Part shown: positions 1 through 64,000 of the stretch, one piece after another
Layout: the number at the start of each line of letters is the position of its first letter
Numbering within the stretch: position 1 is the stretch's first letter
Assembly: GCF_900156285.1 (NCBI RefSeq)
Contig: NZ_FTNC01000007.1
Span: 1 to 64,000, forward strand
Reading direction: 5' to 3'
DNA from: Halanaerobium kushneri
GTDB lineage: Bacteria; Bacillota; Halanaerobiia; Halanaerobiales; Halanaerobiaceae
Length of the DNA: 64,000 nt
Program-made: the position numbers and the translations under genes
Notes under the pieces: model-generated
What the model saw: only the letters and a program-made list of their open reading frames with translations
The model's database searches: none
What the model was told of the DNA's origin: nothing

Positions 1-1
1 T

Positions 2-124
2 AAAATAGCAGCCAGAATAGTAAAAACAGGCAGATATATTTATTACAAACTGGCAGAAGGCTGTCCCAACAAAGAATTATTCTTTAAGGTACTGGATAAT
101 ATACAGGGTTTGGGATTTATCTGA
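2..124 (+). pseudogene. C-terminal end of a transposase (IS1380-like?), cut by the window edge
   Basis: An open frame runs in from the window edge and stops at 122-124, giving 40 residues that end KVLDNIQGLGFI. The pattern IAARIVKTGR followed by YYKLAEG resembles the C-termini of IS1380-family DDE transposases as I remember them; no catalytic residue is visible in this fragment. Whether the gene is intact upstream cannot be judged. The next gene lacks its 5' third, so an element inserted here may have truncated it. The family assignment is tentative. Confidence 0.45.
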
Positions 125-331
125 ACCTGAATACTAAACTACCTTAACATATAGGGCCTGTAAAGTTTTAAAGACAAAAAGGAAGAACAGGGGATATCTA
201 TACCCGATTTTAATAGTAATTTTTACCATAATACCAAAAACAGATCTTTTTTAAGAATTCAACTCAAAAAAATATTTTTAAGTTCTTAAATCAGATGATT
301 TTAGAGTTAAATAAAAGGAAAAATTTATTTT
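125..331. other. Gap between transposase end and truncated channel gene
   Basis: AT-rich, with no open frame of interest. It probably contains the terminal inverted repeat of the element on the left, but only one end lies in the window so the boundary cannot be placed. An AAAGGA-like ribosome binding site at about 314-319 serves the next frame. Confidence 0.3.
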
Positions 332-817
332 GTGGTTGCTATGAATAATTCAGGTTTAATTAATAAGAATTTACCGGTTTCACTTGCTAACCCAATTTAT
401 CTTATAATTAGTATTTTATCAGCCTTGATAGTTATTTTATTTTATAAAAAGATTATTCGTTTTAATCAAATCTTAAATATTTTTGATGCTGTTGGTCTGG
501 CTGCATTTACTGCAATTGGCTCAGATGTAGCAGTTAATAATGGTTATACCCAACCATTTATTATTATAGTTTTAGCAGTAATGACCGGGACAGGTGGGGG
601 TACACTGCGAGACTTATTTGCAAATGAAATACCTTATGTGTTTCACAAAGAAGTCTATGCGGTAGCTGCTGTAATTGGATCAGTTTTCTTTATTATAACT
701 TATCGAACTATTGGTAATAGTGCGGCTTTGTATACTGCTTTTGCAGTAACTTTTTTAATCAGGCTATTTTGTATTAAAAAAGATATACATTTAAAGAAAG
801 TTTCAAAAGAGGCTTAA
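332..817 (+). pseudogene. TRIC/UPF0126 family channel, 5'-truncated
   Basis: This encodes 161 residues matching the C-terminal two thirds of bacterial TRIC/YvgT/YicG-type membrane channels. The second glycine-rich repeat, TGTGGGTLRD (about residues 87-96), is present with its flanking membrane helices. Family members are about 200 residues and begin with another copy of this repeat, which is missing here. Homology starts near residue 10 (NLPVSLANPIYL). The GTG at 332 is used because it opens the frame about 12 nt after AAAGGA; ATG at 341 is the alternative. With an in-frame stop at 308 and a transposase end just upstream, I infer that an insertion removed the first helices. It is probably non-functional. 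Confidence 0.6.
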
Positions 818-839
818 TTATAATAGAAAGGATGTTTTT

Positions 840-2015
840 ATGTCAGATATACTGGAAAAAGCTAAATCAATTGAAAACTATATTATTAATTTTAGAAGAG
901 ATTTACATAAAAATCCTGAACTCAGCAGTGAGGAATATCAAACTCAGGCTAAAATAATAAATGAATTAGAAAAAATGGAGATTGAGTACAGGAAAGTTGG
1001 AAATACATCATTAATAGCTACTCTAAAGGGCAAAAAAAGTGGAAAAACTATAGCTTTAAGGGGAGATATGGATGCTCTGCCAATAAAAGAGGAGGCAGAT
1101 TTGGATTTTAAATCACAAAAATCTGGAATTATGCATGCCTGTGGACATGATGCTCATACTGCCATGCTACTAGGTGCCGCAAAAATTCTGTCTGGAATGA
1201 GAGATGAAATAGTTGGAGAAATTAAATTTTTCTTTCAGGAAGGTGAAGAAACATTTTTAGGTGCTAAAGAAATAATAAAAGCTGGGGGGATGGAGGAAGT
1301 TGATGCCTGTTTTGGTATGCATGGAATGCCAGAACTAGAAACTGGTTATGTTAATATTGAACCAGGATATAGAATGGCAGGTAGTGACACTATTTATGTT
1401 AAGTTTGAAGGTGTATCAGGTCATGGATCAGCTCCACATCGAGCTAAAGACACCATTTATCCTGCTTGTACTTTTGTCACAGATCTGCAGGGAATAGTAA
1501 CTAAAAATATCGATGCGCAAAAGCCATTAGTTCTTTCAGTTGGTAAATTTGTTGGAGGAACAAAAGCAAATGTTGTTGCTAAATATACAGAACTTGATAT
1601 CACTATGAGATATTTTGATTCTGAGGTCAGGAAAAAAGCTCATCAGGCAATAAAAAGGCACGCGAAAGCAATTGCAGATGCTTATGAACTTAAGGTGGAT
1701 ATAAGAATAGAAGATGGCACTCCCAGCCTTTATAATGATGAAAGCTTAACAGTTTTAGCAGCTCAATCTGCAGCAAAAGTTTTTGGAAAAGGTAGAAATA
1801 AAACTATACCTAAATATATGGGATCAGAAGATATGGCTTATTATTTTAAGCATGCTAAAGGAGTATACGCATTTATCGGATATAGAAATGAGGAAAAAGA
1901 AGCTGTTTATTTTCCCCATCATGAAAAGTTTAAGATTGATGAAGATTATATGAAATATGGTACCGCATTACATGTGCAGTTTGCTCTTGATTTTTTAAAG
2001 AACAGCGCAAGTTGA
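840..2015 (+). CDS. M20-family amidohydrolase (IAA-amino acid / N-acyl amino acid hydrolase type)
   Basis: A 391-residue zinc-dependent amidohydrolase of the M20D/HipO group, which releases amino acids from N-acyl conjugates; the substrate cannot be read from sequence. Metal-site motifs are visible: RGDMDALP (74-81), HACGHDAHT (99-107), QEGEE (133-137) and the MHG histidine near 161, followed by the dimerisation lid (HGSAPH). The length is typical and the protein lacks a signal peptide, so it is cytosolic. The start follows AAAGGATG by about 7 nt. It lies 22 nt after the truncated channel gene and 25 nt before the glyoxalase-fold gene, so co-transcription with the latter is likely. Confidence 0.88.
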   Translation: MSDILEKAKSIENYIINFRRDLHKNPELSSEEYQTQAKIINELEKMEIEYRKVGNTSLIATLKGKKSGKTIALRGDMDALPIKEEADLDFKSQKSGIMHACGHDAHTAMLLGAAKILSGMRDEIVGEIKFFFQEGEETFLGAKEIIKAGGMEEVDACFGMHGMPELETGYVNIEPGYRMAGSDTIYVKFEGVSGHGSAPHRAKDTIYPACTFVTDLQGIVTKNIDAQKPLVLSVGKFVGGTKANVVAKYTELDITMRYFDSEVRKKAHQAIKRHAKAIADAYELKVDIRIEDGTPSLYNDESLTVLAAQSAAKVFGKGRNKTIPKYMGSEDMAYYFKHAKGVYAFIGYRNEEKEAVYFPHHEKFKIDEDYMKYGTALHVQFALDFLKNSAS

Positions 2016-2040
2016 TTTTCTAAAAGAGAGGAATGATAGA

Positions 2041-2895
2041 ATGAAAGAATTTCATAAGCAAAAAAATAAATATGTCAAACAAATTGTACTAAAAGTCAGA
2101 GATTTAAATAAATCACTGGATTTTTATCAGAAAATATTGGGCTTTGATGTTTTAGAAAAAACAGCAAATAAAGTTTTATTAACAGCTGATGGATCAACCC
2201 CTATTATTACTTTAACTTCTTACGCTAATATAATTAAAAAACTACCAAAGCGAAAAGGCTTATATCACTTTGCAATTTTGCTCCCTGAGAGATTTCAGCT
2301 GGGATTATTTATTAAAAACTTGAGAGAAAATAATTATGAAATTACAGGAGGGACAGATCATGGTGTAAGTGAAGCAATATATCTTAAAGATCCAGATGAT
2401 AATGGAATTGAAGTTTATTCTGATTTAGACAGCAGTGAATGGAATCGAAAAAATGGTCAGATAGAAATGATAACTGATCCTTTAGATTATGAGGATATAT
2501 TGGATGAAGCAGGTGATAGAGTATGGGATGGTATTCCTAAAAAAGCAAAAATAGGTCATATCCATCTTCATGTTGGTAATTTAGAAAAGGCAGAAGAATT
2601 TTATGTTCAGGGATTGGGTTTTAATCTTATCCAGAAAATGGGGAGGTCAGCTCTATTCTTATCAACCGGAGGCTATCATCACCATATAGGATTGAATACT
2701 TGGAATGGGGTTGGAGCAGATCCACAGCCAGAAAATGCAGCTGGGATGTCATATTATATAATAAAATTTCCTGATCAGAAAACGATAAATGAGAGTATAG
2801 AAAATTTAAAAAAGCTGGGATATAAAATTATTGAAAAGGAAAACGACATATTTACAGAAGATCCTGCCGGCAACTTTATCAAGTTAGTTATTTAA
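2041..2895 (+). CDS. Glyoxalase/extradiol dioxygenase-fold protein (CatE-like)
   Basis: A 284-residue protein made of two vicinal-oxygen-chelate modules. The first spans about residues 11-128 (KYVKQIVLKVRDLNKSLDFYQ to GIEVYSD) and the second starts near 175 (IGHIHLHVGNLEKAEEFYV). It resembles the Firmicute CatE/YfiE group annotated as catechol-2,3-dioxygenase-like. Candidate metal ligands are the His of IGHIHLHV and the Glu of GIEVYSD, but the reaction and substrate are unknown. An AGAGAGGAATGATAG ribosome binding site precedes the ATG. A strong hairpin terminator follows at 2971-3008. Confidence 0.75.
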   Translation: MKEFHKQKNKYVKQIVLKVRDLNKSLDFYQKILGFDVLEKTANKVLLTADGSTPIITLTSYANIIKKLPKRKGLYHFAILLPERFQLGLFIKNLRENNYEITGGTDHGVSEAIYLKDPDDNGIEVYSDLDSSEWNRKNGQIEMITDPLDYEDILDEAGDRVWDGIPKKAKIGHIHLHVGNLEKAEEFYVQGLGFNLIQKMGRSALFLSTGGYHHHIGLNTWNGVGADPQPENAAGMSYYIIKFPDQKTINESIENLKKLGYKIIEKENDIFTEDPAGNFIKLVI

Positions 2896-2970
2896 TTTTA
2901 AGGATCAAAACAGCTGTAAAATGACGGTAAAAAGTCGAATAAGATTGGCCTCTCGATTAAAGAGGAATTA

Positions 2971-3013
2971 CCCCCAGAAGAGCTTCATTTTTGAAGCTCT
3001 TCTGGGGGTTTAG
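2971..3013. terminator. Bidirectional hairpin terminator (variant of the dispersed repeat)
   Basis: Perfect 17-bp inverted repeat CCCCCAGAAGAGCTTCA / TGAAGCTCTTCTGGGGG (2971-2987 and 2992-3008) with a TTTT loop. It separates two convergent genes. The preceding TCTCGATTAAAGAGGAATTA is a relative of the ATCTCAATTGGAGAT hairpin found before the other family copies. Confidence 0.85.
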
Positions 3014-3022
3014 ATTTGGTTT

Positions 3023-5704
3023 TTAGTTGTTAATTTTATATATTTTTTCAACTAACTCTTTGTTAACTTTATCTCTTAGTGGATAATTAGTGTTTAAAGC
3101 ATTTTCTGATTTTCCATCATGCCAGTGCATAAAGTTTTCACCTGTTTTATTACTGCATTCATTCCAATTAGCTAAGTCTGCTCCATTTGGGTTTCCTGTT
3201 TTAATAAAATTAACAAAATAAGAAGAAATCTCGTCTGCTAAATTGTGATCTTTTTCTGTCCAATTTCTTTGTCCTTCAACATTTCTAAGTGAATAGAAAG
3301 AATACCAAAGTTCTGAAGAGTGAAAAGCACCATAAAAGTCAGAATTTCTACCTGGTGGGAAGTGGTTGAAATAGTATACATAAGCATTCATATTTTCATT
3401 ATTTTCTTTAGCATATTTAGCCGATATAATATACTTTTGGAAAGCTAGGTCGCTCATTATTCTCCAGTTCATTTTATAAGCTTCTTTTTCACTTTCTGGA
3501 TTATATGCCTTTAATCCTTTACTTCCATATTGGTTAATAATTGTTTCTTCAAAATTATTAACTGGCATTTTACCTTCTGGATTTCCAAATAATGAAGTCA
3601 TTTCGTCACTTGTCCCACCAATCATTATATCAATATCATCTAAAGCACCTTTTTTTCTTAAATCAATTGACTCTTCTGTGAATACATAACCATCAATAGT
3701 AAAATTTGTTATTGAAGAGAGCAAATCGCTGCCATTATCCAGTTTGTTTTCTACAAATGCTGTAACAGGAAGTTCACGTAATTCAGTTAATGACATTTCT
3801 TTACCAAATGCTTCTTTAATAGCTTTTTTACCAGACTCAATACTTTCATCTAAAGTTTGATATTTCATAAATCTTGATTTTTGAGGCTCGGTAAGAAGCC
3901 CATCAAAACCGCTTTGGATTATTGCTGCTCTATATAAACCATCAGCTAAGGGTGAACGAAGTAGAGCTGTTACATTAAAAGCACCAGCCGATTGACCAGC
4001 GATTGTAACTTCACTTGGATTTCCACCAAATTCATTTATATTGTCTTGAACCCATTCTAGCCCTTTAATTAAATCGAGAATTGCATAGTTACCAGTAGAT
4101 CCGTGTTCATTTTCAGCTGCAGCTTCTTCAAGAGCAAGAAATCCTAAAGCACCGAGTCTATATTGTACTTCAACTACAACAATCCCCTTTTCAGCCAATT
4201 TTGAGGCTTCAAATTCAACTTTAGAATTATAGCCGTGATTATTTCCTCCACCATGGATATAATATAGAACTGGCAAACCAACATTTGGAGACTCAGCTGG
4301 AGTATAAATGTTTAAATTTAGACCGTTTTCACTAAATTCAGGTATGTAATTATCATCATAGTAAAATTCGGTACCATAAAAACTTTCCCCTGGCTTGCTG
4401 GGAGGAGTTTGATATGCTCCATCTCCCCATTTAGTTGTTTTCTTAACTCCTGACCAGGATTTAACAGGTTGAGGGGATTTCCAGCGGTTTTGACCGGCAG
4501 TGTCAGAAGCAAATGGAAGTTTACCCTGTGGAATATAGTTTCCAGTGATAATATTCATAACTGCTGCATCACGAACTCCAAAAGTAGCAAGTAAGGCACC
4601 TGCATCTCTTAGACCACTTGCTTTATCAATAACAAATGGCTGACGAAAGTAAATTGAAAGAATGGTGTTTTCTGCTCCAACTTCGTCCATTATTTGATTA
4701 ATATCTTCTAAAGAAGGTGATACAACCCAGCTTTCAGCTTCCGAGGGCTGTTCTATAGGTAATATTTGATCTTTGTTTTCAAGCATAACTATTGATTTAC
4801 GCTGAGCTTCTTCAGCTTTTCTTTGATATGCTCTATTTCCAACTAAATAGGAAGCGCGATCAGGATCAACATAAGGATTTTCAAAAAGACCGAGTTCAAA
4901 CTGTTCAGTTAAAAGTCTCTTTACAGATGTATTAACTCTTTCTTCGCTAAGCTTTCCATTTTCTACTAAATCAATAATAACACTGTTATCATTAAATCCT
5001 GAAAGCACATCAACACCAGCCTTTACAGACATTTCCATGCGCTCAGGAATAGTTTTGTTTTCTACACCCCAGGGAGTCATAGTCATAATACCTGTATCTG
5101 AGTTAACATTACCTGTAAATCCTAGTTCTCCTCTTAATAGATCTGTAATAATCCCCTTAGAGAAGGACATACCAACATCATTTGGTTCATAGTCCTGATC
5201 GACAGGCATACCATAATAGGGCATTACAGAAGTTAGTCCTGCATCAATTGCGGCTTTAAATGGTTTTACATGATAATCAAACATATCTGCTGGATAAACT
5301 TGGTTTTTACCAAAGTTGTAGTGAGCATCTCCTCCACCTTCTTGAGGACCACCACCAGGGAAATGTTTCATTGTCAGAACAATACTGTCATTAGTTATTT
5401 CTTTCCCTTGGAGATTTTCAATTAGCGTTGTCATAATATCAGCAGCAAGATCGGCATCTTCGGTGAAGGTTTCATGTATTCTGAACCAGCGAGGCTCTGT
5501 AGCTAAATCTGCCATGTAGCCATACATACTTCTTAAACCAATAGAATTCCATTCACTTCTCATGGTTCTAGCAAATTCAGCGATTAAATCCATATCTCTA
5601 GTAGCAGCTAGACCAGCTTCTTTTGGCCATTCTGAGAAAGAACCAGCAGATACATTAATACCAGCTTTTGCACCAGAATCATAAATCGACGTTTGACACC
5701 CCAC
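3023..5704 (-). pseudogene. Chimeric gene: GH3 glycoside hydrolase fused to type-B carboxylesterase, 5'-truncated
   Basis: An 893-residue open frame joins two unrelated enzymes. Residues 7-398 are a GH3 beta-glucosidase-like protein (KHFPGGG 113-119; candidate nucleophile Asp203 in VNSDTGI), but the N-terminal ~150 residues of the barrel are absent. Residues ~405-893 are a type-B carboxylesterase with oxyanion motif HGGG (484-487), nucleophile Ser572 in GQSAG, and Glu701 and His795 completing the triad. The esterase lacks its usual first ~40 residues and begins at NRWKSPQPV. The join at GKLPFA/SDTAGQNRW looks like an in-frame deletion between neighbouring genes. The first ~6 codons lie in a repeat (5680-5745), so no genuine start or signal peptide remains. 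The frame is open, but expression is doubtful. Confidence 0.75.
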
Positions 5705-5745
5705 CCCCTAGAGTACAAATGAATATTTAAAGAAATGAATTGTCT
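5680..5745. repeat. GC-rich junction repeat, copy 1
   Basis: The stretch ATCGACGTTTGACACCCC, then CACCCCCTAGAG and a TTAAAGAAA tail, recurs at about 44029-44095 with a few substitutions. Here it replaces the 5' end of the GH3 gene and is followed by a copy of the CTCAATTGGAGATGATTTA segment of the hairpin repeat family. It marks a rearrangement boundary; its origin is unknown. Confidence 0.6.
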
Positions 5746-5831
5746 AGTCTCTCAATTGGAGATGATTTATCTTCAGATTATTTTAAATATTCTTGCAGGA
5801 AATTCTTATAAAACCTAGAATATATTAATAG

Positions 5832-5844
5832 CTTGTTAAACAAG
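5832..5844. promoter_or_regulatory. Candidate GntR operator
   Basis: The 13-bp palindrome CTTGTTAAACAAG lies 40 nt upstream of the GntR-family start codon. HutC/UTRA-type GntR regulators often bind such GT/AC-rich palindromes and autoregulate. Assignment rests on position and symmetry only. Confidence 0.4.
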
Positions 5845-5883
5845 TTATAAAACATGTACAACAAATGATTGGAGATGTTATTT

Positions 5884-6639
5884 ATGGATAAAATTCAGAT
5901 AATTGATAAAATTTCCAAAAAAGCAACTGATAGTCGTCCGTTATATGTTATAATTTATGAAAAATTATTTGATCTTATAAAAGAAGGCCATTTTAAGAGA
6001 GGTCAGAAATTACCTGGAGAGCATACACTTGCTAATCAATTTGGAGTTAGCAGAGGTACACTTAGACAGGCTCTATTGATATTACAAGAGGATGGTATTA
6101 TCTATAACTATCAAGGCAAAGGTAATTTTGTTTCCCAAAACAAAAAAATGTTTGGAATAGGTTTAGAGAAAAAGGGTAATATTTTAAATATAGCTAATCG
6201 CGGGAAGGTGAAATTGACTGATGATATTGAAGTTTTTTTTGAATCTCCTAATAAAATGCTTCAATCAGAGCTAAAAATACAGGCGCATGAAATAATACTT
6301 GTTGTAAAAAGAGTATATAAGGTTGATAAAAAAGCAGTCTCGTACTTTATATCTTTTATTCCTTATAAAAATATAAATAAAGAGGAAATAGATATAGAAG
6401 ATCATAGAAGTCTTGTGGATTACCTTGATAGTACTTTTTACAATAAGGTGGCTAATTCTCAATCTGAAATACTACTGACAGAAGCTGGTGATTTTATTGC
6501 TGATAAACTGAATATAAGAGAATATACACCACTAATTTTAATTGAAGAAGACCTATATAAAACAACTGGAGAAGTCCTAGCTTTTTATAAGCAATATTTT
6601 TTATCTGAATACTTTTCTTTCTATATTAACAGGAAATAA
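5884..6639 (+). CDS. GntR-family transcriptional regulator (HutC/UTRA type)
   Basis: A DNA-binding regulator of about 251 residues. The N-terminal winged helix contains LPGEHTLANQFGVSRGTLRQALLIL, and the C-terminal UTRA-like ligand domain follows from about residue 90. The ATG at 5884 is chosen because GGAG (5871-5874) sits 9 nt upstream; a TTG 15 nt earlier would overlap that site. It precedes the nucleoside transport operon on the same strand with 82 nt between, so it probably senses a nucleoside, base or phosphorylated derivative. A palindrome at 5832-5844 is a plausible autoregulatory operator. The effector is inferred from context only. Confidence 0.82.
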   Translation: MDKIQIIDKISKKATDSRPLYVIIYEKLFDLIKEGHFKRGQKLPGEHTLANQFGVSRGTLRQALLILQEDGIIYNYQGKGNFVSQNKKMFGIGLEKKGNILNIANRGKVKLTDDIEVFFESPNKMLQSELKIQAHEIILVVKRVYKVDKKAVSYFISFIPYKNINKEEIDIEDHRSLVDYLDSTFYNKVANSQSEILLTEAGDFIADKLNIREYTPLILIEEDLYKTTGEVLAFYKQYFLSEYFSFYINRK

Positions 6640-6721
6640 TTATATGGAGGTGATTAACAAAGAGAGTTTAATTTAAAGTGATCAAAAATTGCTTTTCAAA
6701 CAATTAAAGGAGGAGTAAAAA

Positions 6722-7747
6722 GTGAGACTTAAAAAAATCATGTTATTTTCATTAGTGGTGTTTTTTGTTTTTTCATTGACAGTGAGTATAGGTGCTGCAG
6801 AAGATAAGTTTGGCTTAATACTAGCAACTGGTGGATTGGGAGATCAGTCTTTCAATGATCTAACTTATCAGGGAATGGGAAGAGCTCAAGAAGAACTTGG
6901 TATTACTTTTGACTATGTAGAACCAAAAGAAATTGCTGATTATGAAACCTATCAGCGTGATTTGGCTAAATCAGGGGAGTATGGATTAATTGTTACAGTA
7001 GGATTTGATCAGGCTTCTGCTTTAGAAAAAATTGCAACTGAATATCCAGATCAGAAATTTGCAATTATTGACATGGTTGTCGATAAGCCAAACGTTGCTT
7101 CTTATGTATCGAAAGAGCATCAAGGTTCATTTCTTGTCGGAGCTCTAGCAGGTTTGATGGAAAAACAAAACAGCAATCCAAAACTTAATGATGATCAAGT
7201 AATCGGTATTGTAGGAGGTATGGACATACCATTAATCAGAAAATTTGTGGCTGGATATGAAGCTGGTGCTAAATATGTAAACCCTGAATTAGAAGTTCTG
7301 GTTGATTATGTAGGTGGCTGGAGTGACCCAACTACTGCAAAAGAAATTGCTATGGCCATGAATAGACGTGGTGCTGATATTGTTTATCATGCTGCAGGTG
7401 GGTCAGGACTTGGAGTTTTCCAGGCAGCAGAAAATGAAGATTTTCTTGCTATAGGAGTAAATTCAAATCAAAATCATATTAAACCAAATTACATTATAGC
7501 CAGTATGGTGAAAAAAGTTGATGTTGCAACTTATGATTCAGTTAAGAGTGTTCTTAATGATAGCTTTGAACCTGGTGTTCATAATCTTGGTATCAAAGAT
7601 GGAGGAATTGATTATACTCGTGAGAACAGTGAAGTTGAAGTAGAAGAAGAAATAATAGAGCAAGTTGAAGATTTGAAAGAAAAAATTAAATCAGGCGAAA
7701 TTGAAGTTCCTGATACAATTGAAGCTGTAGAAAGTTTCTTAAATTAA
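6722..7747 (+). CDS. BMP-family nucleoside-binding protein of an ABC transporter (PnrA-like)
   Basis: A 341-residue substrate-binding protein of the basic membrane protein/PnrA family, which captures purine or pyrimidine nucleosides for ABC import. Residues 1-25 form a signal peptide (basic start, long hydrophobic core, cut near GAA-ED). Family motifs ATGGLGDQSFND and GGWSDPTTAKEIA are present. Unusually for a Gram-positive-type binding protein, no lipobox cysteine is visible, so membrane attachment is unclear. The GTG start follows AAAGGAGGAG by 5 nt. The hairpin after the gene (7758-7787) could raise its mRNA level relative to the downstream transporter genes. Confidence 0.87.
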   Translation: MRLKKIMLFSLVVFFVFSLTVSIGAAEDKFGLILATGGLGDQSFNDLTYQGMGRAQEELGITFDYVEPKEIADYETYQRDLAKSGEYGLIVTVGFDQASALEKIATEYPDQKFAIIDMVVDKPNVASYVSKEHQGSFLVGALAGLMEKQNSNPKLNDDQVIGIVGGMDIPLIRKFVAGYEAGAKYVNPELEVLVDYVGGWSDPTTAKEIAMAMNRRGADIVYHAAGGSGLGVFQAAENEDFLAIGVNSNQNHIKPNYIIASMVKKVDVATYDSVKSVLNDSFEPGVHNLGIKDGGIDYTRENSEVEVEEEIIEQVEDLKEKIKSGEIEVPDTIEAVESFLN

Positions 7748-7757
7748 TAAATTATAA

Positions 7758-7787
7758 TCTCCGGTAGTTTGTAAAAGCTACCGGAGA
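7758..7787 (+). terminator. Intra-operon hairpin (attenuator or mRNA-stabilising)
   Basis: Perfect 10-bp stem TCTCCGGTAG / CTACCGGAGA with a 10-nt loop and no T-run, lying between the binding protein and ATPase genes. This is a common way to obtain excess binding protein over transporter subunits. Confidence 0.6.
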
Positions 7788-7806
7788 TTCAATGGAGTGA
7801 CTAAAT

Positions 7807-9309
7807 ATGCCTTTAGCAATAGAAATGAAAAAAATAACAAAGAAATTTCCTGGAGTTATGGCAAATGACAAGGTTAATTTTAATGTTGAAAAAGGAGAAA
7901 TACACAGTCTTTTAGGTGAAAATGGTGCGGGTAAAACGACTCTAATGAATGTGCTGTTTGGATTATATAAACCTGAAGATGGAGAAATATTTTTAGAGGG
8001 AGAAAAAGTTAATATAAAAAGTCCGAAGCAAGCATTGGAAAAGGGTTTAGGAATGGTTCATCAGCATTTTATGTTGGTTAACAGAATGACTGTACTTGAA
8101 AATATTATTTTAGGTATGAGTAATGAGCTTGCATTGAATAAAAAAGAACATAAAAGAAGTATTAATGAATTAGCAGAAAAATATGATTTTGCGATTAATA
8201 TTGATGAGAAAATTGAAAACCTCTCTGTGGGTATGAAACAAAGGGTGGAAATATTAAAGACTTTATATCGTGGCGCTGAAATTATTATTTTTGATGAACC
8301 AACAGCTGTTCTAACACCAGGTGAGGTTGAAGAGCTATATAATATTTTAAATATGTTAAGAGAACAGGGAAAAACAGTTATATTTATAACACATAAACTG
8401 AATGAAACTATGGAGATTGCCGATAGAATAACTGTTTTGCGTAACGGTAAAAAAGTTTCAACTGAAAAAAAGGAAAATACAAATACCAATAAATTAGCTC
8501 AGCTAATGGTAGGAAGAGAAGTTGATTTTGAAGTTGATATCAAAGAAAAAGACCCTGGAAATGAGATATTGAAGATTAAAAATTTAGAGCTACTCTCAGA
8601 CAGGAGTGAAACTATTGATCTCAGCGTTCATCAGGGTGAGATAGTTGGAGTTGCTGGAGTTGAAGGCAATGGACAGCTGGAATTAGAAGAGATGATTATG
8701 GGATTAAAAAAGGTTGAAACCGGTCATATTTCTTTATCTAACAAAGAAATTACTAATACAAGTACTAAAGAACGGAAGAAAATGAGAATAGCCTATATAC
8801 CATCAGACAGGCATAACCGGGCTGTGTTTAAAAACTTTACAATTAAAGAAAATATTTTACTTGGCTATCATTATAAGTCTCCATTTTGTAAAAATCATAT
8901 CATTCAAGAAGAGAAATTAAGAGAACATAGTGAAAAAATAATTTCTGACTATAATGTAAAAACCCCAAATAGTGGACAATTATTAAAAAATCTATCAGGC
9001 GGTAATCAGCAAAAAGTCGTATTAGGAAGAGAAGTAAGTCAGAAACCAGAATTTGTACTGGCTGCACAGCCTACAAGAGGGCTTGATATTGGAGCAATTG
9101 AATATATTCATAATCTTTTACTTGATTTAAGAGAAGATAATAAGGGAATTCTATTAATCTCAGCTGATCTCAATGAAGTAATCAAATTGAGTGACAGAAT
9201 AGCTGTATTATATGAAGGTAAAATTATGGCTTTTAAAGATAAAAAGAACTTTACACGAAATGAAATTGGAATGTTAATGGCCGGGGAGATGGTAGAAAAT
9301 GAAGTTTAA
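7807..9309 (+). CDS. Nucleoside ABC transporter, double ATP-binding subunit
   Basis: A 500-residue protein with two ABC cassettes in tandem, as in NupO/YufO and sugar transporters of the RbsA type. The first has Walker A GENGAGKT (37-44) and signature LSVGMKQR. The second has a degenerate Walker A (GVEGNGQLE) and signature LSGGNQQK, an asymmetry normal for this family. It energises import by the two permeases encoded next and sits on the cytosolic face. The end overlaps the first permease start by 11 nt, indicating translational coupling. Confidence 0.9.
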   Translation: MPLAIEMKKITKKFPGVMANDKVNFNVEKGEIHSLLGENGAGKTTLMNVLFGLYKPEDGEIFLEGEKVNIKSPKQALEKGLGMVHQHFMLVNRMTVLENIILGMSNELALNKKEHKRSINELAEKYDFAINIDEKIENLSVGMKQRVEILKTLYRGAEIIIFDEPTAVLTPGEVEELYNILNMLREQGKTVIFITHKLNETMEIADRITVLRNGKKVSTEKKENTNTNKLAQLMVGREVDFEVDIKEKDPGNEILKIKNLELLSDRSETIDLSVHQGEIVGVAGVEGNGQLELEEMIMGLKKVETGHISLSNKEITNTSTKERKKMRIAYIPSDRHNRAVFKNFTIKENILLGYHYKSPFCKNHIIQEEKLREHSEKIISDYNVKTPNSGQLLKNLSGGNQQKVVLGREVSQKPEFVLAAQPTRGLDIGAIEYIHNLLLDLREDNKGILLISADLNEVIKLSDRIAVLYEGKIMAFKDKKNFTRNEIGMLMAGEMVENEV

Positions 9310-10360
9310 AGATATAATAGGAGGTATTTCGAGATCTGAGTCAGTTAAAGATGTATATATATCTTTATTCTCCATCCTATTAGCCCTAATTATTGGTGCG
9401 TTTTTAATATTTTTAATTGGTAGTTCACCTCTTCAGGCATTTACAGTAATGTTTGATGGTGCTTTTGGATCAGTAAGTAATATAGCAAATACCTTGACCA
9501 AAACAATTCCTTTAATATTTACAGGTCTTGCTGTTGCTGTCGCTTTTCGCTGTGGATTATTTAATATAGGAGCTGAAGGACAGTTATATTTAGGTGCATT
9601 TTTTAGTGTGTTGACAGCACTAAAGTTTTCTTTTTTGCCAGCTTTTATTCTGCTACCTGTAGCAATACTTGGAGGAATTATCTCTGGTATGATTTGGGGA
9701 GGAATTCCTGGGTTTCTTAAAGCACAATTTGGTACCCATGAAGTTGTTGTTACTGTAATGATGAATTATATAGGTATAAATATAACTTCATATTTAGTAA
9801 ATTACCCTTTTAAGGCAGAAGGTTGGGTTGCCCAGACTGATATAATTCCTACTGCAGCAATATTACCTAAATTAATTCCCAAAACACAACTTTCAGCTGG
9901 TTTAATTGTGGCAGTTATTGCTGCCCTAGCAGTGTATTTTTTACTCTGGAAAACAGATATTGGTTATGAAATCAGAGCTGTGGGAGAAAATCCAACTACT
10001 GCTGAATCAGGTGGGATTAATATTAAGAAAAATATATCTCTAGCTATGGCAATCAGTGGAGGACTAGCTGCTTTGGCTGGTGTAACACAGTCTTTGGGTG
10101 TATATGAGAGATTTATTGACGGCTTTTCTCCTGGATATGGTTTTACTGGTATTGCTGTAGCAGTTTTAGGTAGAAACCATCCCTTGGGAGTAATATTAAC
10201 TGCTCTTCTGTTTGGAGCCCTTGAAACGGGTGCTCTTAAAATGGATAGAGTTACTGAAATATCTAATGACTTAGTAATAGTTATTCAAGGTTTAGTTATT
10301 CTTTTTGTAGCTGCACCAGAGATAATTAGATCTATTCTTAAGAGGAGGGAGAGCCAATAA
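9299..10360 (+). CDS. Nucleoside ABC transporter permease, first subunit
   Basis: A 353-residue inner-membrane permease of the BPD_transp_2 (NupP/YufP) family with about 8-10 hydrophobic helices. The conserved cytoplasmic segment around GLFNIGAEGQLYLGA, and later GYEIRAVGENPTTAESGGI, marks the ATPase contact region. It pairs with the next gene to form a heterodimeric channel. The start overlaps the ATPase gene by 11 nt, and its TAA shares one base with the ATG of the second permease. Confidence 0.9.
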   Translation: MKFKDIIGGISRSESVKDVYISLFSILLALIIGAFLIFLIGSSPLQAFTVMFDGAFGSVSNIANTLTKTIPLIFTGLAVAVAFRCGLFNIGAEGQLYLGAFFSVLTALKFSFLPAFILLPVAILGGIISGMIWGGIPGFLKAQFGTHEVVVTVMMNYIGINITSYLVNYPFKAEGWVAQTDIIPTAAILPKLIPKTQLSAGLIVAVIAALAVYFLLWKTDIGYEIRAVGENPTTAESGGINIKKNISLAMAISGGLAALAGVTQSLGVYERFIDGFSPGYGFTGIAVAVLGRNHPLGVILTALLFGALETGALKMDRVTEISNDLVIVIQGLVILFVAAPEIIRSILKRRESQ

Positions 10361-11277
10361 TGGAAATATTTAATGTTTTGAATTTTGATCTTATACCACT
10401 GACATTAAGGTTGGCTGTCCCAATTGCTCTGGCAGCTATAGGAGGAACTTTGTCTGAACGCAGTGGAATTATAAATATTGGACTTGAGGGTATGATGCTG
10501 ACTGGTGCATTTGGAGCAGTATATGGTTCTTTTTTGACAGGTTCTCCTTGGTTTGGTGTGATTTTTGCCTGCCTGGCTGGCTTAATAATTGGAAGTATAC
10601 ATGCTGTATTAACAATAAAATATAAGGCTAATCAGGTAGTTACGGGTGTTGGAATTAATATTCTTGCTATGGGCTTTACTACAACAATGATTAAAGTAAT
10701 CTGGGGAAAAGAGGGGATGTCAGGTGAGGTAAATAACTTATCTGATGTTTCAATTCCTATTTTAAAGGAAATTCCACTTATAGATTGGCTTTTTACTGAT
10801 CAGTCACCACTTACCTATTTTATGTTAATAGTTGTAATTTTAAGCTGGTATATTCTTTTTAAAACCAATATTGGTCTTAATTTACGTGCAATTGGAGATC
10901 ATCCGAGAGCAGCAAGAATTTCAGGGATTAATGTTACTAAGTATAGATATACTTGTGTTATGTTAAGTGGCCTTTTAGCCGGCCTTGGTGGTGCTTTTCT
11001 TTCTTTAGTGCAGAATAGTTTATTTGTACAGAATATGACTGCTGGAAGAGGTTATATGGCACTTGCCGCTAATATTTTTGGAGGCTGGAATCCTTTAGGT
11101 TCATTTGTTGCAAGTTTAATTTTTTCCTTTGCTCAGGCTATTCGTTTTAATATGATTGGTTATAATATTCCTGATCAGTTTATCCAGTCGCTACCATATA
11201 TTCTTACACTGGCAGTGCTGGTTGGTGCAGGCAGAAAGACAAGAGCACCGGAAGCGCTTGGTGAGATTGATGAATAA
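10360..11277 (+). CDS. Nucleoside ABC transporter permease, second subunit
   Basis: A 305-residue permease of the NupQ/YufQ type. SGIINIGLEGMMLTGA and GLNLRAIGDHPRAARISGI correspond to the family's conserved loops. Multiple hydrophobic helices run the length of the protein. It is coupled to both neighbours (1-nt overlap upstream, 8-nt overlap with the deaminase downstream), so importer and first salvage enzyme are made from one message. Confidence 0.9.
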   Translation: MEIFNVLNFDLIPLTLRLAVPIALAAIGGTLSERSGIINIGLEGMMLTGAFGAVYGSFLTGSPWFGVIFACLAGLIIGSIHAVLTIKYKANQVVTGVGINILAMGFTTTMIKVIWGKEGMSGEVNNLSDVSIPILKEIPLIDWLFTDQSPLTYFMLIVVILSWYILFKTNIGLNLRAIGDHPRAARISGINVTKYRYTCVMLSGLLAGLGGAFLSLVQNSLFVQNMTAGRGYMALAANIFGGWNPLGSFVASLIFSFAQAIRFNMIGYNIPDQFIQSLPYILTLAVLVGAGRKTRAPEALGEIDE

Positions 11278-12598
11278 TATTTATACTTTAACGGATGCAG
11301 TGATTTTAACTATGGACGATAACCAACCATTAATTAATACAGGAAGAATAGTTATAGAAAATGATTGTATTAAAAAAATTGGTCAGAGCAGTGAAATTGA
11401 TGCAGAAGGTAAAATATATTCTTTAAAAGATAAATTACTGATGCCTGGTTTAATTAACACTCATTCACACAGTGTCTCACCTTTATTTAGAGGTATGGCT
11501 GATGATTTAAAATTAATGGATTGGCTAAATAACGTCATCTGGCCAGCTGAGAAACATTTAAGTCCAGAAGCTGCTTACTGGGGAGCTGCGATGTGTGCTC
11601 TTGAATATATAGAAAATGGAATTACAACTTTTGTTGATCAGTATTATTTTGCTGAAGATATTGCCAGGGCAGTAGTAGATACTGGTATCAGGGCAGTTTT
11701 AGCACCATCTGTTTTTAGTGGTAAAACAGCCGAAACTAAGAATACCTTTCATGCTGCCAGAAATTTTATTAAAAAATACCAGCTTAGGTCTGGGGAAACA
11801 AATATTTATCCTGCTATTGGACCCCATGCACCTTATAGCTGTGAACAAAATTTGTTAGAAGAGGTAGGTGAATTCGCCAAAGAAAAAGATGTTCTGGTGC
11901 ATATCCATATTTCTGAAACAGTTGATGAAAATAGAGAGATTCAAGAAAAATATGGTGTTACCCCAACTCAGTTTTTAAAACAAACAGGTATTTTGGATAA
12001 TAAGGTCATTGCTGCTCACTGTATCCATTTAAATGAACAGGATCTTCAAACCTTTAAGCATAAAGAAATAGCTGTAAGTTATAATCCGATCAGTAATCTG
12101 AAATTGGTTTCAGGTATCATGCCGATGAAGGCTATGGTCGAAAAAGGATTATTAATAACTGTTGGAACAGATGGGGCTCAGAGCAATAATTCTTTGGATT
12201 TGTTACGAGATTTAAAAACAGGGGTTTTGTTACAAAAACAGTTCAATGAAGATGCAACTTTTATTAAAGCAAAAGAGGCTGTAGAATTTGTAACAAAAAA
12301 TGGAGCAAAAGCTATTGGTTTAGAAGATCAGTTAGGTTCACTTGAAATTGGAAAAAAAGCTGATCTTATAAGTATTGATCTTAACTCTGTTAATTTGAAT
12401 CCGGTTCATTATAATTATCTTGATAATATTTATTCTGCGATTGCATATTCAGCTTCAGGAAAAGAAGTTCTGGATGTAATTATCAATGGGGAATTTATTA
12501 TGCAAGATGGTAATTTCTTAAAACTAAGCAAAAAGACTATTTTGAATAATTCTAAAAAACAGGCTGAAATTTTAATGAAAAAAGCAGGTTTGCTATAA
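11270..12598 (+). CDS. Amidohydrolase/deaminase of the MtaD (SAH/MTA/adenosine deaminase) group
   Basis: A 442-residue metal-dependent hydrolase with the aminohydrolase fold. Visible are the HSHS metal pair (65-68), GPHAPYSC, HIHISETVDE, the HC of AAHCIHL and GTDGAQSNNSLDLL, matching enzymes that deaminate 5'-methylthioadenosine, S-adenosylhomocysteine or adenosine; guanine or cytosine deaminase activity cannot be excluded. ATG 11270 is preferred over an earlier in-frame codon at 11156 because that one lies deep inside the permease gene, whereas GGTGAG precedes 11270 and the N-terminus then aligns with the family. It would convert imported purine nucleosides before phosphorolysis by the next enzyme. 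Confidence 0.82.
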   Translation: MNNIYTLTDAVILTMDDNQPLINTGRIVIENDCIKKIGQSSEIDAEGKIYSLKDKLLMPGLINTHSHSVSPLFRGMADDLKLMDWLNNVIWPAEKHLSPEAAYWGAAMCALEYIENGITTFVDQYYFAEDIARAVVDTGIRAVLAPSVFSGKTAETKNTFHAARNFIKKYQLRSGETNIYPAIGPHAPYSCEQNLLEEVGEFAKEKDVLVHIHISETVDENREIQEKYGVTPTQFLKQTGILDNKVIAAHCIHLNEQDLQTFKHKEIAVSYNPISNLKLVSGIMPMKAMVEKGLLITVGTDGAQSNNSLDLLRDLKTGVLLQKQFNEDATFIKAKEAVEFVTKNGAKAIGLEDQLGSLEIGKKADLISIDLNSVNLNPVHYNYLDNIYSAIAYSASGKEVLDVIINGEFIMQDGNFLKLSKKTILNNSKKQAEILMKKAGLL

Positions 12599-12617
12599 TA
12601 TATGGGAGGTAATAATT

Positions 12618-13394
12618 ATGAGCTTAACTAATAAACAGGAAAGAACGGAAGGGAAAAAACAGTATCATATTCATCTAAAACCAGGAGATATAGGTAAATA
12701 TGTTCTATTGCCAGGAGATCCTGCAAGAGCTGATAGAGTAGCAAAATATTTAGATGATGCTGAGTTAAAAGCAGATCATCGAGAACATAGAACTTTTACG
12801 GGGTTTTATAAAGGGGTTAAGATATCAGTTACTTCAACAGGAATGGGCTGTCCTTCAGCCTCGATTGCCGCTGAAGAGTTGATTAATATTGGGGTGGAGT
12901 GTTTAATTAGAATTGGTAGTACAGCAGCTTTACAACCGGAACCTAAAATTGGAGATCTTATTGTTTCTACAGGGTCAATGAAAAATGAAGGTACTTCAAA
13001 ATTTTATGTTCCTGATGTTTTTCCTGCAGTACCAGATTTTGAATTGACAAGAACTATTTTGGATACTACTGCTGAAATGGCAGAAGAATTAGGTTATAAT
13101 TATCATTATGGTATTAATGCGACAGATGATGCTTTTTATGGTGAAGATGAAGCCTGGCTTAAAAAGCTTTCTGATTTAGGAATACTGAATGTGGAGATGG
13201 AAAGTTCAGCTATTTATACTGTCTGTCATAAAAGAAAGAAAAGAGGAGCGATGATTTCAGCGGTTTCAGGGAATCTTGTAACAAATGATGTTATTTATGA
13301 AACAGAAAACGAAGGCTTAATCAAGGGCTGGGAGAATGAGATAAAAGTTGTATTAGAAGCCATTTATAGGTTTGAACAGAGAAATCTATCGTAA
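12618..13394 (+). CDS. Nucleoside phosphorylase (uridine phosphorylase-like)
   Basis: A 258-residue enzyme of the PNP/UDP family I. LPGDPARADRVAKYL, the EHRTFTG segment, STGMGCPSASIAAEELI and NVEMESSAIYT are phosphate- and ribose-binding signatures; the nucleoside would be split to base plus ribose-1-phosphate. It is closest in style to uridine phosphorylases, but the base preference (uridine versus purine) cannot be fixed by eye. It is the last gene of the uptake/salvage operon, 19 nt after the deaminase, with a GGGAGG ribosome binding site. A hairpin-terminator repeat follows at 13446. Confidence 0.85.
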   Translation: MSLTNKQERTEGKKQYHIHLKPGDIGKYVLLPGDPARADRVAKYLDDAELKADHREHRTFTGFYKGVKISVTSTGMGCPSASIAAEELINIGVECLIRIGSTAALQPEPKIGDLIVSTGSMKNEGTSKFYVPDVFPAVPDFELTRTILDTTAEMAEELGYNYHYGINATDDAFYGEDEAWLKKLSDLGILNVEMESSAIYTVCHKRKKRGAMISAVSGNLVTNDVIYETENEGLIKGWENEIKVVLEAIYRFEQRNLS

Positions 13395-13445
13395 AAACAA
13401 TTTTTGCTACAAGTCTGTATAAAGAAATATTTGAATAAAACTCGC

Positions 13446-13525
13446 ATCTCAATTGGAGATGATTTACCCTCAGAGAAACTTCATTTTGTTCAGTTATTGA
13501 TGGAGCTTTTCTGGGGTTTTTGTTT
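13446..13525 (+). terminator. Dispersed hairpin-terminator repeat
   Basis: The small palindrome ATCTCAATTGGAGAT is followed by an imperfect long hairpin, CCCTCAGAGAAACTTCAT pairing with ATGGAGCTTTTCTGGGG, and a T-rich run. It ends the nucleoside operon. Seven further copies lie at about 2951, 14154, 22780, 27710, 31341, 35163 and 41234. Confidence 0.75.
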
Positions 13526-13584
13526 TTATACTTATGTATTTATGATATAATAGAAGCAGAAATTAATAAAGAAAGGATTTCAAT

Positions 13585-13890
13585 ATGAAATGGAAAAATA
13601 TTAGAGATGAATATCCCGACTGTTGGATCCTATTAGAAGCAATAGAAGCTCATTCGGACCAGGAAAAAAGAGTGGTTGATAAATTAGCAGTTCTGGATAA
13701 ATTTAATAATAGTGAGATTGGTCTGCTTGTTGAATTTAAAGAAGGAGAAAAAACCTTTGATAATTATATGAATCTAAAATTTTATCTTGAGGATAATTTA
13801 AATAAAGATGTAGATCTTGTGATTAAAGATGCCTTAAAAGAAGAGTTAAAGGCAGATATTTTAGGAAGTGCTAAATATGCGCAGGCCTGA
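13585..13890 (+). pseudogene. Recombinant ORF: start of an unrelated small protein joined to the end of an MNT antitoxin
   Basis: Of 101 residues, roughly 1-43 (MKWKNIRDEYPDCWILLEAI onward) resemble a small Firmicute hypothetical protein often found near nucleases. Residues 44-101 are nearly identical to the C-terminal 58 residues of the nucleotidyltransferase at 14290. The switch falls at AATAATAGTGA, which is identical in both genes, pointing to microhomology-mediated recombination. The catalytic GSx10DxD motif is lost and no HEPN partner follows, so it is unlikely to act as an antitoxin. The promoter and ribosome binding site (GAAAGGA) look intact. Confidence 0.7.
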
Positions 13891-13932
13891 AGTCTAGACA
13901 TAGTGTCTGGTTATTTTTTTACCTTATATAAC

Positions 13933-14232
13933 AAATGGTGCCCCCGGTAGGAGTCGAACCTATGCTCAAGGCTTCGGAGAGTTTTGTCGAAGTTCCTTAT
14001 ATTAGCATCTTTTCTTATAATCCCTGTCATAACAGCTATCTAGTGTTGGAAATATCCCATATAGTTGTAAATAAATGTATATTTTACTGCGGTATTTAAC
14101 GGTGGCTGAGGCTCACTGCGGTGAAATCACGGTGGAAAATTGAATAAAATTAGTATCTCAATTGGAGATGAATTACCCTCAGAGAACCTTCGTTTTTTAG
14201 TTAGTAATGGAGCTATTCTGAGGGTTTTTGTT
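13933..14232. repeat. ~300-bp dispersed unit beginning with a tRNA 3' end (copy 1)
   Basis: Read on the minus strand, 13981-13936 is the 3' end of a tRNA: T-arm with loop TTCGACT, acceptor strand CGGGGGC, discriminator A and CCA. The 5' half is missing. Then come ~90 bp of conserved sequence, two 20-bp direct repeats (ACTGCGGTATTTAACGGTGG and a close match), and a hairpin-terminator repeat (14154-14232). A second full copy lies at 31118. Such tRNA-tail fragments are typical of attachment sites left by tyrosine-recombinase elements; that origin is inferred. This unit fills the whole gap between the two neighbouring genes. Confidence 0.6.
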
Positions 14233-14289
14233 TTTATACTCATGTCTTTATGATATAATAGAACTAGAACAAAATAGGAGGTCGATATT

Positions 14290-14586
14290 ATGACAGCTCA
14301 AAAGATTATTGAATTTCTACAAAGAAACAGAAGTATTTTAAATAGATTTGGAGTTAAAAGCATTGCCTTATTTGGCTCTTATGCTAGTGGTCAGGCTACT
14401 AATAATAGTGATATTGATCTGCTTGTTGAATTTAAAGAAGGAGAAAAGACCTTTGATAATTATATGGAACTAAAATTTTATCTTGAGGATAATTTAAATA
14501 AGGATGTAGATCTTGTGATTAAAGATGCCATAAAAGAAGAGTTAAAGAAAGATATTCTAGGAAGTGCTAAATATGCGCAGGCCTGA
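14290..14586 (+). CDS. mntA: MNT-domain nucleotidyltransferase antitoxin (MntA type)
   Basis: A 98-residue minimal nucleotidyltransferase. The active-site motif [15 protein letters not shown] is a perfect GSx10DxD, and a further Asp follows in KDVDLVI. In characterised MntA/HepT pairs this enzyme adds AMP to the HEPN toxin and silences it. The gene overlaps the HEPN gene by 14 nt, the usual coupled arrangement. The start follows AATAGGAGGTCGAT. The last 58 codons are duplicated in the recombinant frame at 13585. Identification as a pair is strong from motif plus partner; activity is not tested. Confidence 0.87.
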
Positions 14587-14908
14587 AGTATATTTAAAGG
14601 ACATTTTAAATTCAACAAATAAAGTTCAGAACTATTCAGGTGATATGTCATTTGAAGAATTTAAAGAAAAAGAGATGGTTCAAGATGCTATTCTAAGAAA
14701 CCTTGAAATTATAGGTGAAGCTGTTAAAAACATACCTGCTGATATTCGTGAGGAATATCCTGATTTAGAATGGAGAAAAATTGCTGGCCTTAGAGATATA
14801 TTAATCCATGACTATTTTGGTGTTGACTTAGAAATAGTTTGGAATGTAATTGAAAATAAAATACCACAACTTAAAATAGCAATAGAAGATATTTTGAATC
14901 ATATTTGA
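14573..14908 (+). CDS. hepT: HEPN-domain toxin (HepT type, DUF86)
   Basis: A 111-residue HEPN ribonuclease-like protein. The catalytic Rx4HxY motif is intact as RDILIHDY near residues 80-87, and the fold-typical segment [15 protein letters not shown] is present. ATG 14573, inside the end of the MNT gene, is preferred over GTG 14564 because the protein then begins [12 protein letters not shown] like its relatives. HepT proteins cleave RNA when not modified by their MNT partner. The pair stands alone beside repeat elements, consistent with horizontal transfer. Confidence 0.87.
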
Positions 14909-14933
14909 CAATATTATTATAATGTGTTTTAAT
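14905..14933 (+). promoter_or_regulatory. Candidate promoter of the K+ transporter leader
   Basis: TTGACA (14905-14910), a 17-bp spacer and TTTAAT (14928-14933) lie just ahead of the riboswitch. The -35 box overlaps the hepT stop codon. Confidence 0.55.
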
Positions 14934-14956
14934 ATAGGAAAAGAAAATATTTCTGT

Positions 14957-15075
14957 TGTCTAATCTCATCTGAGAGCGGGGGACCCACTTTTTTGGGGCG
15001 AATCTATTTTTAGAAGAAGACCTTTACTTCTAGCCCGACAGCTAACTCCGTAGACTTTAAATAAGGGACAGACTT
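14957..15075 (+). promoter_or_regulatory. c-di-AMP riboswitch (ydaO/yuaA leader)
   Basis: The conserved core of this class is visible in order: GAGAGCGGGGGACCCA, then TTTTGGGGCGAATC, then TAGCCCGACAGCTAACTCCGT followed by AGAC, with GTCT/AGAC positions able to close the outer helix. The class binds cyclic di-AMP and is known to turn off K+ uptake and cell-wall genes through a downstream terminator, and one is present at 15116. It sits directly before ktrB, fitting c-di-AMP control of K+ import. Confidence 0.85.
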
Positions 15076-15115
15076 GATGCCACCATGTATTCTATATGGT
15101 GAAATTTATCTATGG

Positions 15116-15143
15116 CACTACAGTCTATCTGTAGTGTTTTTTT
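15116..15143 (+). terminator. Riboswitch-controlled intrinsic terminator
   Basis: Perfect stem CACTACAG / CTGTAGTG with a 5-nt loop TCTAT and a run of seven T. Located between the c-di-AMP aptamer and the ktrB start; presumably formed when ligand is bound. Confidence 0.8.
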
Positions 15144-15206
15144 GATTTTATAGAGCTTTTTCTAAATATATAACTTATTATACTTGTCTGGAAAGGAGTA
15201 GAGAGA

Positions 15207-16529
15207 ATGAAGATCAGTAAGAAAAATTTAACCCCGGCACAGTACTTAGTTTTTGGTTATTTTATTATTATCATGCTGGGTTCAATACTTTTAATGCTGC
15301 CAGTTGCAACAACTGATGGTCAGGGACTGGGGGCTATAGATGCAGTTTTTACAGCAACTTCTGCCACCTGTGTCACAGGTTTGATTGTTGTTAATACTAA
15401 AGAAGCCTTTACTCATTTTGGCTCAACAGTGATTATGCTTTTAATCCAAATTGGTGGACTGGGTATCATGTCAATGTCTACCTTATTTGCCTTTATTATT
15501 GGGAAGAAGATTAGTTTAAAAGAAAGATTAATTATTCAAGAAGATTTAAATCAGTATCAGATATCGGGAATGGTGAGATTGGTCCAGTACTTGCTTGGTT
15601 TTACCTTTGCAATTGAAGGAACTGCTGCAGTTATCTTATTTTTCCGTCTGGTTGAGGATTATCCTACAGGGAGGGCAATTTATCTGGCTATTTTCCACGC
15701 TATATCTGCGTTTAATAATGCTGGTTTTGATCTTTTTGGAAACAGCCTGGAGAACTTTACCGGTGATATAACAATTAACTTTGTTATTATGGCTTTAATT
15801 ATCCTCGGTGGTATAGGTTTTGGAGTGATGGTAGAAGCTTATAACAGAGTTAAGTTTAAAAAAACAACTCTGCAGACTAAAATAGTACTTTTAATTACTT
15901 TAGCTTTACTTATCTTTGGTTTTATAATCTTTTTTGTTTTAGAATATGACAATACTCTTGCTGGTCTGCCCTTGCTTGATAAGACCCTGGGGGCAATGTT
16001 TTTATCTGTAACTCCTAGAACAGCAGGTTTTAACACAGTACCAACCGGGGCTTTAAAACAGTCTTCACTTTTTATAATTATTATCCTGATGTTCATCGGA
16101 GCTTCTCCCGGTTCAACTGGTGGAGGTATTAAGACAACAACTTTTGGAGTGATGCTTGTTACCTTAAAAAATATGATCACAGGTAAAGAAGATATGGAAG
16201 TATATAACCGCCGTTTTGAAAAAAAGATTGTCTATGAAGCCTTTACTATTACAATGCTTGCTGCCGGGCTTGTTGTACTTGTAACTACGCTTTTATTAGT
16301 GATAGAAGATTTTCAGTTTATAGATATTTTATTTGAGACCGTTTCTGCCTTCGGTACAGTGGGACTTTCAACAGGAATTACCGGACAGTTATCTGACATT
16401 AGTAGAGTCTTAATTACAATTACTATGTTTGCCGGTAGAGTTGGTCCACTAACCCTGGCACTTGCTTTTGGCGAAAGAGTAAGAAAAGGAAAATATCATT
16501 ATCCAACAGAAAAAGTAATGGTCGGTTAA
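15207..16529 (+). CDS. ktrB: K+ uptake channel subunit, KtrB/TrkH family
   Basis: A 440-residue membrane protein with the four-repeat MPM fold of the TrkH/KtrB/HKT superfamily. Selectivity-filter regions are seen as TATSATCVTGL, SAFNNAGFD, VTPRTAGFNTVP and SAFGTVGLSTGI, and the gating-loop-like segment GGGIKTTTFGV lies in the middle. Na+- or H+-coupled K+ import is the family role, serving osmoadaptation and turgor. The length matches KtrB rather than the longer TrkH. It is followed 21 nt later by its cytosolic regulatory ring subunit. Expression is predicted to be controlled by the upstream c-di-AMP riboswitch. Confidence 0.9.
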   Translation: MKISKKNLTPAQYLVFGYFIIIMLGSILLMLPVATTDGQGLGAIDAVFTATSATCVTGLIVVNTKEAFTHFGSTVIMLLIQIGGLGIMSMSTLFAFIIGKKISLKERLIIQEDLNQYQISGMVRLVQYLLGFTFAIEGTAAVILFFRLVEDYPTGRAIYLAIFHAISAFNNAGFDLFGNSLENFTGDITINFVIMALIILGGIGFGVMVEAYNRVKFKKTTLQTKIVLLITLALLIFGFIIFFVLEYDNTLAGLPLLDKTLGAMFLSVTPRTAGFNTVPTGALKQSSLFIIIILMFIGASPGSTGGGIKTTTFGVMLVTLKNMITGKEDMEVYNRRFEKKIVYEAFTITMLAAGLVVLVTTLLLVIEDFQFIDILFETVSAFGTVGLSTGITGQLSDISRVLITITMFAGRVGPLTLALAFGERVRKGKYHYPTEKVMVG

Positions 16530-16550
16530 TTTTGATAGGAGGACAAATAA

Positions 16551-17204
16551 ATGAAGCAGTTTGTAGTAGTAGGTTTGGGTAGATTTGGTGCCAGTGTTGC
16601 AACAACTCTGGCTGAAAATGGACATGATGTATTAGCAATTGACCGTGATCCCGAAAAAGTTCAGGCGATCAGTGCAGATGTAACTCATGCTGTAGAAGCT
16701 GATGCGACTGACGAAGAGGCTTTAAAAACTCTGGGAGTCAGGAACTTTGATGTGGCAGTTGTCAGCATTGGAGATAATGTTTCAGCAAATATATTATGTA
16801 CTTTAATCTTAAAAGAGTTAAATTTACCTTTTGTAATAGTTAAAGCACCAGATAAATTACACGGCAAAGTTTTAACCAAAGTTGGTGCAGACAGAATAGT
16901 CTATCCTGAAAGAGATATGGGGGCTAGAATTGCTCAGAACCTTATTTCTTCAAATGTTTTAGACTATATAGAATTTGCTCCCGAATATGGTGTAATAGAG
17001 CTTTTAGCAACTGATAAAATGATAGGCAAATCCTTAAAAGAACTTGAATTAAGAGCCAGTTTCGATGTCAATGTAATGGCAATCAAGCGGGGAGAAAACA
17101 TCCATATTTCTCCTGGAGCAGATGATATAATTGAAGAGGGGGATAAATTAGTTCTAATGGGTAAAAATGAGAATCTGGACAAAATGCGTGATTTTGGGAA
17201 TTAG
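16551..17204 (+). CDS. ktrA: K+ uptake regulatory subunit KtrA (RCK protein)
   Basis: A 217-residue cytosolic gating protein. The N-terminal RCK domain has the nucleotide-binding VGLGRFG (residues 6-12) and an acidic strand-end residue in AIDRD; the C-terminal RCK_C domain covers roughly 135-215. KtrA octamers bind ATP/ADP, and in some species c-di-AMP through RCK_C, to open or close KtrB. The start follows GATAGGAGGAC. It forms a two-gene operon with ktrB. c-di-AMP may therefore act both on the mRNA and on this protein; the second point is inference. Confidence 0.9.
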   Translation: MKQFVVVGLGRFGASVATTLAENGHDVLAIDRDPEKVQAISADVTHAVEADATDEEALKTLGVRNFDVAVVSIGDNVSANILCTLILKELNLPFVIVKAPDKLHGKVLTKVGADRIVYPERDMGARIAQNLISSNVLDYIEFAPEYGVIELLATDKMIGKSLKELELRASFDVNVMAIKRGENIHISPGADDIIEEGDKLVLMGKNENLDKMRDFGN

Positions 17205-17285
17205 TTTATTAATACAATGATAGAGATAATGTCTAATATAAATTATGATTAAACAGACAAATATAATTTTAGGGGTGTGAAAAAT

Positions 17286-19112
17286 ATGAAGATTAAAACT
17301 TTAAAAGGTAAGATGCTCCTTGGTTTTGCAGTTATGATCTTAATTTTGGCGGGAGTAGTTGGCTGGAGTATTTATAACTTTGAGTCGCTTTCAAATGCGA
17401 TCAATGATATTTTAGTTGAAAACTACCGCAGCATTAAAGCTAGTGACAGTATGGTCGAATCGATAGAGCGTCAGGACAGTGCACTTTTGCTGCTTTTGAG
17501 AACCTCAGAAGAGCAGGGGCAGGAAATATTTCGACGCAACGAAAAAGAATTCTATACCTGGCTGGCTAGAGCAGAGGATAACATTACAATAGATGGTGAA
17601 GGCACAATTCTTGAGAAGATCAATGAAAAGTATTTTAGTTTTGTCTCTAAATTTGATCAATTCTATAATGCAGACGAAAATCAGCGCTGGGAGATTTATA
17701 ACCAGGAATTACTGCCCTTATTTAATGAGATCAAGACTGATATCCGTGAGTTAAGAGAACTTAATAGACAGGCAATGGTAGAGGCTCAGGGAGATGCAAA
17801 CAGCAGAGCCAATCAGGCAATAATTTATACAATTGGACTGGCTTTATTAGTTACAGCATTTTCATTAATCTTTGCTTTTTATCTTACTAAACAGATACTG
17901 CGGCCGATTAAAGAACTAGAAAAAGGTATTAAAGAAGTGGCTGCCAGAAACTTTCAGCGTAAAGTTGAAGTGGCTTCTGAGGATGAGATCGGGGTGCTGG
18001 CTGATGAATTTAATGAGATGATTTCCAAATTGAAAGAATATGAGAAAATAAATGTTAAAAAACTGCTGATGGAAAAAGAAAAGTCAGAGGCTGTAGTGAA
18101 TAATTTAAGCAGCCCTTTAATAGTGACAGATAAGGACCATAAGATTGTTTTAATCAATGAAACAGCTAAAGAACTTTTTTCACTGAGGGAGGATGTACTT
18201 GGTACTCACTTTTTAGAGGTTATTAAGGCAGAAGAGATTTTTGAGTATATTAAAAATCCTGAAGCTAAAGAGGAGAAAACCTTTCTGCTAAAAAAGAATG
18301 ATAAAAAAAGACATTACAGGATTTCTACCAAACAGGTAATTGATGAAGACGAAGAATATCAATTTACTGTTACTCTTTTAGAGGATATTACCAGATTAAA
18401 AGAAATTGACAACATGAAATCTGAATTTGTTTCAACTGTATCTCATGAGTTTAGGACCCCATTAACTTCTATGAATATGGGCCTCAACATGGTAATTAAC
18501 GAGGATACAGGAGAATTAAATGAGGAACAGAAGGAACTGCTGGAAGCAGCCTATGAGGATGTGGAACGATTAACTGAGTTAGTAAATGATCTGCTTGATC
18601 TCTCTAAGATTGAATCAGGTAAAATTGAAATGGAGTTTGATAAGGTAGATGTCAATGATATTATTGAAAAAACACTTAACCCCTTCCATAAACAGGCGGA
18701 GGAAAAAGAAATTGAGCTCAAATTTAAACAGTCTGAGGATAACATTTTTGCTTATGCAGATCCTTCAAAAATCAGCTGGGTTATATCTAACCTGGTTGGA
18801 AATGCACTCCGCTATGCTGATGAAGGTAAAATAGAAGTGGATGCAGAAATAAAGGGTAGAAGGGTTCTAGTATCAGTAGCAGATAATGGACCGGGGATTC
18901 CAAAAGAATACCAGTCTAAAATTTTCGAAAAATTTGTTAGGGCCGGCAGTGATAAAGAAGAAAAAAGTGGAACCGGTCTCGGCCTTGCTATTGCAAAAGA
19001 AATTATTACAGCCCACAATGGTCGGATCTGGGTTGACAGTGAAGAAGGAGAAGGCTCTACTTTTTCATTCTACATCCCAAGATATGGCTATCAGGAGGAA
19101 AATAATGAGTAA
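17286..19112 (+). CDS. Membrane sensor histidine kinase (HAMP-PAS-HisKA-HATPase)
   Basis: About 608 residues: a transmembrane helix near 10-28, an extracytoplasmic helical sensor to ~180, a second helix ~180-200, HAMP ~205-255, a PAS domain ~265-370, HisKA with the phospho-acceptor His in STVSHEFRTPLTSM, and an HATPase with NLVGNALRYA (N box) and GTGLGLAIAKEI (G box). ATG 17286 is used because GGGG lies 10 nt upstream, while the GTG at 17277 abuts that site. The end overlaps the response regulator by 8 nt. The kinase heads an operon that runs into RCK and TrkH genes, so it probably monitors osmotic or ionic conditions; the signal is inferred. Confidence 0.87.
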   Translation: MKIKTLKGKMLLGFAVMILILAGVVGWSIYNFESLSNAINDILVENYRSIKASDSMVESIERQDSALLLLLRTSEEQGQEIFRRNEKEFYTWLARAEDNITIDGEGTILEKINEKYFSFVSKFDQFYNADENQRWEIYNQELLPLFNEIKTDIRELRELNRQAMVEAQGDANSRANQAIIYTIGLALLVTAFSLIFAFYLTKQILRPIKELEKGIKEVAARNFQRKVEVASEDEIGVLADEFNEMISKLKEYEKINVKKLLMEKEKSEAVVNNLSSPLIVTDKDHKIVLINETAKELFSLREDVLGTHFLEVIKAEEIFEYIKNPEAKEEKTFLLKKNDKKRHYRISTKQVIDEDEEYQFTVTLLEDITRLKEIDNMKSEFVSTVSHEFRTPLTSMNMGLNMVINEDTGELNEEQKELLEAAYEDVERLTELVNDLLDLSKIESGKIEMEFDKVDVNDIIEKTLNPFHKQAEEKEIELKFKQSEDNIFAYADPSKISWVISNLVGNALRYADEGKIEVDAEIKGRRVLVSVADNGPGIPKEYQSKIFEKFVRAGSDKEEKSGTGLGLAIAKEIITAHNGRIWVDSEEGEGSTFSFYIPRYGYQEENNE

Positions 19113-19518
19113 AATTTTAGTAGTAGATGATGAAAAAAATATTAGATTAGTTGTTGGTAAAAGTCTGGAAAAGGCAGGTTATAATGTGGATTATGCTGTA
19201 GATGGAGTGGAAGCAGTTGATAAGGCTAATAATATTAGTCCAGATCTTATTTTACTTGATTTAAGGCTGCCGAAGATGAATGGTTTTTTAGTACTTGAAG
19301 CTTTAAAAAGTGATGCAGCAACTGAGGAAATACCGGTTATTATATTGTCTGCTTTATCTGAAGAAGATGATGTGCAAAAGGCAATTTCTTCAGGTGCTGA
19401 AGACTTTTTAGTCAAACCAATCAGCCAGAGTGATTTACTGGCTGCTGTAGAAGAAAGTATTATGGAAGCAGGAACAGGACAGGAAGAAATAGAGGAGGAA
19501 GATAATAATGAAAAATAA
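19105..19518 (+). CDS. Stand-alone receiver-domain response regulator
   Basis: 137 residues comprising a CheY-like receiver: acidic pair in VVDDEKN, phospho-acceptor Asp in LILLDLRLP, and Lys in LVKPIS, followed by a short acidic tail and no output domain. ATG 19105 follows AGGAGG and overlaps the kinase gene by 8 nt; longer frames upstream lie inside the kinase gene and are not credible. It is probably phosphorylated by the adjacent kinase and signals by protein-protein contact. The end overlaps the next regulator by 11 nt. Confidence 0.87.
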   Translation: MSKILVVDDEKNIRLVVGKSLEKAGYNVDYAVDGVEAVDKANNISPDLILLDLRLPKMNGFLVLEALKSDAATEEIPVIILSALSEEDDVQKAISSGAEDFLVKPISQSDLLAAVEESIMEAGTGQEEIEEEDNNEK

Positions 19519-20203
19519 AGTACTGGTTGTTGATGATGAAAAGAATATTCGTTTGACTTTAAAGAAAGCTCTTTCGAATGCAGACTATGAAGTTGAAACA
19601 GCTGTTAATGGAGAGGATGGACTGGCAAAATTAAAAGAAGAAGAAATCCCGGTTGTACTGCTTGATATGAAAATGCCGGGAATGGATGGCATCCAGTTTT
19701 TAAAAGAAGTAACAAATAAAGAAATTGAGACAAAGGTAATAATGATTACAGGATATGGTAGTGTAGAAACAGCAGTTGAAACTCTAAAGTTAGGGGCTGT
19801 TGATTATCTGCGTAAACCATTTAAGCCAGAAGAAATTATTAATATTGTTCAGGATGTATTTGAACGCTATAAGGTTGAAAATAGTGAAAAAGAAGTAGAA
19901 AGTTTTGAAGAATATATTATGCTTGCTAAAAATGCAATTAATAAACGAGACTTCTCAAAGGCAAAAGAAATGCTGCAGCAGGCCACTTCTCTTGACTCTG
20001 AAAAGCCTGAACCATTTAACCTGCTCGGTATTATTTATGAGATGCAGCATAAGCAGGGAGAAGCAATGAAAATGTACAGAGCTGCTCTGGCACTTGATCC
20101 TGGCTATAAACCGGCAAATGAAAACATTGAAAGGGCAGGAGAAAGTATGGGCTCCATTGACTTAGATGATGTTAACTTTGGAGATGACGAGGAGGAAGAA
20201 TAG
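19508..20203 (+). CDS. Response regulator with TPR output
   Basis: 231 residues. The receiver (1-~120) has VVDDEKN, VVLLDMKMPGMDG and the Lys of YLRKPF. A C-terminal helical region (~135-215) contains tetratricopeptide-like repeats (KPEPFNLLGIIYEMQHKQGEAMKMYRAALALDP), and the tail is very acidic. No DNA-binding domain is present, so output is likely through protein binding. It is coupled to the first regulator by an 11-nt overlap and abuts the RCK gene with no gap. A link to Trk gating is suggested by position only. Confidence 0.85.
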   Translation: MKNKVLVVDDEKNIRLTLKKALSNADYEVETAVNGEDGLAKLKEEEIPVVLLDMKMPGMDGIQFLKEVTNKEIETKVIMITGYGSVETAVETLKLGAVDYLRKPFKPEEIINIVQDVFERYKVENSEKEVESFEEYIMLAKNAINKRDFSKAKEMLQQATSLDSEKPEPFNLLGIIYEMQHKQGEAMKMYRAALALDPGYKPANENIERAGESMGSIDLDDVNFGDDEEEE

Positions 20204-20617
20204 ATGTTTATTGTTATTGTAGGCTGCGGCCGCACGGGTTCTCTGCTTGCTGGAAAACTTTCTCGTTCTGGTAACGAAGTTGTTGTTATAGAGCAGAATC
20301 CAGATTCATTTGCTCTGCTGCCGGTTGACTTTTCCGGTTTTGAAATAGAGGGGGATGCAGCGGAAAGTGATGTTTTGATTGAAGGTAAAATAGAATCTGC
20401 TGACCTTTTAATAGTTAGTACTGGCAATGATCAGATTAACTATCTTGTCTCACAGATGGCAAGGGTTAATTTTGATGTACCCAGAATTATGGTCAGGACT
20501 ATAGACCCATCAGTGGAGAAGATGTATGAAAAAGAAGAACGTTTTGAGATATTTTCTCAGATATCTCTTTTGGCTGAAAACATGATAAATAAAATTGAGC
20601 GAGAAGGGATGAGGTAA
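20204..20617 (+). CDS. Short TrkA-N (RCK) protein
   Basis: 137 residues with a single RCK_N domain: VGCGRTGSLLAGKL is the dinucleotide-binding loop and VVIEQNPD carries the following acidic residue. The usual C-terminal RCK_C is absent. It begins one base after the preceding stop and is followed by a second TrkA-like gene, so the two may jointly make the four-domain ring that a full-length TrkA supplies. It acts in the cytosol on the TrkH encoded downstream. Confidence 0.82.
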   Translation: MFIVIVGCGRTGSLLAGKLSRSGNEVVVIEQNPDSFALLPVDFSGFEIEGDAAESDVLIEGKIESADLLIVSTGNDQINYLVSQMARVNFDVPRIMVRTIDPSVEKMYEKEERFEIFSQISLLAENMINKIEREGMR

Positions 20618-20619
20618 TT

Positions 20620-21282
20620 ATGGAGATTATACTGGTTGGAGGAGGTAAGCTAATTTACCACCTTGCCAAAAAGCTAATTTCTAAAGGACATTTTGTAACA
20701 ATTATCAATAAAGATCGTAAACTTGCTGATGATCTGGCAAGAGAAATAAAGGCTACAGTTGTCTTTGGTGATGCAGCAGATAAAAAAGTTCTGGAAGATG
20801 CTGGCGCCTATAAGGCTGATAACCTTGTATCTTTGACGCAAAAGGACCACAGTAATCTCTTTATCTGCAAAATGGCAATGGACTACTTTGGAGTTGAGAG
20901 AACTACAGCTCTAGTAAATAATCCAGAAAATGAAGAACTGTTCAATATTTTGGGGATTACGGGGATCTTTAATGTTACAGATTTGATTAGTTCAATTATT
21001 GAGCAGAGTGTGATTTCAGAAGATGTAAGTAATTTAACCATGATTGAAGAGGGGAAACTAAGTATCTTCCAGGTTGAGGTAGCACCTGACTCTGCAGCTG
21101 CTGGCAAGGAAATTAAAGAAATTGACCTTCCTATTTCTATTGTTTTAGGTGGTATAGTTAGAAATGGAGATATTTCAATTCCTAGAGGTGGGTCTAAGAT
21201 TCAGGCAGGAGATAAAATTGTCATAATTTCACTGCCCGAAGAACAGGCAGAAGCTATTAAAGTCTTTGGTGGTGAAGAATAA
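20620..21282 (+). CDS. trkA: TrkA-like K+ uptake regulatory protein (RCK_N-RCK_C)
   Basis: 220 residues: RCK_N with GGGKLIYHLAKKL and the strand ending VTIINKD, then an RCK_C domain from about 140 (FQVEVAPDSAAAGKEI). This is half the length of proteobacterial TrkA, as in many Firmicutes. It is translated immediately after the short RCK protein and just before trkH, so it is likely that TrkH's regulatory subunit. A distinct paralogue, ktrA, lies 3.4 kb upstream. Confidence 0.85.
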   Translation: MEIILVGGGKLIYHLAKKLISKGHFVTIINKDRKLADDLAREIKATVVFGDAADKKVLEDAGAYKADNLVSLTQKDHSNLFICKMAMDYFGVERTTALVNNPENEELFNILGITGIFNVTDLISSIIEQSVISEDVSNLTMIEEGKLSIFQVEVAPDSAAAGKEIKEIDLPISIVLGGIVRNGDISIPRGGSKIQAGDKIVIISLPEEQAEAIKVFGGEE

Positions 21283-21283
21283 G

Positions 21284-22765
21284 ATGAAATATAAAAATCT
21301 GCTTATTTCTCGTTACTTTCTGATTTCAAAATATACCGGGATTATTATTATCTTTGCCGGGGCTGCTATTCTATCACCACTTTTATTTTTACTAGCTTTT
21401 CCTGAAGAAAGCAGCCTGGCACCTCATTTTCTGCTGGCAGGAGGACTTTCTATTCTGGCAGGATTAGTATTATTTATTTATGGGAGCAGACATCAGGAAG
21501 AAGATGTGGAGTTATCCTTAAACGAAGGGAGTATAATTGTTATTTTCTCCTGGCTTGGGGCAATTTTCTTCTCTGCAATACCTTTTATAACTATTTTAGA
21601 TATGAGCTGGAGCCATTCTATTTTTGAAGTAGTAAGTGGTTGGACAACTACCGGTTTGTCTCTTGTTGATGTTACTAGTGCCCCGAAATTAATCCTGATC
21701 TGGCGCTCGATTATGCAGTTTTTCGGTGGAGCTGGCCTTGCAGTAATTGCTTTATCTTCACTGCTCCCGGTTCATGGAATGGGATTATATATGGCTGAGG
21801 CAAGAAGTGATAAATTATTACCCCATGTAAAACGCTCTACCATGTTGATCATGAAAATCTATACTTTCTATACTGCAGCAGGGATTATTCTCTATTATTT
21901 TGCAGGGATGCCGCTCTTTGATTCCATAAATCACTCGATGGCTGCAATTTCTACTGGAGGTTTTTCCACTCAGCCTGACAGCATCGGCCATTACAACAGT
22001 TTATCTATTGAAGTGGTGACAATTGTCTTAATGCTGCTTGGTACAATAAACTTTGCAACTCATTACACACTGCTTAAAGGTAAGGTTAAAACATTCTTTA
22101 AAAATGCTGAGATACGTTTAATGATAACTCTATTTATATTTTTAACTCCTATATTAATGTTTTTTTCATTAAACTCTTTATACCCTATGCTAAGCGAGAA
22201 TTTTAGAATTACCTTTTTCCAGATCATTACAGCTTTATCAACAACCGGTTTTTCGACGATTTCTTTTGCCGGCTGGCCGATATTTGCTAACTTTATCATT
22301 ATATTAATTATGCTTGTTGGTGGTGGAACAGGTTCAACTGCTGGTGGTATTAAGCAGTATAGAATCTATTTGATTTTTAAATCAATCTACTGGGAAATTA
22401 AAGAACAGTTTTTACCTCGCAGAAGTGTCAGCAGCAATTATCTCTGGCGGGGAGAGAATAAGTTTTATGTAAAAGATCAGCATGTAAAAGATGTAGCTAA
22501 CTATATATTACTATACTTGTTTACTTTTTTTGCAGGAGTAGCAGTCCATACAGCCTATGGATATTCTCTTTTAGATAGTATGTTTGAATTTGGATCAGCT
22601 CTGGGTACAGTTGGGATTTCAATCGGTTTACTTTCGCCAGAAGCTCCTCTGGGTATAATCTGGACTCAGACAATTGGAATGTTTTTAGGTAGGCTTGAAT
22701 TCTTTATAATTCTTTATGCCGGGATAAAACTATTTAAAGACGGAGTTTATATTTCGAAGCATTAA
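21284..22765 (+). CDS. trkH: TrkH-family K+ transporter
   Basis: 493 residues of TrkH length with about ten helices. Filter segments SGWTTTGLSL, AAISTGGFSTQ, TALSTTGFSTI and SALGTVGISIGLL are visible, as is the loop GGGTGSTAGGIKQYR. ATG 21284 lies one base after the trkA stop and is chosen over a TTG at 21266 inside trkA. It ends a six-gene operon that begins with the histidine kinase. This is a second K+ importer besides KtrB, in keeping with a halophile that must retain K+. A terminator repeat follows at 22780. Confidence 0.88.
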   Translation: MKYKNLLISRYFLISKYTGIIIIFAGAAILSPLLFLLAFPEESSLAPHFLLAGGLSILAGLVLFIYGSRHQEEDVELSLNEGSIIVIFSWLGAIFFSAIPFITILDMSWSHSIFEVVSGWTTTGLSLVDVTSAPKLILIWRSIMQFFGGAGLAVIALSSLLPVHGMGLYMAEARSDKLLPHVKRSTMLIMKIYTFYTAAGIILYYFAGMPLFDSINHSMAAISTGGFSTQPDSIGHYNSLSIEVVTIVLMLLGTINFATHYTLLKGKVKTFFKNAEIRLMITLFIFLTPILMFFSLNSLYPMLSENFRITFFQIITALSTTGFSTISFAGWPIFANFIIILIMLVGGGTGSTAGGIKQYRIYLIFKSIYWEIKEQFLPRRSVSSNYLWRGENKFYVKDQHVKDVANYILLYLFTFFAGVAVHTAYGYSLLDSMFEFGSALGTVGISIGLLSPEAPLGIIWTQTIGMFLGRLEFFIILYAGIKLFKDGVYISKH

Positions 22766-22779
22766 TGTAGTCTTAATTA

Positions 22780-22832
22780 CCCCAGAGAGATTCTATTTGT
22801 TCAGTAACAATGGAGCTTCTCTGGGGTTTTTA
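22780..22832 (+). terminator. Hairpin-terminator repeat after the trk operon
   Basis: CCCCAGAGAG... pairs with ...GAGCTTCTCTGGGG across a ~25-nt loop containing TTGTTCAG, followed by a T-rich run. It is one of the dispersed family and lies directly before the lysine-rich microgene cassette, as does the copy at 41234. Confidence 0.75.
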
Positions 22833-22948
22833 TTTTGTATAATATTTTCTTCAGGAGAACTTAATAATTAGATATTATTTCGAGTTTTATGTAATATAAT
22901 AAATTTAGGCTCAAGTAGTAAGTTGAAATATCAGGGAGGTGCTGAAAA

Positions 22949-23008
22949 ATGAAAGACAAGAAAAAACCTGTGAAGAAAGAAAGTGAAAAGAAAGAAGAAA
23001 AGAAATAA
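22949..23008 (+). CDS. Lysine-rich micropeptide, copy 1 (19 aa)
   Basis: The frame reads MKDKKKPVKKESEKKEEKK and stops. It is preceded by an excellent ribosome binding site (AGGGAGGTG, 6-7 nt from the ATG) and a TATAAT-like box near 22900, and followed by a hairpin with a T7 run at 23046-23080. A homologue of 23 residues, with the same first six residues and the same flanks, lies at 41407. Two copies that keep start, frame and KKEEKK composition while changing length suggest a real peptide or a conserved RNA cassette. I do not recognise a function. Confidence 0.5.
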   Translation: MKDKKKPVKKESEKKEEKK

Positions 23009-23045
23009 TTTCTTTAATCAGTAACAGCTAAACTATGTATATTTT

Positions 23046-23080
23046 CCCCTGTAGACTTAATGCTAACAGGAAATTTTTTT
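23046..23080 (+). terminator. Terminator of microgene copy 1
   Basis: CCTGT ... ACAGG with a 13-nt loop, then AAATTTTTTT. The equivalent hairpin follows microgene copy 2 at 41517. Confidence 0.6.
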
Positions 23081-23104
23081 GTTGTTAATAATCCGATAAG
23101 ATGA

Positions 23105-23197
23105 AAAAAATCACACTAAGGATTTAAAACAGCTGGCTGATTATTTGGAACGCCAGAATCTGGATTAGGGTTATCTTTTTAGTTTTAACCTTTAACC
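23105..23197 (+). pseudogene. Decayed 3' relic of the AAA/PD-(D/E)XK gene
   Basis: The stretch around CAGCTGGCTGATTATTTGGA and the following ~40 bp match the 3' part of the gene at 29557 (positions ~30965-31055) almost base for base, but with in-frame stops. It encodes the remnant of QLADYLE...GYLLSF. A complete copy of this gene or its duplicate once stood here. Confidence 0.65.
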
Positions 23198-24705
23198 AGG
23201 TGTTTTTTATTTAAAGTTACTATAAATGAGGCACCACCTTGCTTATTATTTTGAATATTGACCTCTGCTTGATGTTTATCAATAATGTCTTTAACTATAG
23301 CCAGACCAAGCCCGGTGCCATTACTATCATTTCTGGATCTTGATTCATCTACTTTATAAAATCTTTCCCATACTTTATCCTGTTTTTCTTCTTCGATTCC
23401 TTTCCCTTCATCTTTAATCATGATTTTCACATTTTCTATTTCATTTTTTGGATTATTAATTTTTTGAGTTATAATTTCTATCTTAGAATTTTCAGGTGAG
23501 TGTTTAACTGCATTATCAATTAAATTTATAAAAACTTCTTTAAATTTATTTGGATCTACTTTAATCTCCAAGTTATTATTTTCGTAATTTCCTTTTATTT
23601 TAATATTTTTCTTATTGATTTCAGTTTCTAATGAATTGACAGCAAAACTAATTAAGTCTTTTAGTTTAACCCTTTTTATATTTAATTTAATTCCATCTGA
23701 GTCTAATTGACCAAGGATAAGTAATTCTTCTACCAGGTATTGAAGATGTTCAGCTTCATTTTTCATTATTGATGAATAATTTTTTAGCTGTGTTTGATTT
23801 AAGTCCTGTTCTTCAATTATTTCAGCAAAACCTTTAATTGATGAGAGAGGTGTTCTAAATTCGTGAGATATGTTTGCAATATATTCTTTTCTGAGTTTTT
23901 CCAGTCTGTTTTTCTTTTTGATTGTTTTTTCAATTTCTTCTACAGCATAATTATAGGTTTCGATCAAATTCTTCAATTCAGTTGTTTTAACATTATTCTC
24001 TTTGATTTTAGTAAATTCATTATTAGAAATATTCTTAGCAGAAGCCTTAACTTTATTTAATGGTTTGACGATGTTTTGACTGAATCTAATGCTCAATAAT
24101 AAAGCAATAATCAAGGCTATTAAGGATGAATAGAAAATTAATTTTAAGATGTCAATTATAGTTGTTTTTACACTATCTAACTCTGATTTCAGTATAATGC
24201 CTCCAATAATATCAGAGTTTCCTTTTGTATTTAACGAGATGTCTTTATTTTCATTAAGTGGATCTTTAAAAAGAGGAAAGATCATTAATAGTTCATTTTT
24301 TTTAGGTCCCTTTATTTTATTTATAACTTGATTACCGGCAATTACTTCTTTTAGAGTTTTATCTTCGATCTCCATTTTTAGAGAATCAAAATTAGATGAA
24401 TTCAATATAAAATCTCCGTGATTATTAATTATTCCAATTTCTAGTTCAGATGTTTTAGAAATTGTGTTTATTCTTAACAAACTTTCATCCTGTCTGAATT
24501 TTTTTAGATTGGCATCATTGATATAATTATTAATAATTTCTGCAATTCTATGCCCATCTTTAGAGGCTTTCCATTCTCGTAAACCATAGTAATAGTTTTG
24601 GATTAAATATCCAAAGATACCACTAATAATAATTATGGTGATTAATACAATAATAGTATTTGTGATTAACAATCTGCTAAAAAAACTATTAAAATTAATC
24701 TTCAT
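23185..24705 (-). CDS. Membrane sensor histidine kinase (OmpR-system partner)
   Basis: 506 residues: N-terminal transmembrane helix (~12-35), extracytoplasmic domain to ~180, second helix (~190-208), HAMP (~210-262), HisKA with phospho-His in ANISHEFRTPLSSIKG, and HATPase with NLIDNAVKHS and GTGLGLAIVKDI. It belongs to the WalK/PhoR-like group. The gene overlaps the response regulator by 11 nt. Candidate targets include its own promoter and the secreted-protein gene at 25623, which share 11-bp boxes. The 3' end abuts relic sequence at 23105-23197, so this locus borders a rearrangement. Confidence 0.87.
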   Translation of the reverse strand: MKINFNSFFSRLLITNTIIVLITIIIISGIFGYLIQNYYYGLREWKASKDGHRIAEIINNYINDANLKKFRQDESLLRINTISKTSELEIGIINNHGDFILNSSNFDSLKMEIEDKTLKEVIAGNQVINKIKGPKKNELLMIFPLFKDPLNENKDISLNTKGNSDIIGGIILKSELDSVKTTIIDILKLIFYSSLIALIIALLLSIRFSQNIVKPLNKVKASAKNISNNEFTKIKENNVKTTELKNLIETYNYAVEEIEKTIKKKNRLEKLRKEYIANISHEFRTPLSSIKGFAEIIEEQDLNQTQLKNYSSIMKNEAEHLQYLVEELLILGQLDSDGIKLNIKRVKLKDLISFAVNSLETEINKKNIKIKGNYENNNLEIKVDPNKFKEVFINLIDNAVKHSPENSKIEIITQKINNPKNEIENVKIMIKDEGKGIEEEKQDKVWERFYKVDESRSRNDSNGTGLGLAIVKDIIDKHQAEVNIQNNKQGGASFIVTLNKKHLVKG

Positions 24706-25426
24706 GATTATCTTCCTTAAATGAAAATTTATAGCCAGTACCCCAGACAGTTTTTATGAATTTATTATTTATATCTTTTTCCTTTATTTTTCTTCTAATT
24801 CTTTTAATATGCTCATCAATAGTTCTAATCTCTTGATTATTTTCAACCCCCCAGATATTTTTGAGCAGTTCTTTTCTAGAAAAAACTTTATTACTATTTT
24901 TTAACATAAATTCAAATAAGGCGAATTCTTTGGGAGCAAAACTAATAAGTTGATTGTTGATAGAGATGGATTTATCATCATTACTTAATTTAAATCTAAA
25001 TTCAGAAAAATTGTAGACTTTAGAATTATTATTTTCACTTCTAGTTTGATTTCCAGACCTTCTTAAAACCGCCTTGATTCTTGCTCTTAATTCTCTGGGA
25101 GAAAATGGTTTGGTTACATAATCATCTGCACCAATTTCCAGTCCTAATACTTTATCAGCCTCTTCAGCTTTGGCTGTCAACATAATTATGGGAGTATAGA
25201 CTTTCTTTTCTTTTAGTTTTTTACAGATTTCCCAGCCATCCATTTCGGGAAGCATTATATCAAGCAGAATTAGATCATAATCATTTTCCATAGCTTCTTT
25301 ATAACCTGATTTTCCATCTTTTTTAAATACAACTTCTGTGTTGTAACTATTAAACATAGCCTTAACTAGCTCAAATATATTTTTGTCATCTTCAATTAAT
25401 AAGATTTGTTTGTTATTTAAATTCAT
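24695..25426 (-). CDS. OmpR/PhoB-family response regulator
   Basis: About 243 residues: receiver with LLIEDDKN, phospho-Asp in LILLDIMLPEMDG and the Lys of YVTKPFSPREL, then a winged-helix Trans_reg_C domain (KEFALFEFMLKNSNKVFSRKELL to VWGTGYKF). The start is the ATG at 25426, because AAGGAGGT lies between it and an upstream in-frame ATG at 25441. It is co-transcribed with the kinase. The direct repeats in the divergent intergenic region (25448-25574) are likely binding sites. Confidence 0.88.
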   Translation of the reverse strand: MNLNNKQILLIEDDKNIFELVKAMFNSYNTEVVFKKDGKSGYKEAMENDYDLILLDIMLPEMDGWEICKKLKEKKVYTPIIMLTAKAEEADKVLGLEIGADDYVTKPFSPRELRARIKAVLRRSGNQTRSENNNSKVYNFSEFRFKLSNDDKSISINNQLISFAPKEFALFEFMLKNSNKVFSRKELLKNIWGVENNQEIRTIDEHIKRIRRKIKEKDINNKFIKTVWGTGYKFSFKEDNHED

Positions 25427-25447
25427 AGTTACCTCCTTCATTTACAA

Positions 25448-25574
25448 TTTGTTTATATTATATATTCTAAGATAACGGCAAAAATCCTTTTTTAAATCTA
25501 AAATAGCTAATAATTTAATTTAAATATAAATAATTTGTATATAAATTTGATTTTTGTTTATAATTTGTTTATAA
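25448..25574. promoter_or_regulatory. Four TTTGTTTATAA boxes between divergent genes
   Basis: TTTGTTTATAA occurs twice in perfect tandem (25553-25563, 25564-25574). One-mismatch copies lie at 25534-25544 (TTTGTATATAA) and 25448-25458 (TTTGTTTATAT). Tandem 11-bp direct repeats are the usual binding geometry of OmpR-family dimers. The boxes sit between the two-component system and the secreted-protein gene and could serve both promoters. The region is AT-rich, so chance contributes. Confidence 0.5.
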
Positions 25575-25622
25575 TTATAATCAAGAAATAGTTATAAAAT
25601 TTAATTAATTTGGAGGGGTACT

Positions 25623-26210
25623 ATGAATAAAAATGAAAAAAGCAAAATGGAAATGTTTTATTATTATTTGAAGATAGGTTTAGCTATTGCCTTTGTTATT
25701 TGGGTTACCATTTCAATTAATGGTTTACAGGGCACAGCACAGGAAAACAGCAATTTGATTTTAAGACCAGAATTTGAGACATCATTTCTTCCTGGAGGTC
25801 CTGAGAGATTTTCGGAGGCCTATGCTGATGTAGAAAATGTTGATACAGAAGCAAAAGTTGAAGAAGGAGATTATCTCTGGAGTACAATACTTATTGCTAA
25901 TAGAGGTAAAAAAGATGGACAGGAACTAAATATTAATATAGAAACTGCTGCAGAAATGGATCAAATTCTTGTTAGTCCAACTGGCTATAGTAATGAAGTT
26001 AATATAGAAACTGAAGATAATAAGATGAGTACTGAGATTAGTGTAGAAGAGCTTGATATTGATGATGCAGCCAGGATATTTATTGGGTTTAATAAGGATA
26101 AGATAAATGTCAATGAGCAAAATTGGGCTGATAGTTATGAAGATTACTTAAAAAGAATTAGTATTGAATCAGGAAATGTTGAAGATATATTTTATGGATT
26201 AGCATATTAA
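25623..26210 (+). CDS. Secreted or membrane-anchored protein of unknown function
   Basis: 195 residues with one N-terminal hydrophobic segment (residues ~13-33, YLKIGLAIAFVIWVTISING) that can act as a signal anchor or signal peptide. The rest is an acidic, beta-rich extracellular domain without cysteines. No family is recognised. A GGAGGGG ribosome binding site lies 5 nt upstream of the ATG. Its divergent position next to the two-component system, with shared 11-bp boxes, suggests an envelope protein controlled by it. A clean terminator follows. Confidence 0.7.
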   Translation: MNKNEKSKMEMFYYYLKIGLAIAFVIWVTISINGLQGTAQENSNLILRPEFETSFLPGGPERFSEAYADVENVDTEAKVEEGDYLWSTILIANRGKKDGQELNINIETAAEMDQILVSPTGYSNEVNIETEDNKMSTEISVEELDIDDAARIFIGFNKDKINVNEQNWADSYEDYLKRISIESGNVEDIFYGLAY

Positions 26211-26233
26211 AAGTATATACACTCCCATTTAAT

Positions 26234-26267
26234 AAAGAGACCGGCATTAATGCTGGTCTCTTTAAAT
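26234..26267 (+). terminator. Intrinsic terminator
   Basis: 14-bp stem AAAGAGACCGGCAT / ATGCTGGTCTCTTT (one G-U pair) with a 2-nt loop; it ends the secreted-protein gene. Confidence 0.75.
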
Positions 26268-26296
26268 ATTACTTATTATGATCAAGGAGGATTTAG

Positions 26297-27313
26297 TTGA
26301 AACAGCTATTTTTTGAATTTATTTTAATGGCAATTTTCATTATAATTTCAGGAACTTATTTATCAAAATTTGGAGATATAATTGCTGATAAAAGTGGTCT
26401 GGGTCAGGCTTTTATCGGTGGAATTTTAATTGCAATGGCAACTTCACTACCAGAACTTGTGACAAGTATCAGTTCAGCTCTTGTTGGAGCTCCAGATATT
26501 GCAGTCGGTAACGCTTTTGGCAGCAACACATTTAACCTTGTCATTTTAGCCTTTGCTGATTTACTTCAGGGAAAAGGTCCACTACTACTTCGAGTTAACT
26601 ACAGCCACCTTCTTTCTGGTCTGGTAGGAGTTTTACTTTCAGCATTGGTAGTTTTCAGCCTTATCTTATCCCATTTTATGAATTTCAATTTGAGTATTTT
26701 TGGTGTGGGAGTAGATAGTATAACCTTACTTATTACATATATTATAAGTGTGAGAATGATCTATCGTTATGATCAGAAAAATCCACTTGATCCAGATGAC
26801 CCAGTAAAAGAAGATTCCAATCCTGATTATACTTTAAATAAAGCTTTAATGGGCTTTGCTGCCTGTGCAGTTGTAATTGTTTTTAGCGGCTATCGATTAA
26901 CTATTACTGCTGATCAGATATCTATGCTGACCGGGATCGATCAGAGTTTTATTGGGTCAGTTATGGTAGCGGCAGCAACTTCACTGCCGGAGCTTGTTGC
27001 AACAATTTCGGCTGTTAAGATTGGTGCCTATAATATGGCAGTTGGAAATGTCTTTGGCAGCAACATTTTCAATATGACAGTAATTTTCTTTGCCGATATA
27101 TTTTACCGTCAGGGAGTTCTTTTACAGGATGCTAAGATAGTTCATATTTTAACTGCAACAGTTGGTATAGTTATGGCTACAATTATTTTAATTGGTTTAT
27201 TTTATCGCTCACGGCGTTCTTTTATGTGGATGGGCTGGGATGCGATTGCAGCTGCAGCAGTTTATTTTGCAGGTGTTTATCTTCTTTTTCAGTTGGGACT
27301 GAATGTGATTTAG
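26297..27313 (+). CDS. CaCA-family sodium/calcium (cation) exchanger
   Basis: 338 residues with ten to eleven helices and the two signature alpha repeats: TSLPELVTSI with GNAFGSNTFNLVI, and TSLPELVATI with GNVFGSNIFNMTV. This is the YrbG/CaCA type, an inner-membrane antiporter that expels Ca2+ against Na+ or H+. The TTG start is supported by AAGGAGG 6 nt upstream and no better in-frame ATG. It is a single-gene unit behind a terminator. It fits a saline habitat, but the ion used is not certain. Confidence 0.87.
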   Translation: MKQLFFEFILMAIFIIISGTYLSKFGDIIADKSGLGQAFIGGILIAMATSLPELVTSISSALVGAPDIAVGNAFGSNTFNLVILAFADLLQGKGPLLLRVNYSHLLSGLVGVLLSALVVFSLILSHFMNFNLSIFGVGVDSITLLITYIISVRMIYRYDQKNPLDPDDPVKEDSNPDYTLNKALMGFAACAVVIVFSGYRLTITADQISMLTGIDQSFIGSVMVAAATSLPELVATISAVKIGAYNMAVGNVFGSNIFNMTVIFFADIFYRQGVLLQDAKIVHILTATVGIVMATIILIGLFYRSRRSFMWMGWDAIAAAAVYFAGVYLLFQLGLNVI

Positions 27314-27599
27314 TAATAAGATCATTAATAGTAGAAGTATATCCAAAATTTACTGGACTTATGAGAAAAACTAAAAACCCACTCCATAAAAGGAATGGGT
27401 ACAAAAAGAGGAGAGAATTATCAAGTACAAAAATCTATATTATAACTGCAATTGATGCAGATTCAAAAAGGGGATCAAATTTATACTTTTATTCTATTTA
27501 TAATAATATCAGCAAGATATTAGTTCTCAATTAATTACAAATTAAAAACTTATTAAATAAAGAATAGTGGAGTTAAAGCTCCAAAATTTAATAACACTA
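27314..27599. other. Intergenic, no supported gene
   Basis: No credible coding frame. A hairpin at 27377-27400 (ACCCATTCC / GGAGTGGGT when read on the minus strand, followed by TTTT) could terminate minus-strand transcripts. The rest is AT-rich without recognised structure. Confidence 0.3.
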
Positions 27600-27790
27600 T
27601 GCTAAAAATATCTCATGTTGTTGAAAACCAATGTATACTTTACTGTGGTATTTAACGGTGGCTGAAGCTCACTGCGGTGAAATCAAGGTGGAAAATAGAA
27701 TAAAATTAGCATCTCAATTGGAGATGAATTAACCTCAGAGAAACTTCATTTTGTTCAGTTATTTATGGAGCTTTTCTGGGGGTTTTTGTT
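27600..27790. repeat. Decayed copy of the ~300-bp unit, without the tRNA tail
   Basis: Contains TACTGTGGTATTTAACGGTG, the second direct repeat CACTGCGGTGAAATCA, and a full hairpin-terminator repeat (27710-27790), all matching copies at 13933 and 31118. The upstream ~100 bp are diverged and the tRNA 3' end is gone. Confidence 0.6.
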
Positions 27791-27802
27791 AATCTATTTT
27801 AT

Positions 27803-28008
27803 TCGTGAAGTTTATAAGCGTTAAAAGCCTCTGCATATATCTATAAGTGCGGATAACTCTAACGGATTGAACAGTTTACACTTTTAGCTATAAATTATTA
27901 TAATGTGAGGTGTAATCGAAATGAGGACACCTTGTTTAACATCGTAAAATTTAATATAGGTTTAGTCTGAACAACTATTAAGAGAATCACCTTATAGACT
28001 ATTTTTTT
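27803..28008 (+). ncRNA. Conserved structured leader/ncRNA before the AAA ATPase, copy 1
   Basis: Homologous to 41563-41774. Stem 1 is CTGCAT / GTGCGG (27831-27836, 27847-27852), which keeps pairing through G-U where copy 2 has CCGCAC. Stem 2 is GAGGTGT / ACACCTT (27907-27913, 27927-27933) around a 13-nt loop. Stem 3 is TAGTCT / AGACTA (27963-27968, 27996-28001) followed by seven T, an intrinsic terminator. A TATAAT at 27899-27904 precedes stem 2. The ATPase has its own promoter afterwards, so an independent ~100-nt RNA is plausible. Upstream boundary and function are inferred. Confidence 0.5.
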
Positions 28009-28048
28009 AACTAATATGATATTTTTTATATCGATTTTGCTTAAAATA

Positions 28049-28077
28049 TTGCTTTTTATCACTAATAGTTGTATAAT
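28049..28077 (+). promoter_or_regulatory. Promoter of AAA ATPase copy 1
   Basis: TTGCTT (28049-28054), 17-bp spacer, TATAAT (28072-28077), 22 nt before the start codon. The same promoter lies at 41835-41863 ahead of copy 2. Confidence 0.7.
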
Positions 28078-28098
28078 TTAATCAGTGGAGGTGATCAA

Positions 28099-29475
28099 AT
28101 GAAGGAGAAAATGCTGCGTCTGCAGCAGGTACAACTGAATAACTTTAAGAATGTTAGTCAGGGTCAGATTGATTTCAACAGTTATAAAAGCGAAGACTTT
28201 TTTTCTAAAGCATCAGATGTGCTGGGAATATACGGTCAGAATGGTTCTGGTAAAACTGCTTTTATTGAAGCTCTGTGGATACTGAAAATGGTCCTGCTTG
28301 GAGAATCTCTGCCTGGAGATATTAAAGATTATATATACCAGGGTGAGAAAGAAGCTGCTATTAATGCTGTTTTTTCTATGTCTTTAGGAGAGAATAAATA
28401 TCAACTCTTTTATGAAATGGTAATTGAAAGAAGAGAAAATGCTGTTCCAGTAATTATCAAGGAAGATCTATCATATAAAAAGCTTGAAGAAGATGGCTGG
28501 ACATATAAGAGAGGGATAATAACTCACAACCTTGATGAGAAGGAGCAATTGTTAAGTCCCCAGAAGAATTACAATTTGCTCACTAAAAACAATAAAGATG
28601 CTAAAGTGGACCTTAAAGTGGCTAAGGAGCTTGCGAAAAAGGAACAAACATCTTTTATTTTTTCTAGTGAGATGGATCATATTTATAAGGGTAATAAAGC
28701 CTTTAACGAATTTACTGATATTATAATGGAGATTAAACAGTATGCTCGAATGAACCTGTTTGTGATCAGAAATTCTCGTTCAGGTATGATCAATGCCAAT
28801 CTAATTATACCGTTCTGTTTTCAACTTAGTGATTCAGAGAGAATAGAAGGTGGAGATCTGGCAATAGCTCTGTCTGAGCCGACAACAGTTCCTGAGCGGG
28901 TCCTCTCTACTGTTAAAAATGTTATCGAGAACTTAAACATTGTCTTAAAAGAGATAATTCCAGATCTGACAATTAAAATTAAAGAGTATGGAGAAGAATT
29001 GGATGAGAATGGTGATCCAGTTATTAAAATAGAGCTGCTGGCAGAAAGAGGAGATATTAAGATTCCTCTGAGATATGAATCAGATGGTATTAAAAAGATC
29101 ATATCGATCTTGAGTGCAATGATTGCTATGTACAATAAGCCGGGTATTTGTCTGGCTGTTGATGAGCTTGATGCCGGTATATTTGAATATCTTTTAGGTG
29201 AAATTCTGGAAATCATACAGGATAGAGCTAAGGGACAGCTGGTCTTTACTTCTCATAATCTAAGACCACTGGAGAAACTTAATAAAGAGTCACTTATTTT
29301 TACAACTACTAATCCTCAGAATCGATATATTAGATTTACCAATGTTAAGGAAACCAATAATCTAAGAAGCTTCTATTATCGTGGAATTAAGTTAGGTGGA
29401 CAGGATGAAGAGGTTTATAAGAAAACTGATAAACATAGAATTGCTAGAGCTTTCAGGATAGATCAAATTCAATGA
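28099..29475 (+). CDS. AAA (OLD/ABC-type) ATPase, copy 1, without TOPRIM partner
   Basis: 458 residues from ATG 28099 (GGAGGTG 5 nt upstream; a TTG at 28069 lies inside the promoter). Walker A is GQNGSGKT (46-53), Walker B is in GICLAVDELDAG, and the switch His is in TSHNLRPLEK. The domain plan is that of AAA_15/AAA_21 ATPases used in OLD, PARIS and Abi-type phage defence. It is nearly identical to the gene at 41885 except for the last ~20 residues. Its TOPRIM partner is missing here: the gene ends RIDQIQ and is followed by an unrelated AAA/nuclease gene. Its role is probably phage exclusion or an orphan remnant. Confidence 0.75.
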   Translation: MKEKMLRLQQVQLNNFKNVSQGQIDFNSYKSEDFFSKASDVLGIYGQNGSGKTAFIEALWILKMVLLGESLPGDIKDYIYQGEKEAAINAVFSMSLGENKYQLFYEMVIERRENAVPVIIKEDLSYKKLEEDGWTYKRGIITHNLDEKEQLLSPQKNYNLLTKNNKDAKVDLKVAKELAKKEQTSFIFSSEMDHIYKGNKAFNEFTDIIMEIKQYARMNLFVIRNSRSGMINANLIIPFCFQLSDSERIEGGDLAIALSEPTTVPERVLSTVKNVIENLNIVLKEIIPDLTIKIKEYGEELDENGDPVIKIELLAERGDIKIPLRYESDGIKKIISILSAMIAMYNKPGICLAVDELDAGIFEYLLGEILEIIQDRAKGQLVFTSHNLRPLEKLNKESLIFTTTNPQNRYIRFTNVKETNNLRSFYYRGIKLGGQDEEVYKKTDKHRIARAFRIDQIQ

Positions 29476-29556
29476 CTCAATGACTGCTTTGATTTAATTA
29501 AGTTATCTACTGTGGTATAATAAGCATAACTTGAAGCTGAAAATGAGGTGAGCTAA

Positions 29557-31116
29557 ATGAAAAAATTTAACACTACCGGCGTCTGTATTCCAGAAAAACA
29601 TTATATGGCTGATGTTAGTAAAAAAATTAGAGAAATTGAAAAGATGGTTGCAGAGGGAAAATATTTTACTATTAATAAACCTCGTCAGTCTGGAAAAACT
29701 ACAATTTTGTATTTGTTAAAAAAACATCTGGAAAAGAAAGAGTATAGAGTTATTAGTATTACTTTTGAAGATTTTGATCAGGATATTTTTAGTAGTATCA
29801 ATACTTTTTCTAAGGAATTTCTTTTAACAATTAGAGATCGTTTTGAATTTAGTGGAGATTCCAAATTTGTAAAATTAATTGAAGAAAAAGTAGATACTGT
29901 TAATAATTTTAAAGATCTTTCTCGTTTTATCACCACAATGATTAGAAAAAGTAATAAAGATATTGTTTTAATGATTGATGAAGTTGATAAAAGCAGTAAT
30001 AATCAGCTTTTTTTAGATTTTCTCGGCATGTTAAGGAGTAAGTATTTGTTTGAGCAGCAAAATCAGGATTTAACTTTTAAGAGTGTAATTTTAGCTGGGG
30101 TTCATGATGTAAAAAATCTTAAACTTAAATTAGGATCTGATGAGGAACATAAATATAACAGTCCCTGGAATATTGCTAGTGAGTTTAAAGTTGATTTTGA
30201 GCTGGAGGTCGATCAAATAGCTTCGATGTTAAAAGAGTACCAAGAAGACAGGAATATTGACCTGGGTTCAGATTATTTTGCTAAGAAAATGCATTATTAT
30301 ACTTCGGGTCATCCGTTTTTGGTTAGCAAATTAGCAGAGATAATTGCTGAAGAAATACTGAGAGAAAATGAGTCCAGTTGGGATAAAGAATATCTTGAGC
30401 AGGCAGTAAAAATCATTTTAGCAAAAGACCTTCCTAATTTTGATACCTTAATTAAAAATATCGAAAATAATAATGATTTAGAAGATATGTGTATAGATTT
30501 AATTGTAGATGGTAGAAAAATCACTTATAATCTGGATAATCCAACAATAGAAAAAGGGGAACTCTACGGTGTTTTCAAGAATGATGGCGGCAGCTTAAAA
30601 ATTCATAACAGAATTTATGAACAGCGAATATACAATTATTTAATTTCTAAAATAGAGAATTCACTGGAAAGTGATGCTTTTGATTTCAGAGACAGCTTTA
30701 TAGACAATGGTCAGCTTAATTTAAAAGAAGTACTGGAGCGTTTTCAGGTTTTCATTAAAGAACAATATAGTGATCAGGATAGAGGATTTTTAGAAAGAAA
30801 TGGTCGTTTGATTTTTCTCGCTTTTTTAAAGCCAATTATTAATGGTAAAGGATTTGATTTTAAAGAAGTGCAGATTTCTCAGGAAAAAAGGCTTGATGTG
30901 GTAATTACCTATCTTGAACAGAAATTTATTGTGGAATTAAAAATCTGGCGGGGAGAAGAATATCACAAGCAGGGATTAAAGCAGCTGGCTGATTATTTGG
31001 AAAGCCAGAATATGGATCAGGGTTATCTTTTGAGTTTTAATTTTAATCAGAATAAGGAATATAAGAATCAAGAACTGGAAGTTAAAAATAAAAAAATCTT
31101 TGCTTACTGGGTATAA
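29557..31116 (+). CDS. AAA-ATPase with C-terminal PD-(D/E)XK nuclease-like domain (DUF1703 type)
   Basis: 519 residues. The N-terminal AAA-ATPase-like domain has Walker A KPRQSGKTT (41-49) and Walker B VLMIDEVDK. The C-terminal domain (~430-510) has the nuclease-like pattern RLDVVITY ... FIVELKIW ... GLKQLADYLE, i.e. D-(x)n-ExK. Such proteins are abundant in anaerobes and archaea, function unproven, and are suspected to be mobile or defence-related. The start follows GAGGTGAGCTAA. It lies 81 nt downstream of ATPase copy 1. A decayed fragment of the same gene is at 23105, showing local duplication. Confidence 0.8.
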   Translation: MKKFNTTGVCIPEKHYMADVSKKIREIEKMVAEGKYFTINKPRQSGKTTILYLLKKHLEKKEYRVISITFEDFDQDIFSSINTFSKEFLLTIRDRFEFSGDSKFVKLIEEKVDTVNNFKDLSRFITTMIRKSNKDIVLMIDEVDKSSNNQLFLDFLGMLRSKYLFEQQNQDLTFKSVILAGVHDVKNLKLKLGSDEEHKYNSPWNIASEFKVDFELEVDQIASMLKEYQEDRNIDLGSDYFAKKMHYYTSGHPFLVSKLAEIIAEEILRENESSWDKEYLEQAVKIILAKDLPNFDTLIKNIENNNDLEDMCIDLIVDGRKITYNLDNPTIEKGELYGVFKNDGGSLKIHNRIYEQRIYNYLISKIENSLESDAFDFRDSFIDNGQLNLKEVLERFQVFIKEQYSDQDRGFLERNGRLIFLAFLKPIINGKGFDFKEVQISQEKRLDVVITYLEQKFIVELKIWRGEEYHKQGLKQLADYLESQNMDQGYLLSFNFNQNKEYKNQELEVKNKKIFAYWV

Positions 31117-31117
31117 A

Positions 31118-31420
31118 CAAATGGTGCCCCCGGTAGGAGTCGAACCTACGCTCAAGGCTTCGGAGAGTTTTGTCGAAGTTCCTTATGCTATTAGATTTTC
31201 TTATAATCCCTGTCATAACAGCAACCTAGTGTTGGAAATATCCCATATAGTTGTAAAATACTGTATATTTCACTGCGGTATTTAACGGTGGCTGAGGCTC
31301 ACTGCGGTGAAATCACGGTGGAAAATAGAATAAAATTAGCATCTCAATTGGAGATGATTTACTCTCAGAGAGGCTTCATTTTGTTCAGTTATTGATGGAG
31401 CTTTTCTGGGGGTTTTTGTT
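31118..31420. repeat. ~300-bp dispersed unit beginning with a tRNA 3' end (copy 2)
   Basis: Nearly identical to 13933-14232: on the minus strand, ~31166-31122 gives a perfect T-arm (GTAGG-TTCGACT-CCTAC), acceptor CGGGGGC, A and CCA. Then follow the same middle segment, the two ACTGCGGT-type direct repeats, and the hairpin-terminator at 31341-31420. No 5' tRNA half is present. Short open frames here are by-products of the repeat. Confidence 0.65.
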
Positions 31421-31569
31421 TTTATAACTATGGCTTTGTGATAAGATAAAAGTAGAGAGTAATAAAGGGAAATTTTAATTCGGTTTTTTTCTTCCCATAT
31501 AACTAATTTGTTGAGTCTGAAATTGTTTTTGCCCTGCGGTTTATATATTAACTATCAAAGGAGGTTTAT
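31421..31569. other. Intergenic before the CDF-like gene
   Basis: AT-rich stretch after the repeat unit with no open frame. AAAGGAGGTTT directly before 31570 is the ribosome binding site of the next gene. Confidence 0.3.
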
Positions 31570-32370
31570 ATGTATAAAAGTATTTTTAAAGTGAAAAAGA
31601 TGGATTGTCCCTCGGAAAAAAATCTAATTGAAACAAAACTTGGGTCAATTAAATTAATCCAAAAACTTGATTTTGATCTTGAAAAAAGAAAACTTATTGT
31701 TTTTCATTCACAAAAAGATAAAAGAATAAAAAATTATTTAGATGAGCTAAAGCTGGATTCTAAATTAGAAAAAGTTGTTGAAATACAGGATGAAAATAAT
31801 GAGATTACAAATGACTCTCAGAGTCAGAAAAAACTTCTAAAAACTGTTCTTTTAGTTAATTTAGGTTTTTTCCTCTTTGAAATGACTGCAGGGCTAATTG
31901 CAAATTCAATGGGGCTTGTTGCTGATAGTTTAGATATGTTTTCAGATTCAATAGTTTATTTAGTTAGCCTTTTTGCAGTAGGTGGGAGCATTCTTCTTAA
32001 GAAGAAAGTTGCAAAACTTGCAGGATATTTTCAAATTTTTATTGCATCCTTTGGATTTATTGAAGTATTAAGAAGATTTTTTGGTTTTGGAGAAATGCCT
32101 GATTTTAGTACAATGATAATTGTATCTATTTTGGCTTTTATTGCTAATTTGTATTGTCTTTACTTATTCCAAAAATCAGATAGCAAAGAAGCACATATGA
32201 AAGCAAGTTGGATTTTCACTTCAAATGATTTAATTGTAAATTCGGGAGTAATTATTTCAGGAGTTTTAGTTTATTTTTTTGACTCAAATAAGCCTGATTT
32301 AATAATTGGAGGTATTGTGTTTATTGTAGTAATCAATGGAGCTAGAAAGATTTTAAATTTAGCTAAATAA
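31570..32370 (+). CDS. Cation-transporter-like membrane protein (CDF-type) with HMA-like N-terminus
   Basis: 266 residues. Residues 1-75 resemble a heavy-metal-associated domain, but MDCPSEK keeps only one of the two metal cysteines. Residues ~92-265 carry about six helices, with SMGLVADSLDMFSDSIVYL matching the metal-binding second helix of cation diffusion facilitators. The cytosolic C-terminal domain of typical CDF proteins is absent. A role in metal export is possible, but substrate and activity are uncertain. The ribosome binding site AAAGGAGG is strong; the gene stands between a repeat unit and the cysteine desulfurase. Confidence 0.7.
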   Translation: MYKSIFKVKKMDCPSEKNLIETKLGSIKLIQKLDFDLEKRKLIVFHSQKDKRIKNYLDELKLDSKLEKVVEIQDENNEITNDSQSQKKLLKTVLLVNLGFFLFEMTAGLIANSMGLVADSLDMFSDSIVYLVSLFAVGGSILLKKKVAKLAGYFQIFIASFGFIEVLRRFFGFGEMPDFSTMIIVSILAFIANLYCLYLFQKSDSKEAHMKASWIFTSNDLIVNSGVIISGVLVYFFDSNKPDLIIGGIVFIVVINGARKILNLAK

Positions 32371-32411
32371 TAATTTTTTATATTTAAGTTCAGAAAGGAA
32401 AGTGTTAAACT

Positions 32412-33499
32412 ATGATCTATCTTGATTATAATGCTACAACACCAATTGATAAGAAAGTAGCTGAAGCAATGGAAGAATATATTTATGGAAATTTTGGTAA
32501 CCCCTCAAGCAGCCATGAACTGGGATCAAAAACAAAACAGGCTGTAGAAGAAGCTCGAAAAAAAGTTGCCAGTTTATTAAATGCTTCACCAGAGGAGATT
32601 ATTTTTACTTCTGGAGGAAGTGAGTCAAATAACATGGTGCTCAAGGGTGTTGGATATACTTATCAAAATCGTGGTAAGCATATTATCACTTCTGAAATAG
32701 AACATCCTGCCGTGATCTCTCCCTGTAAGTTTCTTGAGGGAAACGGTTATGAAGTTACTTATTTATCTGTAGATCAGGATGGAGTAGTAGATATTGAGCA
32801 ATTAAAAGCTGCTCTAACTGACGAAACAATTTTAATTAGCATCATGCATGCAAATAATGAGACAGGAACAATTCAGCCACTGGCGGAAATAGCTGAAATA
32901 GTCTCAGAAAACAACATTTTATTGCATACCGATGCTGCTCAGTCTGTGGGTAAAATTGAAACAGACGTTAAAAAGCTGGGAGTAGATTTTCTATCAGTAG
33001 CCGGCCATAAAGTTTATGCCCCAAAAGGGATCGGTGCACTTTATATAAGAGATGGAATTGAGATAGAACCTTTAATTCATGGAGCAGGACACGAAATGGG
33101 AAAAAGAGCGGGGACAGAAAATGTAATTTTTGATGTTGCTCTTGGTAAAGCCTGTGAACTTGCGGAAGATCTGTTTCAGGGAAAGAAAGCTGACTTTGAG
33201 CATAATACTCCCGGGGAAATTAAAGAATTGAGAGATTATTTTCAGAAGCAGCTGCAGAAAAACTTTAAAGATCGAGTTATTCTGAATGGCCATCCGACGA
33301 AACGCTTACCAAACACTTTAAATATTAGTTTTTTAGATTACAGTGGTCAGGAAATTCTGGATCATTTAGATAATGTAGCTTTATCTACAGGCTCAGCCTG
33401 TCATTCTGATTTAGTAGAAATTTCTTCGGTCTTAAAAGCTATGTCTGTAACTATGGAAACTGGAAGAGGTGCTGTGAGATTTAGTCTTGGTAAATATAC
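32412..33499 (+). pseudogene. Cysteine desulfurase, interrupted near its 3' end by IS3
   Basis: A NifS/IscS-type PLP enzyme: YLDYNATTP at the start, HANNETGTIQP, DAAQSVGKI, the PLP lysine in VAGHKVYAPKG, and the active-site Cys in STGSACHSD. The reading continues to 33569, but after GKYT the last ~22 codons come from the IS3 left end. The true C-terminus (TTRDEIEHVLDKLESLREL, stop at 35038) lies beyond the element. The lost tail is a short helix, so the product may still fold; function is doubtful. It would supply sulfur for Fe-S clusters or thio-modification. Confidence 0.85.
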
Positions 33500-33622
33500 T
33501 ATAATGTTTCTAAGCCTGTCAAAGAGATTTTTAAAAGTTTTTTGTAGTAATTTGAATTATGCCAGCTAGCTTGACATGGTCGTTTTCTTCCTTCAAAATA
33601 ATAACTAGAAAGGGAGATAATT

Positions 33623-33904
33623 ATGAGTAAAAACACTAAGCGCTCACCTGAAGAAAAGATGGAAATTGTTCTTGAAGGTCTTCAAAATGATAATATCTCT
33701 GAGACCTGCCGCAAACATGGAATTTATGAGAGCCAGTTTTACCAGTGGAAAAAACGTCTTATTGGATCTGCCAGTAAAGTCTTTAGAAACAAAAAGAAAA
33801 AAGATCCTGAAAAAGAGAAACTTAAAGATGAAGTAGATAAACTAAAAAAGACTCTTGTAGAACAAACCTGTGAGCTGCAGATTCTAAAAAAAAACGACAA
33901 ATAG
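33623..33904 (+). CDS. IS3 transposase OrfA (helix-turn-helix)
   Basis: 93 residues with an HTH_Tnp_1 domain (ISETCRKHGIYESQFYQWKKRL) and a leucine-zipper-like coiled coil after residue 65. Near its end, a run of nine A (33886-33894) allows a -1 ribosomal slip: the -1 frame continues without a stop into OrfB, the standard IS3 mechanism for making the OrfAB transposase. The ribosome binding site AAAGGGAG is good. Confidence 0.88.
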   Translation: MSKNTKRSPEEKMEIVLEGLQNDNISETCRKHGIYESQFYQWKKRLIGSASKVFRNKKKKDPEKEKLKDEVDKLKKTLVEQTCELQILKKNDK

Positions 33905-33960
33905 GACTACATGGTGAAATCAAAAATGACTGGCTTAAACCAGAAGAAAAAAGAAAATTA

Positions 33961-34917
33961 ATGGATATTGTGGAAGAATCCACTCTGCCTGTTAAAACAA
34001 CCTGCGAAATATTAAAACTTAATTCCTGGCGTTACTATTACTGGAGAAAACGTTATGAAACTGACGGGATGGAAGGACTTAAAAATCACAAGTCCACTCC
34101 TGCAGCATGTCCTCACAGCCTCTTAGAAGAGGAAAAACAGGCAATAATAGATTATGCTCTTAAACATCCTGATCAGCGTCATAGAAAGCTAGCTAAAAAG
34201 ATGATGGATGATGATATTGTTTATGTATCTGCATCCAGTGCATACCGAGTGCTTAAGGAAGGTGGACTTATTCCGGATCAGGAATATCATAAAAAGAAAA
34301 AAGCAGATGGAAAAATTGAAGTTGATAAGCCAAATAAAATGTGGCATACCGATATTAGTTATATCCCTGTAAAAAATACTCATGCCTATTTAATCTGTGT
34401 TCTCGACGGCTATTCCCGTAAAATCATACATGGAGAACTTTCTCAAACTATGACTGCAGACGATATGCAGCGGGTCCTTAGCAGAGCCATGTTTAAAGCA
34501 GGTATATTTGAAGCAGATCCAGTCAGCAGGCCAGCACTTGTAAGTGATAATGGCACTCAGCTTGTAGCTAAATCTTTTACTGAATTCCTTGAAGAATGGG
34601 AGATCAAGCACATCAGGATAGCTGTAAAGCATCCAGAGACAAACGGGAAAATTGAAGTCTTCCATAAGACAATAAAGTATGAAAATGTATATGCTCAGGA
34701 AAAATATCAAAGCTTTTATGAGGCCAGAGAAGATATAGAGAATTTCATTGACCAGTACAATTCTGAAAGACTGCACCAGGGTATAGGGTTTGTAACACCA
34801 GATCAAAAATATAACGGCAAAGCTGATAAAATTATAAATGAGAGAAAGAAAAAACATCAGTCAGCAATTGATAGAAGAAAACGGCTCAATAGAAAGAGAA
34901 AATCAACAGCTGCATAA
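33961..34917 (+). CDS. IS3 transposase OrfB (DDE integrase)
   Basis: 318 residues, rve integrase core. The catalytic triad is visible: first Asp in MWHTDISYI, second Asp in LVSDNGTQ, Glu in NGKIEVFHKTIK. An N-terminal HTH_21-like region precedes it. The ATG at 33961 is internal to the -1 frame that begins in OrfA's A9 tract, so the functional protein is probably the OrfAB fusion. All key residues are intact and the element could be active. Confidence 0.9.
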   Translation: MDIVEESTLPVKTTCEILKLNSWRYYYWRKRYETDGMEGLKNHKSTPAACPHSLLEEEKQAIIDYALKHPDQRHRKLAKKMMDDDIVYVSASSAYRVLKEGGLIPDQEYHKKKKADGKIEVDKPNKMWHTDISYIPVKNTHAYLICVLDGYSRKIIHGELSQTMTADDMQRVLSRAMFKAGIFEADPVSRPALVSDNGTQLVAKSFTEFLEEWEIKHIRIAVKHPETNGKIEVFHKTIKYENVYAQEKYQSFYEAREDIENFIDQYNSERLHQGIGFVTPDQKYNGKADKIINERKKKHQSAIDRRKRLNRKRKSTAA

Positions 34918-34978
34918 AACACCTCGGACTACAAAAGTATTTTTAAAATTTACTTGACTTTTCAGAAACAATGCATAT

Positions 34979-35038
34979 ACAACCAGGGATGAAATTGAAC
35001 ATGTTTTAGATAAGTTAGAATCTTTACGTGAATTATAA
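34979..35038 (+). pseudogene. Detached 3' end of the cysteine desulfurase
   Basis: Codes for TTRDEIEHVLDKLESLREL and a stop, in frame with GKY of the upstream fragment once IS3 and one target duplication are removed. It confirms the insertion as recent and uncomplicated. Confidence 0.85.
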
Positions 35039-35134
35039 TATTTAGAGGAGGAGATAATTGATGGGGTAGAGTTAAGTAATATGACAGAATTTACTCAGTG
35101 GATTATTGAGGCTGATAAGGTAATTAATTTTTAG
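35039..35134 (+). pseudogene. 3' remnant of a possible DsrE-like sulfur-relay gene
   Basis: Open from the desulfurase stop to 35134 in the same phase: EEEIIDGVELSN, then MTEFTQWIIEADKVINF. The ending resembles C-termini of DsrE/TusD-like proteins, which often sit next to cysteine desulfurases. The 5' part is missing. Assignment is tentative. Confidence 0.4.
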
Positions 35135-35162
35135 TGAATTTATAATTGTAAACTGAACTTAG

Positions 35163-35228
35163 AGATGATATCCCCTCAGAGAAGCTTCATTTTTTCGATT
35201 AATGATGGAGCTTTTCTGGGGGTTTTAT
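35163..35228 (+). terminator. Hairpin-terminator repeat
   Basis: GAGATGATATCCCCTCAGAGAAG... pairing with ...GGAGCTTTTCTGGGGG and a T-rich run; loop TTTTTTCGATTAATGA differs from other copies. The rest of the gap to 35405 shows no gene or further structure that I can support. Confidence 0.7.
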
Positions 35229-35405
35229 TTGTTAATAATATCTATTATTGGACAATTATCACTGTCTTTTGCTTTAATACAATCAAAGACAAATGGAAGA
35301 AATATTAAGTCCACAATGCAGAACAAAGGGGAAAAAGTTAGTGTAGTAACAATAAAAACTGATTGAAAAAGAAGTTGAAAGGAATAACTCTTGTCAAATC
35401 TGATA

Positions 35406-36173
35406 TTATAAAGAAAATATTAATATTAATCCAAGTGGAATACAATAATAGGCAAAATAATGAAGTTTTTGTTCTTTTATCATTTTTAAGAAAAAGTTAA
35501 TAGCAAGATAACCTGTGATCATTGATGATATAGTAGCTAAAAATAGATAGAAATAATTTAGGTCAGTTGTACCATTTAAAGTTAATTCTTTTAGTTTGAG
35601 AAGAGTTGCTCCTCCTATGACAGGTATAGAAAGAATAAACGAAAATTTGGTAGCAAGTTCTCTGTTTAAATTTTTATATAAGCCGGCAGCTATAGTAGAT
35701 CCAGAGCGAGATAAACCGGGGAAAATTGCGAGTGCCTGAGCTAGTCCTATAAAAATTGAATCTAAAACCGACATATCTTTTATCTTCCGTTTATTGATTG
35801 TTATTTTATTAGTTAGCCAGAGTATTATACCGGTAATTATTAAAAAAAACCCGACAACAGTTAAAGAAGAATTCATTTTTTCAAAAAAATCTTCAAAAAA
35901 TATCCCTACAACTGCAGCAGGGATTGAGCCGATTATGATATATAGATTAAAAGTCTTATAGTCATCCTTAAAATAAATCATATTTAGTATATCCTGGTAA
36001 TACACAAAAAATATTGCCAGTAAAGTTCCAAAATGCAAAAAGATGTCAATTGTCAGTCCAGCTTTAATATCTAAAAAATATTTAAAAAGCACAATATGCC
36101 CTGAACTGCTGATTGGTAAGAACTCAGTTATTCCCTGGATTACGCCTACAACTAAGTACTTAATAATTTCCAT
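35406..36173 (-). CDS. uppP: Undecaprenyl-diphosphatase (BacA/UppP)
   Basis: 255 residues, about eight helices. The catalytic region is complete: GVIQGITEFLPISSSGHIVL (Glu and the SSSGH histidine) and FPGLSRSGSTIAAGL. The enzyme dephosphorylates undecaprenyl diphosphate to recycle the lipid carrier for peptidoglycan; it also confers bacitracin tolerance. The ATG at 36173 is chosen over an in-frame codon 51 nt upstream because GGAGG lies 8 nt before it and the protein then begins MEIIKYLVVG like its relatives. It is monocistronic and divergent from the LysM-M23 gene, another cell-wall function. Confidence 0.9.
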   Translation of the reverse strand: MEIIKYLVVGVIQGITEFLPISSSGHIVLFKYFLDIKAGLTIDIFLHFGTLLAIFFVYYQDILNMIYFKDDYKTFNLYIIIGSIPAAVVGIFFEDFFEKMNSSLTVVGFFLIITGIILWLTNKITINKRKIKDMSVLDSIFIGLAQALAIFPGLSRSGSTIAAGLYKNLNRELATKFSFILSIPVIGGATLLKLKELTLNGTTDLNYFYLFLATISSMITGYLAINFFLKMIKEQKLHYFAYYCIPLGLILIFSL

Positions 36174-36417
36174 AAATAACCTCCAATATAATTTTATTAA
36201 ATTATTATAGCATATAGTTCTCATTTTAACAAATTGAGTTTTTACTCCTGTTTCAATAATTTAATTAAGTCCGGTGAATAGTAGGGTGAAAGATTTTTTT
36301 GACGCTAGGGAAGAAATATAGTATAATATATTTGAACATCTACTCATACATTAAAAGTTTATTCTATTCTTTACTATTTTTATACAATACTAATGAAAAC
36401 AGGGAGCAATCTGAAAT

Positions 36418-37548
36418 ATGAAAAAAAGATTTATAGCTATTCTTTTATTAATTGCATTTACAATAATTTACAAAAACTTTGTTCTGGGAGAGCGGCATTT
36501 GGAAAGCACAAGAGTTCCCAGAGGATCTATTTCTGTAAAAAAAGAACTTGATCTTAAGCGAAACTCAAAAGAAAATTCAGATTTTAGTTTGATTATAACG
36601 GAAAAGCGAAAAAATGCACTGGAGAGAAAGACCGATTTTGTTAAAATCAAAGAAGAATTTAACCTCTCAGAGAATTCAGATCTTAATTTTGCAGAAAATC
36701 AGTTAGAATTTAATAATAAATTAGAATACATAGAAAAATTATATAAAGATAAAGACACAAAGTATAATATTGAAAGCTCCAGTCAGGGTTTTACTGAAGA
36801 ATTAGTTAAAGAAAATAGTCGAAAGCCGGGCAGTAGAATTGGCTTAATTAATCAAATAAAAAAGCACAGAGTAGAAAACGGTGAAACTCTTTGGGATATT
36901 GCTCAAAAGCACAATGTGGATTTAGATACTTTAATTGGGGCAAACGATATTAATAATATTAATAAAATAAAACCCGGTCAAACGATTAAGGTTCTTCCAG
37001 TAAAAGGGATCTTATATAAAATAAGTCCGGGGGAGAATCTTTCATCTATTACTGATAAGTTTAATATAAGTTTAAACAAAATTATTGCCAGTAATTTAAT
37101 TAATAATCCAAATAGGGTTCAACCTGGTGATACATTAATCTTACCTGGAGCAAAACCTGAATTTGGTTATCGTGATCGCCTTGAAAAAGTATTTACTAAA
37201 CCAGTATATGCAAGAATCTCGTCTTATTTTGGTAGGAGATGGGGTAGAATGCATGAAGGTATTGATTATGCAGCTCCTTCAGGTTCGAAAGTGAAAGCAT
37301 CAGGTGAAGGTAGAGTTGTATATAGTGGTTGGGCTAGAGGTTATGGTAAAACTATTATTATTGAACACCAAAAAGGAATGAGAACACTTTATGCACACAA
37401 TTCTAAGTTGATAGTCAATACTGGAGATAGAGTTTCAAAAGGTGATTTAATAGCAAAATCCGGTAATACCGGTAATACAACAGGACCAAATGTGCATTTT
37501 GAGGTTCAGGTTAATGGAAGACCAGTTGATCCTTTATCATATATTTAA
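36418..37548 (+). CDS. LysM-M23 cell-wall endopeptidase
   Basis: 376 residues. The N-terminal hydrophobic segment (~5-24) exports or anchors the protein; a linker follows to ~155. Two LysM modules (HRVENGETLWDIAQKH ~158-201 and YKISPGENLSSI ~203-245) bind peptidoglycan. The M23 peptidase domain has the zinc ligands HEGIDYAAP and HVHFEVQ-like VHFEVQ near the end. It resembles sporulation/division or envelope-remodelling DD-endopeptidases (NlpD/SpoIIQ style). Exact role unknown; all catalytic positions are present. A terminator hairpin (37551-37577) follows. Confidence 0.88.
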   Translation: MKKRFIAILLLIAFTIIYKNFVLGERHLESTRVPRGSISVKKELDLKRNSKENSDFSLIITEKRKNALERKTDFVKIKEEFNLSENSDLNFAENQLEFNNKLEYIEKLYKDKDTKYNIESSSQGFTEELVKENSRKPGSRIGLINQIKKHRVENGETLWDIAQKHNVDLDTLIGANDINNINKIKPGQTIKVLPVKGILYKISPGENLSSITDKFNISLNKIIASNLINNPNRVQPGDTLILPGAKPEFGYRDRLEKVFTKPVYARISSYFGRRWGRMHEGIDYAAPSGSKVKASGEGRVVYSGWARGYGKTIIIEHQKGMRTLYAHNSKLIVNTGDRVSKGDLIAKSGNTGNTTGPNVHFEVQVNGRPVDPLSYI

Positions 37549-37550
37549 AA

Positions 37551-37578
37551 GGTTTACCTAAGGGTAAATCTTTTTATT
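37551..37578 (+). terminator. Intrinsic terminator
   Basis: GGTTTACC / GGTAAATC stem with TAAG loop and a T-rich tail (TTTTTATTT). Confidence 0.65.
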
Positions 37579-37586
37579 TAAACAAT

Positions 37587-37660
37587 ATATGAATAATTGC
37601 TCAATCATTGTTGACAAAAATCGAATTCAATGGTATACTATATATGAACAATTATTCAAT
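37587..37660 (+). promoter_or_regulatory. Metal-efflux promoter with two ArsR/SmtB-type operators
   Basis: TTGACA (37611-37616), 17-bp spacer, TATACT (37634-37639). Operator-like ATATGAATAATTGCTCAAT (37587-37605) lies just upstream of -35, and ATATGAACAATTATTCAAT (37642-37660) just after -10; they match at 16 of 19 positions and are 55 bp apart. ATATGAACA...TATTCA is the known binding pattern of Zn/Cd-sensing ArsR proteins (CzrA, CadC, NmtR). The likely regulator is the ArsR protein at 40765. Confidence 0.75.
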
Positions 37661-37696
37661 TAATCATATATTAAATTATAACTAGGGAGGATTATT

Positions 37697-39925
37697 ATGC
37701 CAGAAAAAGCAGAAAATAAGAAAAAGAAATTTGAACTAGAAGGTTTGGCCTGTACTAATTGTGCAGGTAAGATTGAGAAAGAAGTTAATAATTTAGAGGA
37801 TATAGAAAAGGTGAGTTTGAATTTTGCTACCAGCACGATTACTGTTGAAGGAGAGGGTGCTGATAATTCATTTGAAAATGAATTGCAAGAAATTGCAGAT
37901 AGAATAGAACCTGGCTTAACTGTTAAGGAGTCTAGAAATAGACGAAAAAGAGCTAATCAAAAGTCTGATCACAACCAGGTCCATGAACATAATCACGAGG
38001 ACGGTCGTGTAAATGATCACGAAGAGAGTCACGATCATGGGGTTGACGATGAAAATTCTTATCTTAAAAAACGATTCTGGCCGGGAACAATAATTTTTGC
38101 TCTGGCAATAATTCTATTCGAACTACCATTTTTGGAAGTAGAATTGGGAAGTTTATCAATATATCTGGAATGGCTACTTTTTGGTTCCAGTTACCTGCTT
38201 ATCGGTGGACCAGTATTAATGGCAGCTTTCAAAAATATAAAGCGAGGCCAGGTCTTTGATGAGAACTTCTTAATGAGTATAGCAACAATTGGAGCTTTTT
38301 CTATTCAGGAGTTTCCTGAAGGTGTAGCAGTAATGCTTTTCTACATGGTTGGTGAGATTTTCCAGGAAAGAGCAGTTGACCGTTCCAGACGCTCAATTAA
38401 AAAATTAATGGATATAAGACCTGATTATGCTAATTTAAAACTTGAAGATACAACAAAAGAGGTTGACCCTGAAGATGTTCAAATAGGTGATATAATAATT
38501 ATAAAACCTGGTGAAAAAGTACCACTTGATGGAGAAGTGCTTGAAGGAAGTTCTATGGTAGATACTTCAGCACTTACCGGGGAATCTGTTCCGCGTAAAG
38601 TTGAAACTGGTGATGAAATTTTGAGTGGAACAATTAACAAAGATGGTTTATTAACAGTAGAAGTGACAAAAGAATATGGTCAGTCAACAGTATCTAAGAT
38701 TTTGGAACTTGTGGAAAATGCCAGTGCAAAAAAAGCACCAACTGAGAAGTTTATTACTAAATTTGCCCGTTATTATACACCGGTTGTAGTCTATTCGGCT
38801 CTGGCTATTGCGGTCTTACCGCCACTATTTTTACAGGGAGCAGCCTTTGCAGACTGGTTTTATCGAGCTCTTATCTTTTTAGTTATTTCCTGTCCCTGTG
38901 CACTTGTAGTATCCATTCCGTTAGGATTTTTTGGAGGAATAGGTCGAGCATCGCGACAGGGCGTTCTGGTTAAAGGTGGTAATTATCTGGAAGCACTGAA
39001 CAATGTTAGTCAAATAGTATTTGATAAAACTGGAACTTTAACTAAAGGAGAATTTGCTGTTAGTAAGGTGGAATCATATAATGGCTTTAATAATGAGCAG
39101 ATTTTAACTATGGCTGCTTATGCTGAAAGTCATTCCACCCACCCGATAGCAAAGTCCATTGTCGAAGCGTTTGACCAGAAAATTGATAATCAAAGAATAA
39201 AAGATTATCAGGAAATTTCTGGACACGGGATTAAAGCTGTGGTTGATGACAAAGAAATTCTGGCAGGTAATATCAAATTAATGAATAAAAATAACATTGA
39301 ATATCAGGAAGTTGATGCAGATGGAACAATTGTTTATCTAGCGATTGAAAATAAATACGCAGGTTATATAACAATTACGGATGAATTAAAAGAGGATTCG
39401 ATAAAGGCAATTAAGGGTTTAAAAGAATTAGGTATTAAACAGTTAACTATGTTAACTGGTGATCGGGAGGCAGTTGCCGGGAGAGTAGCCCAGCGGCTTG
39501 GCTTAGATAATTATTATTCTGAACTTCTACCGGATCAGAAGGTAGATGAAATTGAAGAATTACTTGGCAGACAGAAAGAAAATGATAAACTTATCTTTGT
39601 AGGAGATGGAATCAATGATGCACCTGTTCTGGCTCGCTCTGATATAGGTGTTGCTATGGGAGGACTTGGTTCAGATGCAGCTATTGAGGCGGCAGATGTT
39701 GTCTTAATGACAGATGAGCCTTCAAAATTAATTACTGCTATTAATACTGCCCGGAGAACAAGAAAAATTGTCTGGCAGAACATTATTCTGGCCTTAGGTG
39801 TAAAAGGTATAGTACTTATAATGGGTGCTGTGGGTTTAGCAACCATGTGGGGAGCAGTCTTTGCCGATGTAGGTGTGGCATTAATTGCTGTCTTTAATGC
39901 TATGAGAATTAGCCGTAATGTTTAA
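37697..39925 (+). CDS. cadA: Cd2+/Zn2+/Pb2+-exporting P1B-type ATPase
   Basis: 742 residues. The N-terminal heavy-metal domain has the CTNC site (LACTNCAGKIEKEV); a His/Asp/Glu-rich linker (~94-118) can also bind metal. Core motifs: transmembrane SCPCALV (the CPC metal site), phosphorylation site DKTGTLT, HP locus SHSTHPIAKS, and GDGINDAPVLA. It is a plasma-membrane pump for divalent soft metals; CPC and the linker favour Cd/Zn/Pb over Cu. AGGGAGG precedes the ATG. The promoter carries two ArsR-type operators, so induction by metal is expected. Confidence 0.92.
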   Translation: MPEKAENKKKKFELEGLACTNCAGKIEKEVNNLEDIEKVSLNFATSTITVEGEGADNSFENELQEIADRIEPGLTVKESRNRRKRANQKSDHNQVHEHNHEDGRVNDHEESHDHGVDDENSYLKKRFWPGTIIFALAIILFELPFLEVELGSLSIYLEWLLFGSSYLLIGGPVLMAAFKNIKRGQVFDENFLMSIATIGAFSIQEFPEGVAVMLFYMVGEIFQERAVDRSRRSIKKLMDIRPDYANLKLEDTTKEVDPEDVQIGDIIIIKPGEKVPLDGEVLEGSSMVDTSALTGESVPRKVETGDEILSGTINKDGLLTVEVTKEYGQSTVSKILELVENASAKKAPTEKFITKFARYYTPVVVYSALAIAVLPPLFLQGAAFADWFYRALIFLVISCPCALVVSIPLGFFGGIGRASRQGVLVKGGNYLEALNNVSQIVFDKTGTLTKGEFAVSKVESYNGFNNEQILTMAAYAESHSTHPIAKSIVEAFDQKIDNQRIKDYQEISGHGIKAVVDDKEILAGNIKLMNKNNIEYQEVDADGTIVYLAIENKYAGYITITDELKEDSIKAIKGLKELGIKQLTMLTGDREAVAGRVAQRLGLDNYYSELLPDQKVDEIEELLGRQKENDKLIFVGDGINDAPVLARSDIGVAMGGLGSDAAIEAADVVLMTDEPSKLITAINTARRTRKIVWQNIILALGVKGIVLIMGAVGLATMWGAVFADVGVALIAVFNAMRISRNV

Positions 39926-40032
39926 TTAAGCAAGTAAAAAATCCCTCTGAAGCTTAAAAATAATTTCATCAGAAATATGTTTGGATAAAATCTTCAGGGG
40001 GAAATCATTTATAAGGCTGTGGGGGGATTATA

Positions 40033-40652
40033 ATGAAATATTATGATATCTTTTCTTATCTATATGATCTACTAGCACCTGACTGGTATTATCACAAGCC
40101 GCGAAAATTTGCTATTGAAAAACTGGATTTTAAAAAAACAGTAATATAATAGTTTTACCCTGTGGAACTGGACAAAGTTTTAAATATCTTAAAAATCAGT
40201 TGAAAAGTAATGGTTTAATAATTGGTATTGATTATTCTGAAGGAATGTTGACAAAAGCCAGAAAAAAAATTAGAAAAAAAGGTTGGGATAATATAATAAC
40301 TTTACATGAAGATGCTGCTAGATTTAATAAATCTGATATTGCATCTATTTCAGAAGAAGAATTAAATATTGATGCTATCTATCTCGAATTGGGTTTATCA
40401 GCTATGCCTGAATGGCAAAAAGTTATTGATAAAAGTCTTTCGCTTGTAAGGGTTGGCGGTAAAATTGTTATTATGGATTGGTATATGGAAGAACTCAATT
40501 TATGGGGCCGTTTTATAGACTTAATTGGTAATGCTGATGTTACTAGACCAACCTGGGAGTATTTAAAAAGCAGAAAAGAAGTGAAAGATTTTAATTTAAA
40601 TCACAGTTTTAAAAATGGCGGTGTCTTTGTTGCTTCAGGATATAAAGTTTAA
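40033..40652 (+). pseudogene. SAM-dependent methyltransferase, frameshifted
   Basis: The first part (MKYYDIFSYLYDLLAPDWYY to FKKTVI) stops at 40146. Shifting frame by one at about 40140 resumes as NIIVLPCGTGQSFKYLKNQL, the SAM-binding motif I, then GIDYSEGML and GGKIVIMDWYMEEL. One missing or extra base near the A7 run explains the break, so this is a recent pseudogene or a sequencing slip. It lies between the metal pump and its regulator and may once have acted on a metal or metalloid; the substrate is unknown. Confidence 0.75.
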
Positions 40653-40764
40653 CCCCAATAATTGCTGCTGTATAATTTAGATTAAAGTAAATGCCTTCTA
40701 TTAGAAATTAATCTATGTTAAAATAAATATAAGGTGCTAGTTTTGATTTGGGGGAGATGATTTA

Positions 40765-41133
40765 ATGGCAAAAGACAAAAATTTTTGTGATATGTGTGAA
40801 GTGTTTGACCCGGATGAGCAGGTTGTAAATTTAATGAAAGACCGTAAACTTCAAGAAAATATTGTTTATCAGCTTTCAGAACTATTTAAGACCATAGGAG
40901 ATCCAACACGGATAAATATTTTATATGCTTTAAAAGATAGGGAGTTATGTGTTTATGATTTGTCTGAAATACTGGAAATGAGTTCTTCTGCAATATCTCA
41001 TCAATTAAGAGTTCTTAGGAACAATAACCTAGTTAAATATCGAAAGGAAGGTAGGTCTGTTTATTACTCTCTGGATGATAATCATGTTTTATGTTTGTTT
41101 GGACAGGGTTTGAATCACGTTTTAGAGGATTAA
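40765..41133 (+). CDS. cadC: ArsR/SmtB-family metal-responsive repressor (CadC-like)
   Basis: 122 residues, winged helix. The alpha-3 metal motif ELCVYDLSE (ELCVxDL) matches CadC/ArsR sensors, an N-terminal FCDMC supplies further cysteines as in CadC, and a C-terminal DDNHVLCLFGQGLNHV resembles the alpha-5 Zn site. The recognition helix is SSSAISHQLRVLR. It should repress cadA until Cd, Pb or Zn binds. The matching operators lie in front of cadA, 3 kb upstream; none is seen at its own promoter. Confidence 0.87.
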   Translation: MAKDKNFCDMCEVFDPDEQVVNLMKDRKLQENIVYQLSELFKTIGDPTRINILYALKDRELCVYDLSEILEMSSSAISHQLRVLRNNNLVKYRKEGRSVYYSLDDNHVLCLFGQGLNHVLED

Positions 41134-41166
41134 TATTTTTATCTTTAGATGTAGTTTATAAAAATT

Positions 41167-41197
41167 AAACTTACTGGATTTTTCAGAAACAATGCAT
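41167..41197 (+). mobile_element. Residual right end of the IS3 element
   Basis: ACTTACTGGATTTTTCAGAA followed by ACAATGCAT matches the right terminus of the IS3 copy at 34947-34976 with few changes. No transposase is attached, so this is an excision or deletion scar. Confidence 0.55.
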
Positions 41198-41233
41198 TTT
41201 ATTATTGAACTATAAATTTGGGTGCGATTATTC

Positions 41234-41292
41234 ACCCTCAGAGAAACCTTCATTTTGTTCAGTTATTGATGGAGCTTTTCTGGGGGTTTTAT
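41234..41292 (+). terminator. Hairpin-terminator repeat
   Basis: ACCCTCAGAGAAACCTTCAT... pairing with ...ATGGAGCTTTTCTGGGGG and T-rich tail. With the following ~190 bp it duplicates 22780-23080, including the micropeptide gene. Confidence 0.7.
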
Positions 41293-41406
41293 TTTGTATA
41301 ATATTTTCTTCAGGGGGACTTAATAATTAGATATTATTTCGAGTTTTATGTAATATAATAAATTTAGGCTCAAGTAGTAAGTTGAAATATCAGGGAGGTG
41401 TTGAAA

Positions 41407-41478
41407 ATGAAAGATAAGAAAAAAGTAGCTAAGAAAAAACCTGAGAAGAAAGAAGAAAAAAAGGAAATAAAGAAGTAA
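41407..41478 (+). CDS. Lysine-rich micropeptide, copy 2 (23 aa)
   Basis: Begins MKDKKKVAKKKPEKKEEKK and ends EIKK; 15 of 23 residues are lysine. The 110 bp upstream (TTAATAATTAGATATTATTT to AGGGAGGTG) are almost identical to copy 1 at 22949, including the ribosome binding site, and a terminator follows at 41517. Substitutions and small indels between copies preserve the frame, which supports translation. The function is unknown; such a highly charged peptide could bind nucleic acid, membrane or ribosome, but that is speculation. Confidence 0.5.
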   Translation: MKDKKKVAKKKPEKKEEKKEIKK

Positions 41479-41516
41479 TTCCTTTAATAAGTCAAAACTA
41501 AACAATGTATATTTTT

Positions 41517-41548
41517 CCCTGTAGACTAATAGTTACAGGGTATTTTTT
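41517..41548 (+). terminator. Terminator of microgene copy 2
   Basis: CCCTGTA / TACAGGG with a 10-nt loop, followed by TATTTTTTG. Confidence 0.7.
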
Positions 41549-41562
41549 GTTGAACTATTTGA

Positions 41563-41774
41563 TTGGTGAAGTTGATGAGTGTTAAAAACCTCCGCACATA
41601 TCTATAAGTGCGGATAACTTTAACGGATTGAACAGTTTACATGTTTAGCTTAACTATAAATTATTATAATGTAAGGTGTAATCGAAATGAGTACACCTTG
41701 TTTAACATCGTAAAATTTAATATAGGTTTAGTCTGAACAACTATTATGAGAATCAGCTGATAGACTATTTTTTT
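41563..41774 (+). ncRNA. Conserved structured leader/ncRNA before the AAA ATPase-TOPRIM pair, copy 2
   Basis: Stem 1 CCGCAC / GTGCGG (41592-41597, 41608-41613) is perfect. Stem 2 AAGGTGT / ACACCTT (41673-41679, 41693-41699) encloses the same 13-nt loop length as copy 1. Stem 3 TAGTCT / AGACTA (41729-41734, 41762-41767) ends in seven T. A TATAAT-like box (41665-41670) lies just upstream of stem 2. Differences from copy 1 in stem 1 and stem 2 keep pairing (G-U exchanges). A terminated RNA preceding a toxin-like operon recalls RNA antitoxin loci; this role is inference. Confidence 0.5.
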
Positions 41775-41834
41775 GACTATAATCTAAACTTTTTAACGAA
41801 TATGATATTTTTTATATCGATTTTTCTGAAAATG

Positions 41835-41863
41835 TTGCTTTTTATCACTAATAGTTGTATAAT
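41835..41863 (+). promoter_or_regulatory. Promoter of ATPase-TOPRIM operon
   Basis: TTGCTT (41835-41840), 17-bp spacer, TATAAT (41858-41863), located between the leader's terminator and the ATPase start. Confidence 0.7.
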
Positions 41864-41884
41864 TTAATCAGTGGAGGTGATCAA

Positions 41885-43273
41885 ATGAAGGAGAGAATGC
41901 TGCGTCTGCAGCAGGTACAACTGAATAATTTTAAAAATGTTAGGCAGGGTCAGATTGATTTCAACAGTTATAAAAGCGAAGACTTTTTTTCTGAAACATC
42001 AGATGTGCTGGGAATATACGGCCAGAATGGTTCTGGTAAAACCGCTTTTATTGAAGCTTTGTGGATACTGAAACTGGTCCTGCTTGGAGAATCTCTGCCT
42101 GGAGATATTAAAGATTATATATACCAGGGTGAGAAAGAAGCTGCTATTAATTCTGTTTTTTCTATGACTTTAGGAGAAAATAAGTATCAACTATTTTATG
42201 AAATGGTAATTGAAAGAAGAGAAAATGCTGCTCCAGTTATTATTAAGGAAGATCTATCATATAAGAAACTTGAAGAAGATGGCTGGACATATAAGAGAGG
42301 GATAATAACTCACAACCTTGATGAGAAGGAGCAGTTGTTAAGTCCCCAGAAGAATTACAATTTGCTCACTAAAAACAATAAAGATGCTAAAGTGGACCTT
42401 AAAGTAGCCAAGGAGCTTGCGAAGAAGGAACAAACCTCTTTTATTTTTTCTAGTGAGATGGATCATATTTATAAGGGTAATAAAGCCTTTAGCGAATTTG
42501 CTGATATTATAATGGAGATTAAACAGTATGCTCGAATGAACCTGTTTGTGATCAGAAATTCTCGTTCAGGTATGATCAATGCCAATCTAATTATACCTTT
42601 CTGTTTTCAGCTTAGTGATTCAGAGAGAATAGAAGGTGGAGATCTGGCAATAGCTCTGTCTGAGCCGACAACAGTTCCTGAGCGGGTCCTCTCTACTGTT
42701 AAAAATGTTATCGAGAACTTAAACATTGTCTTAAAAGAGATAATACCAGAGCTAACAATTAAAATTAAAGAGTATGGAGAAGAATTGGATGAGAACGGTG
42801 ATCCAGTTATTAAAATAGAGCTGCTGGCAGAAAGAGGAGATATTAAGATTCCTTTGAGATATGAATCAGATGGTATTAAAAAGATCATATCTATCTTGAG
42901 TGCAATGATTGCTATGTATAATAAGCCTGGTATTTGTCTTGCAGTGGATGAACTTGATGCCGGTATATTTGAATACCTTTTAGGTGAAATTCTGGAGATC
43001 ATTCAGGATAGAGCTAAGGGGCAGTTGGTCTTTACTTCTCATAACCTAAGACCGCTGGAGAAACTGAATAAAGAGTCACTTATTTTTACAACTACTAATC
43101 CTCAGAATCGATATATTAGATTCACCAATGTTAAGGAAACCAATAATCTAAGAAGCTTCTATTATCGTGGAATTAAGTTAGGTGGACAGGACGAGGAAGT
43201 TTATGAGAGAACAAATGAATACAAAATAGCCAGAGCTTTTAGGGCTGCTGGTAGAGTTGATGCTGATGACTAG
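41885..43273 (+). CDS. AAA (OLD/ABC-type) ATPase, copy 2
   Basis: 462 residues from ATG 41885 (GGAGGTG 5 nt upstream). N-terminal LQQVQLNNFKNV, Walker A GQNGSGKT (46-53), Walker B in GICLAVDELDAGIFEYLL, switch His in TSHNLRPLEK: the layout of AAA_15/AAA_21 ATPases in two-gene defence systems. It overlaps the downstream TOPRIM gene by 14 nt, so the proteins are probably made together and form a complex that senses phage. It is nearly identical to the gene at 28099 over ~440 residues. I cannot assign it to AbiL, PARIS or another named system by eye. Confidence 0.8.
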   Translation: MKERMLRLQQVQLNNFKNVRQGQIDFNSYKSEDFFSETSDVLGIYGQNGSGKTAFIEALWILKLVLLGESLPGDIKDYIYQGEKEAAINSVFSMTLGENKYQLFYEMVIERRENAAPVIIKEDLSYKKLEEDGWTYKRGIITHNLDEKEQLLSPQKNYNLLTKNNKDAKVDLKVAKELAKKEQTSFIFSSEMDHIYKGNKAFSEFADIIMEIKQYARMNLFVIRNSRSGMINANLIIPFCFQLSDSERIEGGDLAIALSEPTTVPERVLSTVKNVIENLNIVLKEIIPELTIKIKEYGEELDENGDPVIKIELLAERGDIKIPLRYESDGIKKIISILSAMIAMYNKPGICLAVDELDAGIFEYLLGEILEIIQDRAKGQLVFTSHNLRPLEKLNKESLIFTTTNPQNRYIRFTNVKETNNLRSFYYRGIKLGGQDEEVYERTNEYKIARAFRAAGRVDADD

Positions 43274-43943
43274 AAAATTAATTCTATTCTTAGTAGAAGG
43301 TATAACGGAGGAAATATCTTTTGGTCTTATTTTTTCTGAGATATTTGAGGATAAAGAGATTGAATTTCAAATTGCTCGTGGAGATATAACTACCAGGAAT
43401 GGAGTTAATTCTCGTAATGTGATAGAAGTAATCAATGAAGAAGTATTATCTTTTTTGGACAAAGAACATTATAATAAAGGGGATATTTTAGAAATTATTC
43501 ATTTGCTGGACACTGACGGAGCATATATCAGTGAAAATTTGATCGAAAAGCATGATAAGGATAAGATTTACTATTATGGTGATAAGTTATGTACCAGACA
43601 TCCTGAAAACACAAAGAAAAGAAATAATAAAAAAAGCAGCATCATGGATAGACTGAGTAGGCATTCTAAAATAAATGGTATTCCATATAACGCTTACTAC
43701 TTATCCTGTAATTTAGAACATGTGCTTCACAATGATGCAAATATTGATGATAATCTAAAAGTAGAAAAAGCTGAAGAGTTTAGTGATAGCTATTTTGAAA
43801 AGAAATTTGAGTTTTTGGATTTTATTAGAACTAATAGTTTTGCTGTCGAAGGTGAATATGAAGAAACTTGGGAGTTTATTAAGCAGGGAAATAACTCCTT
43901 AAACAGATATAGCAATTTGTACCTTGTTTTTGAAAATATCTAG
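43260..43943 (+). CDS. TOPRIM-domain protein, putative effector nuclease of the ATPase pair
   Basis: About 227 residues. LILFLVEGITEE (residues 7-18) supplies the TOPRIM glutamate and HLLDTDGAYI (81-90) the DxD acidic pair; the remainder is helical and unassigned. In OLD, Gabija, PARIS and AbiL-like systems a TOPRIM protein works with an ATPase as nuclease or tRNA/DNA-cleaving effector. ATG 43260 is used; ATG 43266 is equally possible. The overlap with the ATPase gene suggests coupled translation. It is absent from the duplicate at 28099. Confidence 0.75.
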   Translation: MLMTRKLILFLVEGITEEISFGLIFSEIFEDKEIEFQIARGDITTRNGVNSRNVIEVINEEVLSFLDKEHYNKGDILEIIHLLDTDGAYISENLIEKHDKDKIYYYGDKLCTRHPENTKKRNNKKSSIMDRLSRHSKINGIPYNAYYLSCNLEHVLHNDANIDDNLKVEKAEEFSDSYFEKKFEFLDFIRTNSFAVEGEYEETWEFIKQGNNSLNRYSNLYLVFENI

Positions 43944-44028
43944 CATTTTTAATGGCTTATTTTTCTATTAGCAATCTCAAAAATTGAACAAAATTTCTAG
44001 CGGGACCACGTCTTAATTATGAATTTCA

Positions 44029-44095
44029 GATCGACGTTCGACGCCCCACCCCCTAGAGCATAACTGAATACTTAAAGAAACTGAGCTGTCTGGAT
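44029..44095. repeat. GC-rich junction repeat, copy 2
   Basis: ATCGACGTTCGACGCCCC followed by ACCCCCTAGAG and an ACTTAAAGAAACTGAG tail corresponds to 5680-5745. Here it marks the border between the TOPRIM gene and the phage/plasmid-like island. Same orientation, 38 kb apart. Confidence 0.6.
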
Positions 44096-44136
44096 AGTCT
44101 CTTAATTGAGGCTTTCCTGGCAGCTCTTTTTTTATG
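44082..44136 (+). terminator. Intrinsic terminator at the island border
   Basis: GAGCTG ... CAGCTC with inner pairing, followed by a T7 run. Confidence 0.6.
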
Positions 44137-44213
44137 CCTAAATTTAAGTTAAGGAGGTGAGTGTAGATAAGGGAGTGGGCTTAGTCCAAAATGATGAAAA
44201 GGAGGTGAATCAG

Positions 44214-44336
44214 ATGGCTTCTAATACACTTGTTATCTTATTACTTGGTGCTTTAGCCTGGCAGAGTTTGTTCAGTGGAAATATTCTGCTGGCTTTGTTC
44301 TTTATTCTCTTTGATCTTTATCTGATATCTGAGTAA
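44214..44336 (+). CDS. Small hydrophobic membrane protein (40 aa)
   Basis: Starts MASNTLVILLLGALAWQSLF and ends DLYLISE; it is almost entirely one or two short hydrophobic helices. A very strong ribosome binding site (AAAAGGAGGTGAATCAG) lies 7 nt upstream. It heads a run of small phage-style genes (44389, 44876, 45082). No family is recognised; phage holin-like or membrane-accessory roles are possible but unsupported. Confidence 0.6.
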   Translation: MASNTLVILLLGALAWQSLFSGNILLALFFILFDLYLISE

Positions 44337-44388
44337 ATGCTGTTTAAGTTGAAAGTCAAAATAAAACTAAAATACGGAGGTAATAATT

Positions 44389-44811
44389 ATGTTTAAAAAT
44401 GAAAACAATGTTGAGACTGTTTTAAGACTAAGAGAAATGCTGGTTAGAGCAATGATGGCAGAGAATGATGTAATGCAGGAGCTGGTCCTAAATAAGCTGG
44501 ATGAGCTGGGGCTTAAGAGAAAAGATGAGCTCAAATATGCTGAGAAGATTATTGCTTCTAAGAGTGGTGACAATGCCTTTAAGAAGCTTGCTCAGACAGC
44601 TGAGAATGGCGTTAAAAAGGCAGCTGGACTTGCATCTACTGGAACTAGGAATGTTGCTAAAGTCACTGGGGTGGCTGCATCAAAGGTCGATAGAGCTGCC
44701 CTGAAGGCAATAGAGAAGTCGGTTATCGCTGCCAATTCTACCAGACTTAAATCAGAGAGTGTTTTCTCAGGACTGAAAGATGCATTCATGGAAGGTTGGA
44801 ATAATGCTTAG
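44389..44811 (+). CDS. Phage-type hypothetical protein (140 aa)
   Basis: A soluble, mostly helical protein. The first half is charged (NVETVLRLREMLVRAMMAEN); the second is rich in Ala, Lys and Val (KKAAGLASTGTRNVAKVTGV), giving an amphipathic, possibly nucleic-acid or membrane-contacting tail. The ribosome binding site ACGGAGG is good. It is followed by a terminator-like hairpin at 44824-44860. I do not recognise the family; by position it belongs to the RadC/RecT gene run. Confidence 0.6.
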   Translation: MFKNENNVETVLRLREMLVRAMMAENDVMQELVLNKLDELGLKRKDELKYAEKIIASKSGDNAFKKLAQTAENGVKKAAGLASTGTRNVAKVTGVAASKVDRAALKAIEKSVIAANSTRLKSESVFSGLKDAFMEGWNNA

Positions 44812-44823
44812 GATTAAACTCAG

Positions 44824-44860
44824 GGGACTGTCAGTGAGAGCTGATGGTCTCTTTTTTTAT
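44824..44860 (+). terminator. Terminator-like hairpin
   Basis: GGGACTGTCAG / CTGATGGTCTC (with G-U pairs), 6-nt loop, then eight T. The next gene starts 16 nt later, so this may act as an attenuator. Confidence 0.55.
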
Positions 44861-44875
44861 TTGGAGGTGAAAATT

Positions 44876-45049
44876 ATGCCGGTTAATGGTGTGCCGAGTG
44901 ATGAATGGAGAGTAAAGAGAGCTTTAGGACCTTATGCTGAGCCAATGGATGAAGATGATCTGGAGAGAGCAGCCAGACTACTGCAGAAAAAGAAGAAAAG
45001 AGCTGCAGCTTTAAGCAGTGATGATCAGGAATTTAAGATGCCCTTTTAA
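44876..45049 (+). CDS. Small charged hypothetical protein (57 aa)
   Basis: Begins MPVNGVPSDEWRVKRALGPY; a basic KKKKR patch lies near residue 40. ATG 44876 is supported by TTGGAGGTG 6-7 nt upstream; longer in-frame extensions run back through the terminator-like hairpin and are rejected. Function unknown. Confidence 0.55.
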   Translation: MPVNGVPSDEWRVKRALGPYAEPMDEDDLERAARLLQKKKKRAAALSSDDQEFKMPF

Positions 45050-45081
45050 ATAAATACTAAAACATAAAGGAGATGAGAATA

Positions 45082-45537
45082 ATGGTAAATATTCAGAAGT
45101 TTAGTCTAAGAATTGTTAAGGAGTCAGGTGGAAGGTATGACATTGATAAGTATGTGAGGAACCCGTTTCAGGCAAGAGATCTCTTTGTAGAAGTGGTTGA
45201 ACTTGACAGGAGAGCAGAAGAAGTCTTTGCTATCGCTACCATTGATGTTAAGAACAAGGTAACAGGGGTATTTGAGGTTTCTACAGGTACATTGACTTCA
45301 AGTCTAGTTACTCCCAGAGAGGTCTTTAAACGGGCAATACTGCAGAATGCAGCGGGTATAGTTTTAGCTCACAATCATCCTTCAGGTGTGGCGGATGCAA
45401 GCAGTGATGATATCTCAATTACTAAAAAGCTGCAGAAGGCCGGTAAGATAATGGGGATCAATGTAGTGGACCATATTATTATCGGCAGCAGAGATAACTT
45501 TATCAGTATGCAGGAAGAGAATCTGATGAAAGACTGA
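45082..45537 (+). CDS. radC: RadC-like JAB/MPN-domain protein
   Basis: 151 residues covering the RadC C-terminal domain without the N-terminal HhH region. The JAMM-type metal motif is visible as AHNHPSGVADASSDD (HxHx~10D) with the upstream Glu in TPREVFKRAI. Such short RadC proteins are frequent on phages and integrative elements beside recombination genes; their reaction is not settled. ATG 45082 follows AAAGGAGATG and is preferred to ATG 45073, which lies within that site. Confidence 0.82.
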   Translation: MVNIQKFSLRIVKESGGRYDIDKYVRNPFQARDLFVEVVELDRRAEEVFAIATIDVKNKVTGVFEVSTGTLTSSLVTPREVFKRAILQNAAGIVLAHNHPSGVADASSDDISITKKLQKAGKIMGINVVDHIIIGSRDNFISMQEENLMKD

Positions 45538-45569
45538 ATCAGCAAAAGTTAATAATATTTAATTAACCT

Positions 45570-45594
45570 GGCCGGCGCCGGGCTTTTTTTATGT
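45570..45594 (+). terminator. GC-rich terminator
   Basis: A CCGGCGCCGG palindrome in a run GGCCGGCGCCGGGC followed by TTTTTTT. Confidence 0.65.
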
Positions 45595-45623
45595 CTAAAA
45601 AGCAGAGAAAGGAGGTGAATAAG

Positions 45624-45752
45624 ATGTATGTAAAGCACTGTCCTGAGTGTGGAAGGAAGTCCTACAGCTCCTGTAAAAAGGGTGAATGGAACTGCCCCCA
45701 CTGTGACCATGATCTAAGTGATGAAGAAGCTCAAAGACCAGAAGAAGACTAA
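45624..45752 (+). CDS. Small zinc-ribbon-like protein (42 aa)
   Basis: Two Cys-rich knuckles, HCPECG and NCPHCD, separated by a 17-residue linker, form a predicted zinc ribbon; the tail is acidic. The ribosome binding site AAAGGAGGTG is strong. It lies between radC and recT. Its role may be DNA or protein binding during recombination; this is inferred from fold only. Confidence 0.65.
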   Translation: MYVKHCPECGRKSYSSCKKGEWNCPHCDHDLSDEEAQRPEED

Positions 45753-45811
45753 ATATAATTGGAGGCCTGGATTAAATCTGGGTCTCCTTAAATTAAGAGG
45801 AGGAATAAAAA

Positions 45812-46705
45812 ATGAGTGCAAAGAGTAAAGTTGTTGATATTAACAGAAAGAAAAAAGAACTGATTACTTTTACTGATGAGGAGCTAGAAACCCTGAGACG
45901 AACTGTTGCCGGAGATGCAAGCAGTGATGAGTTTAAGATGTTTATTTATCTGGCTAAAAACTATGGACTTGATCCTTTCAATAAGGAAATATTTTTCTGG
46001 AAGAAAGATGGTAAGCCAACAATTATGACTTCCAGGGATGGTTATCTAAAGATAGCTGATAGGCATCCCCAGTATGATGGGCTGATTTCAGATGTAGTTA
46101 GAGAAAATGATAAGTTTAGACGAAAAGAAACTGGAATTAATCATCAATATGGGACCAACCGCGGACAGATTGTCGGTAGTTACGCTTTAGTTTATAGAAA
46201 GGACAGAAGCTATCCCGTTTATATCTTTGCTCCTTTTAATGAGTATCAGGCTGATTCTAAGATCTGGGAGCAGTATCCTTCAGCTATGATTCTTAAAGTA
46301 GCTGAATCAATGGCTTTAAAGAGGGCTTTCAGTGTCTCTGGTCTTGTTTCCAGGGAAGAAATGGCTGTACAGCAGCAGAGTGATTATAACTTTGATGATA
46401 TTCCATTCAGCCAGGTACAGGGTAAGAAGAAAAAATGTAAGACTCAGAAAGATGAAACTTTGAAAAAAGATCAAGTTAAGTCTCTAACTGAAAGAGAACT
46501 TGCTATTAAAGAAATAGTTGGTGATGCTCCTAAGCTGAAAGAGGATCTCTATAATTACCTCAGACATGTAAAAAGAGAAAAAGGTATAGACCGCAGCAAA
46601 AAGATATCGATTAACAGTTTAAGTAAGGATCAGTTTGAGCAGCTGAAGTCTATCTTAAATACATTTAGTAGGTTAAGTGCTCAGGAAAGGAAGGAAATCT
46701 CATGA
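45812..46705 (+). CDS. RecT/Bet-type phage single-strand annealing recombinase
   Basis: 297 residues. The region DEFKMFIYLAKNYGLDPFNKEIFFWK through MTSRDGYLKIADRHPQYDGL to KVAESMALKRAFSVSGLVSREEM is characteristic of the Bet/RecT annealing family. The C-terminal ~90 residues are charged and less conserved. No dedicated exonuclease partner is seen nearby. With RadC-like and replication genes it indicates a phage or plasmid recombination module. It overlaps the LysM gene by 4 nt (ATGA). Confidence 0.87.
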   Translation: MSAKSKVVDINRKKKELITFTDEELETLRRTVAGDASSDEFKMFIYLAKNYGLDPFNKEIFFWKKDGKPTIMTSRDGYLKIADRHPQYDGLISDVVRENDKFRRKETGINHQYGTNRGQIVGSYALVYRKDRSYPVYIFAPFNEYQADSKIWEQYPSAMILKVAESMALKRAFSVSGLVSREEMAVQQQSDYNFDDIPFSQVQGKKKKCKTQKDETLKKDQVKSLTERELAIKEIVGDAPKLKEDLYNYLRHVKREKGIDRSKKISINSLSKDQFEQLKSILNTFSRLSAQERKEIS

Positions 46706-46968
46706 ATAAACTAACCATATGTGCTGTATTGATGGCAGTACTGGTTCTGACAGCAGCAATTCTAGCTCAGACAGGTCCAGATGATATTATTGATAGTTAC
46801 AGCTGGAATGAGGTTTATGTGGTAAAGCGAGGTGATACCCTCTGGGAGATAGCAGAAGAGATTAACTCTGACCTTGACCCGCGACTGATTGTTGCAGCCA
46901 TTAAAAAGGTCAATGAGATTGAGACAATGATCAGAGTTAATCAAAAGATTGTGATTCCAGAAAAATAG
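46702..46968 (+). CDS. Secreted LysM-domain protein (88 aa)
   Basis: A hydrophobic N-terminal segment (residues ~5-22, ICAVLMAVLVLTAAILA) and one LysM module (VYVVKRGDTLWEIAEEIN ... MIRVNQKIVIP) give the layout of YneA-type cell-division suppressors and other cell-wall-binding mini-proteins. Made from the recT message by ATGA coupling, which is unusual for a wall protein and suggests a function during element induction, possibly halting division as YneA does in the SOS response. That function is inference. Confidence 0.72.
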   Translation: MNKLTICAVLMAVLVLTAAILAQTGPDDIIDSYSWNEVYVVKRGDTLWEIAEEINSDLDPRLIVAAIKKVNEIETMIRVNQKIVIPEK

Positions 46969-47444
46969 ACTAAGAAAGGGTAAAGCTTTGAGAAATCTTT
47001 TCTGGTTCAAAACTATAATCTAATAATATCACTGGAGCGACTAATCTTCAAAAATAATCATGCAGTCTTCATTATGAATAAAGGTAAATCATGATGGAGA
47101 CTGCTTATATTTTACCCCAACCTATATGGCTTTAAATGCTTGTTTTGAGGGCATTTATCTGTTAACATACAAATAGTCAGATAAGGAAAAATAGACGTAT
47201 ATGACTCTCTGAGATCCTTTAGGAGGGACTATTCCAGTGTGCTAATGTATGTAGGAGATAAAGAGAATATAGTTGGTTATACTTCTCTTTTTCTACAAAT
47301 TACGACAATAATAACTACTGCAGCAATAAAGGAAAATTAAAGAATTTCTTGAAGTATAAATAGTAATAGGTAAAATATTTTCTTGCTGGTGACAATACGG
47401 TGTCAGAGTAGTGAGCTACAATAAATTAAAGGGGATGAAAAATA
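46969..47444. other. 476-bp non-coding stretch
   Basis: No convincing open frame. A hairpin at 47062-47104 (GCAGTCTTCAT / ATGGAGACTGC, 18-nt loop) is the best structure; no T-run follows. GACAATACGGTGTCAGAGTA near 47390 contains an inverted TGACA/TGTCA pair just before the next gene and may be an operator. Confidence 0.35.
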
Positions 47445-47885
47445 ATGAGAAGAAAACTGGGATTAAGCCTTGCTTTAATATTTGTGTTGGTCTTTACTTT
47501 TTCAATTCAGGCTGCTGGACCAGAAGATCTATTTCTTGATTCTGATGCTGCTCAAGAGGTTATAAAGGAGCAGGCAACAGAAGACTGGGAAGATGATTTT
47601 GAAATGGTTAAATACCAGATTGATAACCAGACTGCAGCCTATAACTGGCTTATAAAAGTAGAGGATCATATTGATTTATTGAAACTGGCTAAAGAAAAAT
47701 GGGACACCGATTATGAAATGATTAAGTACGAATATGAAAACCAGGTAGCTGCCTATAACTGGGTTCAATCTCAAGAGGAACATCCAGAAATTATGGCTGC
47801 TGCCAAAGAAAAATGGGGCCTTGACTATGAAATGGTCAAGTATGAATATGAAAACCAGGTAGAAGCTTATGAGAGTATAAATTAA
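47445..47885 (+). CDS. Secreted protein with tandem ~37-residue repeats
   Basis: 146 residues with a signal peptide (basic start, hydrophobic core, cut near IQAA-GP). The mature part is three copies of an aromatic/acidic repeat: DDFEMVKYQIDNQTAAYNW, TDYEMIKYEYENQVAAYNW and LDYEMVKYEYENQVEAY, spaced 37 and then 36 residues apart and separated by AKEKW-type linkers. Helical, strongly acidic, no cysteines. A GGGGATG ribosome binding site is weak but present. No family is recognised. It sits between the phage-like genes and the restriction system. Confidence 0.65.
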   Translation: MRRKLGLSLALIFVLVFTFSIQAAGPEDLFLDSDAAQEVIKEQATEDWEDDFEMVKYQIDNQTAAYNWLIKVEDHIDLLKLAKEKWDTDYEMIKYEYENQVAAYNWVQSQEEHPEIMAAAKEKWGLDYEMVKYEYENQVEAYESIN

Positions 47886-47938
47886 ACTTTATAATATATT
47901 AATAAATGAGAACTTAACTATTCTAGGAGGAATTATAA

Positions 47939-49432
47939 ATGTCGAAGTTAACTTTAGAGGAATTAGAATCACATCTCTGGGAATCAGCCAATATACTAAG
48001 AGGCAGTATTGATTCTGCAGATTATAAGAACTACATATTTGGACTATTATTTCTAAAAAGAATGAATGATGTATTTATGGAGAACCGAGAGCACATTATT
48101 GAAGAATACGGTCAAGAAGTAGTAGATGATCCAGACTTTTACACTGAGTCAAAGGTATTTATTCCTGAAAGAGCTCGCTGGTCTGCAATTAAGGAACAGA
48201 CTGAAGATATTGGAGCAGCTATCAATAAAGCCTTTGTATTTTTAGAACAGGAAAACTCTGTTTTAGAAGGAGTGCTGACAACTGTTGATTTTAATGATAA
48301 GGATAGACTACCTGACAGTGTATTAGAAAAGTTAATTCAGCATTATACTGATTTAAAATTAGGTAATGAAAACTTAGAAGATGCTGATCTTTTAGGTAGA
48401 GCCTATGAGTACTTAATCAGACAGTTTGCTGATGATGCCGGTAAAAAAGGTGGAGAGTTCTATACACCTCGTGAGGTGGTTCAGCTTTTAGTAAGAATTC
48501 TAGATCCACAATCTGGAGATCGAGTCTATGACCCGGCCTGCGGCTCTGGCGGGATGCTTATTTATTCAGCTGAACATATTAGAAAAGAAGATCAGGATAG
48601 AATGGAGAATATTTCTCTTTTTGGTCAGGAAAGAAACTTAAATACCTGGTCTATTGCTAAGATGAATATGTTCTTACATGATCTTTATGATGCTCAAATT
48701 AAAAGAGGAGATACCTTTACAGAGCCACTGTTTTTAGAAGATGGTGGTAAGCTGCAGCAGTTTGACAGAGTAATTGCCAATCCAATGTGGAATCAGAGCT
48801 ATGCTAAGGGTGATATTAAGGAGTCTCAGGCATATAATAGGTTCAATTATGGTTTTCCACCTAAAAACTCTGCTGACTGGGCCTGGGTTCAGCATATGTT
48901 AGCAAGTGCCAATCGTGATGGTAAGGTTGGGGTAGTGTTAGATAACGGTGTATTATTCCGCAGCCGTTCTGAAGGTAAGATCAGAAAGAAAATTTTGAAG
49001 GAAGATTTAATTGAAGCTGTGATTGCGCTGCCTTCTAATTTATTTTACAACACTTCTTCACCTGGCTGTATCTTAATGCTGAACAAGAATAAGCCTGCTG
49101 AGAGAAAGGATAAGGTTATCTTTATTTATGGTGAAGAAGATTATGAGGAAGGAAGCAACCAGAACTTCTTAAGAGATCGAGACTTAGAAAAGATATTGGA
49201 TGCTTATCATAATTTTGAAGATATAGAGAAATACTGTAGAGTTGCAGATATGGAAGAAATAGAGAGAAACGATTTCAATTTAAATGTTCCTCGCTATGTG
49301 GATACAACAGAAGAGGAAGAGCCTGTAGATGTAGAAGAAGTTTTAACTGAGCTTGATCAGCTAGAAAAAGAAAGAAATGAGATAGAGTCAGAGATGATGG
49401 GTTATCTCAAGGAGCTTGGTTATCATGGTTAA
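47939..49432 (+). CDS. hsdM: Type I restriction-modification methyltransferase subunit HsdM
   Basis: 497 residues. N-terminal HsdM_N helical domain (LEELESHLWESANILRGSID), then the N6-adenine methyltransferase with SAM motif VYDPACGSGGML and target motif IANPMWNQS. The catalytic (N/D)PP(Y/F) is here NPMW, a variant met in some type I HsdM proteins. It methylates the recognition site within an M2S complex and is part of R2M2S. The start follows CTAGGAGGAATTAT. The hsdS start overlaps its end by 8 nt. Confidence 0.92.
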   Translation: MSKLTLEELESHLWESANILRGSIDSADYKNYIFGLLFLKRMNDVFMENREHIIEEYGQEVVDDPDFYTESKVFIPERARWSAIKEQTEDIGAAINKAFVFLEQENSVLEGVLTTVDFNDKDRLPDSVLEKLIQHYTDLKLGNENLEDADLLGRAYEYLIRQFADDAGKKGGEFYTPREVVQLLVRILDPQSGDRVYDPACGSGGMLIYSAEHIRKEDQDRMENISLFGQERNLNTWSIAKMNMFLHDLYDAQIKRGDTFTEPLFLEDGGKLQQFDRVIANPMWNQSYAKGDIKESQAYNRFNYGFPPKNSADWAWVQHMLASANRDGKVGVVLDNGVLFRSRSEGKIRKKILKEDLIEAVIALPSNLFYNTSSPGCILMLNKNKPAERKDKVIFIYGEEDYEEGSNQNFLRDRDLEKILDAYHNFEDIEKYCRVADMEEIERNDFNLNVPRYVDTTEEEEPVDVEEVLTELDQLEKERNEIESEMMGYLKELGYHG

Positions 49433-50696
49433 AGAGGGATATAAAAATACTTCAATTGGGACCATTCCAGATGATTGGGAAGTTGAGCGTTTAAGTGATG
49501 TTGGTGATGTAACTGGTGGTAATACACCCAGAAGAAGTACAGATGAATATTGGGGAGGAGATATTCCCTGGCTTACTCCTTCACAACTGACTGGAAAATT
49601 GATTAATGAAATCAGTGAAACTGATGAGTATATAACAGAAAAGGGATTTGAAAATAGTTCTGTGAAGTTATTACCACCTGGGACTGTAATTATGAGTAGC
49701 CGTGCTACAATAGGCGAAACAGTTATTAATAAGGTACCTATGACAACAAATCAGGGATTTGCTAATATAATTTGCGATGAAGATAAGGTTTTTAATTATT
49801 ACTTATTATATTTATTAAGTTATATTACTCCTCGTTTGGAGGCTCTAGCAGGAGGAAGTACCTTTTTGGAGATCAGTAGAACTAATGTTAGAAGTTTGAA
49901 TATTCCTGTTCCTCCTCTCTCTGAGCAGAAAAAAATAGCATCAATCTTATCATCAGTAGATAAATCAATAGAAAAAACTGATGAAGTGATAGAAGAAATA
50001 AAAGAACTGAAAAAAGGGTTAATGCAGGAATTGCTTACTAAAGGGATTGGGCATAGTGAGTTTAAGGAAGTAAGAATAGGTCCCAAAACTATAAAAATAC
50101 CAAATATATGGGAAGTTAAATCTTTTGATGAAATATCAAGTGTAAATCAAGGTTTACAGATATCGATATCTAAAAGAAGCAAAAAGCCTGGTCCTAATAA
50201 ATTAAAATATATTACAGTTCAGCACTTAAATAATCCTAATGATAGTAGATATATATATTATATTAATGAGCCGAGAGATTCTGTGATATGTGAAAAGGAA
50301 GATGTTTTAATGACTAGAACAGGGAATACAGGAGAAGTTATAACTGATGAAAGAGGAGTTTTTCATAATAACTTCTTTAAAATTGATTTTGATAGGGAAA
50401 TTTTAAATAAAGATTATTTGTTTTATTATTTAAGTTCAAAATTTATTCAACATGTTATAAAGACATTTGCAGGCACTACAACTATTTCTGATTTGAATCA
50501 TGGTGATTTTTATAGCATACCTGTTTTGATTCCTACTAAAAAAGAGCAAAAGAAAATAGCATCAATCCTATCATCAGTGGATGCTAAGATAAAAAAGGAA
50601 GAAGAATATAAAGCTAAACTGGAAAGACTTAAAAAAGGTCTGATGCAGAAACTATTAACAGGAGAGATTAGAGTAAATACAGATATGGAGGTTTAG
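49425..50696 (+). CDS. hsdS: Type I specificity subunit HsdS
   Basis: 423 residues with two target-recognition domains (GTIPDDWEVERLSDVGDVTGG ~10-150 and IKIPNIWEVKSFDEIS ~220-375), each followed by a conserved coiled spacer (EQKKIASILSSVDKSI...KKGLMQELLT and EQKKIASILSSVDAKI...KKGLMQKLLTGEI). The first half sets the 5' half-site and the second the 3' half-site; the sequence recognised cannot be predicted by eye. ATG 49425 is preferred to TTG 49416 because GGAG lies 10 nt upstream and the frame then begins MVKEGYKNTSIG. Confidence 0.92.
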   Translation: MVKEGYKNTSIGTIPDDWEVERLSDVGDVTGGNTPRRSTDEYWGGDIPWLTPSQLTGKLINEISETDEYITEKGFENSSVKLLPPGTVIMSSRATIGETVINKVPMTTNQGFANIICDEDKVFNYYLLYLLSYITPRLEALAGGSTFLEISRTNVRSLNIPVPPLSEQKKIASILSSVDKSIEKTDEVIEEIKELKKGLMQELLTKGIGHSEFKEVRIGPKTIKIPNIWEVKSFDEISSVNQGLQISISKRSKKPGPNKLKYITVQHLNNPNDSRYIYYINEPRDSVICEKEDVLMTRTGNTGEVITDERGVFHNNFFKIDFDREILNKDYLFYYLSSKFIQHVIKTFAGTTTISDLNHGDFYSIPVLIPTKKEQKKIASILSSVDAKIKKEEEYKAKLERLKKGLMQKLLTGEIRVNTDMEV

Positions 50697-50699
50697 AAA

Positions 50700-53600
50700 A
50701 TGACTGGGAATTGGGATGAGTATAATCAATCAGAAAAACCTGCTTTAAATTTACTTAAAACTTTAGGCTATAAAGTCTATGACCAGCTGGATAAGGATTT
50801 TGTTAAGCTACCTCAAAGAGAATCAGAACACCAGGTTATTCTAATCGAAGAACTAAAAAGTGCTCTTAAAAGAATTAATCCCTGGATTAATGAGAATAAC
50901 TTAAATAAAGCTATCAATGAGATCAGACCAGCTCGTCTGAAGGCTAATTCTCTAATGTCAGCCAATGAGATTATCTATGATAAGCTGATTAATCACATCA
51001 GTCTGAAGCAGGATATCGGTTTCGGCAAGAAAAACCAGACTGTAAAGTACATAGATTATGAGAATCTAGACAACAACTCCTTTATAGCAATCAACCAATT
51101 TCGAGTCAAAGGTAAAGAAACTATTAAACCTGACATAACTCTATTTGTCAACGGTTTACCTCTGGCTGTAATAGAATGCAAAAATAATACCACCTGCAAT
51201 GAACCAGAAGAAGAAGCAATAACTCAGCTAAGAAGATACCAAAATATAAGAAGTGATGATAATGAGGAAGGTGCAGAAGAATTATTCTACCCCAACCAAC
51301 TGCTTGTTGCAGCCTGGGGTGATTCAGCTTCTTCTGCTACAGTAGGTGCTCCAGCTCAAGCTTTTAAAGGTTGGAAGGACCCTTATCCTTATACTAAAGA
51401 CTCTTTAACAGAACTTCTGGGTAAAGAGCCTACAGGTCAGGATATACTACTCTTTTCACTCTTTAAAAAGAATAGATTTTTAGATATTATCAGGAACTTT
51501 ACTGTCTTTGAAGATAAGGGTAACTCTAAGGTTAAAATGGCCTGCCGCTACCAGCAGTATAGAGCAGTGCAAAAAGCAGTAGAAAGAATAAAAAATGCTG
51601 AGAGTTTAGAAGACAGAAACGGAACTGTCTGGCATACTCAGGGTTCAGGTAAATCTTTAACCATGCTCTTTTTAGCTCTTAAGCTGAGAAGAATGAAGGA
51701 TATCGGTAATCCCACAATGCTGATTGTAACAGATAGAGTCGACCTGGATGAACAGATCAGCGGTACTTTTAAAAGGTGCGGATTTCCGAATCCAGAAAGA
51801 GCAGGCAGCGTTAAAGAACTAAAAGAGCTTTTATCCTCAGAAGCAGGCAGAACCATTATGACTACTATCCATAAGTTCCAGGAATATGAAAAGGAAAAAT
51901 ATCCTGTTTTAACTGAAAGAGAAAATGTCTTTGTAATGGCAGATGAGGCTCACAGGACTCAGTTTAAGGATTTGGCCTCCAATATGAGAAGAGCCCTGCC
52001 CAATGCAGCCTATATAGGTTTTACAGGAACACCAATAGATAAAGAATCACGCAGCACCTTAAGAACCTTCGGTGATTATATTGATACCTATACTATAGAA
52101 GAATCAGTTGCAGATAATGCTACTCTGCCAATTAAATATGAGAGCAGGCTGGCTGATTTACATGTAGAGGATAGGACCCTAGATGAATTATTTGATCAGA
52201 AGTTTCATAAATATAGTGATGAAGAAAAAAAGAAGATCAAAGAAAAGTATGCTACTGAAAATGATATAGCTGAAGCAAGTTCCAGAATTGAAACTATAGC
52301 CTTAGATATTATTAAACACTATAATGAAAAGATAGCCCCTTTTAAGGCTCAGATAGTGGCTGTAAGCCGTCTGGCAGCAGTAAGATATAAAGAGGCTATT
52401 GATGAATTAGAAGGTCCAGAAGCAGCTGTATTAATCTCTGGCGGGCACAATGATGAAGGCTTGCTTAAAAAATACAGTGTTGATAATGATCAGAAATCAA
52501 ATATAGTTGAGAGGTTTAAGAATCCTCACTCTTCACTTAAAATAATTATCGTTTGTGATATGCTTCTAACTGGTTTTGATGCTCCAATTGAGCAGGTTAT
52601 GTATTTAGATAAGTCACTCAAAGAACATAATCTGTTGCAGGCTATAGCCAGAGTTAATAGAGTCTTTCCTGAGAAGAATTATGGTCTGGTAGTAGATTAT
52701 TATGGTGTTTTTGATAACCTTAAAAAAGCACTGGCTATCTTTAATCCTTCTGATGTTGAAAATGCTGTAACTCCAATTGAAGATGAGAAGCCAAGACTGG
52801 AAGCCAATCACAGAGAGGTAATGAAATATTTTAGAAATACAGATATGAATGACCTGGAAGCCTGTATTGAGCTCTTTGAAGATGAAGAGAAGAGAAATGA
52901 CTTCAAAAATGACTTTAAGGACTTTGCTAAAAGTATGGATATCATCATGCCTCACCCGATTGCTGATCCTTACAGGGGTGATTTATATAAGCTGAGCAAA
53001 ATTCATACAGCAGTTAGAAATAGGTATCGTGATGATAGTATTGATATCAAAGGTGTGGGAGAAAAGATTAAAAAGCTAATTGATGATCATATCAGGGCAA
53101 GTAGTATTAGAGTTTTACATGAACCAGTATCTATCCTTGACGAGAAAGAATTTGAAGAAACTCTAGATGATCTAAAATCTGATAAGGCTAAAGCCAGTGA
53201 GATGGAGCATGCGATAAAGAAAGAAATTAATGTACAGATGGAAGAAAATCCTGTCTATTATAAAAAACTTAGTGAGCGACTGGAAGAGATCATTGAAAAG
53301 CGTAAAAATAATCAGATGAGTCTTATAGAACAGATTGATGAGATGAAAGATATAATTCATGATATGAGAACAGTCCAGTCTAAAGCAGAGAAGCTGGGCT
53401 TAAATAAAAAAGAATTTGCTCTCTATGAATTACTTCTCAATGAAAGAGAAAAAGAAGAGAAAGGCAAAGTTGCTGAAGAACCTGGTGAATATACTGCAGG
53501 AGAAGGTAGTAATGAGCCTTATGTAAACAAAACTGTCAAAGAAGTTACTCAGAATATCTTTAATGACTTAAGTGAGTATACTAAGATTGATCTCTGGCGG

Positions 53601-53735
53601 CAGAAAACTGAAGTCCTTCAGAAGATGCGAAAAACAACTAAGGTCCACTTGATCAAATATGATGAGTTTAAGCAGAAATATGAGAGTTTAACCAACAAGA
53701 TAATTAAGCTCTCTCAGAATATATTTATGTTTTAA
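50700..53735 (+). CDS. hsdR: Type I restriction endonuclease/translocase subunit HsdR
   Basis: 1011 residues. The N-terminal nuclease domain shows KPDITLFVNGLPLAVIECKN (PD-(D/E)XK). Helicase motor: Walker A HTQGSGKSLTM, DEAHRTQ (motif II), FTGTP (motif III) and later QAIARVNR (motif VI). A C-terminal helical assembly domain completes the protein. It translocates DNA using ATP and cleaves unmodified DNA at a distance. It is 3 nt after hsdS. All key residues are intact. Confidence 0.93.
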   Translation: MTGNWDEYNQSEKPALNLLKTLGYKVYDQLDKDFVKLPQRESEHQVILIEELKSALKRINPWINENNLNKAINEIRPARLKANSLMSANEIIYDKLINHISLKQDIGFGKKNQTVKYIDYENLDNNSFIAINQFRVKGKETIKPDITLFVNGLPLAVIECKNNTTCNEPEEEAITQLRRYQNIRSDDNEEGAEELFYPNQLLVAAWGDSASSATVGAPAQAFKGWKDPYPYTKDSLTELLGKEPTGQDILLFSLFKKNRFLDIIRNFTVFEDKGNSKVKMACRYQQYRAVQKAVERIKNAESLEDRNGTVWHTQGSGKSLTMLFLALKLRRMKDIGNPTMLIVTDRVDLDEQISGTFKRCGFPNPERAGSVKELKELLSSEAGRTIMTTIHKFQEYEKEKYPVLTERENVFVMADEAHRTQFKDLASNMRRALPNAAYIGFTGTPIDKESRSTLRTFGDYIDTYTIEESVADNATLPIKYESRLADLHVEDRTLDELFDQKFHKYSDEEKKKIKEKYATENDIAEASSRIETIALDIIKHYNEKIAPFKAQIVAVSRLAAVRYKEAIDELEGPEAAVLISGGHNDEGLLKKYSVDNDQKSNIVERFKNPHSSLKIIIVCDMLLTGFDAPIEQVMYLDKSLKEHNLLQAIARVNRVFPEKNYGLVVDYYGVFDNLKKALAIFNPSDVENAVTPIEDEKPRLEANHREVMKYFRNTDMNDLEACIELFEDEEKRNDFKNDFKDFAKSMDIIMPHPIADPYRGDLYKLSKIHTAVRNRYRDDSIDIKGVGEKIKKLIDDHIRASSIRVLHEPVSILDEKEFEETLDDLKSDKAKASEMEHAIKKEINVQMEENPVYYKKLSERLEEIIEKRKNNQMSLIEQIDEMKDIIHDMRTVQSKAEKLGLNKKEFALYELLLNEREKEEKGKVAEEPGEYTAGEGSNEPYVNKTVKEVTQNIFNDLSEYTKIDLWRQKTEVLQKMRKTTKVHLIKYDEFKQKYESLTNKIIKLSQNIFMF

Positions 53736-53747
53736 TCGGAGGTAAGA

Positions 53748-54476
53748 ATGCAGCATATTAAACTGGGAAATAAACTAATAAATTATGAAATAATACGCAC
53801 TAGACGTAAAACTATGGGGATCATTGTTGATCATGAGAGGAATTTAATAGTTAGATCTCCAAAAAATACAGCAGAAACTAAAATAGAAGAGGTACTAAAG
53901 AAAAAAACTAACTGGATTCTTTCCAAATTAAAGGAAATGGATAAGATTAAGCCGGCACCAAAAGAAAAAGAATTTATGACCGGGGAGAAACTTCCCTATT
54001 TAGGTCGAAGATATAGGCTGGAAGTTAATCCGGCAGAAATTTCAAAAGTGGAAGTAAAGCTCTACCAGGGTAAGTTTATTATTGACTATCCAGTGGAGCT
54101 TAAAGATAAGAAAGAAAAGCGACGAGAAGAAATTCGGACTGCATTAATTGAATGGTATCGTGAACATGCTAAAGAAAAGATTAATGCGCGAGTGGATAAG
54201 TATAAGGTTAAGCTTGATGTTGAACCAAATAATGTAGTTGTAAAAAAACAGAAGAAACGTTGGGGCAGCTGCAGCAGCAAAGATAACCTGAACTTTAATT
54301 GGAAGATCATCATGGCACCAATGTCTATTGTAGATTATCTGGTAGTACATGAGCTTACCCACCTAATACATGACAATCATTCTAGAGATTTCTGGGCAAC
54401 TGTAGCTGCTGTTATACCTGACATTAAAGAGAAAAAAGAATGGTTGAAGGTTAATGGTAGGAGATTGGATTTTTAG
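53748..54476 (+). CDS. YgjP/WLM-like metallopeptidase (DUF45) linked to the type I system
   Basis: 242 residues. The zinc motif VVHELTHLIHDNHSRDFW gives HExxH with the third ligand His of NHS. The preceding KKQKKRWGSCSSKDNLNFNW is the family hallmark. These proteins commonly follow hsdR and may degrade HsdR or other proteins under stress; evidence for that is circumstantial. It is 12 nt after hsdR behind TCGGAGG, so it is very likely in the same operon. Confidence 0.85.
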   Translation: MQHIKLGNKLINYEIIRTRRKTMGIIVDHERNLIVRSPKNTAETKIEEVLKKKTNWILSKLKEMDKIKPAPKEKEFMTGEKLPYLGRRYRLEVNPAEISKVEVKLYQGKFIIDYPVELKDKKEKRREEIRTALIEWYREHAKEKINARVDKYKVKLDVEPNNVVVKKQKKRWGSCSSKDNLNFNWKIIMAPMSIVDYLVVHELTHLIHDNHSRDFWATVAAVIPDIKEKKEWLKVNGRRLDF

Positions 54477-54505
54477 TTTTGAAATTTGTTATTTAGGAGG
54501 ATAAA

Positions 54506-55585
54506 ATGGATATTAATGAACAATTAAAGGCTACTAGAGCGGCTTTAGCAGCATTTGAGCATAAAAGAAATTTAATAAATAATTTACCTATGGAAGCGAT
54601 AAGAAGACAAGAAGAAATGATAAACCAAATAGATCATAGTTCTGTTTCAAAGATTGTTGATCAATATAGGGGATATCAAAAGCAAATCAATGGAATGCTT
54701 GAAGCAACAAGTCAGCTTTATAAATACCAAAGTATGATGAATGAAATGTTAAAATCACCTGTATTAGAATTAATAAATAATATAGATGATACTTGTTCTT
54801 TTTCTTCAGAGATTTCTAGAAATGCATTATTAGATCATTTTAAAAATTTACCTGAAAATTATATCCTACTTGAAAAGTCAAAAAATAATACCAAAGAATA
54901 TATAATTAAAGATACAAAAACTGATAGTCAATTACCAGTTGTTGATAGCACTAGTGCTTTTGGTATTGTGAGTATATTTGATAATATAAGTGAAGAAGAG
55001 GCATTTAATTTTTATAATTATTTAGTTAAATACCCTATGTTAGGACTAAATCATGAGATAGGAAAAAAAGTTTTCAAAGAAATTAAAAGGTCAAGTTTAA
55101 TTGAAAAAAGTGAGATTAGATTATTTCGTGCGCGTACTAGAAGTAAAGGTCAAGAAAGACCTTTTCCTGAAAAAGAAATGTTTGAACCCCCATTTGGAAG
55201 ATCAAGTCATGGACGTTACAATTTGCCTGGACTAAATGTATTGTATACATGTGATTCTTTTGAAGGTGCTATAAAAGAAGTTAAACCGGGAAAAGGTACA
55301 AAGGTTGATATAATTGAATGGGAATTATTGGGAGGGTTCAAAATGTTAGATTTATCTGAAGTTGATTGTCCTTTAGTAAATTATTGTAATTTTTCTTCAG
55401 ATAGTGATTATAATTTGAAACCATCATATTTAGTTCCAAATTTCATTGCTCAATGCTGTGATTTATTAGGGGTTGATGGGTTAATTTATAAGAGTGATAT
55501 GTTAGAAGATGCAAATAATTATGTGTTTTTTTCACCAATTAAAAGCGAGTTCGAATTTATAAAAATGTATAGCAACGGTTATTGA
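54506..55585 (+). CDS. RES-domain protein with helical N-terminal extension
   Basis: 359 residues. Residues ~1-100 form a coiled or helical domain of unknown type; residues ~190-345 are a RES domain with FRAR (207-210), GRYNLPGLNVLYTCDSFEGAIKEV (236-259) and a downstream Ser. RES toxins are NAD+-degrading or ADP-ribosylating enzymes normally paired with a Xre-type antitoxin; no such partner is adjacent. Longer than stand-alone RES toxins, it may be an effector of a defence system in the restriction operon. The start follows TTAGGAGG. Confidence 0.75.
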   Translation: MDINEQLKATRAALAAFEHKRNLINNLPMEAIRRQEEMINQIDHSSVSKIVDQYRGYQKQINGMLEATSQLYKYQSMMNEMLKSPVLELINNIDDTCSFSSEISRNALLDHFKNLPENYILLEKSKNNTKEYIIKDTKTDSQLPVVDSTSAFGIVSIFDNISEEEAFNFYNYLVKYPMLGLNHEIGKKVFKEIKRSSLIEKSEIRLFRARTRSKGQERPFPEKEMFEPPFGRSSHGRYNLPGLNVLYTCDSFEGAIKEVKPGKGTKVDIIEWELLGGFKMLDLSEVDCPLVNYCNFSSDSDYNLKPSYLVPNFIAQCCDLLGVDGLIYKSDMLEDANNYVFFSPIKSEFEFIKMYSNGY

Positions 55586-55726
55586 TGTAGTAATTCTAAT
55601 AAATATTAACTATATTTGAGACTAACTATATGAAGTCAAGTAATTTTTAAAATATTTTTCTAAAATATTATGGCATAACAAACAGAGCAACTGAGTTGCT
55701 CAAATTAAAAATTAGAATTAAAAAAC
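55586..55726. other. Right flank of the IS110 element
   Basis: AT-rich. It holds a perfect small hairpin GAGCAAC-TGA-GTTGCTC (55684-55700) close to the transposase 3' end. The element's right end must lie in this interval, but no repeats mark it, as usual for IS110. Confidence 0.35.
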
Positions 55727-56905
55727 CTATGTTTGAGGTACAAAACTAATATTATTCTTTAGCAAATGAAAAATGACTCTAATTAGTTTTTTACCCACAT
55801 GTGATAAAGCAACAAAATAGTGTTTTCTTTCAGAAAGCTTTTTACTTAGATAATCCTTAAAAGTTTTATCTCGCATAGTAACCGTTTTCGCAGCCTGTAA
55901 AATAGCCCATCGTAAGTATTTAGATCCTCTTTTAACCATAATTGTATGTGTAGCATTATAATTTCCAGACTGGCATACTGATGGATCTAAACCAGAGAAA
56001 GCCACTAGTTTTGATGGTTTTGGAAAACGATGGATATCACCGATTTCTGCAATAATAGTTGCTGCTAAGGTATGTCCAATACCAGGTATAGTAATTACTG
56101 GTGTATTAATTTCATCCAATAATTCTTTGATTTTTTTGTCAATTATTTTAATTTCGCTATCAAGAAACTGAATGAATCTAATAGTTTGTTTAAGTTCAAA
56201 AGCGGTAGCTCTATTAGAAGAACCAATAGATTCAGCAGCTATATTTTTTAACTCAATAGCTTTATTTCTGGAATATTTACCTCTTGAGTTTTTCTTGAGT
56301 AAGTTAGTGAGTTTAGTTAAGTGACAATTTGATATATCCTTAGTTGTTGGTAATTCTAATAATAATGCTTTAGATGATGTTTGGTGTATAGAGTAGATAT
56401 GTTCAGGCAACTCGGGAAATATAATGGTTATTAATCGTGTAAGTGATACCTTAAATTTACTGCGTTGACTGACCATCCGATGACGGTGTCTGGTTAGTGA
56501 CTTTAGCTCAATTATCTGATATGATATAGGTGAATAGGACTTTGAGTCATCAGTAAAGAGCATGGTCGCAATAACCTTTGCATCGGTTTTATCTGTTTTA
56601 GTTTTCCTGAGAGTATTACTTTTTCTATTGTTGTTAGTAATAATGGGATTGAAGATAATAACTTCAAACCCCTCAGAATACAGATAATTTGTGATATTAG
56701 TGCTGTAATGACCTGTAGACTCAAGTCCTATTTTTACTTTTTTATGATTGTGAGCCTGACAGATGGAAGTGATTTTTTGAGATAGAGTTTTAAAGCCATG
56801 GATATCATTTTGGATCTGAAGATTATTTTCATGAATAGTGCCTTCAGAATCGACAAGATAACAGTTATGCTTTGATTTAGAGACATCAATACCAATGAAT
56901 AGCAT
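55727..56905 (-). CDS. IS110-family transposase (DEDD recombinase)
   Basis: 392 residues. The N-terminal RuvC-like DEDD domain shows FIGIDVSKSKHNCYLVD (first Asp), IGLESTGHYS (Glu), and KTDKTDAKVIA (two Asp). The C-terminal Tnp_20 domain shows IPGIGHTLAATIIAEIGDI and FSGLDPSVCQSGNY with the candidate nucleophilic Ser. Full length and intact. The start is ATG 56905 with AAGGAG 9 nt upstream; a GTG 39 nt earlier lacks a site. The enzyme works with an RNA guide (bridge RNA) in studied relatives; one is predicted at 56949-57106. Confidence 0.9.
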   Translation of the reverse strand: MLFIGIDVSKSKHNCYLVDSEGTIHENNLQIQNDIHGFKTLSQKITSICQAHNHKKVKIGLESTGHYSTNITNYLYSEGFEVIIFNPIITNNNRKSNTLRKTKTDKTDAKVIATMLFTDDSKSYSPISYQIIELKSLTRHRHRMVSQRSKFKVSLTRLITIIFPELPEHIYSIHQTSSKALLLELPTTKDISNCHLTKLTNLLKKNSRGKYSRNKAIELKNIAAESIGSSNRATAFELKQTIRFIQFLDSEIKIIDKKIKELLDEINTPVITIPGIGHTLAATIIAEIGDIHRFPKPSKLVAFSGLDPSVCQSGNYNATHTIMVKRGSKYLRWAILQAAKTVTMRDKTFKDYLSKKLSERKHYFVALSHVGKKLIRVIFHLLKNNISFVPQT

Positions 56906-56948
56906 GAGCAACATCTCCTTAAATAAAGTATGCTGTGTTTCCACAAAA

Positions 56949-57106
56949 CTCTATGTTGAATGTATCCTTGTTGTAGATAAAACGTCAGGCGTTATCTAAC
57001 TAATTAACAATTAAACATAGAGCTGTGGTTATAGCCTCAAAAGAAACAGTCTGCTAGAATTGGATAATAGGGATAGCAGCTGTAGGTGAGATAACTAATC
57101 CACAGC
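56949..57106 (-). ncRNA. Candidate IS110 bridge RNA
   Basis: Two large stem-loops lie upstream of the transposase start. One closes with CTCTATGTT / AACATAGAG (56949-56957, 57014-57022), enclosing a small hairpin at 56976-56996 and single-stranded loops. The other closes with GCTGTGG / CCACAGC (57022-57028, 57100-57106) and has a further inner stem ACAGTCTGCTA / TAGCAGCTGT (57046-57056, 57074-57083) with a 17-nt loop. Two internal-loop stem-loops next to the transposase 5' end match the described bridge RNA layout (target- and donor-binding loops). Folding was done by eye. Confidence 0.65.
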
Positions 57107-57187
57107 ATCTAATTAAATTATATAATTATTATTAAAGAAAGGGAATGTATAATGTTCTTCCCTATGTTCATTATACAAGGTGATTTG

Positions 57188-58018
57188 ATGACATGGACTA
57201 GTGACACTGGAAACACTTATAAATTATGTTTATTAGATACGAATGCTGTGAGTGAAATTATTAAAAATCCCAAAAGAGAAGGTAGAGGTTTTATAACAAG
57301 ATTTCCACCTGGCAAGTTTGTGCCATGTATTACGATCTATAACCTAATTGAATTAAGAAGGAAAGTTGAAATATTTGATAAGTTTTTAAACTTCTTTTCT
57401 CTTTATCCATTTTTTCTATTAAAACCATTTCAATTTTTGCTAGCAGAAGAATTACTTAACTATGATACTAACAAAAAAGTTTCTGCACTATTCAACTCAT
57501 TTTCACCTTTGGGTAGAGATAGTTCCTATAAACTCAGGAAGTTTGTAGAGAATATGTTTAAGATAAATGAAATAAAAAGCATTGAAAAAAATTGGCGAGA
57601 TGAAGAAAGGGAGACTTTAAAAACTTGGCTATCATTTAAAGATAATTTTAAACCGACTAAGAGTGATGCTAATTCTAAGGATGCAGAAAGATATATAAAG
57701 GAGGCAGGATCTCAAACACTTATAAGATTAAAACCAAATTGGATTAGAAATAGAATCATTAATGAGAAAAGAGAAATAAAATTTAATAGATTAGCTTCTC
57801 TTAAAGTGATGTTGTATTCTCAGTACTATAGATTATATGATCCTTATTGGAAGCCTGAGCCTCAAGAAGTAACAGATGTAACAATTTTTGCAGCCGCTCC
57901 TTATGTTGATAGTATAATTACAGAAAAATTTCAAGCTAACATTTTTGATAAAATTAATAATAAAGTGCCAAAGCTGAATAATATGGAAGTATTTAGACTT
58001 AATCACATAAGATATTAG
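57188..58018 (+). CDS. PIN-like domain protein
   Basis: About 276 residues. LCLLDTNAVSEI (DTN at 17-19) is the first acidic site of PIN nucleases, and VTDVTIFAAAPYVDSIITE near the end carries the later aspartates; the middle ~160 residues are a divergent helical insert. ATG 57188 is chosen because AAGGTGA precedes it by 4 nt, placing the DTN near the N-terminus as in the family; ATG 57152 also has a site (AAAGGGA). No antitoxin is adjacent. Probably an RNA-cleaving toxin or effector; it is followed 40 nt later by a nuclease-like gene. Confidence 0.7.
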   Translation: MTWTSDTGNTYKLCLLDTNAVSEIIKNPKREGRGFITRFPPGKFVPCITIYNLIELRRKVEIFDKFLNFFSLYPFFLLKPFQFLLAEELLNYDTNKKVSALFNSFSPLGRDSSYKLRKFVENMFKINEIKSIEKNWRDEERETLKTWLSFKDNFKPTKSDANSKDAERYIKEAGSQTLIRLKPNWIRNRIINEKREIKFNRLASLKVMLYSQYYRLYDPYWKPEPQEVTDVTIFAAAPYVDSIITEKFQANIFDKINNKVPKLNNMEVFRLNHIRY

Positions 58019-58058
58019 TCTTTGATTAATTACATTAAAGTTTTGAGGTGAATACTTG

Positions 58059-59045
58059 ATGAACATTTTTACTGCCTTAAGTCAGGGTAAAGGAAGCTTA
58101 AATGAGAATAACATGAGTGCAATGCTTTCGTTTCTTATTAATCCCTATCAAGAACATGGTTTAAAAGACACTTTTTTAAAAGAATTCCTTAAACTTTTAG
58201 ATGAACTTACTACAAAAGAATTATTTGAAAATAACAGTGACCTGCTGAAAAATAAAAATAGTCTTGAAGTAGAAGTTACTCTTGAGTCTCCATATAATTA
58301 CAATGGTCAAAAACGATATTTAGATATTGAGATTCAGCTTTATGATGATGTTTTTGATCCAGTAACAGCTGAATATGAAACTAAAGAAATTCTAAAAATA
58401 GCTGTTGAAAATAAGATAAAACCTTCTTCTGCTCAAAATGATCAGTTTAAACAGGAGTATAAAGCTATTAGATCAGAAATTAATAGAACTGAAGATAAAG
58501 AAACAAAAGTGTTAATGGTTTTTCTAACTCCTTCTGGTGATTTTAATTCACTTAAAAAAGAGTTCGATAATCTAATAATTGATCAGGAGTCAAATGATGA
58601 TAAGGTTTGGTTGAAGTGGGATGCGGCGGATGATTCAGATACACTTGCAGGATTATTAAAGTCACTACTTAAGAGTGAAGCCAACTTTGAGATTGATCCT
58701 ATTTCAGATTATGTTAGGAACACCCTTAAAGCCTTTATTCGACATATTATTGAGACGAATATTAAATTCACTTCTCCAGAGCGAGTAGCTGATGATTTGG
58801 GTGATATTAAAGAGTCTGTAACTGTAGAGCTAAGAGATGGAAAATATAGAATTGAAAAGTACGAGAGCAGCTCAATTAAGGTCTATAATCTAAATGAACA
58901 GGAATATGAAGTAGCAAAACCATTATTAAGAAAGATAATAAGAGATAAAGATTTAGATGTCAGTTTATATTTTGACTCAGGGAATAAAAGAAATACTAGA
59001 TCACTGGGGAGAAAGGTAATAAAAGCATTGAAAGTAAAGGGATAA
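58059..59045 (+). CDS. PD-(D/E)XK nuclease superfamily protein
   Basis: 328 residues. The active-site pattern is visible: E of LEVEVT, D89 in YLDIEIQ, and E-x-K in IAVENKI (115-120), followed by QNDQFKQEYKAI, consistent with the PDDEXK_4 group of defence-associated nucleases. The C-terminal ~100 residues are of unknown fold. ATG 58059 follows GAGGTG by 8 nt. With the PIN-like gene before and a membrane protein after, it forms a three-gene cluster downstream of the restriction system. Confidence 0.72.
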   Translation: MNIFTALSQGKGSLNENNMSAMLSFLINPYQEHGLKDTFLKEFLKLLDELTTKELFENNSDLLKNKNSLEVEVTLESPYNYNGQKRYLDIEIQLYDDVFDPVTAEYETKEILKIAVENKIKPSSAQNDQFKQEYKAIRSEINRTEDKETKVLMVFLTPSGDFNSLKKEFDNLIIDQESNDDKVWLKWDAADDSDTLAGLLKSLLKSEANFEIDPISDYVRNTLKAFIRHIIETNIKFTSPERVADDLGDIKESVTVELRDGKYRIEKYESSSIKVYNLNEQEYEVAKPLLRKIIRDKDLDVSLYFDSGNKRNTRSLGRKVIKALKVKG

Positions 59046-59077
59046 CTAAAGGAGTTTTATAACGCAAGGAGGTTTTT

Positions 59078-59557
59078 ATGGAGAATTGGGTACCAGTTGT
59101 AGGAACTGTTTCTTCTATAATAGGGACAATTGCTGCAATTATTGCCGCTTATTATTCTTTCAAATCCAGACCCAGAAAAGTTAAAGATTTAAAGGTTGCA
59201 ATTGGAGAGATTACCTGTTTAGAAGATAAAGATCAGTGGAATGTTAATTTTTCTTTTTGTAATGCAGAAGATAGTTTGATTGCTAAGAATGGGATAGTAG
59301 TTGTAGAAACAGATAGTATTGATTTCATTAAATTTAATCCTATTCAAGATGCATCAGGTAGGTTTACTGTTCCAAGTGTTGCTTTTGAGAATAATTCTTT
59401 TAATTATTCTTTTAAAAATATTAAGCCAGAAACAAAACAAATTGTATCAATAAAATTGGCTGCAAAGCCAGGTGATTACCTTTTGCAGTGGCGTGCAAAT
59501 GGAGAAAATATTAAAAAGGTTAATGGTGAAGTAGAACTAAAGCTAAAAAACAATTAG
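59078..59557 (+). CDS. Membrane-anchored protein of unknown function
   Basis: 159 residues with one N-terminal helix (residues ~5-27, PVVGTVSSIIGTIAAIIAAYY) followed by RPRK, so the C-terminal domain should face the cytosol. That domain looks beta-rich. AAGGAGG lies upstream. Such small membrane anchors occur in multi-gene defence systems, but no family is recognised. A strong hairpin follows (59559-59597). Confidence 0.6.
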   Translation: MENWVPVVGTVSSIIGTIAAIIAAYYSFKSRPRKVKDLKVAIGEITCLEDKDQWNVNFSFCNAEDSLIAKNGIVVVETDSIDFIKFNPIQDASGRFTVPSVAFENNSFNYSFKNIKPETKQIVSIKLAAKPGDYLLQWRANGENIKKVNGEVELKLKNN

Positions 59558-59558
59558 A

Positions 59559-59597
59559 CTGTCAATTCACCACAATAGTTAATAAGGTGAGTTGACA
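59559..59597. terminator. Strong hairpin after the PIN/nuclease cluster
   Basis: 12-bp stem TGTCAATTCACC / GGTGAGTTGACA (one G-U) with a 14-nt loop, no long T-run. Probably a terminator; a recombination-site role near the recombinase gene is possible. The remaining gap to 59739 shows nothing definite. Confidence 0.5.
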
Positions 59598-59739
59598 TTT
59601 GTGGTCTTTATCGCTGTTATAGCAACCTTAGCGGCGGTGAAGGCCCAATATTTTGCTTATGAAATCACTTCAATAGATGTCTATACTGTGTTAAATGAGC
59701 CTTTATGTATCTTAAACAAATTAGAGAGGGGATTAAACT

Positions 59740-60285
59740 ATGAAAAAAGTTGAGCCGATCAGAGACAAGGAATTGATTGAGGAGATTAAACGCTTATTGC
59801 TGATGGATAATTACAGAAATTATCTGCTTTTTGTGCTCGGAATTAATACTGGCCTTAGAATTGGAGACATGCTGCAACTAAAAGTTTCTGATGTAAGGAA
59901 TAAGACACACATCCAGATCAAAGAACAAAAGACTCAAAAGTCAAAGAAGTTCTTTATTAATGGTGCATTGCGAGATGCTTTAGATCAATACATTAAAAAC
60001 ATGGTTGATCATGAGTACCTCTTTCAGAGTAGGAATGGGGCCAACAAACCGATCACTAGAAGTCAGGCATATAGAGTGCTAAGTTCTGTAGGTAAAGAAG
60101 TTGGTCTGGAATCCATTGGCTGCCATTCCACTCGCAAAACCTTCGGTTACCACCATTATCAGCAGTACAAAGATGTAGCAATGCTGCAGAAGCTTTTTAA
60201 CCATTCTGCTCCGAGCATTACTCTAGATTATATAGGGGTAAATCAAGATTTGATGGATGATTCAATGCGAGAATTTGAACTGTAA
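59740..60285 (+). CDS. Short tyrosine recombinase (integrase)
   Basis: 181 residues covering only the catalytic domain. The tetrad is complete: Arg40 in TGLRIGD, a Lys near 61-69, His129/Arg132 in HSTRKTFG, His155 in FNHSAPS, and nucleophile Tyr164 in DYIG. The N-terminal core-binding domain of phage integrases is absent, as in small plasmid-borne recombinases of Firmicutes. It probably resolves multimers or integrates the island at an unseen site. The ribosome binding site GAGAGGGG is moderate. Confidence 0.87.
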   Translation: MKKVEPIRDKELIEEIKRLLLMDNYRNYLLFVLGINTGLRIGDMLQLKVSDVRNKTHIQIKEQKTQKSKKFFINGALRDALDQYIKNMVDHEYLFQSRNGANKPITRSQAYRVLSSVGKEVGLESIGCHSTRKTFGYHHYQQYKDVAMLQKLFNHSAPSITLDYIGVNQDLMDDSMREFEL

Positions 60286-60473
60286 GTTAGAAAATAGATA
60301 GTGCTCTAAGTTCCTATGTAAAAAGGGCTGAGAAGGCTCGAGAATAGCTGTTTGAAGACCTGTATTTATGCTGGAGATTCTTTATGTAGAACGGTTAAGA
60401 ACAGCTTTAAATAGCCTTTGTGCGCTCCCTGTAGTATATTGGTTGTTAAGTCTTTTTTTCTACTGCAGATATG

Positions 60474-60482
60474 TGCTATAAT
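60474..60482 (+). promoter_or_regulatory. Extended -10 promoter of the UPF0175 gene
   Basis: TGCTATAAT (TGnTATAAT) with no clear -35, 53 nt upstream of the ATG. Between 60286 and this box there is an AGCTGTT / AACAGCT inverted pair but no gene. Confidence 0.5.
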
Positions 60483-60534
60483 AGAGTTAGTAATACGCAT
60501 CTGAGTATAATAAGTCCAGTAGGAGGATAATGAC

Positions 60535-60789
60535 ATGCCTAGAAAAATGGAGATAGAATATCCTGACACTTTGCCTGATTTACTTCAAGAAAGTCCTGAA
60601 GAATTTGAACGAGAAGCTAAATTGGCAATGGCGGTCAAATTATTTGAACTTAAACGAATATCTTCGGGTATGGCTGCAGAAATGGTTGGGATGGATCGAG
60701 CCGCATTTCTGTTAGAGTTGCACAGATATGGTGTAGAAATGATAAACATGGACCCAGAAGAATTAGCTTCTGATGTTGAGAATGCCTAA
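60535..60789 (+). CDS. UPF0175 family small protein (antitoxin-like)
   Basis: 84 residues matching the UPF0175 pattern: LPDLLQESPEEFEREAKLAMAVKLFELKRISSGMAAEMVGMDRAAFLLELHRYGV with an HTH-like core. Family members are thought to be antitoxins or DNA-binding regulators of DUF3368 PIN toxins; the gene after it is not a PIN toxin. The PIN-like protein at 57188 is the nearest candidate partner but is not adjacent. GTAGGAGG precedes the ATG. Confidence 0.8.
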   Translation: MPRKMEIEYPDTLPDLLQESPEEFEREAKLAMAVKLFELKRISSGMAAEMVGMDRAAFLLELHRYGVEMINMDPEELASDVENA

Positions 60790-60840
60790 AACTCATTAAT
60801 TCCTTCATTACTGGCAAATCTCTTGAAGGAGGTGATCATA

Positions 60841-61047
60841 GTGGGGAAGAAGGAAAAGAAATCTGATTGTCATTTCATCTTAAAAAAGAAGAAAAAAGGT
60901 GGTGATAAGAAGCAGGTTAGTATTCAATTAACTCAAGAACGAATTGATAAAGTTAATGAACTAAGTGAGAGATCTGGCCACAATAAGTCATACATTCATG
61001 GAGAAGCACTTGATTACTATTTTGATAATGTTGAAGTAATAGACTAA
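60841..61047 (+). CDS. Small ribbon-helix-helix-like protein (68 aa)
   Basis: A lysine-rich N-terminus is followed by VSIQLTQERIDKVNELSERSGHNKSYIHGEALDYYF, the strand-helix-helix layout of CopG/MetJ regulators. The GTG at 60841 is chosen because AAGGAGGTG lies 7 nt upstream; the earlier in-frame TTG at 60823 opens that site. It probably regulates copy number or an accessory gene of the island. Confidence 0.62.
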   Translation: MGKKEKKSDCHFILKKKKKGGDKKQVSIQLTQERIDKVNELSERSGHNKSYIHGEALDYYFDNVEVID

Positions 61048-61201
61048 TTTTTTAAGATACATCATCTCATTTTTATAAATTCGAGCAGTATGTCGATTAC
61101 GATATTATCTATTTTGATAAAGAAGATAAGATGAATCAGCATTATGACAAGAGTTATCAATTGTTTTAGAGACATAATATAAATATCAGGAGCTGATAAG
61201 C

Positions 61202-61504
61202 ATGACAAAGCAATTTGAAGTTGGCGCAAGTTACCAGGCAAAGAATTATAGAGACAGTGGCTATAACTTTCCAAAAGGAGAGTATCACCTTAAAATTATC
61301 CAGGAAGGATTTCCTGAAAAGCCAGTTAATGATGAAGAAGAACTAGTCATTGCTGAAGAACAGTGGCTGGAAGGTTTAGAGGGTACTGATCAATACAAGA
61401 CTGATCTGGAAGGTAATTGGTACTATTTTGAGTTTCCTTTAAATGATGAAGGAGTAGAATACATGTGGATACCTGAATCACTGGTATTTGATGTATTTGA
61501 ATAA
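61202..61504 (+). CDS. Hypothetical acidic protein (100 aa)
   Basis: Soluble, rich in Glu and aromatic residues (YHLKIIQEGFPEKP, EEQWLEGLEGTDQYK, WYYFEFPL). It has no recognised domain and no signal peptide. A CAGGAGCTG ribosome binding site is present. It is convergent with the replication gene; nothing further can be inferred. Confidence 0.5.
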   Translation: MTKQFEVGASYQAKNYRDSGYNFPKGEYHLKIIQEGFPEKPVNDEEELVIAEEQWLEGLEGTDQYKTDLEGNWYYFEFPLNDEGVEYMWIPESLVFDVFE

Positions 61505-61693
61505 ACGTTAAGTATAGCAAGAAATGGACCTTTTCTTTCTCTGGCCGGCTGAACCACTATTATATAAGTTTTAGACATAGATCTCCTGTTGGTTATAGCC
61601 CGGCAGTTAAAATCCTGCGGCGCGCATCCAGGTGTTATCTAATAGGGAGTAAGAGTAAAATATTTAGTTGTCAATGTTCAAGCAGGAGAGACA

Positions 61694-63118
61694 CTATGCT
61701 GCAATAGTAGCTGGCATATATCCCTGATCTTTGTAGAAAAGTTCATGCTTTGCCTGATAGTATATATCTTTGGTTATGATGTCACTATTAAGTTTCTCTG
61801 CTATTTCTAGAATCTTATCCAGTAACTGGCCTGCTCTTTGTTCTATCATTGAGTAGAGATTAGAATCTTCCATAACTCTTCTTTTTATGTTGGAGCTTTT
61901 TGAATACTCTCCCTTACCTTCGATTAACCCACTTTCCCAGTCTACCCCAACAGAATTACTAAACACATATTGGTCCACCTGTCGTTGTAATTCAGGAGTA
62001 ATTACCTCCAGTGGCTGTTTTAGTAAGTCATTACTTCTCAAAAGTATTTTTCTATTTTTAGTTCTAGAATCTTTTCTAGTTTCACTAATTTCTTCGCAGA
62101 GATAATTTGACAACTTAGTCGCTTTTGCCTTTAAATTATCTTTTTTACTGATGTGTAGGCCAGGTCTACTAATCGAATTAAGAGAGCTAATATGAGCTAT
62201 TCCGTGACCCCACTTATCCTGAAGTTTAGATTGCTCCAGGTACTTTAGATTAGACAGCATGTGAAAGTGTGGTCTACCATTTTCCTGGAATTCTAACACT
62301 GCTATGTATTTGAAGTCACCTTCATAGGCTTCTGATAAATTCTTCAGATTCTCAATGAATTTACTGAAAGCAGAGTAGGCATTTTCAATATTATACGGAG
62401 ACTTACCAGACAGAAGAGAGTTGATTCTTGAAGCAAGTTCTCTTTTAATAGCTTGATTACGAGCACTGACACTTTTGAATGTTTTTTCATCCTTTACAAA
62501 AGATTCTTCTATTTTGGAAATCATAGATGAAGCCTGCTTGATTAAGATGTTTATAATTTTTTTACGTAGATAATTTTCTTCCTCACTGTTATTTAAGTAT
62601 CTTCTATCTTTCTCCTTTTTATACTTCAGGTTGGTCTTACCTTTAAGAAGCTGCAATTCACTTTCACTCAACTGATCAGCAAGGTAGAGTTCATTTTTAT
62701 CTTTATCGCTTCTTTTTGAAGAAAAGAGGTTGTAGAAGTCTACATCTCCCATAGTTACTGTGGTAAAAGTATTCATGTCTTCAATATTAGCAATGGTCAA
62801 TTTCCAGGTCTTCTTTTTCAGTTGATTGATATTAGAAGCTATTCTTTCTTCTGGAGTTGGAGTATAGGTACTTTTACTTCTTGATGGTTTGTTATCATTT
62901 GTCTTAGACTTCCATTTATTTTCCTTTTCTCCGCCCCTGTATATTTCATCTTCATAACTTATTTCATCGAGAATATTACCGTATAGATCTAGCTTTCTCG
63001 AGTACCATACTCCTTTAATATCCCTTTCGATAGAGTTTAATGTTGCTACATTTCTGCCTTCCGCCTTATCCTCATTCTTTTTCATGGTAGTTCTGAGATT
63101 TTGAGCTGTCACTGTCAT
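61694..63118 (-). CDS. Rolling-circle replication initiator (HUH endonuclease)
   Basis: 474 residues. The HUH motif is GRPHFHML (His284, His286), and a candidate catalytic Tyr339 lies in SNYLCEE, the order expected of rolling-circle Rep proteins of plasmids and phages. The C-terminal ~120 residues are variable. ATG 63118 has GGAGGTAATAACA upstream. Presence of Rep with RecT and a small recombinase suggests the island replicates, or once replicated, as a plasmid or phage-plasmid. The nick site could not be placed. Confidence 0.82.
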   Translation of the reverse strand: MTVTAQNLRTTMKKNEDKAEGRNVATLNSIERDIKGVWYSRKLDLYGNILDEISYEDEIYRGGEKENKWKSKTNDNKPSRSKSTYTPTPEERIASNINQLKKKTWKLTIANIEDMNTFTTVTMGDVDFYNLFSSKRSDKDKNELYLADQLSESELQLLKGKTNLKYKKEKDRRYLNNSEEENYLRKKIINILIKQASSMISKIEESFVKDEKTFKSVSARNQAIKRELASRINSLLSGKSPYNIENAYSAFSKFIENLKNLSEAYEGDFKYIAVLEFQENGRPHFHMLSNLKYLEQSKLQDKWGHGIAHISSLNSISRPGLHISKKDNLKAKATKLSNYLCEEISETRKDSRTKNRKILLRSNDLLKQPLEVITPELQRQVDQYVFSNSVGVDWESGLIEGKGEYSKSSNIKRRVMEDSNLYSMIEQRAGQLLDKILEIAEKLNSDIITKDIYYQAKHELFYKDQGYMPATIAA

Positions 63119-63245
63119 TGTTATTACCTCCGTTATTGTTTTCCTGTTTCTTTCTGCTCTGGAATATATCTTCTTTAAGCAAACTAAGTATTTGAATGTT
63201 ACTGAGTTTAGATTTCTTTAACTTTAAGATTTCGTCTACTTTCAC
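63072..63245 (-). CDS. Small protein overlapping the rep start (57 aa)
   Basis: Begins (GTG) MKVDEILKLKKSKLSNIQIL and ends SQNYHEKE, with an Asn/Ser-rich tail read in another frame across the first 47 nt of rep. AAGGAGG lies 11 nt upstream of the GTG. The first 35 residues form a plausible amphipathic helix. It may be a copy-control or coupling peptide, or simply a leader frame; confidence is limited. Confidence 0.4.
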   Translation of the reverse strand: MKVDEILKLKKSKLSNIQILSLLKEDIFQSRKKQENNNGGNNNDSDSSKSQNYHEKE

Positions 63246-63500
63246 TGTTTTAGAAGCCTCCTTAATCCGATCACAGGATTTCGTAAGTACTTAAGTAGTT
63301 ATTTAAAAGAACTTAACAGCAGGTCTTTTTTTATGGCTGAAGGCAGAGAACCTTGCTTGGGATCCTCTACCTTCATCCCCCCATTTTAAAAAGTGCTTCT
63401 ATATATATAATACCGATTAAAAGGCCGTTTTTGACAGTGAAATTCAAATTTTGATAATAAAATTACTCAAGCTCACTAAAAGAGCATATGTTCATTTAGA
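63246..63500. other. rep upstream region with long hairpin
   Basis: Read on the minus strand, AAGGTAGAGGATC and GATT-related GGTTCTCTGCCTT (63361-63373 and 63340-63352) form a 13-bp stem using several G-U pairs, so it folds better as rep-strand RNA than as plus-strand RNA. AT-rich sequence with TATATATATAATACC (63392-63406) follows. It could carry the rep promoter and control RNA, or an origin. Confidence 0.35.
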
Positions 63501-63648
63501 ATGAAAGTTAAAATATTAGTAAATAAAAAAAGACCCAGGCCCGTTAAGACCTGGATCTGTTGGAGGATTTTCAGATTATTACTTCACTATTCTGAGTGTG
63601 ATAATTTCGGGGGAGAGGAGACTCTTCTTTCTCCCCCTACTATTATAA

Positions 63649-63924
63649 TTAAACGATTACCTGTTCTTCCAAATCTAGATTTTCTTCAGATCCGTAAAAC
63701 CAGGCAAGGAACTCTGCCCTTGAGACTGTCCATTTACCTCCCATCTTTCTTGCAGGAATTTCTCCTGCTTCCAGCATCATATAAATTTTAGAATCAGATA
63801 GGGGTAAAAGCTCTTTTAAGTCGCTCACACCTAAAGAAAAAGGTATCTGCTCAAAGTCAAAGTTGATCTGTTCTTTTACTGCATTCTTAAAATAAATTAT
63901 CAGATCTGTTTTAGTATCTTTCAT
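63649..63924 (-). CDS. Excisionase-like helix-turn-helix protein
   Basis: 91 residues. VSDLKELLPLSDSKIYMMLEAGEIPARKMGGKWTVSRAEFLAWF is an HTH_17 (AlpA/Xis) domain, used for excision control or transcription. The N-terminus is a short acidic/hydrophobic extension. TAGGAGG lies upstream of the ATG. It is transcribed in the same direction as rep, ~400 bp before it, and supports the mobile nature of the region. A small plus-strand frame opposite it (63501-63791) is not credible. Confidence 0.75.
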   Translation of the reverse strand: MKDTKTDLIIYFKNAVKEQINFDFEQIPFSLGVSDLKELLPLSDSKIYMMLEAGEIPARKMGGKWTVSRAEFLAWFYGSEENLDLEEQVIV

Positions 63925-64000
63925 CTTAAATCCTCCTAAAATATTAGTGTGTGCAAATATTGAACAACAATCAATTGCTGCTTATTTGCTTTATTACAAT

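Follow-up and report, generated by a model that had tools for sequence, protein, structure and literature searches.

Organization of the locus

The window analyzed here, a 64,000-nucleotide stretch of the Halanaerobium kushneri genome, contains three closely spaced open reading frames on the same strand, which we refer to as genes A, B, and C. Gene A (57188-58018, plus strand) encodes 276 amino acids and lies in a frame that extends back without a stop to an ATG at 57152. Gene B (58059-59045, plus strand) encodes 328 amino acids if translation starts at the ATG at 58059 and 329 if it starts at the TTG at 58056, and gene C (59078-59557, plus strand) encodes 159 amino acids. The gaps between them are 40 nt (A-B) and 32 nt (B-C), in agreement with the original prediction, which took the three genes to encode two nuclease-like proteins and a single-helix membrane protein and proposed that they might form one undescribed defense system.

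The genes upstream of this cluster are those that had been named from the sequence, and all of them are identified by Pfam or PADLOC matches. The type I restriction-modification genes hsdM, hsdS, and hsdR (47939-53735, plus strand; PADLOC) are followed by a gene for a YgjP-like metallopeptidase (53748-54476, plus strand; Pfam E-value of 3.1e-61), which borders the variable part on the left in most of the sister islands described below, and by a RES-domain cargo gene (54506-55585, plus strand; Pfam E-value of 3.6e-07). In addition, an IS110-family transposase gene on the minus strand (55727-56944), which the original prediction did not name, separates the RES gene from gene A. To the right of gene C, a putative recombination site of 22 bp (59564-59585, plus strand) bounds the cargo on the right, and it lies 154 bp before the gene for Int181, a tyrosine recombinase of 181 amino acids (59740-60285, plus strand; Pfam Phage_integrase, E-value of 3.1e-25). 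The G+C content is 28-31% in the RES gene and genes A, B, and C, compared to 38% in the recombinase gene. A UPF0175-family gene (60535-60789, Pfam) follows the recombinase gene and precedes the remainder of the island.

The cluster was also said to lie in a mobile island, and this is confirmed by a direct repeat. The 45-bp end of a tRNA-Arg(CCG) gene, located at contig positions 66137-66181 beyond the window, is repeated at 31121-31165 (plus strand) as the left boundary of the island, and a further copy with one mismatch is found at 13935-13979. These repeats point to an island integrated at the tRNA gene and to a second, adjacent candidate element, and the two copies within the window suggest tandem elements extending from 13935 to 31121 and from 31121 to contig position 66181. 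Each of these elements carries one of two near-alike ATP-binding-type open reading frames (28069-29475, 468 amino acids; 41855-43273, 472 amino acids), the second of which is followed by a 228-amino acid frame that may be its partner; we would guess at an OLD-type pair. A minus-strand gene (61694-63118) matches a replication-associated REP_ORF2-G2P domain, so the excised island may replicate. The restriction locus varies as well, in that hsdS (49416-50696) is only 40-65% identical between islands in which hsdM and hsdR are 95-99% identical; this divergence, together with repeats in both halves of hsdS, points to swapping of specificity domains.

Gene A and its relatives

The residues D17, E55, D230, and E246 of the A protein are invariant in all four full-length members of its family, which share 54 invariant positions, and their order matches that of PIN nucleases. 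It is in this order of conserved acids that A resembles VapC and other PIN-domain nucleases. It differs from them in having approximately 175 residues between the two halves of the motif, in having no Pfam match, and in a profile comparison that is not significant. None of the five A-family members matches Pfam PIN at an E-value of 10 or below, and at that same threshold A has no match in Pfam, PADLOC, NCBIfam, or PHROG. When the A profile was compared with PIN proteins of related genomes, the LLDTN motif lined up in register, but the score was not significant (probability 2.7, compared to 0.1-0.9 in reversed controls; E-value of 0.017). A search of solved structures with the A profile returned a single match with an E-value of 0.08, which we judged to be due to chance, and two AlphaFold models of A, with mean pLDDT values of 34.3 and 39.1, were too poor for use. 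Thus, given the lack of a Pfam PIN match and of a significant profile comparison, membership of A in the PIN family is unsupported by profile methods. Of the two proteins predicted to be nuclease-like, B bears out the description with a Pfam match above the cut-off, as detailed below, while A is PIN-like in its motif order and not by its profiles.

Relatives of A are few. Among 199 related genomes, A was matched in its own genome only, and the sole match among 50,697 phage records is a relative in MT836216.1 that is 31% identical to A and adjoins an NgoBV-type restriction gene and a Mob-type gene. A relative in Clostridium porci also adjoins a Mob-type gene, a truncated relative in a Lachnospiraceae metagenome-assembled genome follows a near-identical NgoBV-type pair, and a relative in genome G999 directly precedes an FRG gene. 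Screening of samples of 397, 398, and 391 genomes contributed, after removal of chance matches, only the last of these relatives. Those removed were a response regulator (G251), an Era-type GTPase (G823), a protein methyltransferase-like frame (G1157), and matches in G128 and G743, whose frames have the same 303-amino acid length as that in G823 and were judged by their likeness to it. Outside its own genome, A is therefore represented at four loci, three full-length and one truncated, where it follows an NgoBV-type restriction-modification pair (L009 and L012), follows a Mob-type gene (L011), or precedes an FRG gene (L021). Four scans of viral contigs yielded no relatives of A, and one scan each yielded none of B or C. 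A belongs to a rare orphan family that is nuclease-like by motif and is found with restriction, FRG, or Mob-type genes.

Genes B and C

Residues 2-179 of the B protein match Pfam PDDEXK_4 (PF14281) with a score of 48.1 bits against a gathering cut-off of 22.3 (E-value of 1.8e-12). Its catalytic motif reads D89...E117-N-K119, in which D89 and E117 are invariant in all five aligned B-like sequences and K119 is invariant in four of four; the fifth row, from L050, reads E-L-K if a gap introduced by the aligner is ignored. The residues that had been named as active-site positions, D17 of A and D89 of B, are thus both invariant (in four of four A and five of five B sequences), with the reservation that the PIN assignment of A is one of motif. 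The suggested PADLOC check gave a result for B and none for A: B matches nine models of the single-gene candidate PDC-S26, the best with an E-value of 9.3e-11. The likeness of B to PDC-S26 and PDDEXK_4 lies in the PD-(D/E)XK domain and its conserved D...ExK residues, and B differs from PDC-S26 in that the PADLOC match covers the profile in part and approximately half of B. Passages of PMC12988326 describe PDC entries as mostly unvalidated single-gene candidates, and the passages of PMC11514479 that list PDC genes of Streptococcus thermophilus do not include S26. Our literature searches found no papers for PDC-S26, for PF14281, or for PDDEXK4 together with phage.

B or a B-like protein is present in 5 of 59 genomes of the class, and B-like proteins are present in 7 of 398 genomes of the phylum. 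Between the three islands compared, the dN/dS of B is approximately 0.04-0.09, which indicates that B is under strong constraint by purifying selection. Given its PD-(D/E)XK fold and its resemblance to a single-gene candidate type, B would most likely cut DNA when infection triggers it, acting as a defense effector either by itself or together with C.

Close to the N-terminus, the C protein has one hydrophobic stretch (best 19-residue mean hydropathy of 2.07, at residue 5) and a single predicted membrane helix, as had been proposed. Since a basic run follows the hydrophobic stretch, the remainder of C is predicted to be cytoplasmic. C has no convincing family match, the best being weak PHROG matches of unknown function with E-values of 0.0076 and above, and it shows no similarity (E-value of 45) to the membrane gene of like appearance that adjoins a paralogous recombinase in L058. 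Among the 59 genomes of the class, C is found in three (its own, G005, and G001), each of which has B as well. Its dN/dS between the three islands is approximately 0.31-0.55, a much faster change than that of B, which may reflect either a looser role or adaptation. C may anchor or restrain B.

Co-occurrence of A, B, and C

The islands of G005 (L007) and G001 (L008) contain B, 98% and 97% identical to that of the window, followed by C, which is 79% and 78% identical. Neither island contains A. In the position occupied in the window by the RES gene, the IS110 element, and A, both have an FRG-domain gene and a lipoprotein-like gene, and the homology common to the window and these islands starts at 58052, 7 nt upstream of B. 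Conversely, B and C are absent from all four of the other A loci. C was not found at an E-value of 1e-3 or below beside nine other B-like loci, six of which were checked with flanks of approximately 1.5 kb and three (L049, L050, and L010) with more.

These distributions bear directly on the proposal that A, B, and C form a single undescribed three-gene defense system, in which two nucleases, one PIN-like and the other of the PD-(D/E)XK type, would be joined by a membrane anchor. Their common strand, their gaps of 40 and 32 nt, and their defense surroundings are what such a system would be expected to have. However, the original prediction had looked to co-occurrence in other genomes, and the three genes were found side by side only here: two of the three islands that contain B and C lack A, A occurs without B and C at four other loci, and the break in homology falls just upstream of B. 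The proposal is contradicted by this pattern and could be rescued only by a newly formed chimera with a gained function, which makes it very improbable. The locus is, to judge from its sequence, a defense locus, and we reject the three-gene system. What is left is at most a two-gene module of B and C. In such a module, a PD-(D/E)XK effector would be paired with a membrane regulator or sensor, and A would be unrelated to either. C does follow B after a short gap in three of three islands, and its rapid evolution relative to B is as might be expected of a sensor or partner. Yet all three occurrences lie in the same island slot and so represent one descent, C was not found, at the threshold and flank lengths given above, near the nine other B-like loci, and PDC-S26 is catalogued as a single-gene candidate, so that we regard a genuine B-C module as possible while leaning against it. 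A, for its part, could be a toxin of a toxin-antitoxin pair or a maintenance gene of mobile elements with no part in phage defense. Its position after a Mob-type gene in L011, its presence in mobile elements that bear restriction-modification genes, and its PIN-like motif would fit such a role, but no small antitoxin-like partner gene adjoins A in the neighborhoods listed, and 276 amino acids is long for a VapC-type toxin. We consider this reading of A unlikely.

Contents of the slot in sister islands

Seven islands have Int181 and the backbone to the right of it in common, namely those of the window, L007, L008, L051 (G011), L052 (G009), L053 (G003, which reaches a contig end), and L102 (G013). 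The last of these belongs to another genus of the family, and there the backbone is 98.5% identical over 4.4 kb. To the right of the 22-bp site, homology across the islands is 90-98% identical, and it is to the left of the site that the islands differ. In the window, the slot holds the type I restriction-modification genes, the YgjP gene, the RES gene, and A, B, and C. L008 has restriction-modification genes, the YgjP gene, an FRG gene that is PDC-S15-like, the lipoprotein-like gene, B, and C, and L007 has the same set plus an AbiJ_NTD4/PDC-S32-like gene. L052 has restriction-modification genes, the YgjP gene, a HEPN-MNT pair (HepT and an MNT protein matching PDC-S09), and a fragment, and no recognized defense gene was found in the part adjoining the 22-bp site. 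In L051, a fused methyltransferase-specificity protein takes the place of the whole stretch. L102 has HerA, a kinase matching PD-T4-6 and MADS models, a remnant of the YgjP gene, a PD-T7-4-like gene, and AbiTii. In L053, no recognized defense gene was found before the 22-bp site in the sequence available up to the contig end. The lesser claim that A, B, and C are defense genes in a mobile island is thus well supported, since the same slot holds restriction genes and PADLOC systems or candidates elsewhere.

The 22-bp sequence and Int181

The 22-bp sequence is present as an exact match in all seven islands, in eight copies and two genera. Scanning 14 genomes of the family yielded 13 matches, consisting of these eight exact copies in seven genomes and five copies with two or three mismatches, and shuffled windows yielded none. 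All eight exact copies are located at the right end of the cargo before the recombinase gene, and the nearest copy lies 154-155 bp before the start of the recombinase in seven of seven islands. The sequence to the left of the site varies with the type of cargo, while that to the right is conserved. Three of the five mismatched copies were opened (L103, L104, and L105) and set aside, as two are without an Int181 match and the third, L105, has a weak match (21% identity) to a different recombinase-type open reading frame.

In L007, two exact copies of the 22-bp sequence lie 1037 bp apart and flank only the AbiJ-like gene. The first copy follows C, as it does in the window and in L008, and the second precedes the backbone. 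The arrangement is most simply read as the insertion, at the 22-bp site, of a unit that brought a copy of that site with it. Cargo with the site on both sides is seen in one of the seven islands. Even with up to five substitutions allowed, no copy of the site was found where the cargo begins on the left, nor between the RES gene, A, and B. The 22-bp site therefore does not account for the breakpoints on the left, among them the A/B junction.

Homologues of Int181 are present in 11 of 12 genomes of the genus. On plasmids, 850 records matched the recombinase, and the six that were opened place it mostly among replication, phage-type, or unnamed genes, with restriction-modification-type genes near two of the six. 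Since most of these plasmid homologues lack defense neighbors, the native or ancestral job of the recombinase may be multimer resolution. At five loci with paralogous recombinases (L054-L058), a different motif is found in a comparable position. These paralogues, of which there are several per genome, have their own conserved upstream motif (TTAAGTCGCATTGG-like), and several of them lie near type I restriction-modification or RES genes. Another neighbor of a paralogue, found in the same genome as the window, is a possible defense gene (L055:8974-12033) for a 1019-amino acid protein with nitrilase-like, STAND-like, and TPR segments, and it adjoins both a type I restriction-modification locus and a paralogous recombinase.

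Model for the exchange of cargo

We favor as probable, if well short of certain, a model in which genes A, B, and C ride independently of one another in a defense slot whose contents can be exchanged. The slot belongs to an island integrated at tRNA-Arg, and the right end of the cargo would be exchanged at the 22-bp site, probably by Int181. That the cargo is independent is suggested by the B-C islands without A and by the relatives of A in other mobile loci without B and C. That exchange occurs at the 22-bp site is suggested by its exact conservation in seven islands, its fixed spacing to the recombinase, and its doubling around the AbiJ-like gene. Under this model, cargo would enter, leave, or be swapped at the right end by recombination at 59564-59585, for which the adjacent Int181 is probably the recombinase, and the left part would be reshuffled by IS110 and ordinary recombination. 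A would be a stand-alone nuclease-like gene carried by mobile elements, B a putative DNA-cutting effector, and C possibly its anchor or restraint, and any of the three might defend against phage.

A serious rival to site-specific exchange is ordinary recombination in the flanks. The 22-bp sequence would then be merely the left border of a conserved backbone, and a marker of the edge of such a backbone would look alike in the other six islands. The large region of homology to the right of the site, at 90-98% identity, would suit recombination of this kind, as would the lack of a site at the left edge and the location of the A/B junction away from any site. On the other hand, a mere border does not readily account for the second exact copy that flanks the AbiJ-like gene in L007, for 22 bp that are exact in two genera while the neighboring bases vary, or for the constant spacing to the recombinase. 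For these reasons we are inclined to doubt the border explanation while giving it real weight.

If the slot is indeed loaded site-specifically, then the 22-bp site offers a handle for finding unknown defense genes, because any gene that it brackets on both sides, or that lies between it and the YgjP gene, would be a candidate. Such loading would also explain how the defense repertoire changes gene by gene on a constant island backbone. It carries the warning that adjacency in such slots does not equal functional cooperation. With the multi-gene reading having failed, the slot and its 22-bp site are the more interesting object. A bolder and decidedly speculative extension, which we think is probably not correct in full, is that Int181 and the 22-bp site make up a cassette-capture platform outside of integrons and Xer dif modules, one that adds anti-phage genes singly to a tRNA-integrated island and spreads between genera, and that this platform carries A as the founder of a new family of nucleases that are long, PIN-like, and associated with mobile elements.

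Comparison with known exchange systems

Our searches of the literature on cassette-type exchange of defense genes returned only work on integrons and dif modules, or unrelated work. Integrons have a recombinase gene with an adjacent insertion site, and their cassettes end in a copy of that site. The slot resembles them in that a recombinase gene adjoins the site and the cargo is terminated by it. It differs from integrons in that its recombinase is a Phage_integrase protein of 181 amino acids and in that there is no long array. The dif modules of Acinetobacter, as presented in passages of PMC9455709, consist of accessory genes, including toxin-antitoxin units, that lie between pdif sites, are acted upon by XerC/XerD, and are swapped between elements. 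By that description the slot is similar, with accessory genes at a short tyrosine-recombinase site (a putative one in this case) that would be swapped between elements. In contrast to dif modules, the slot has a 22-bp site with the gene for a 181-amino acid recombinase 154-155 bp away, its cargo is flanked on both sides in a single instance, and its host element is a tRNA-integrated island.
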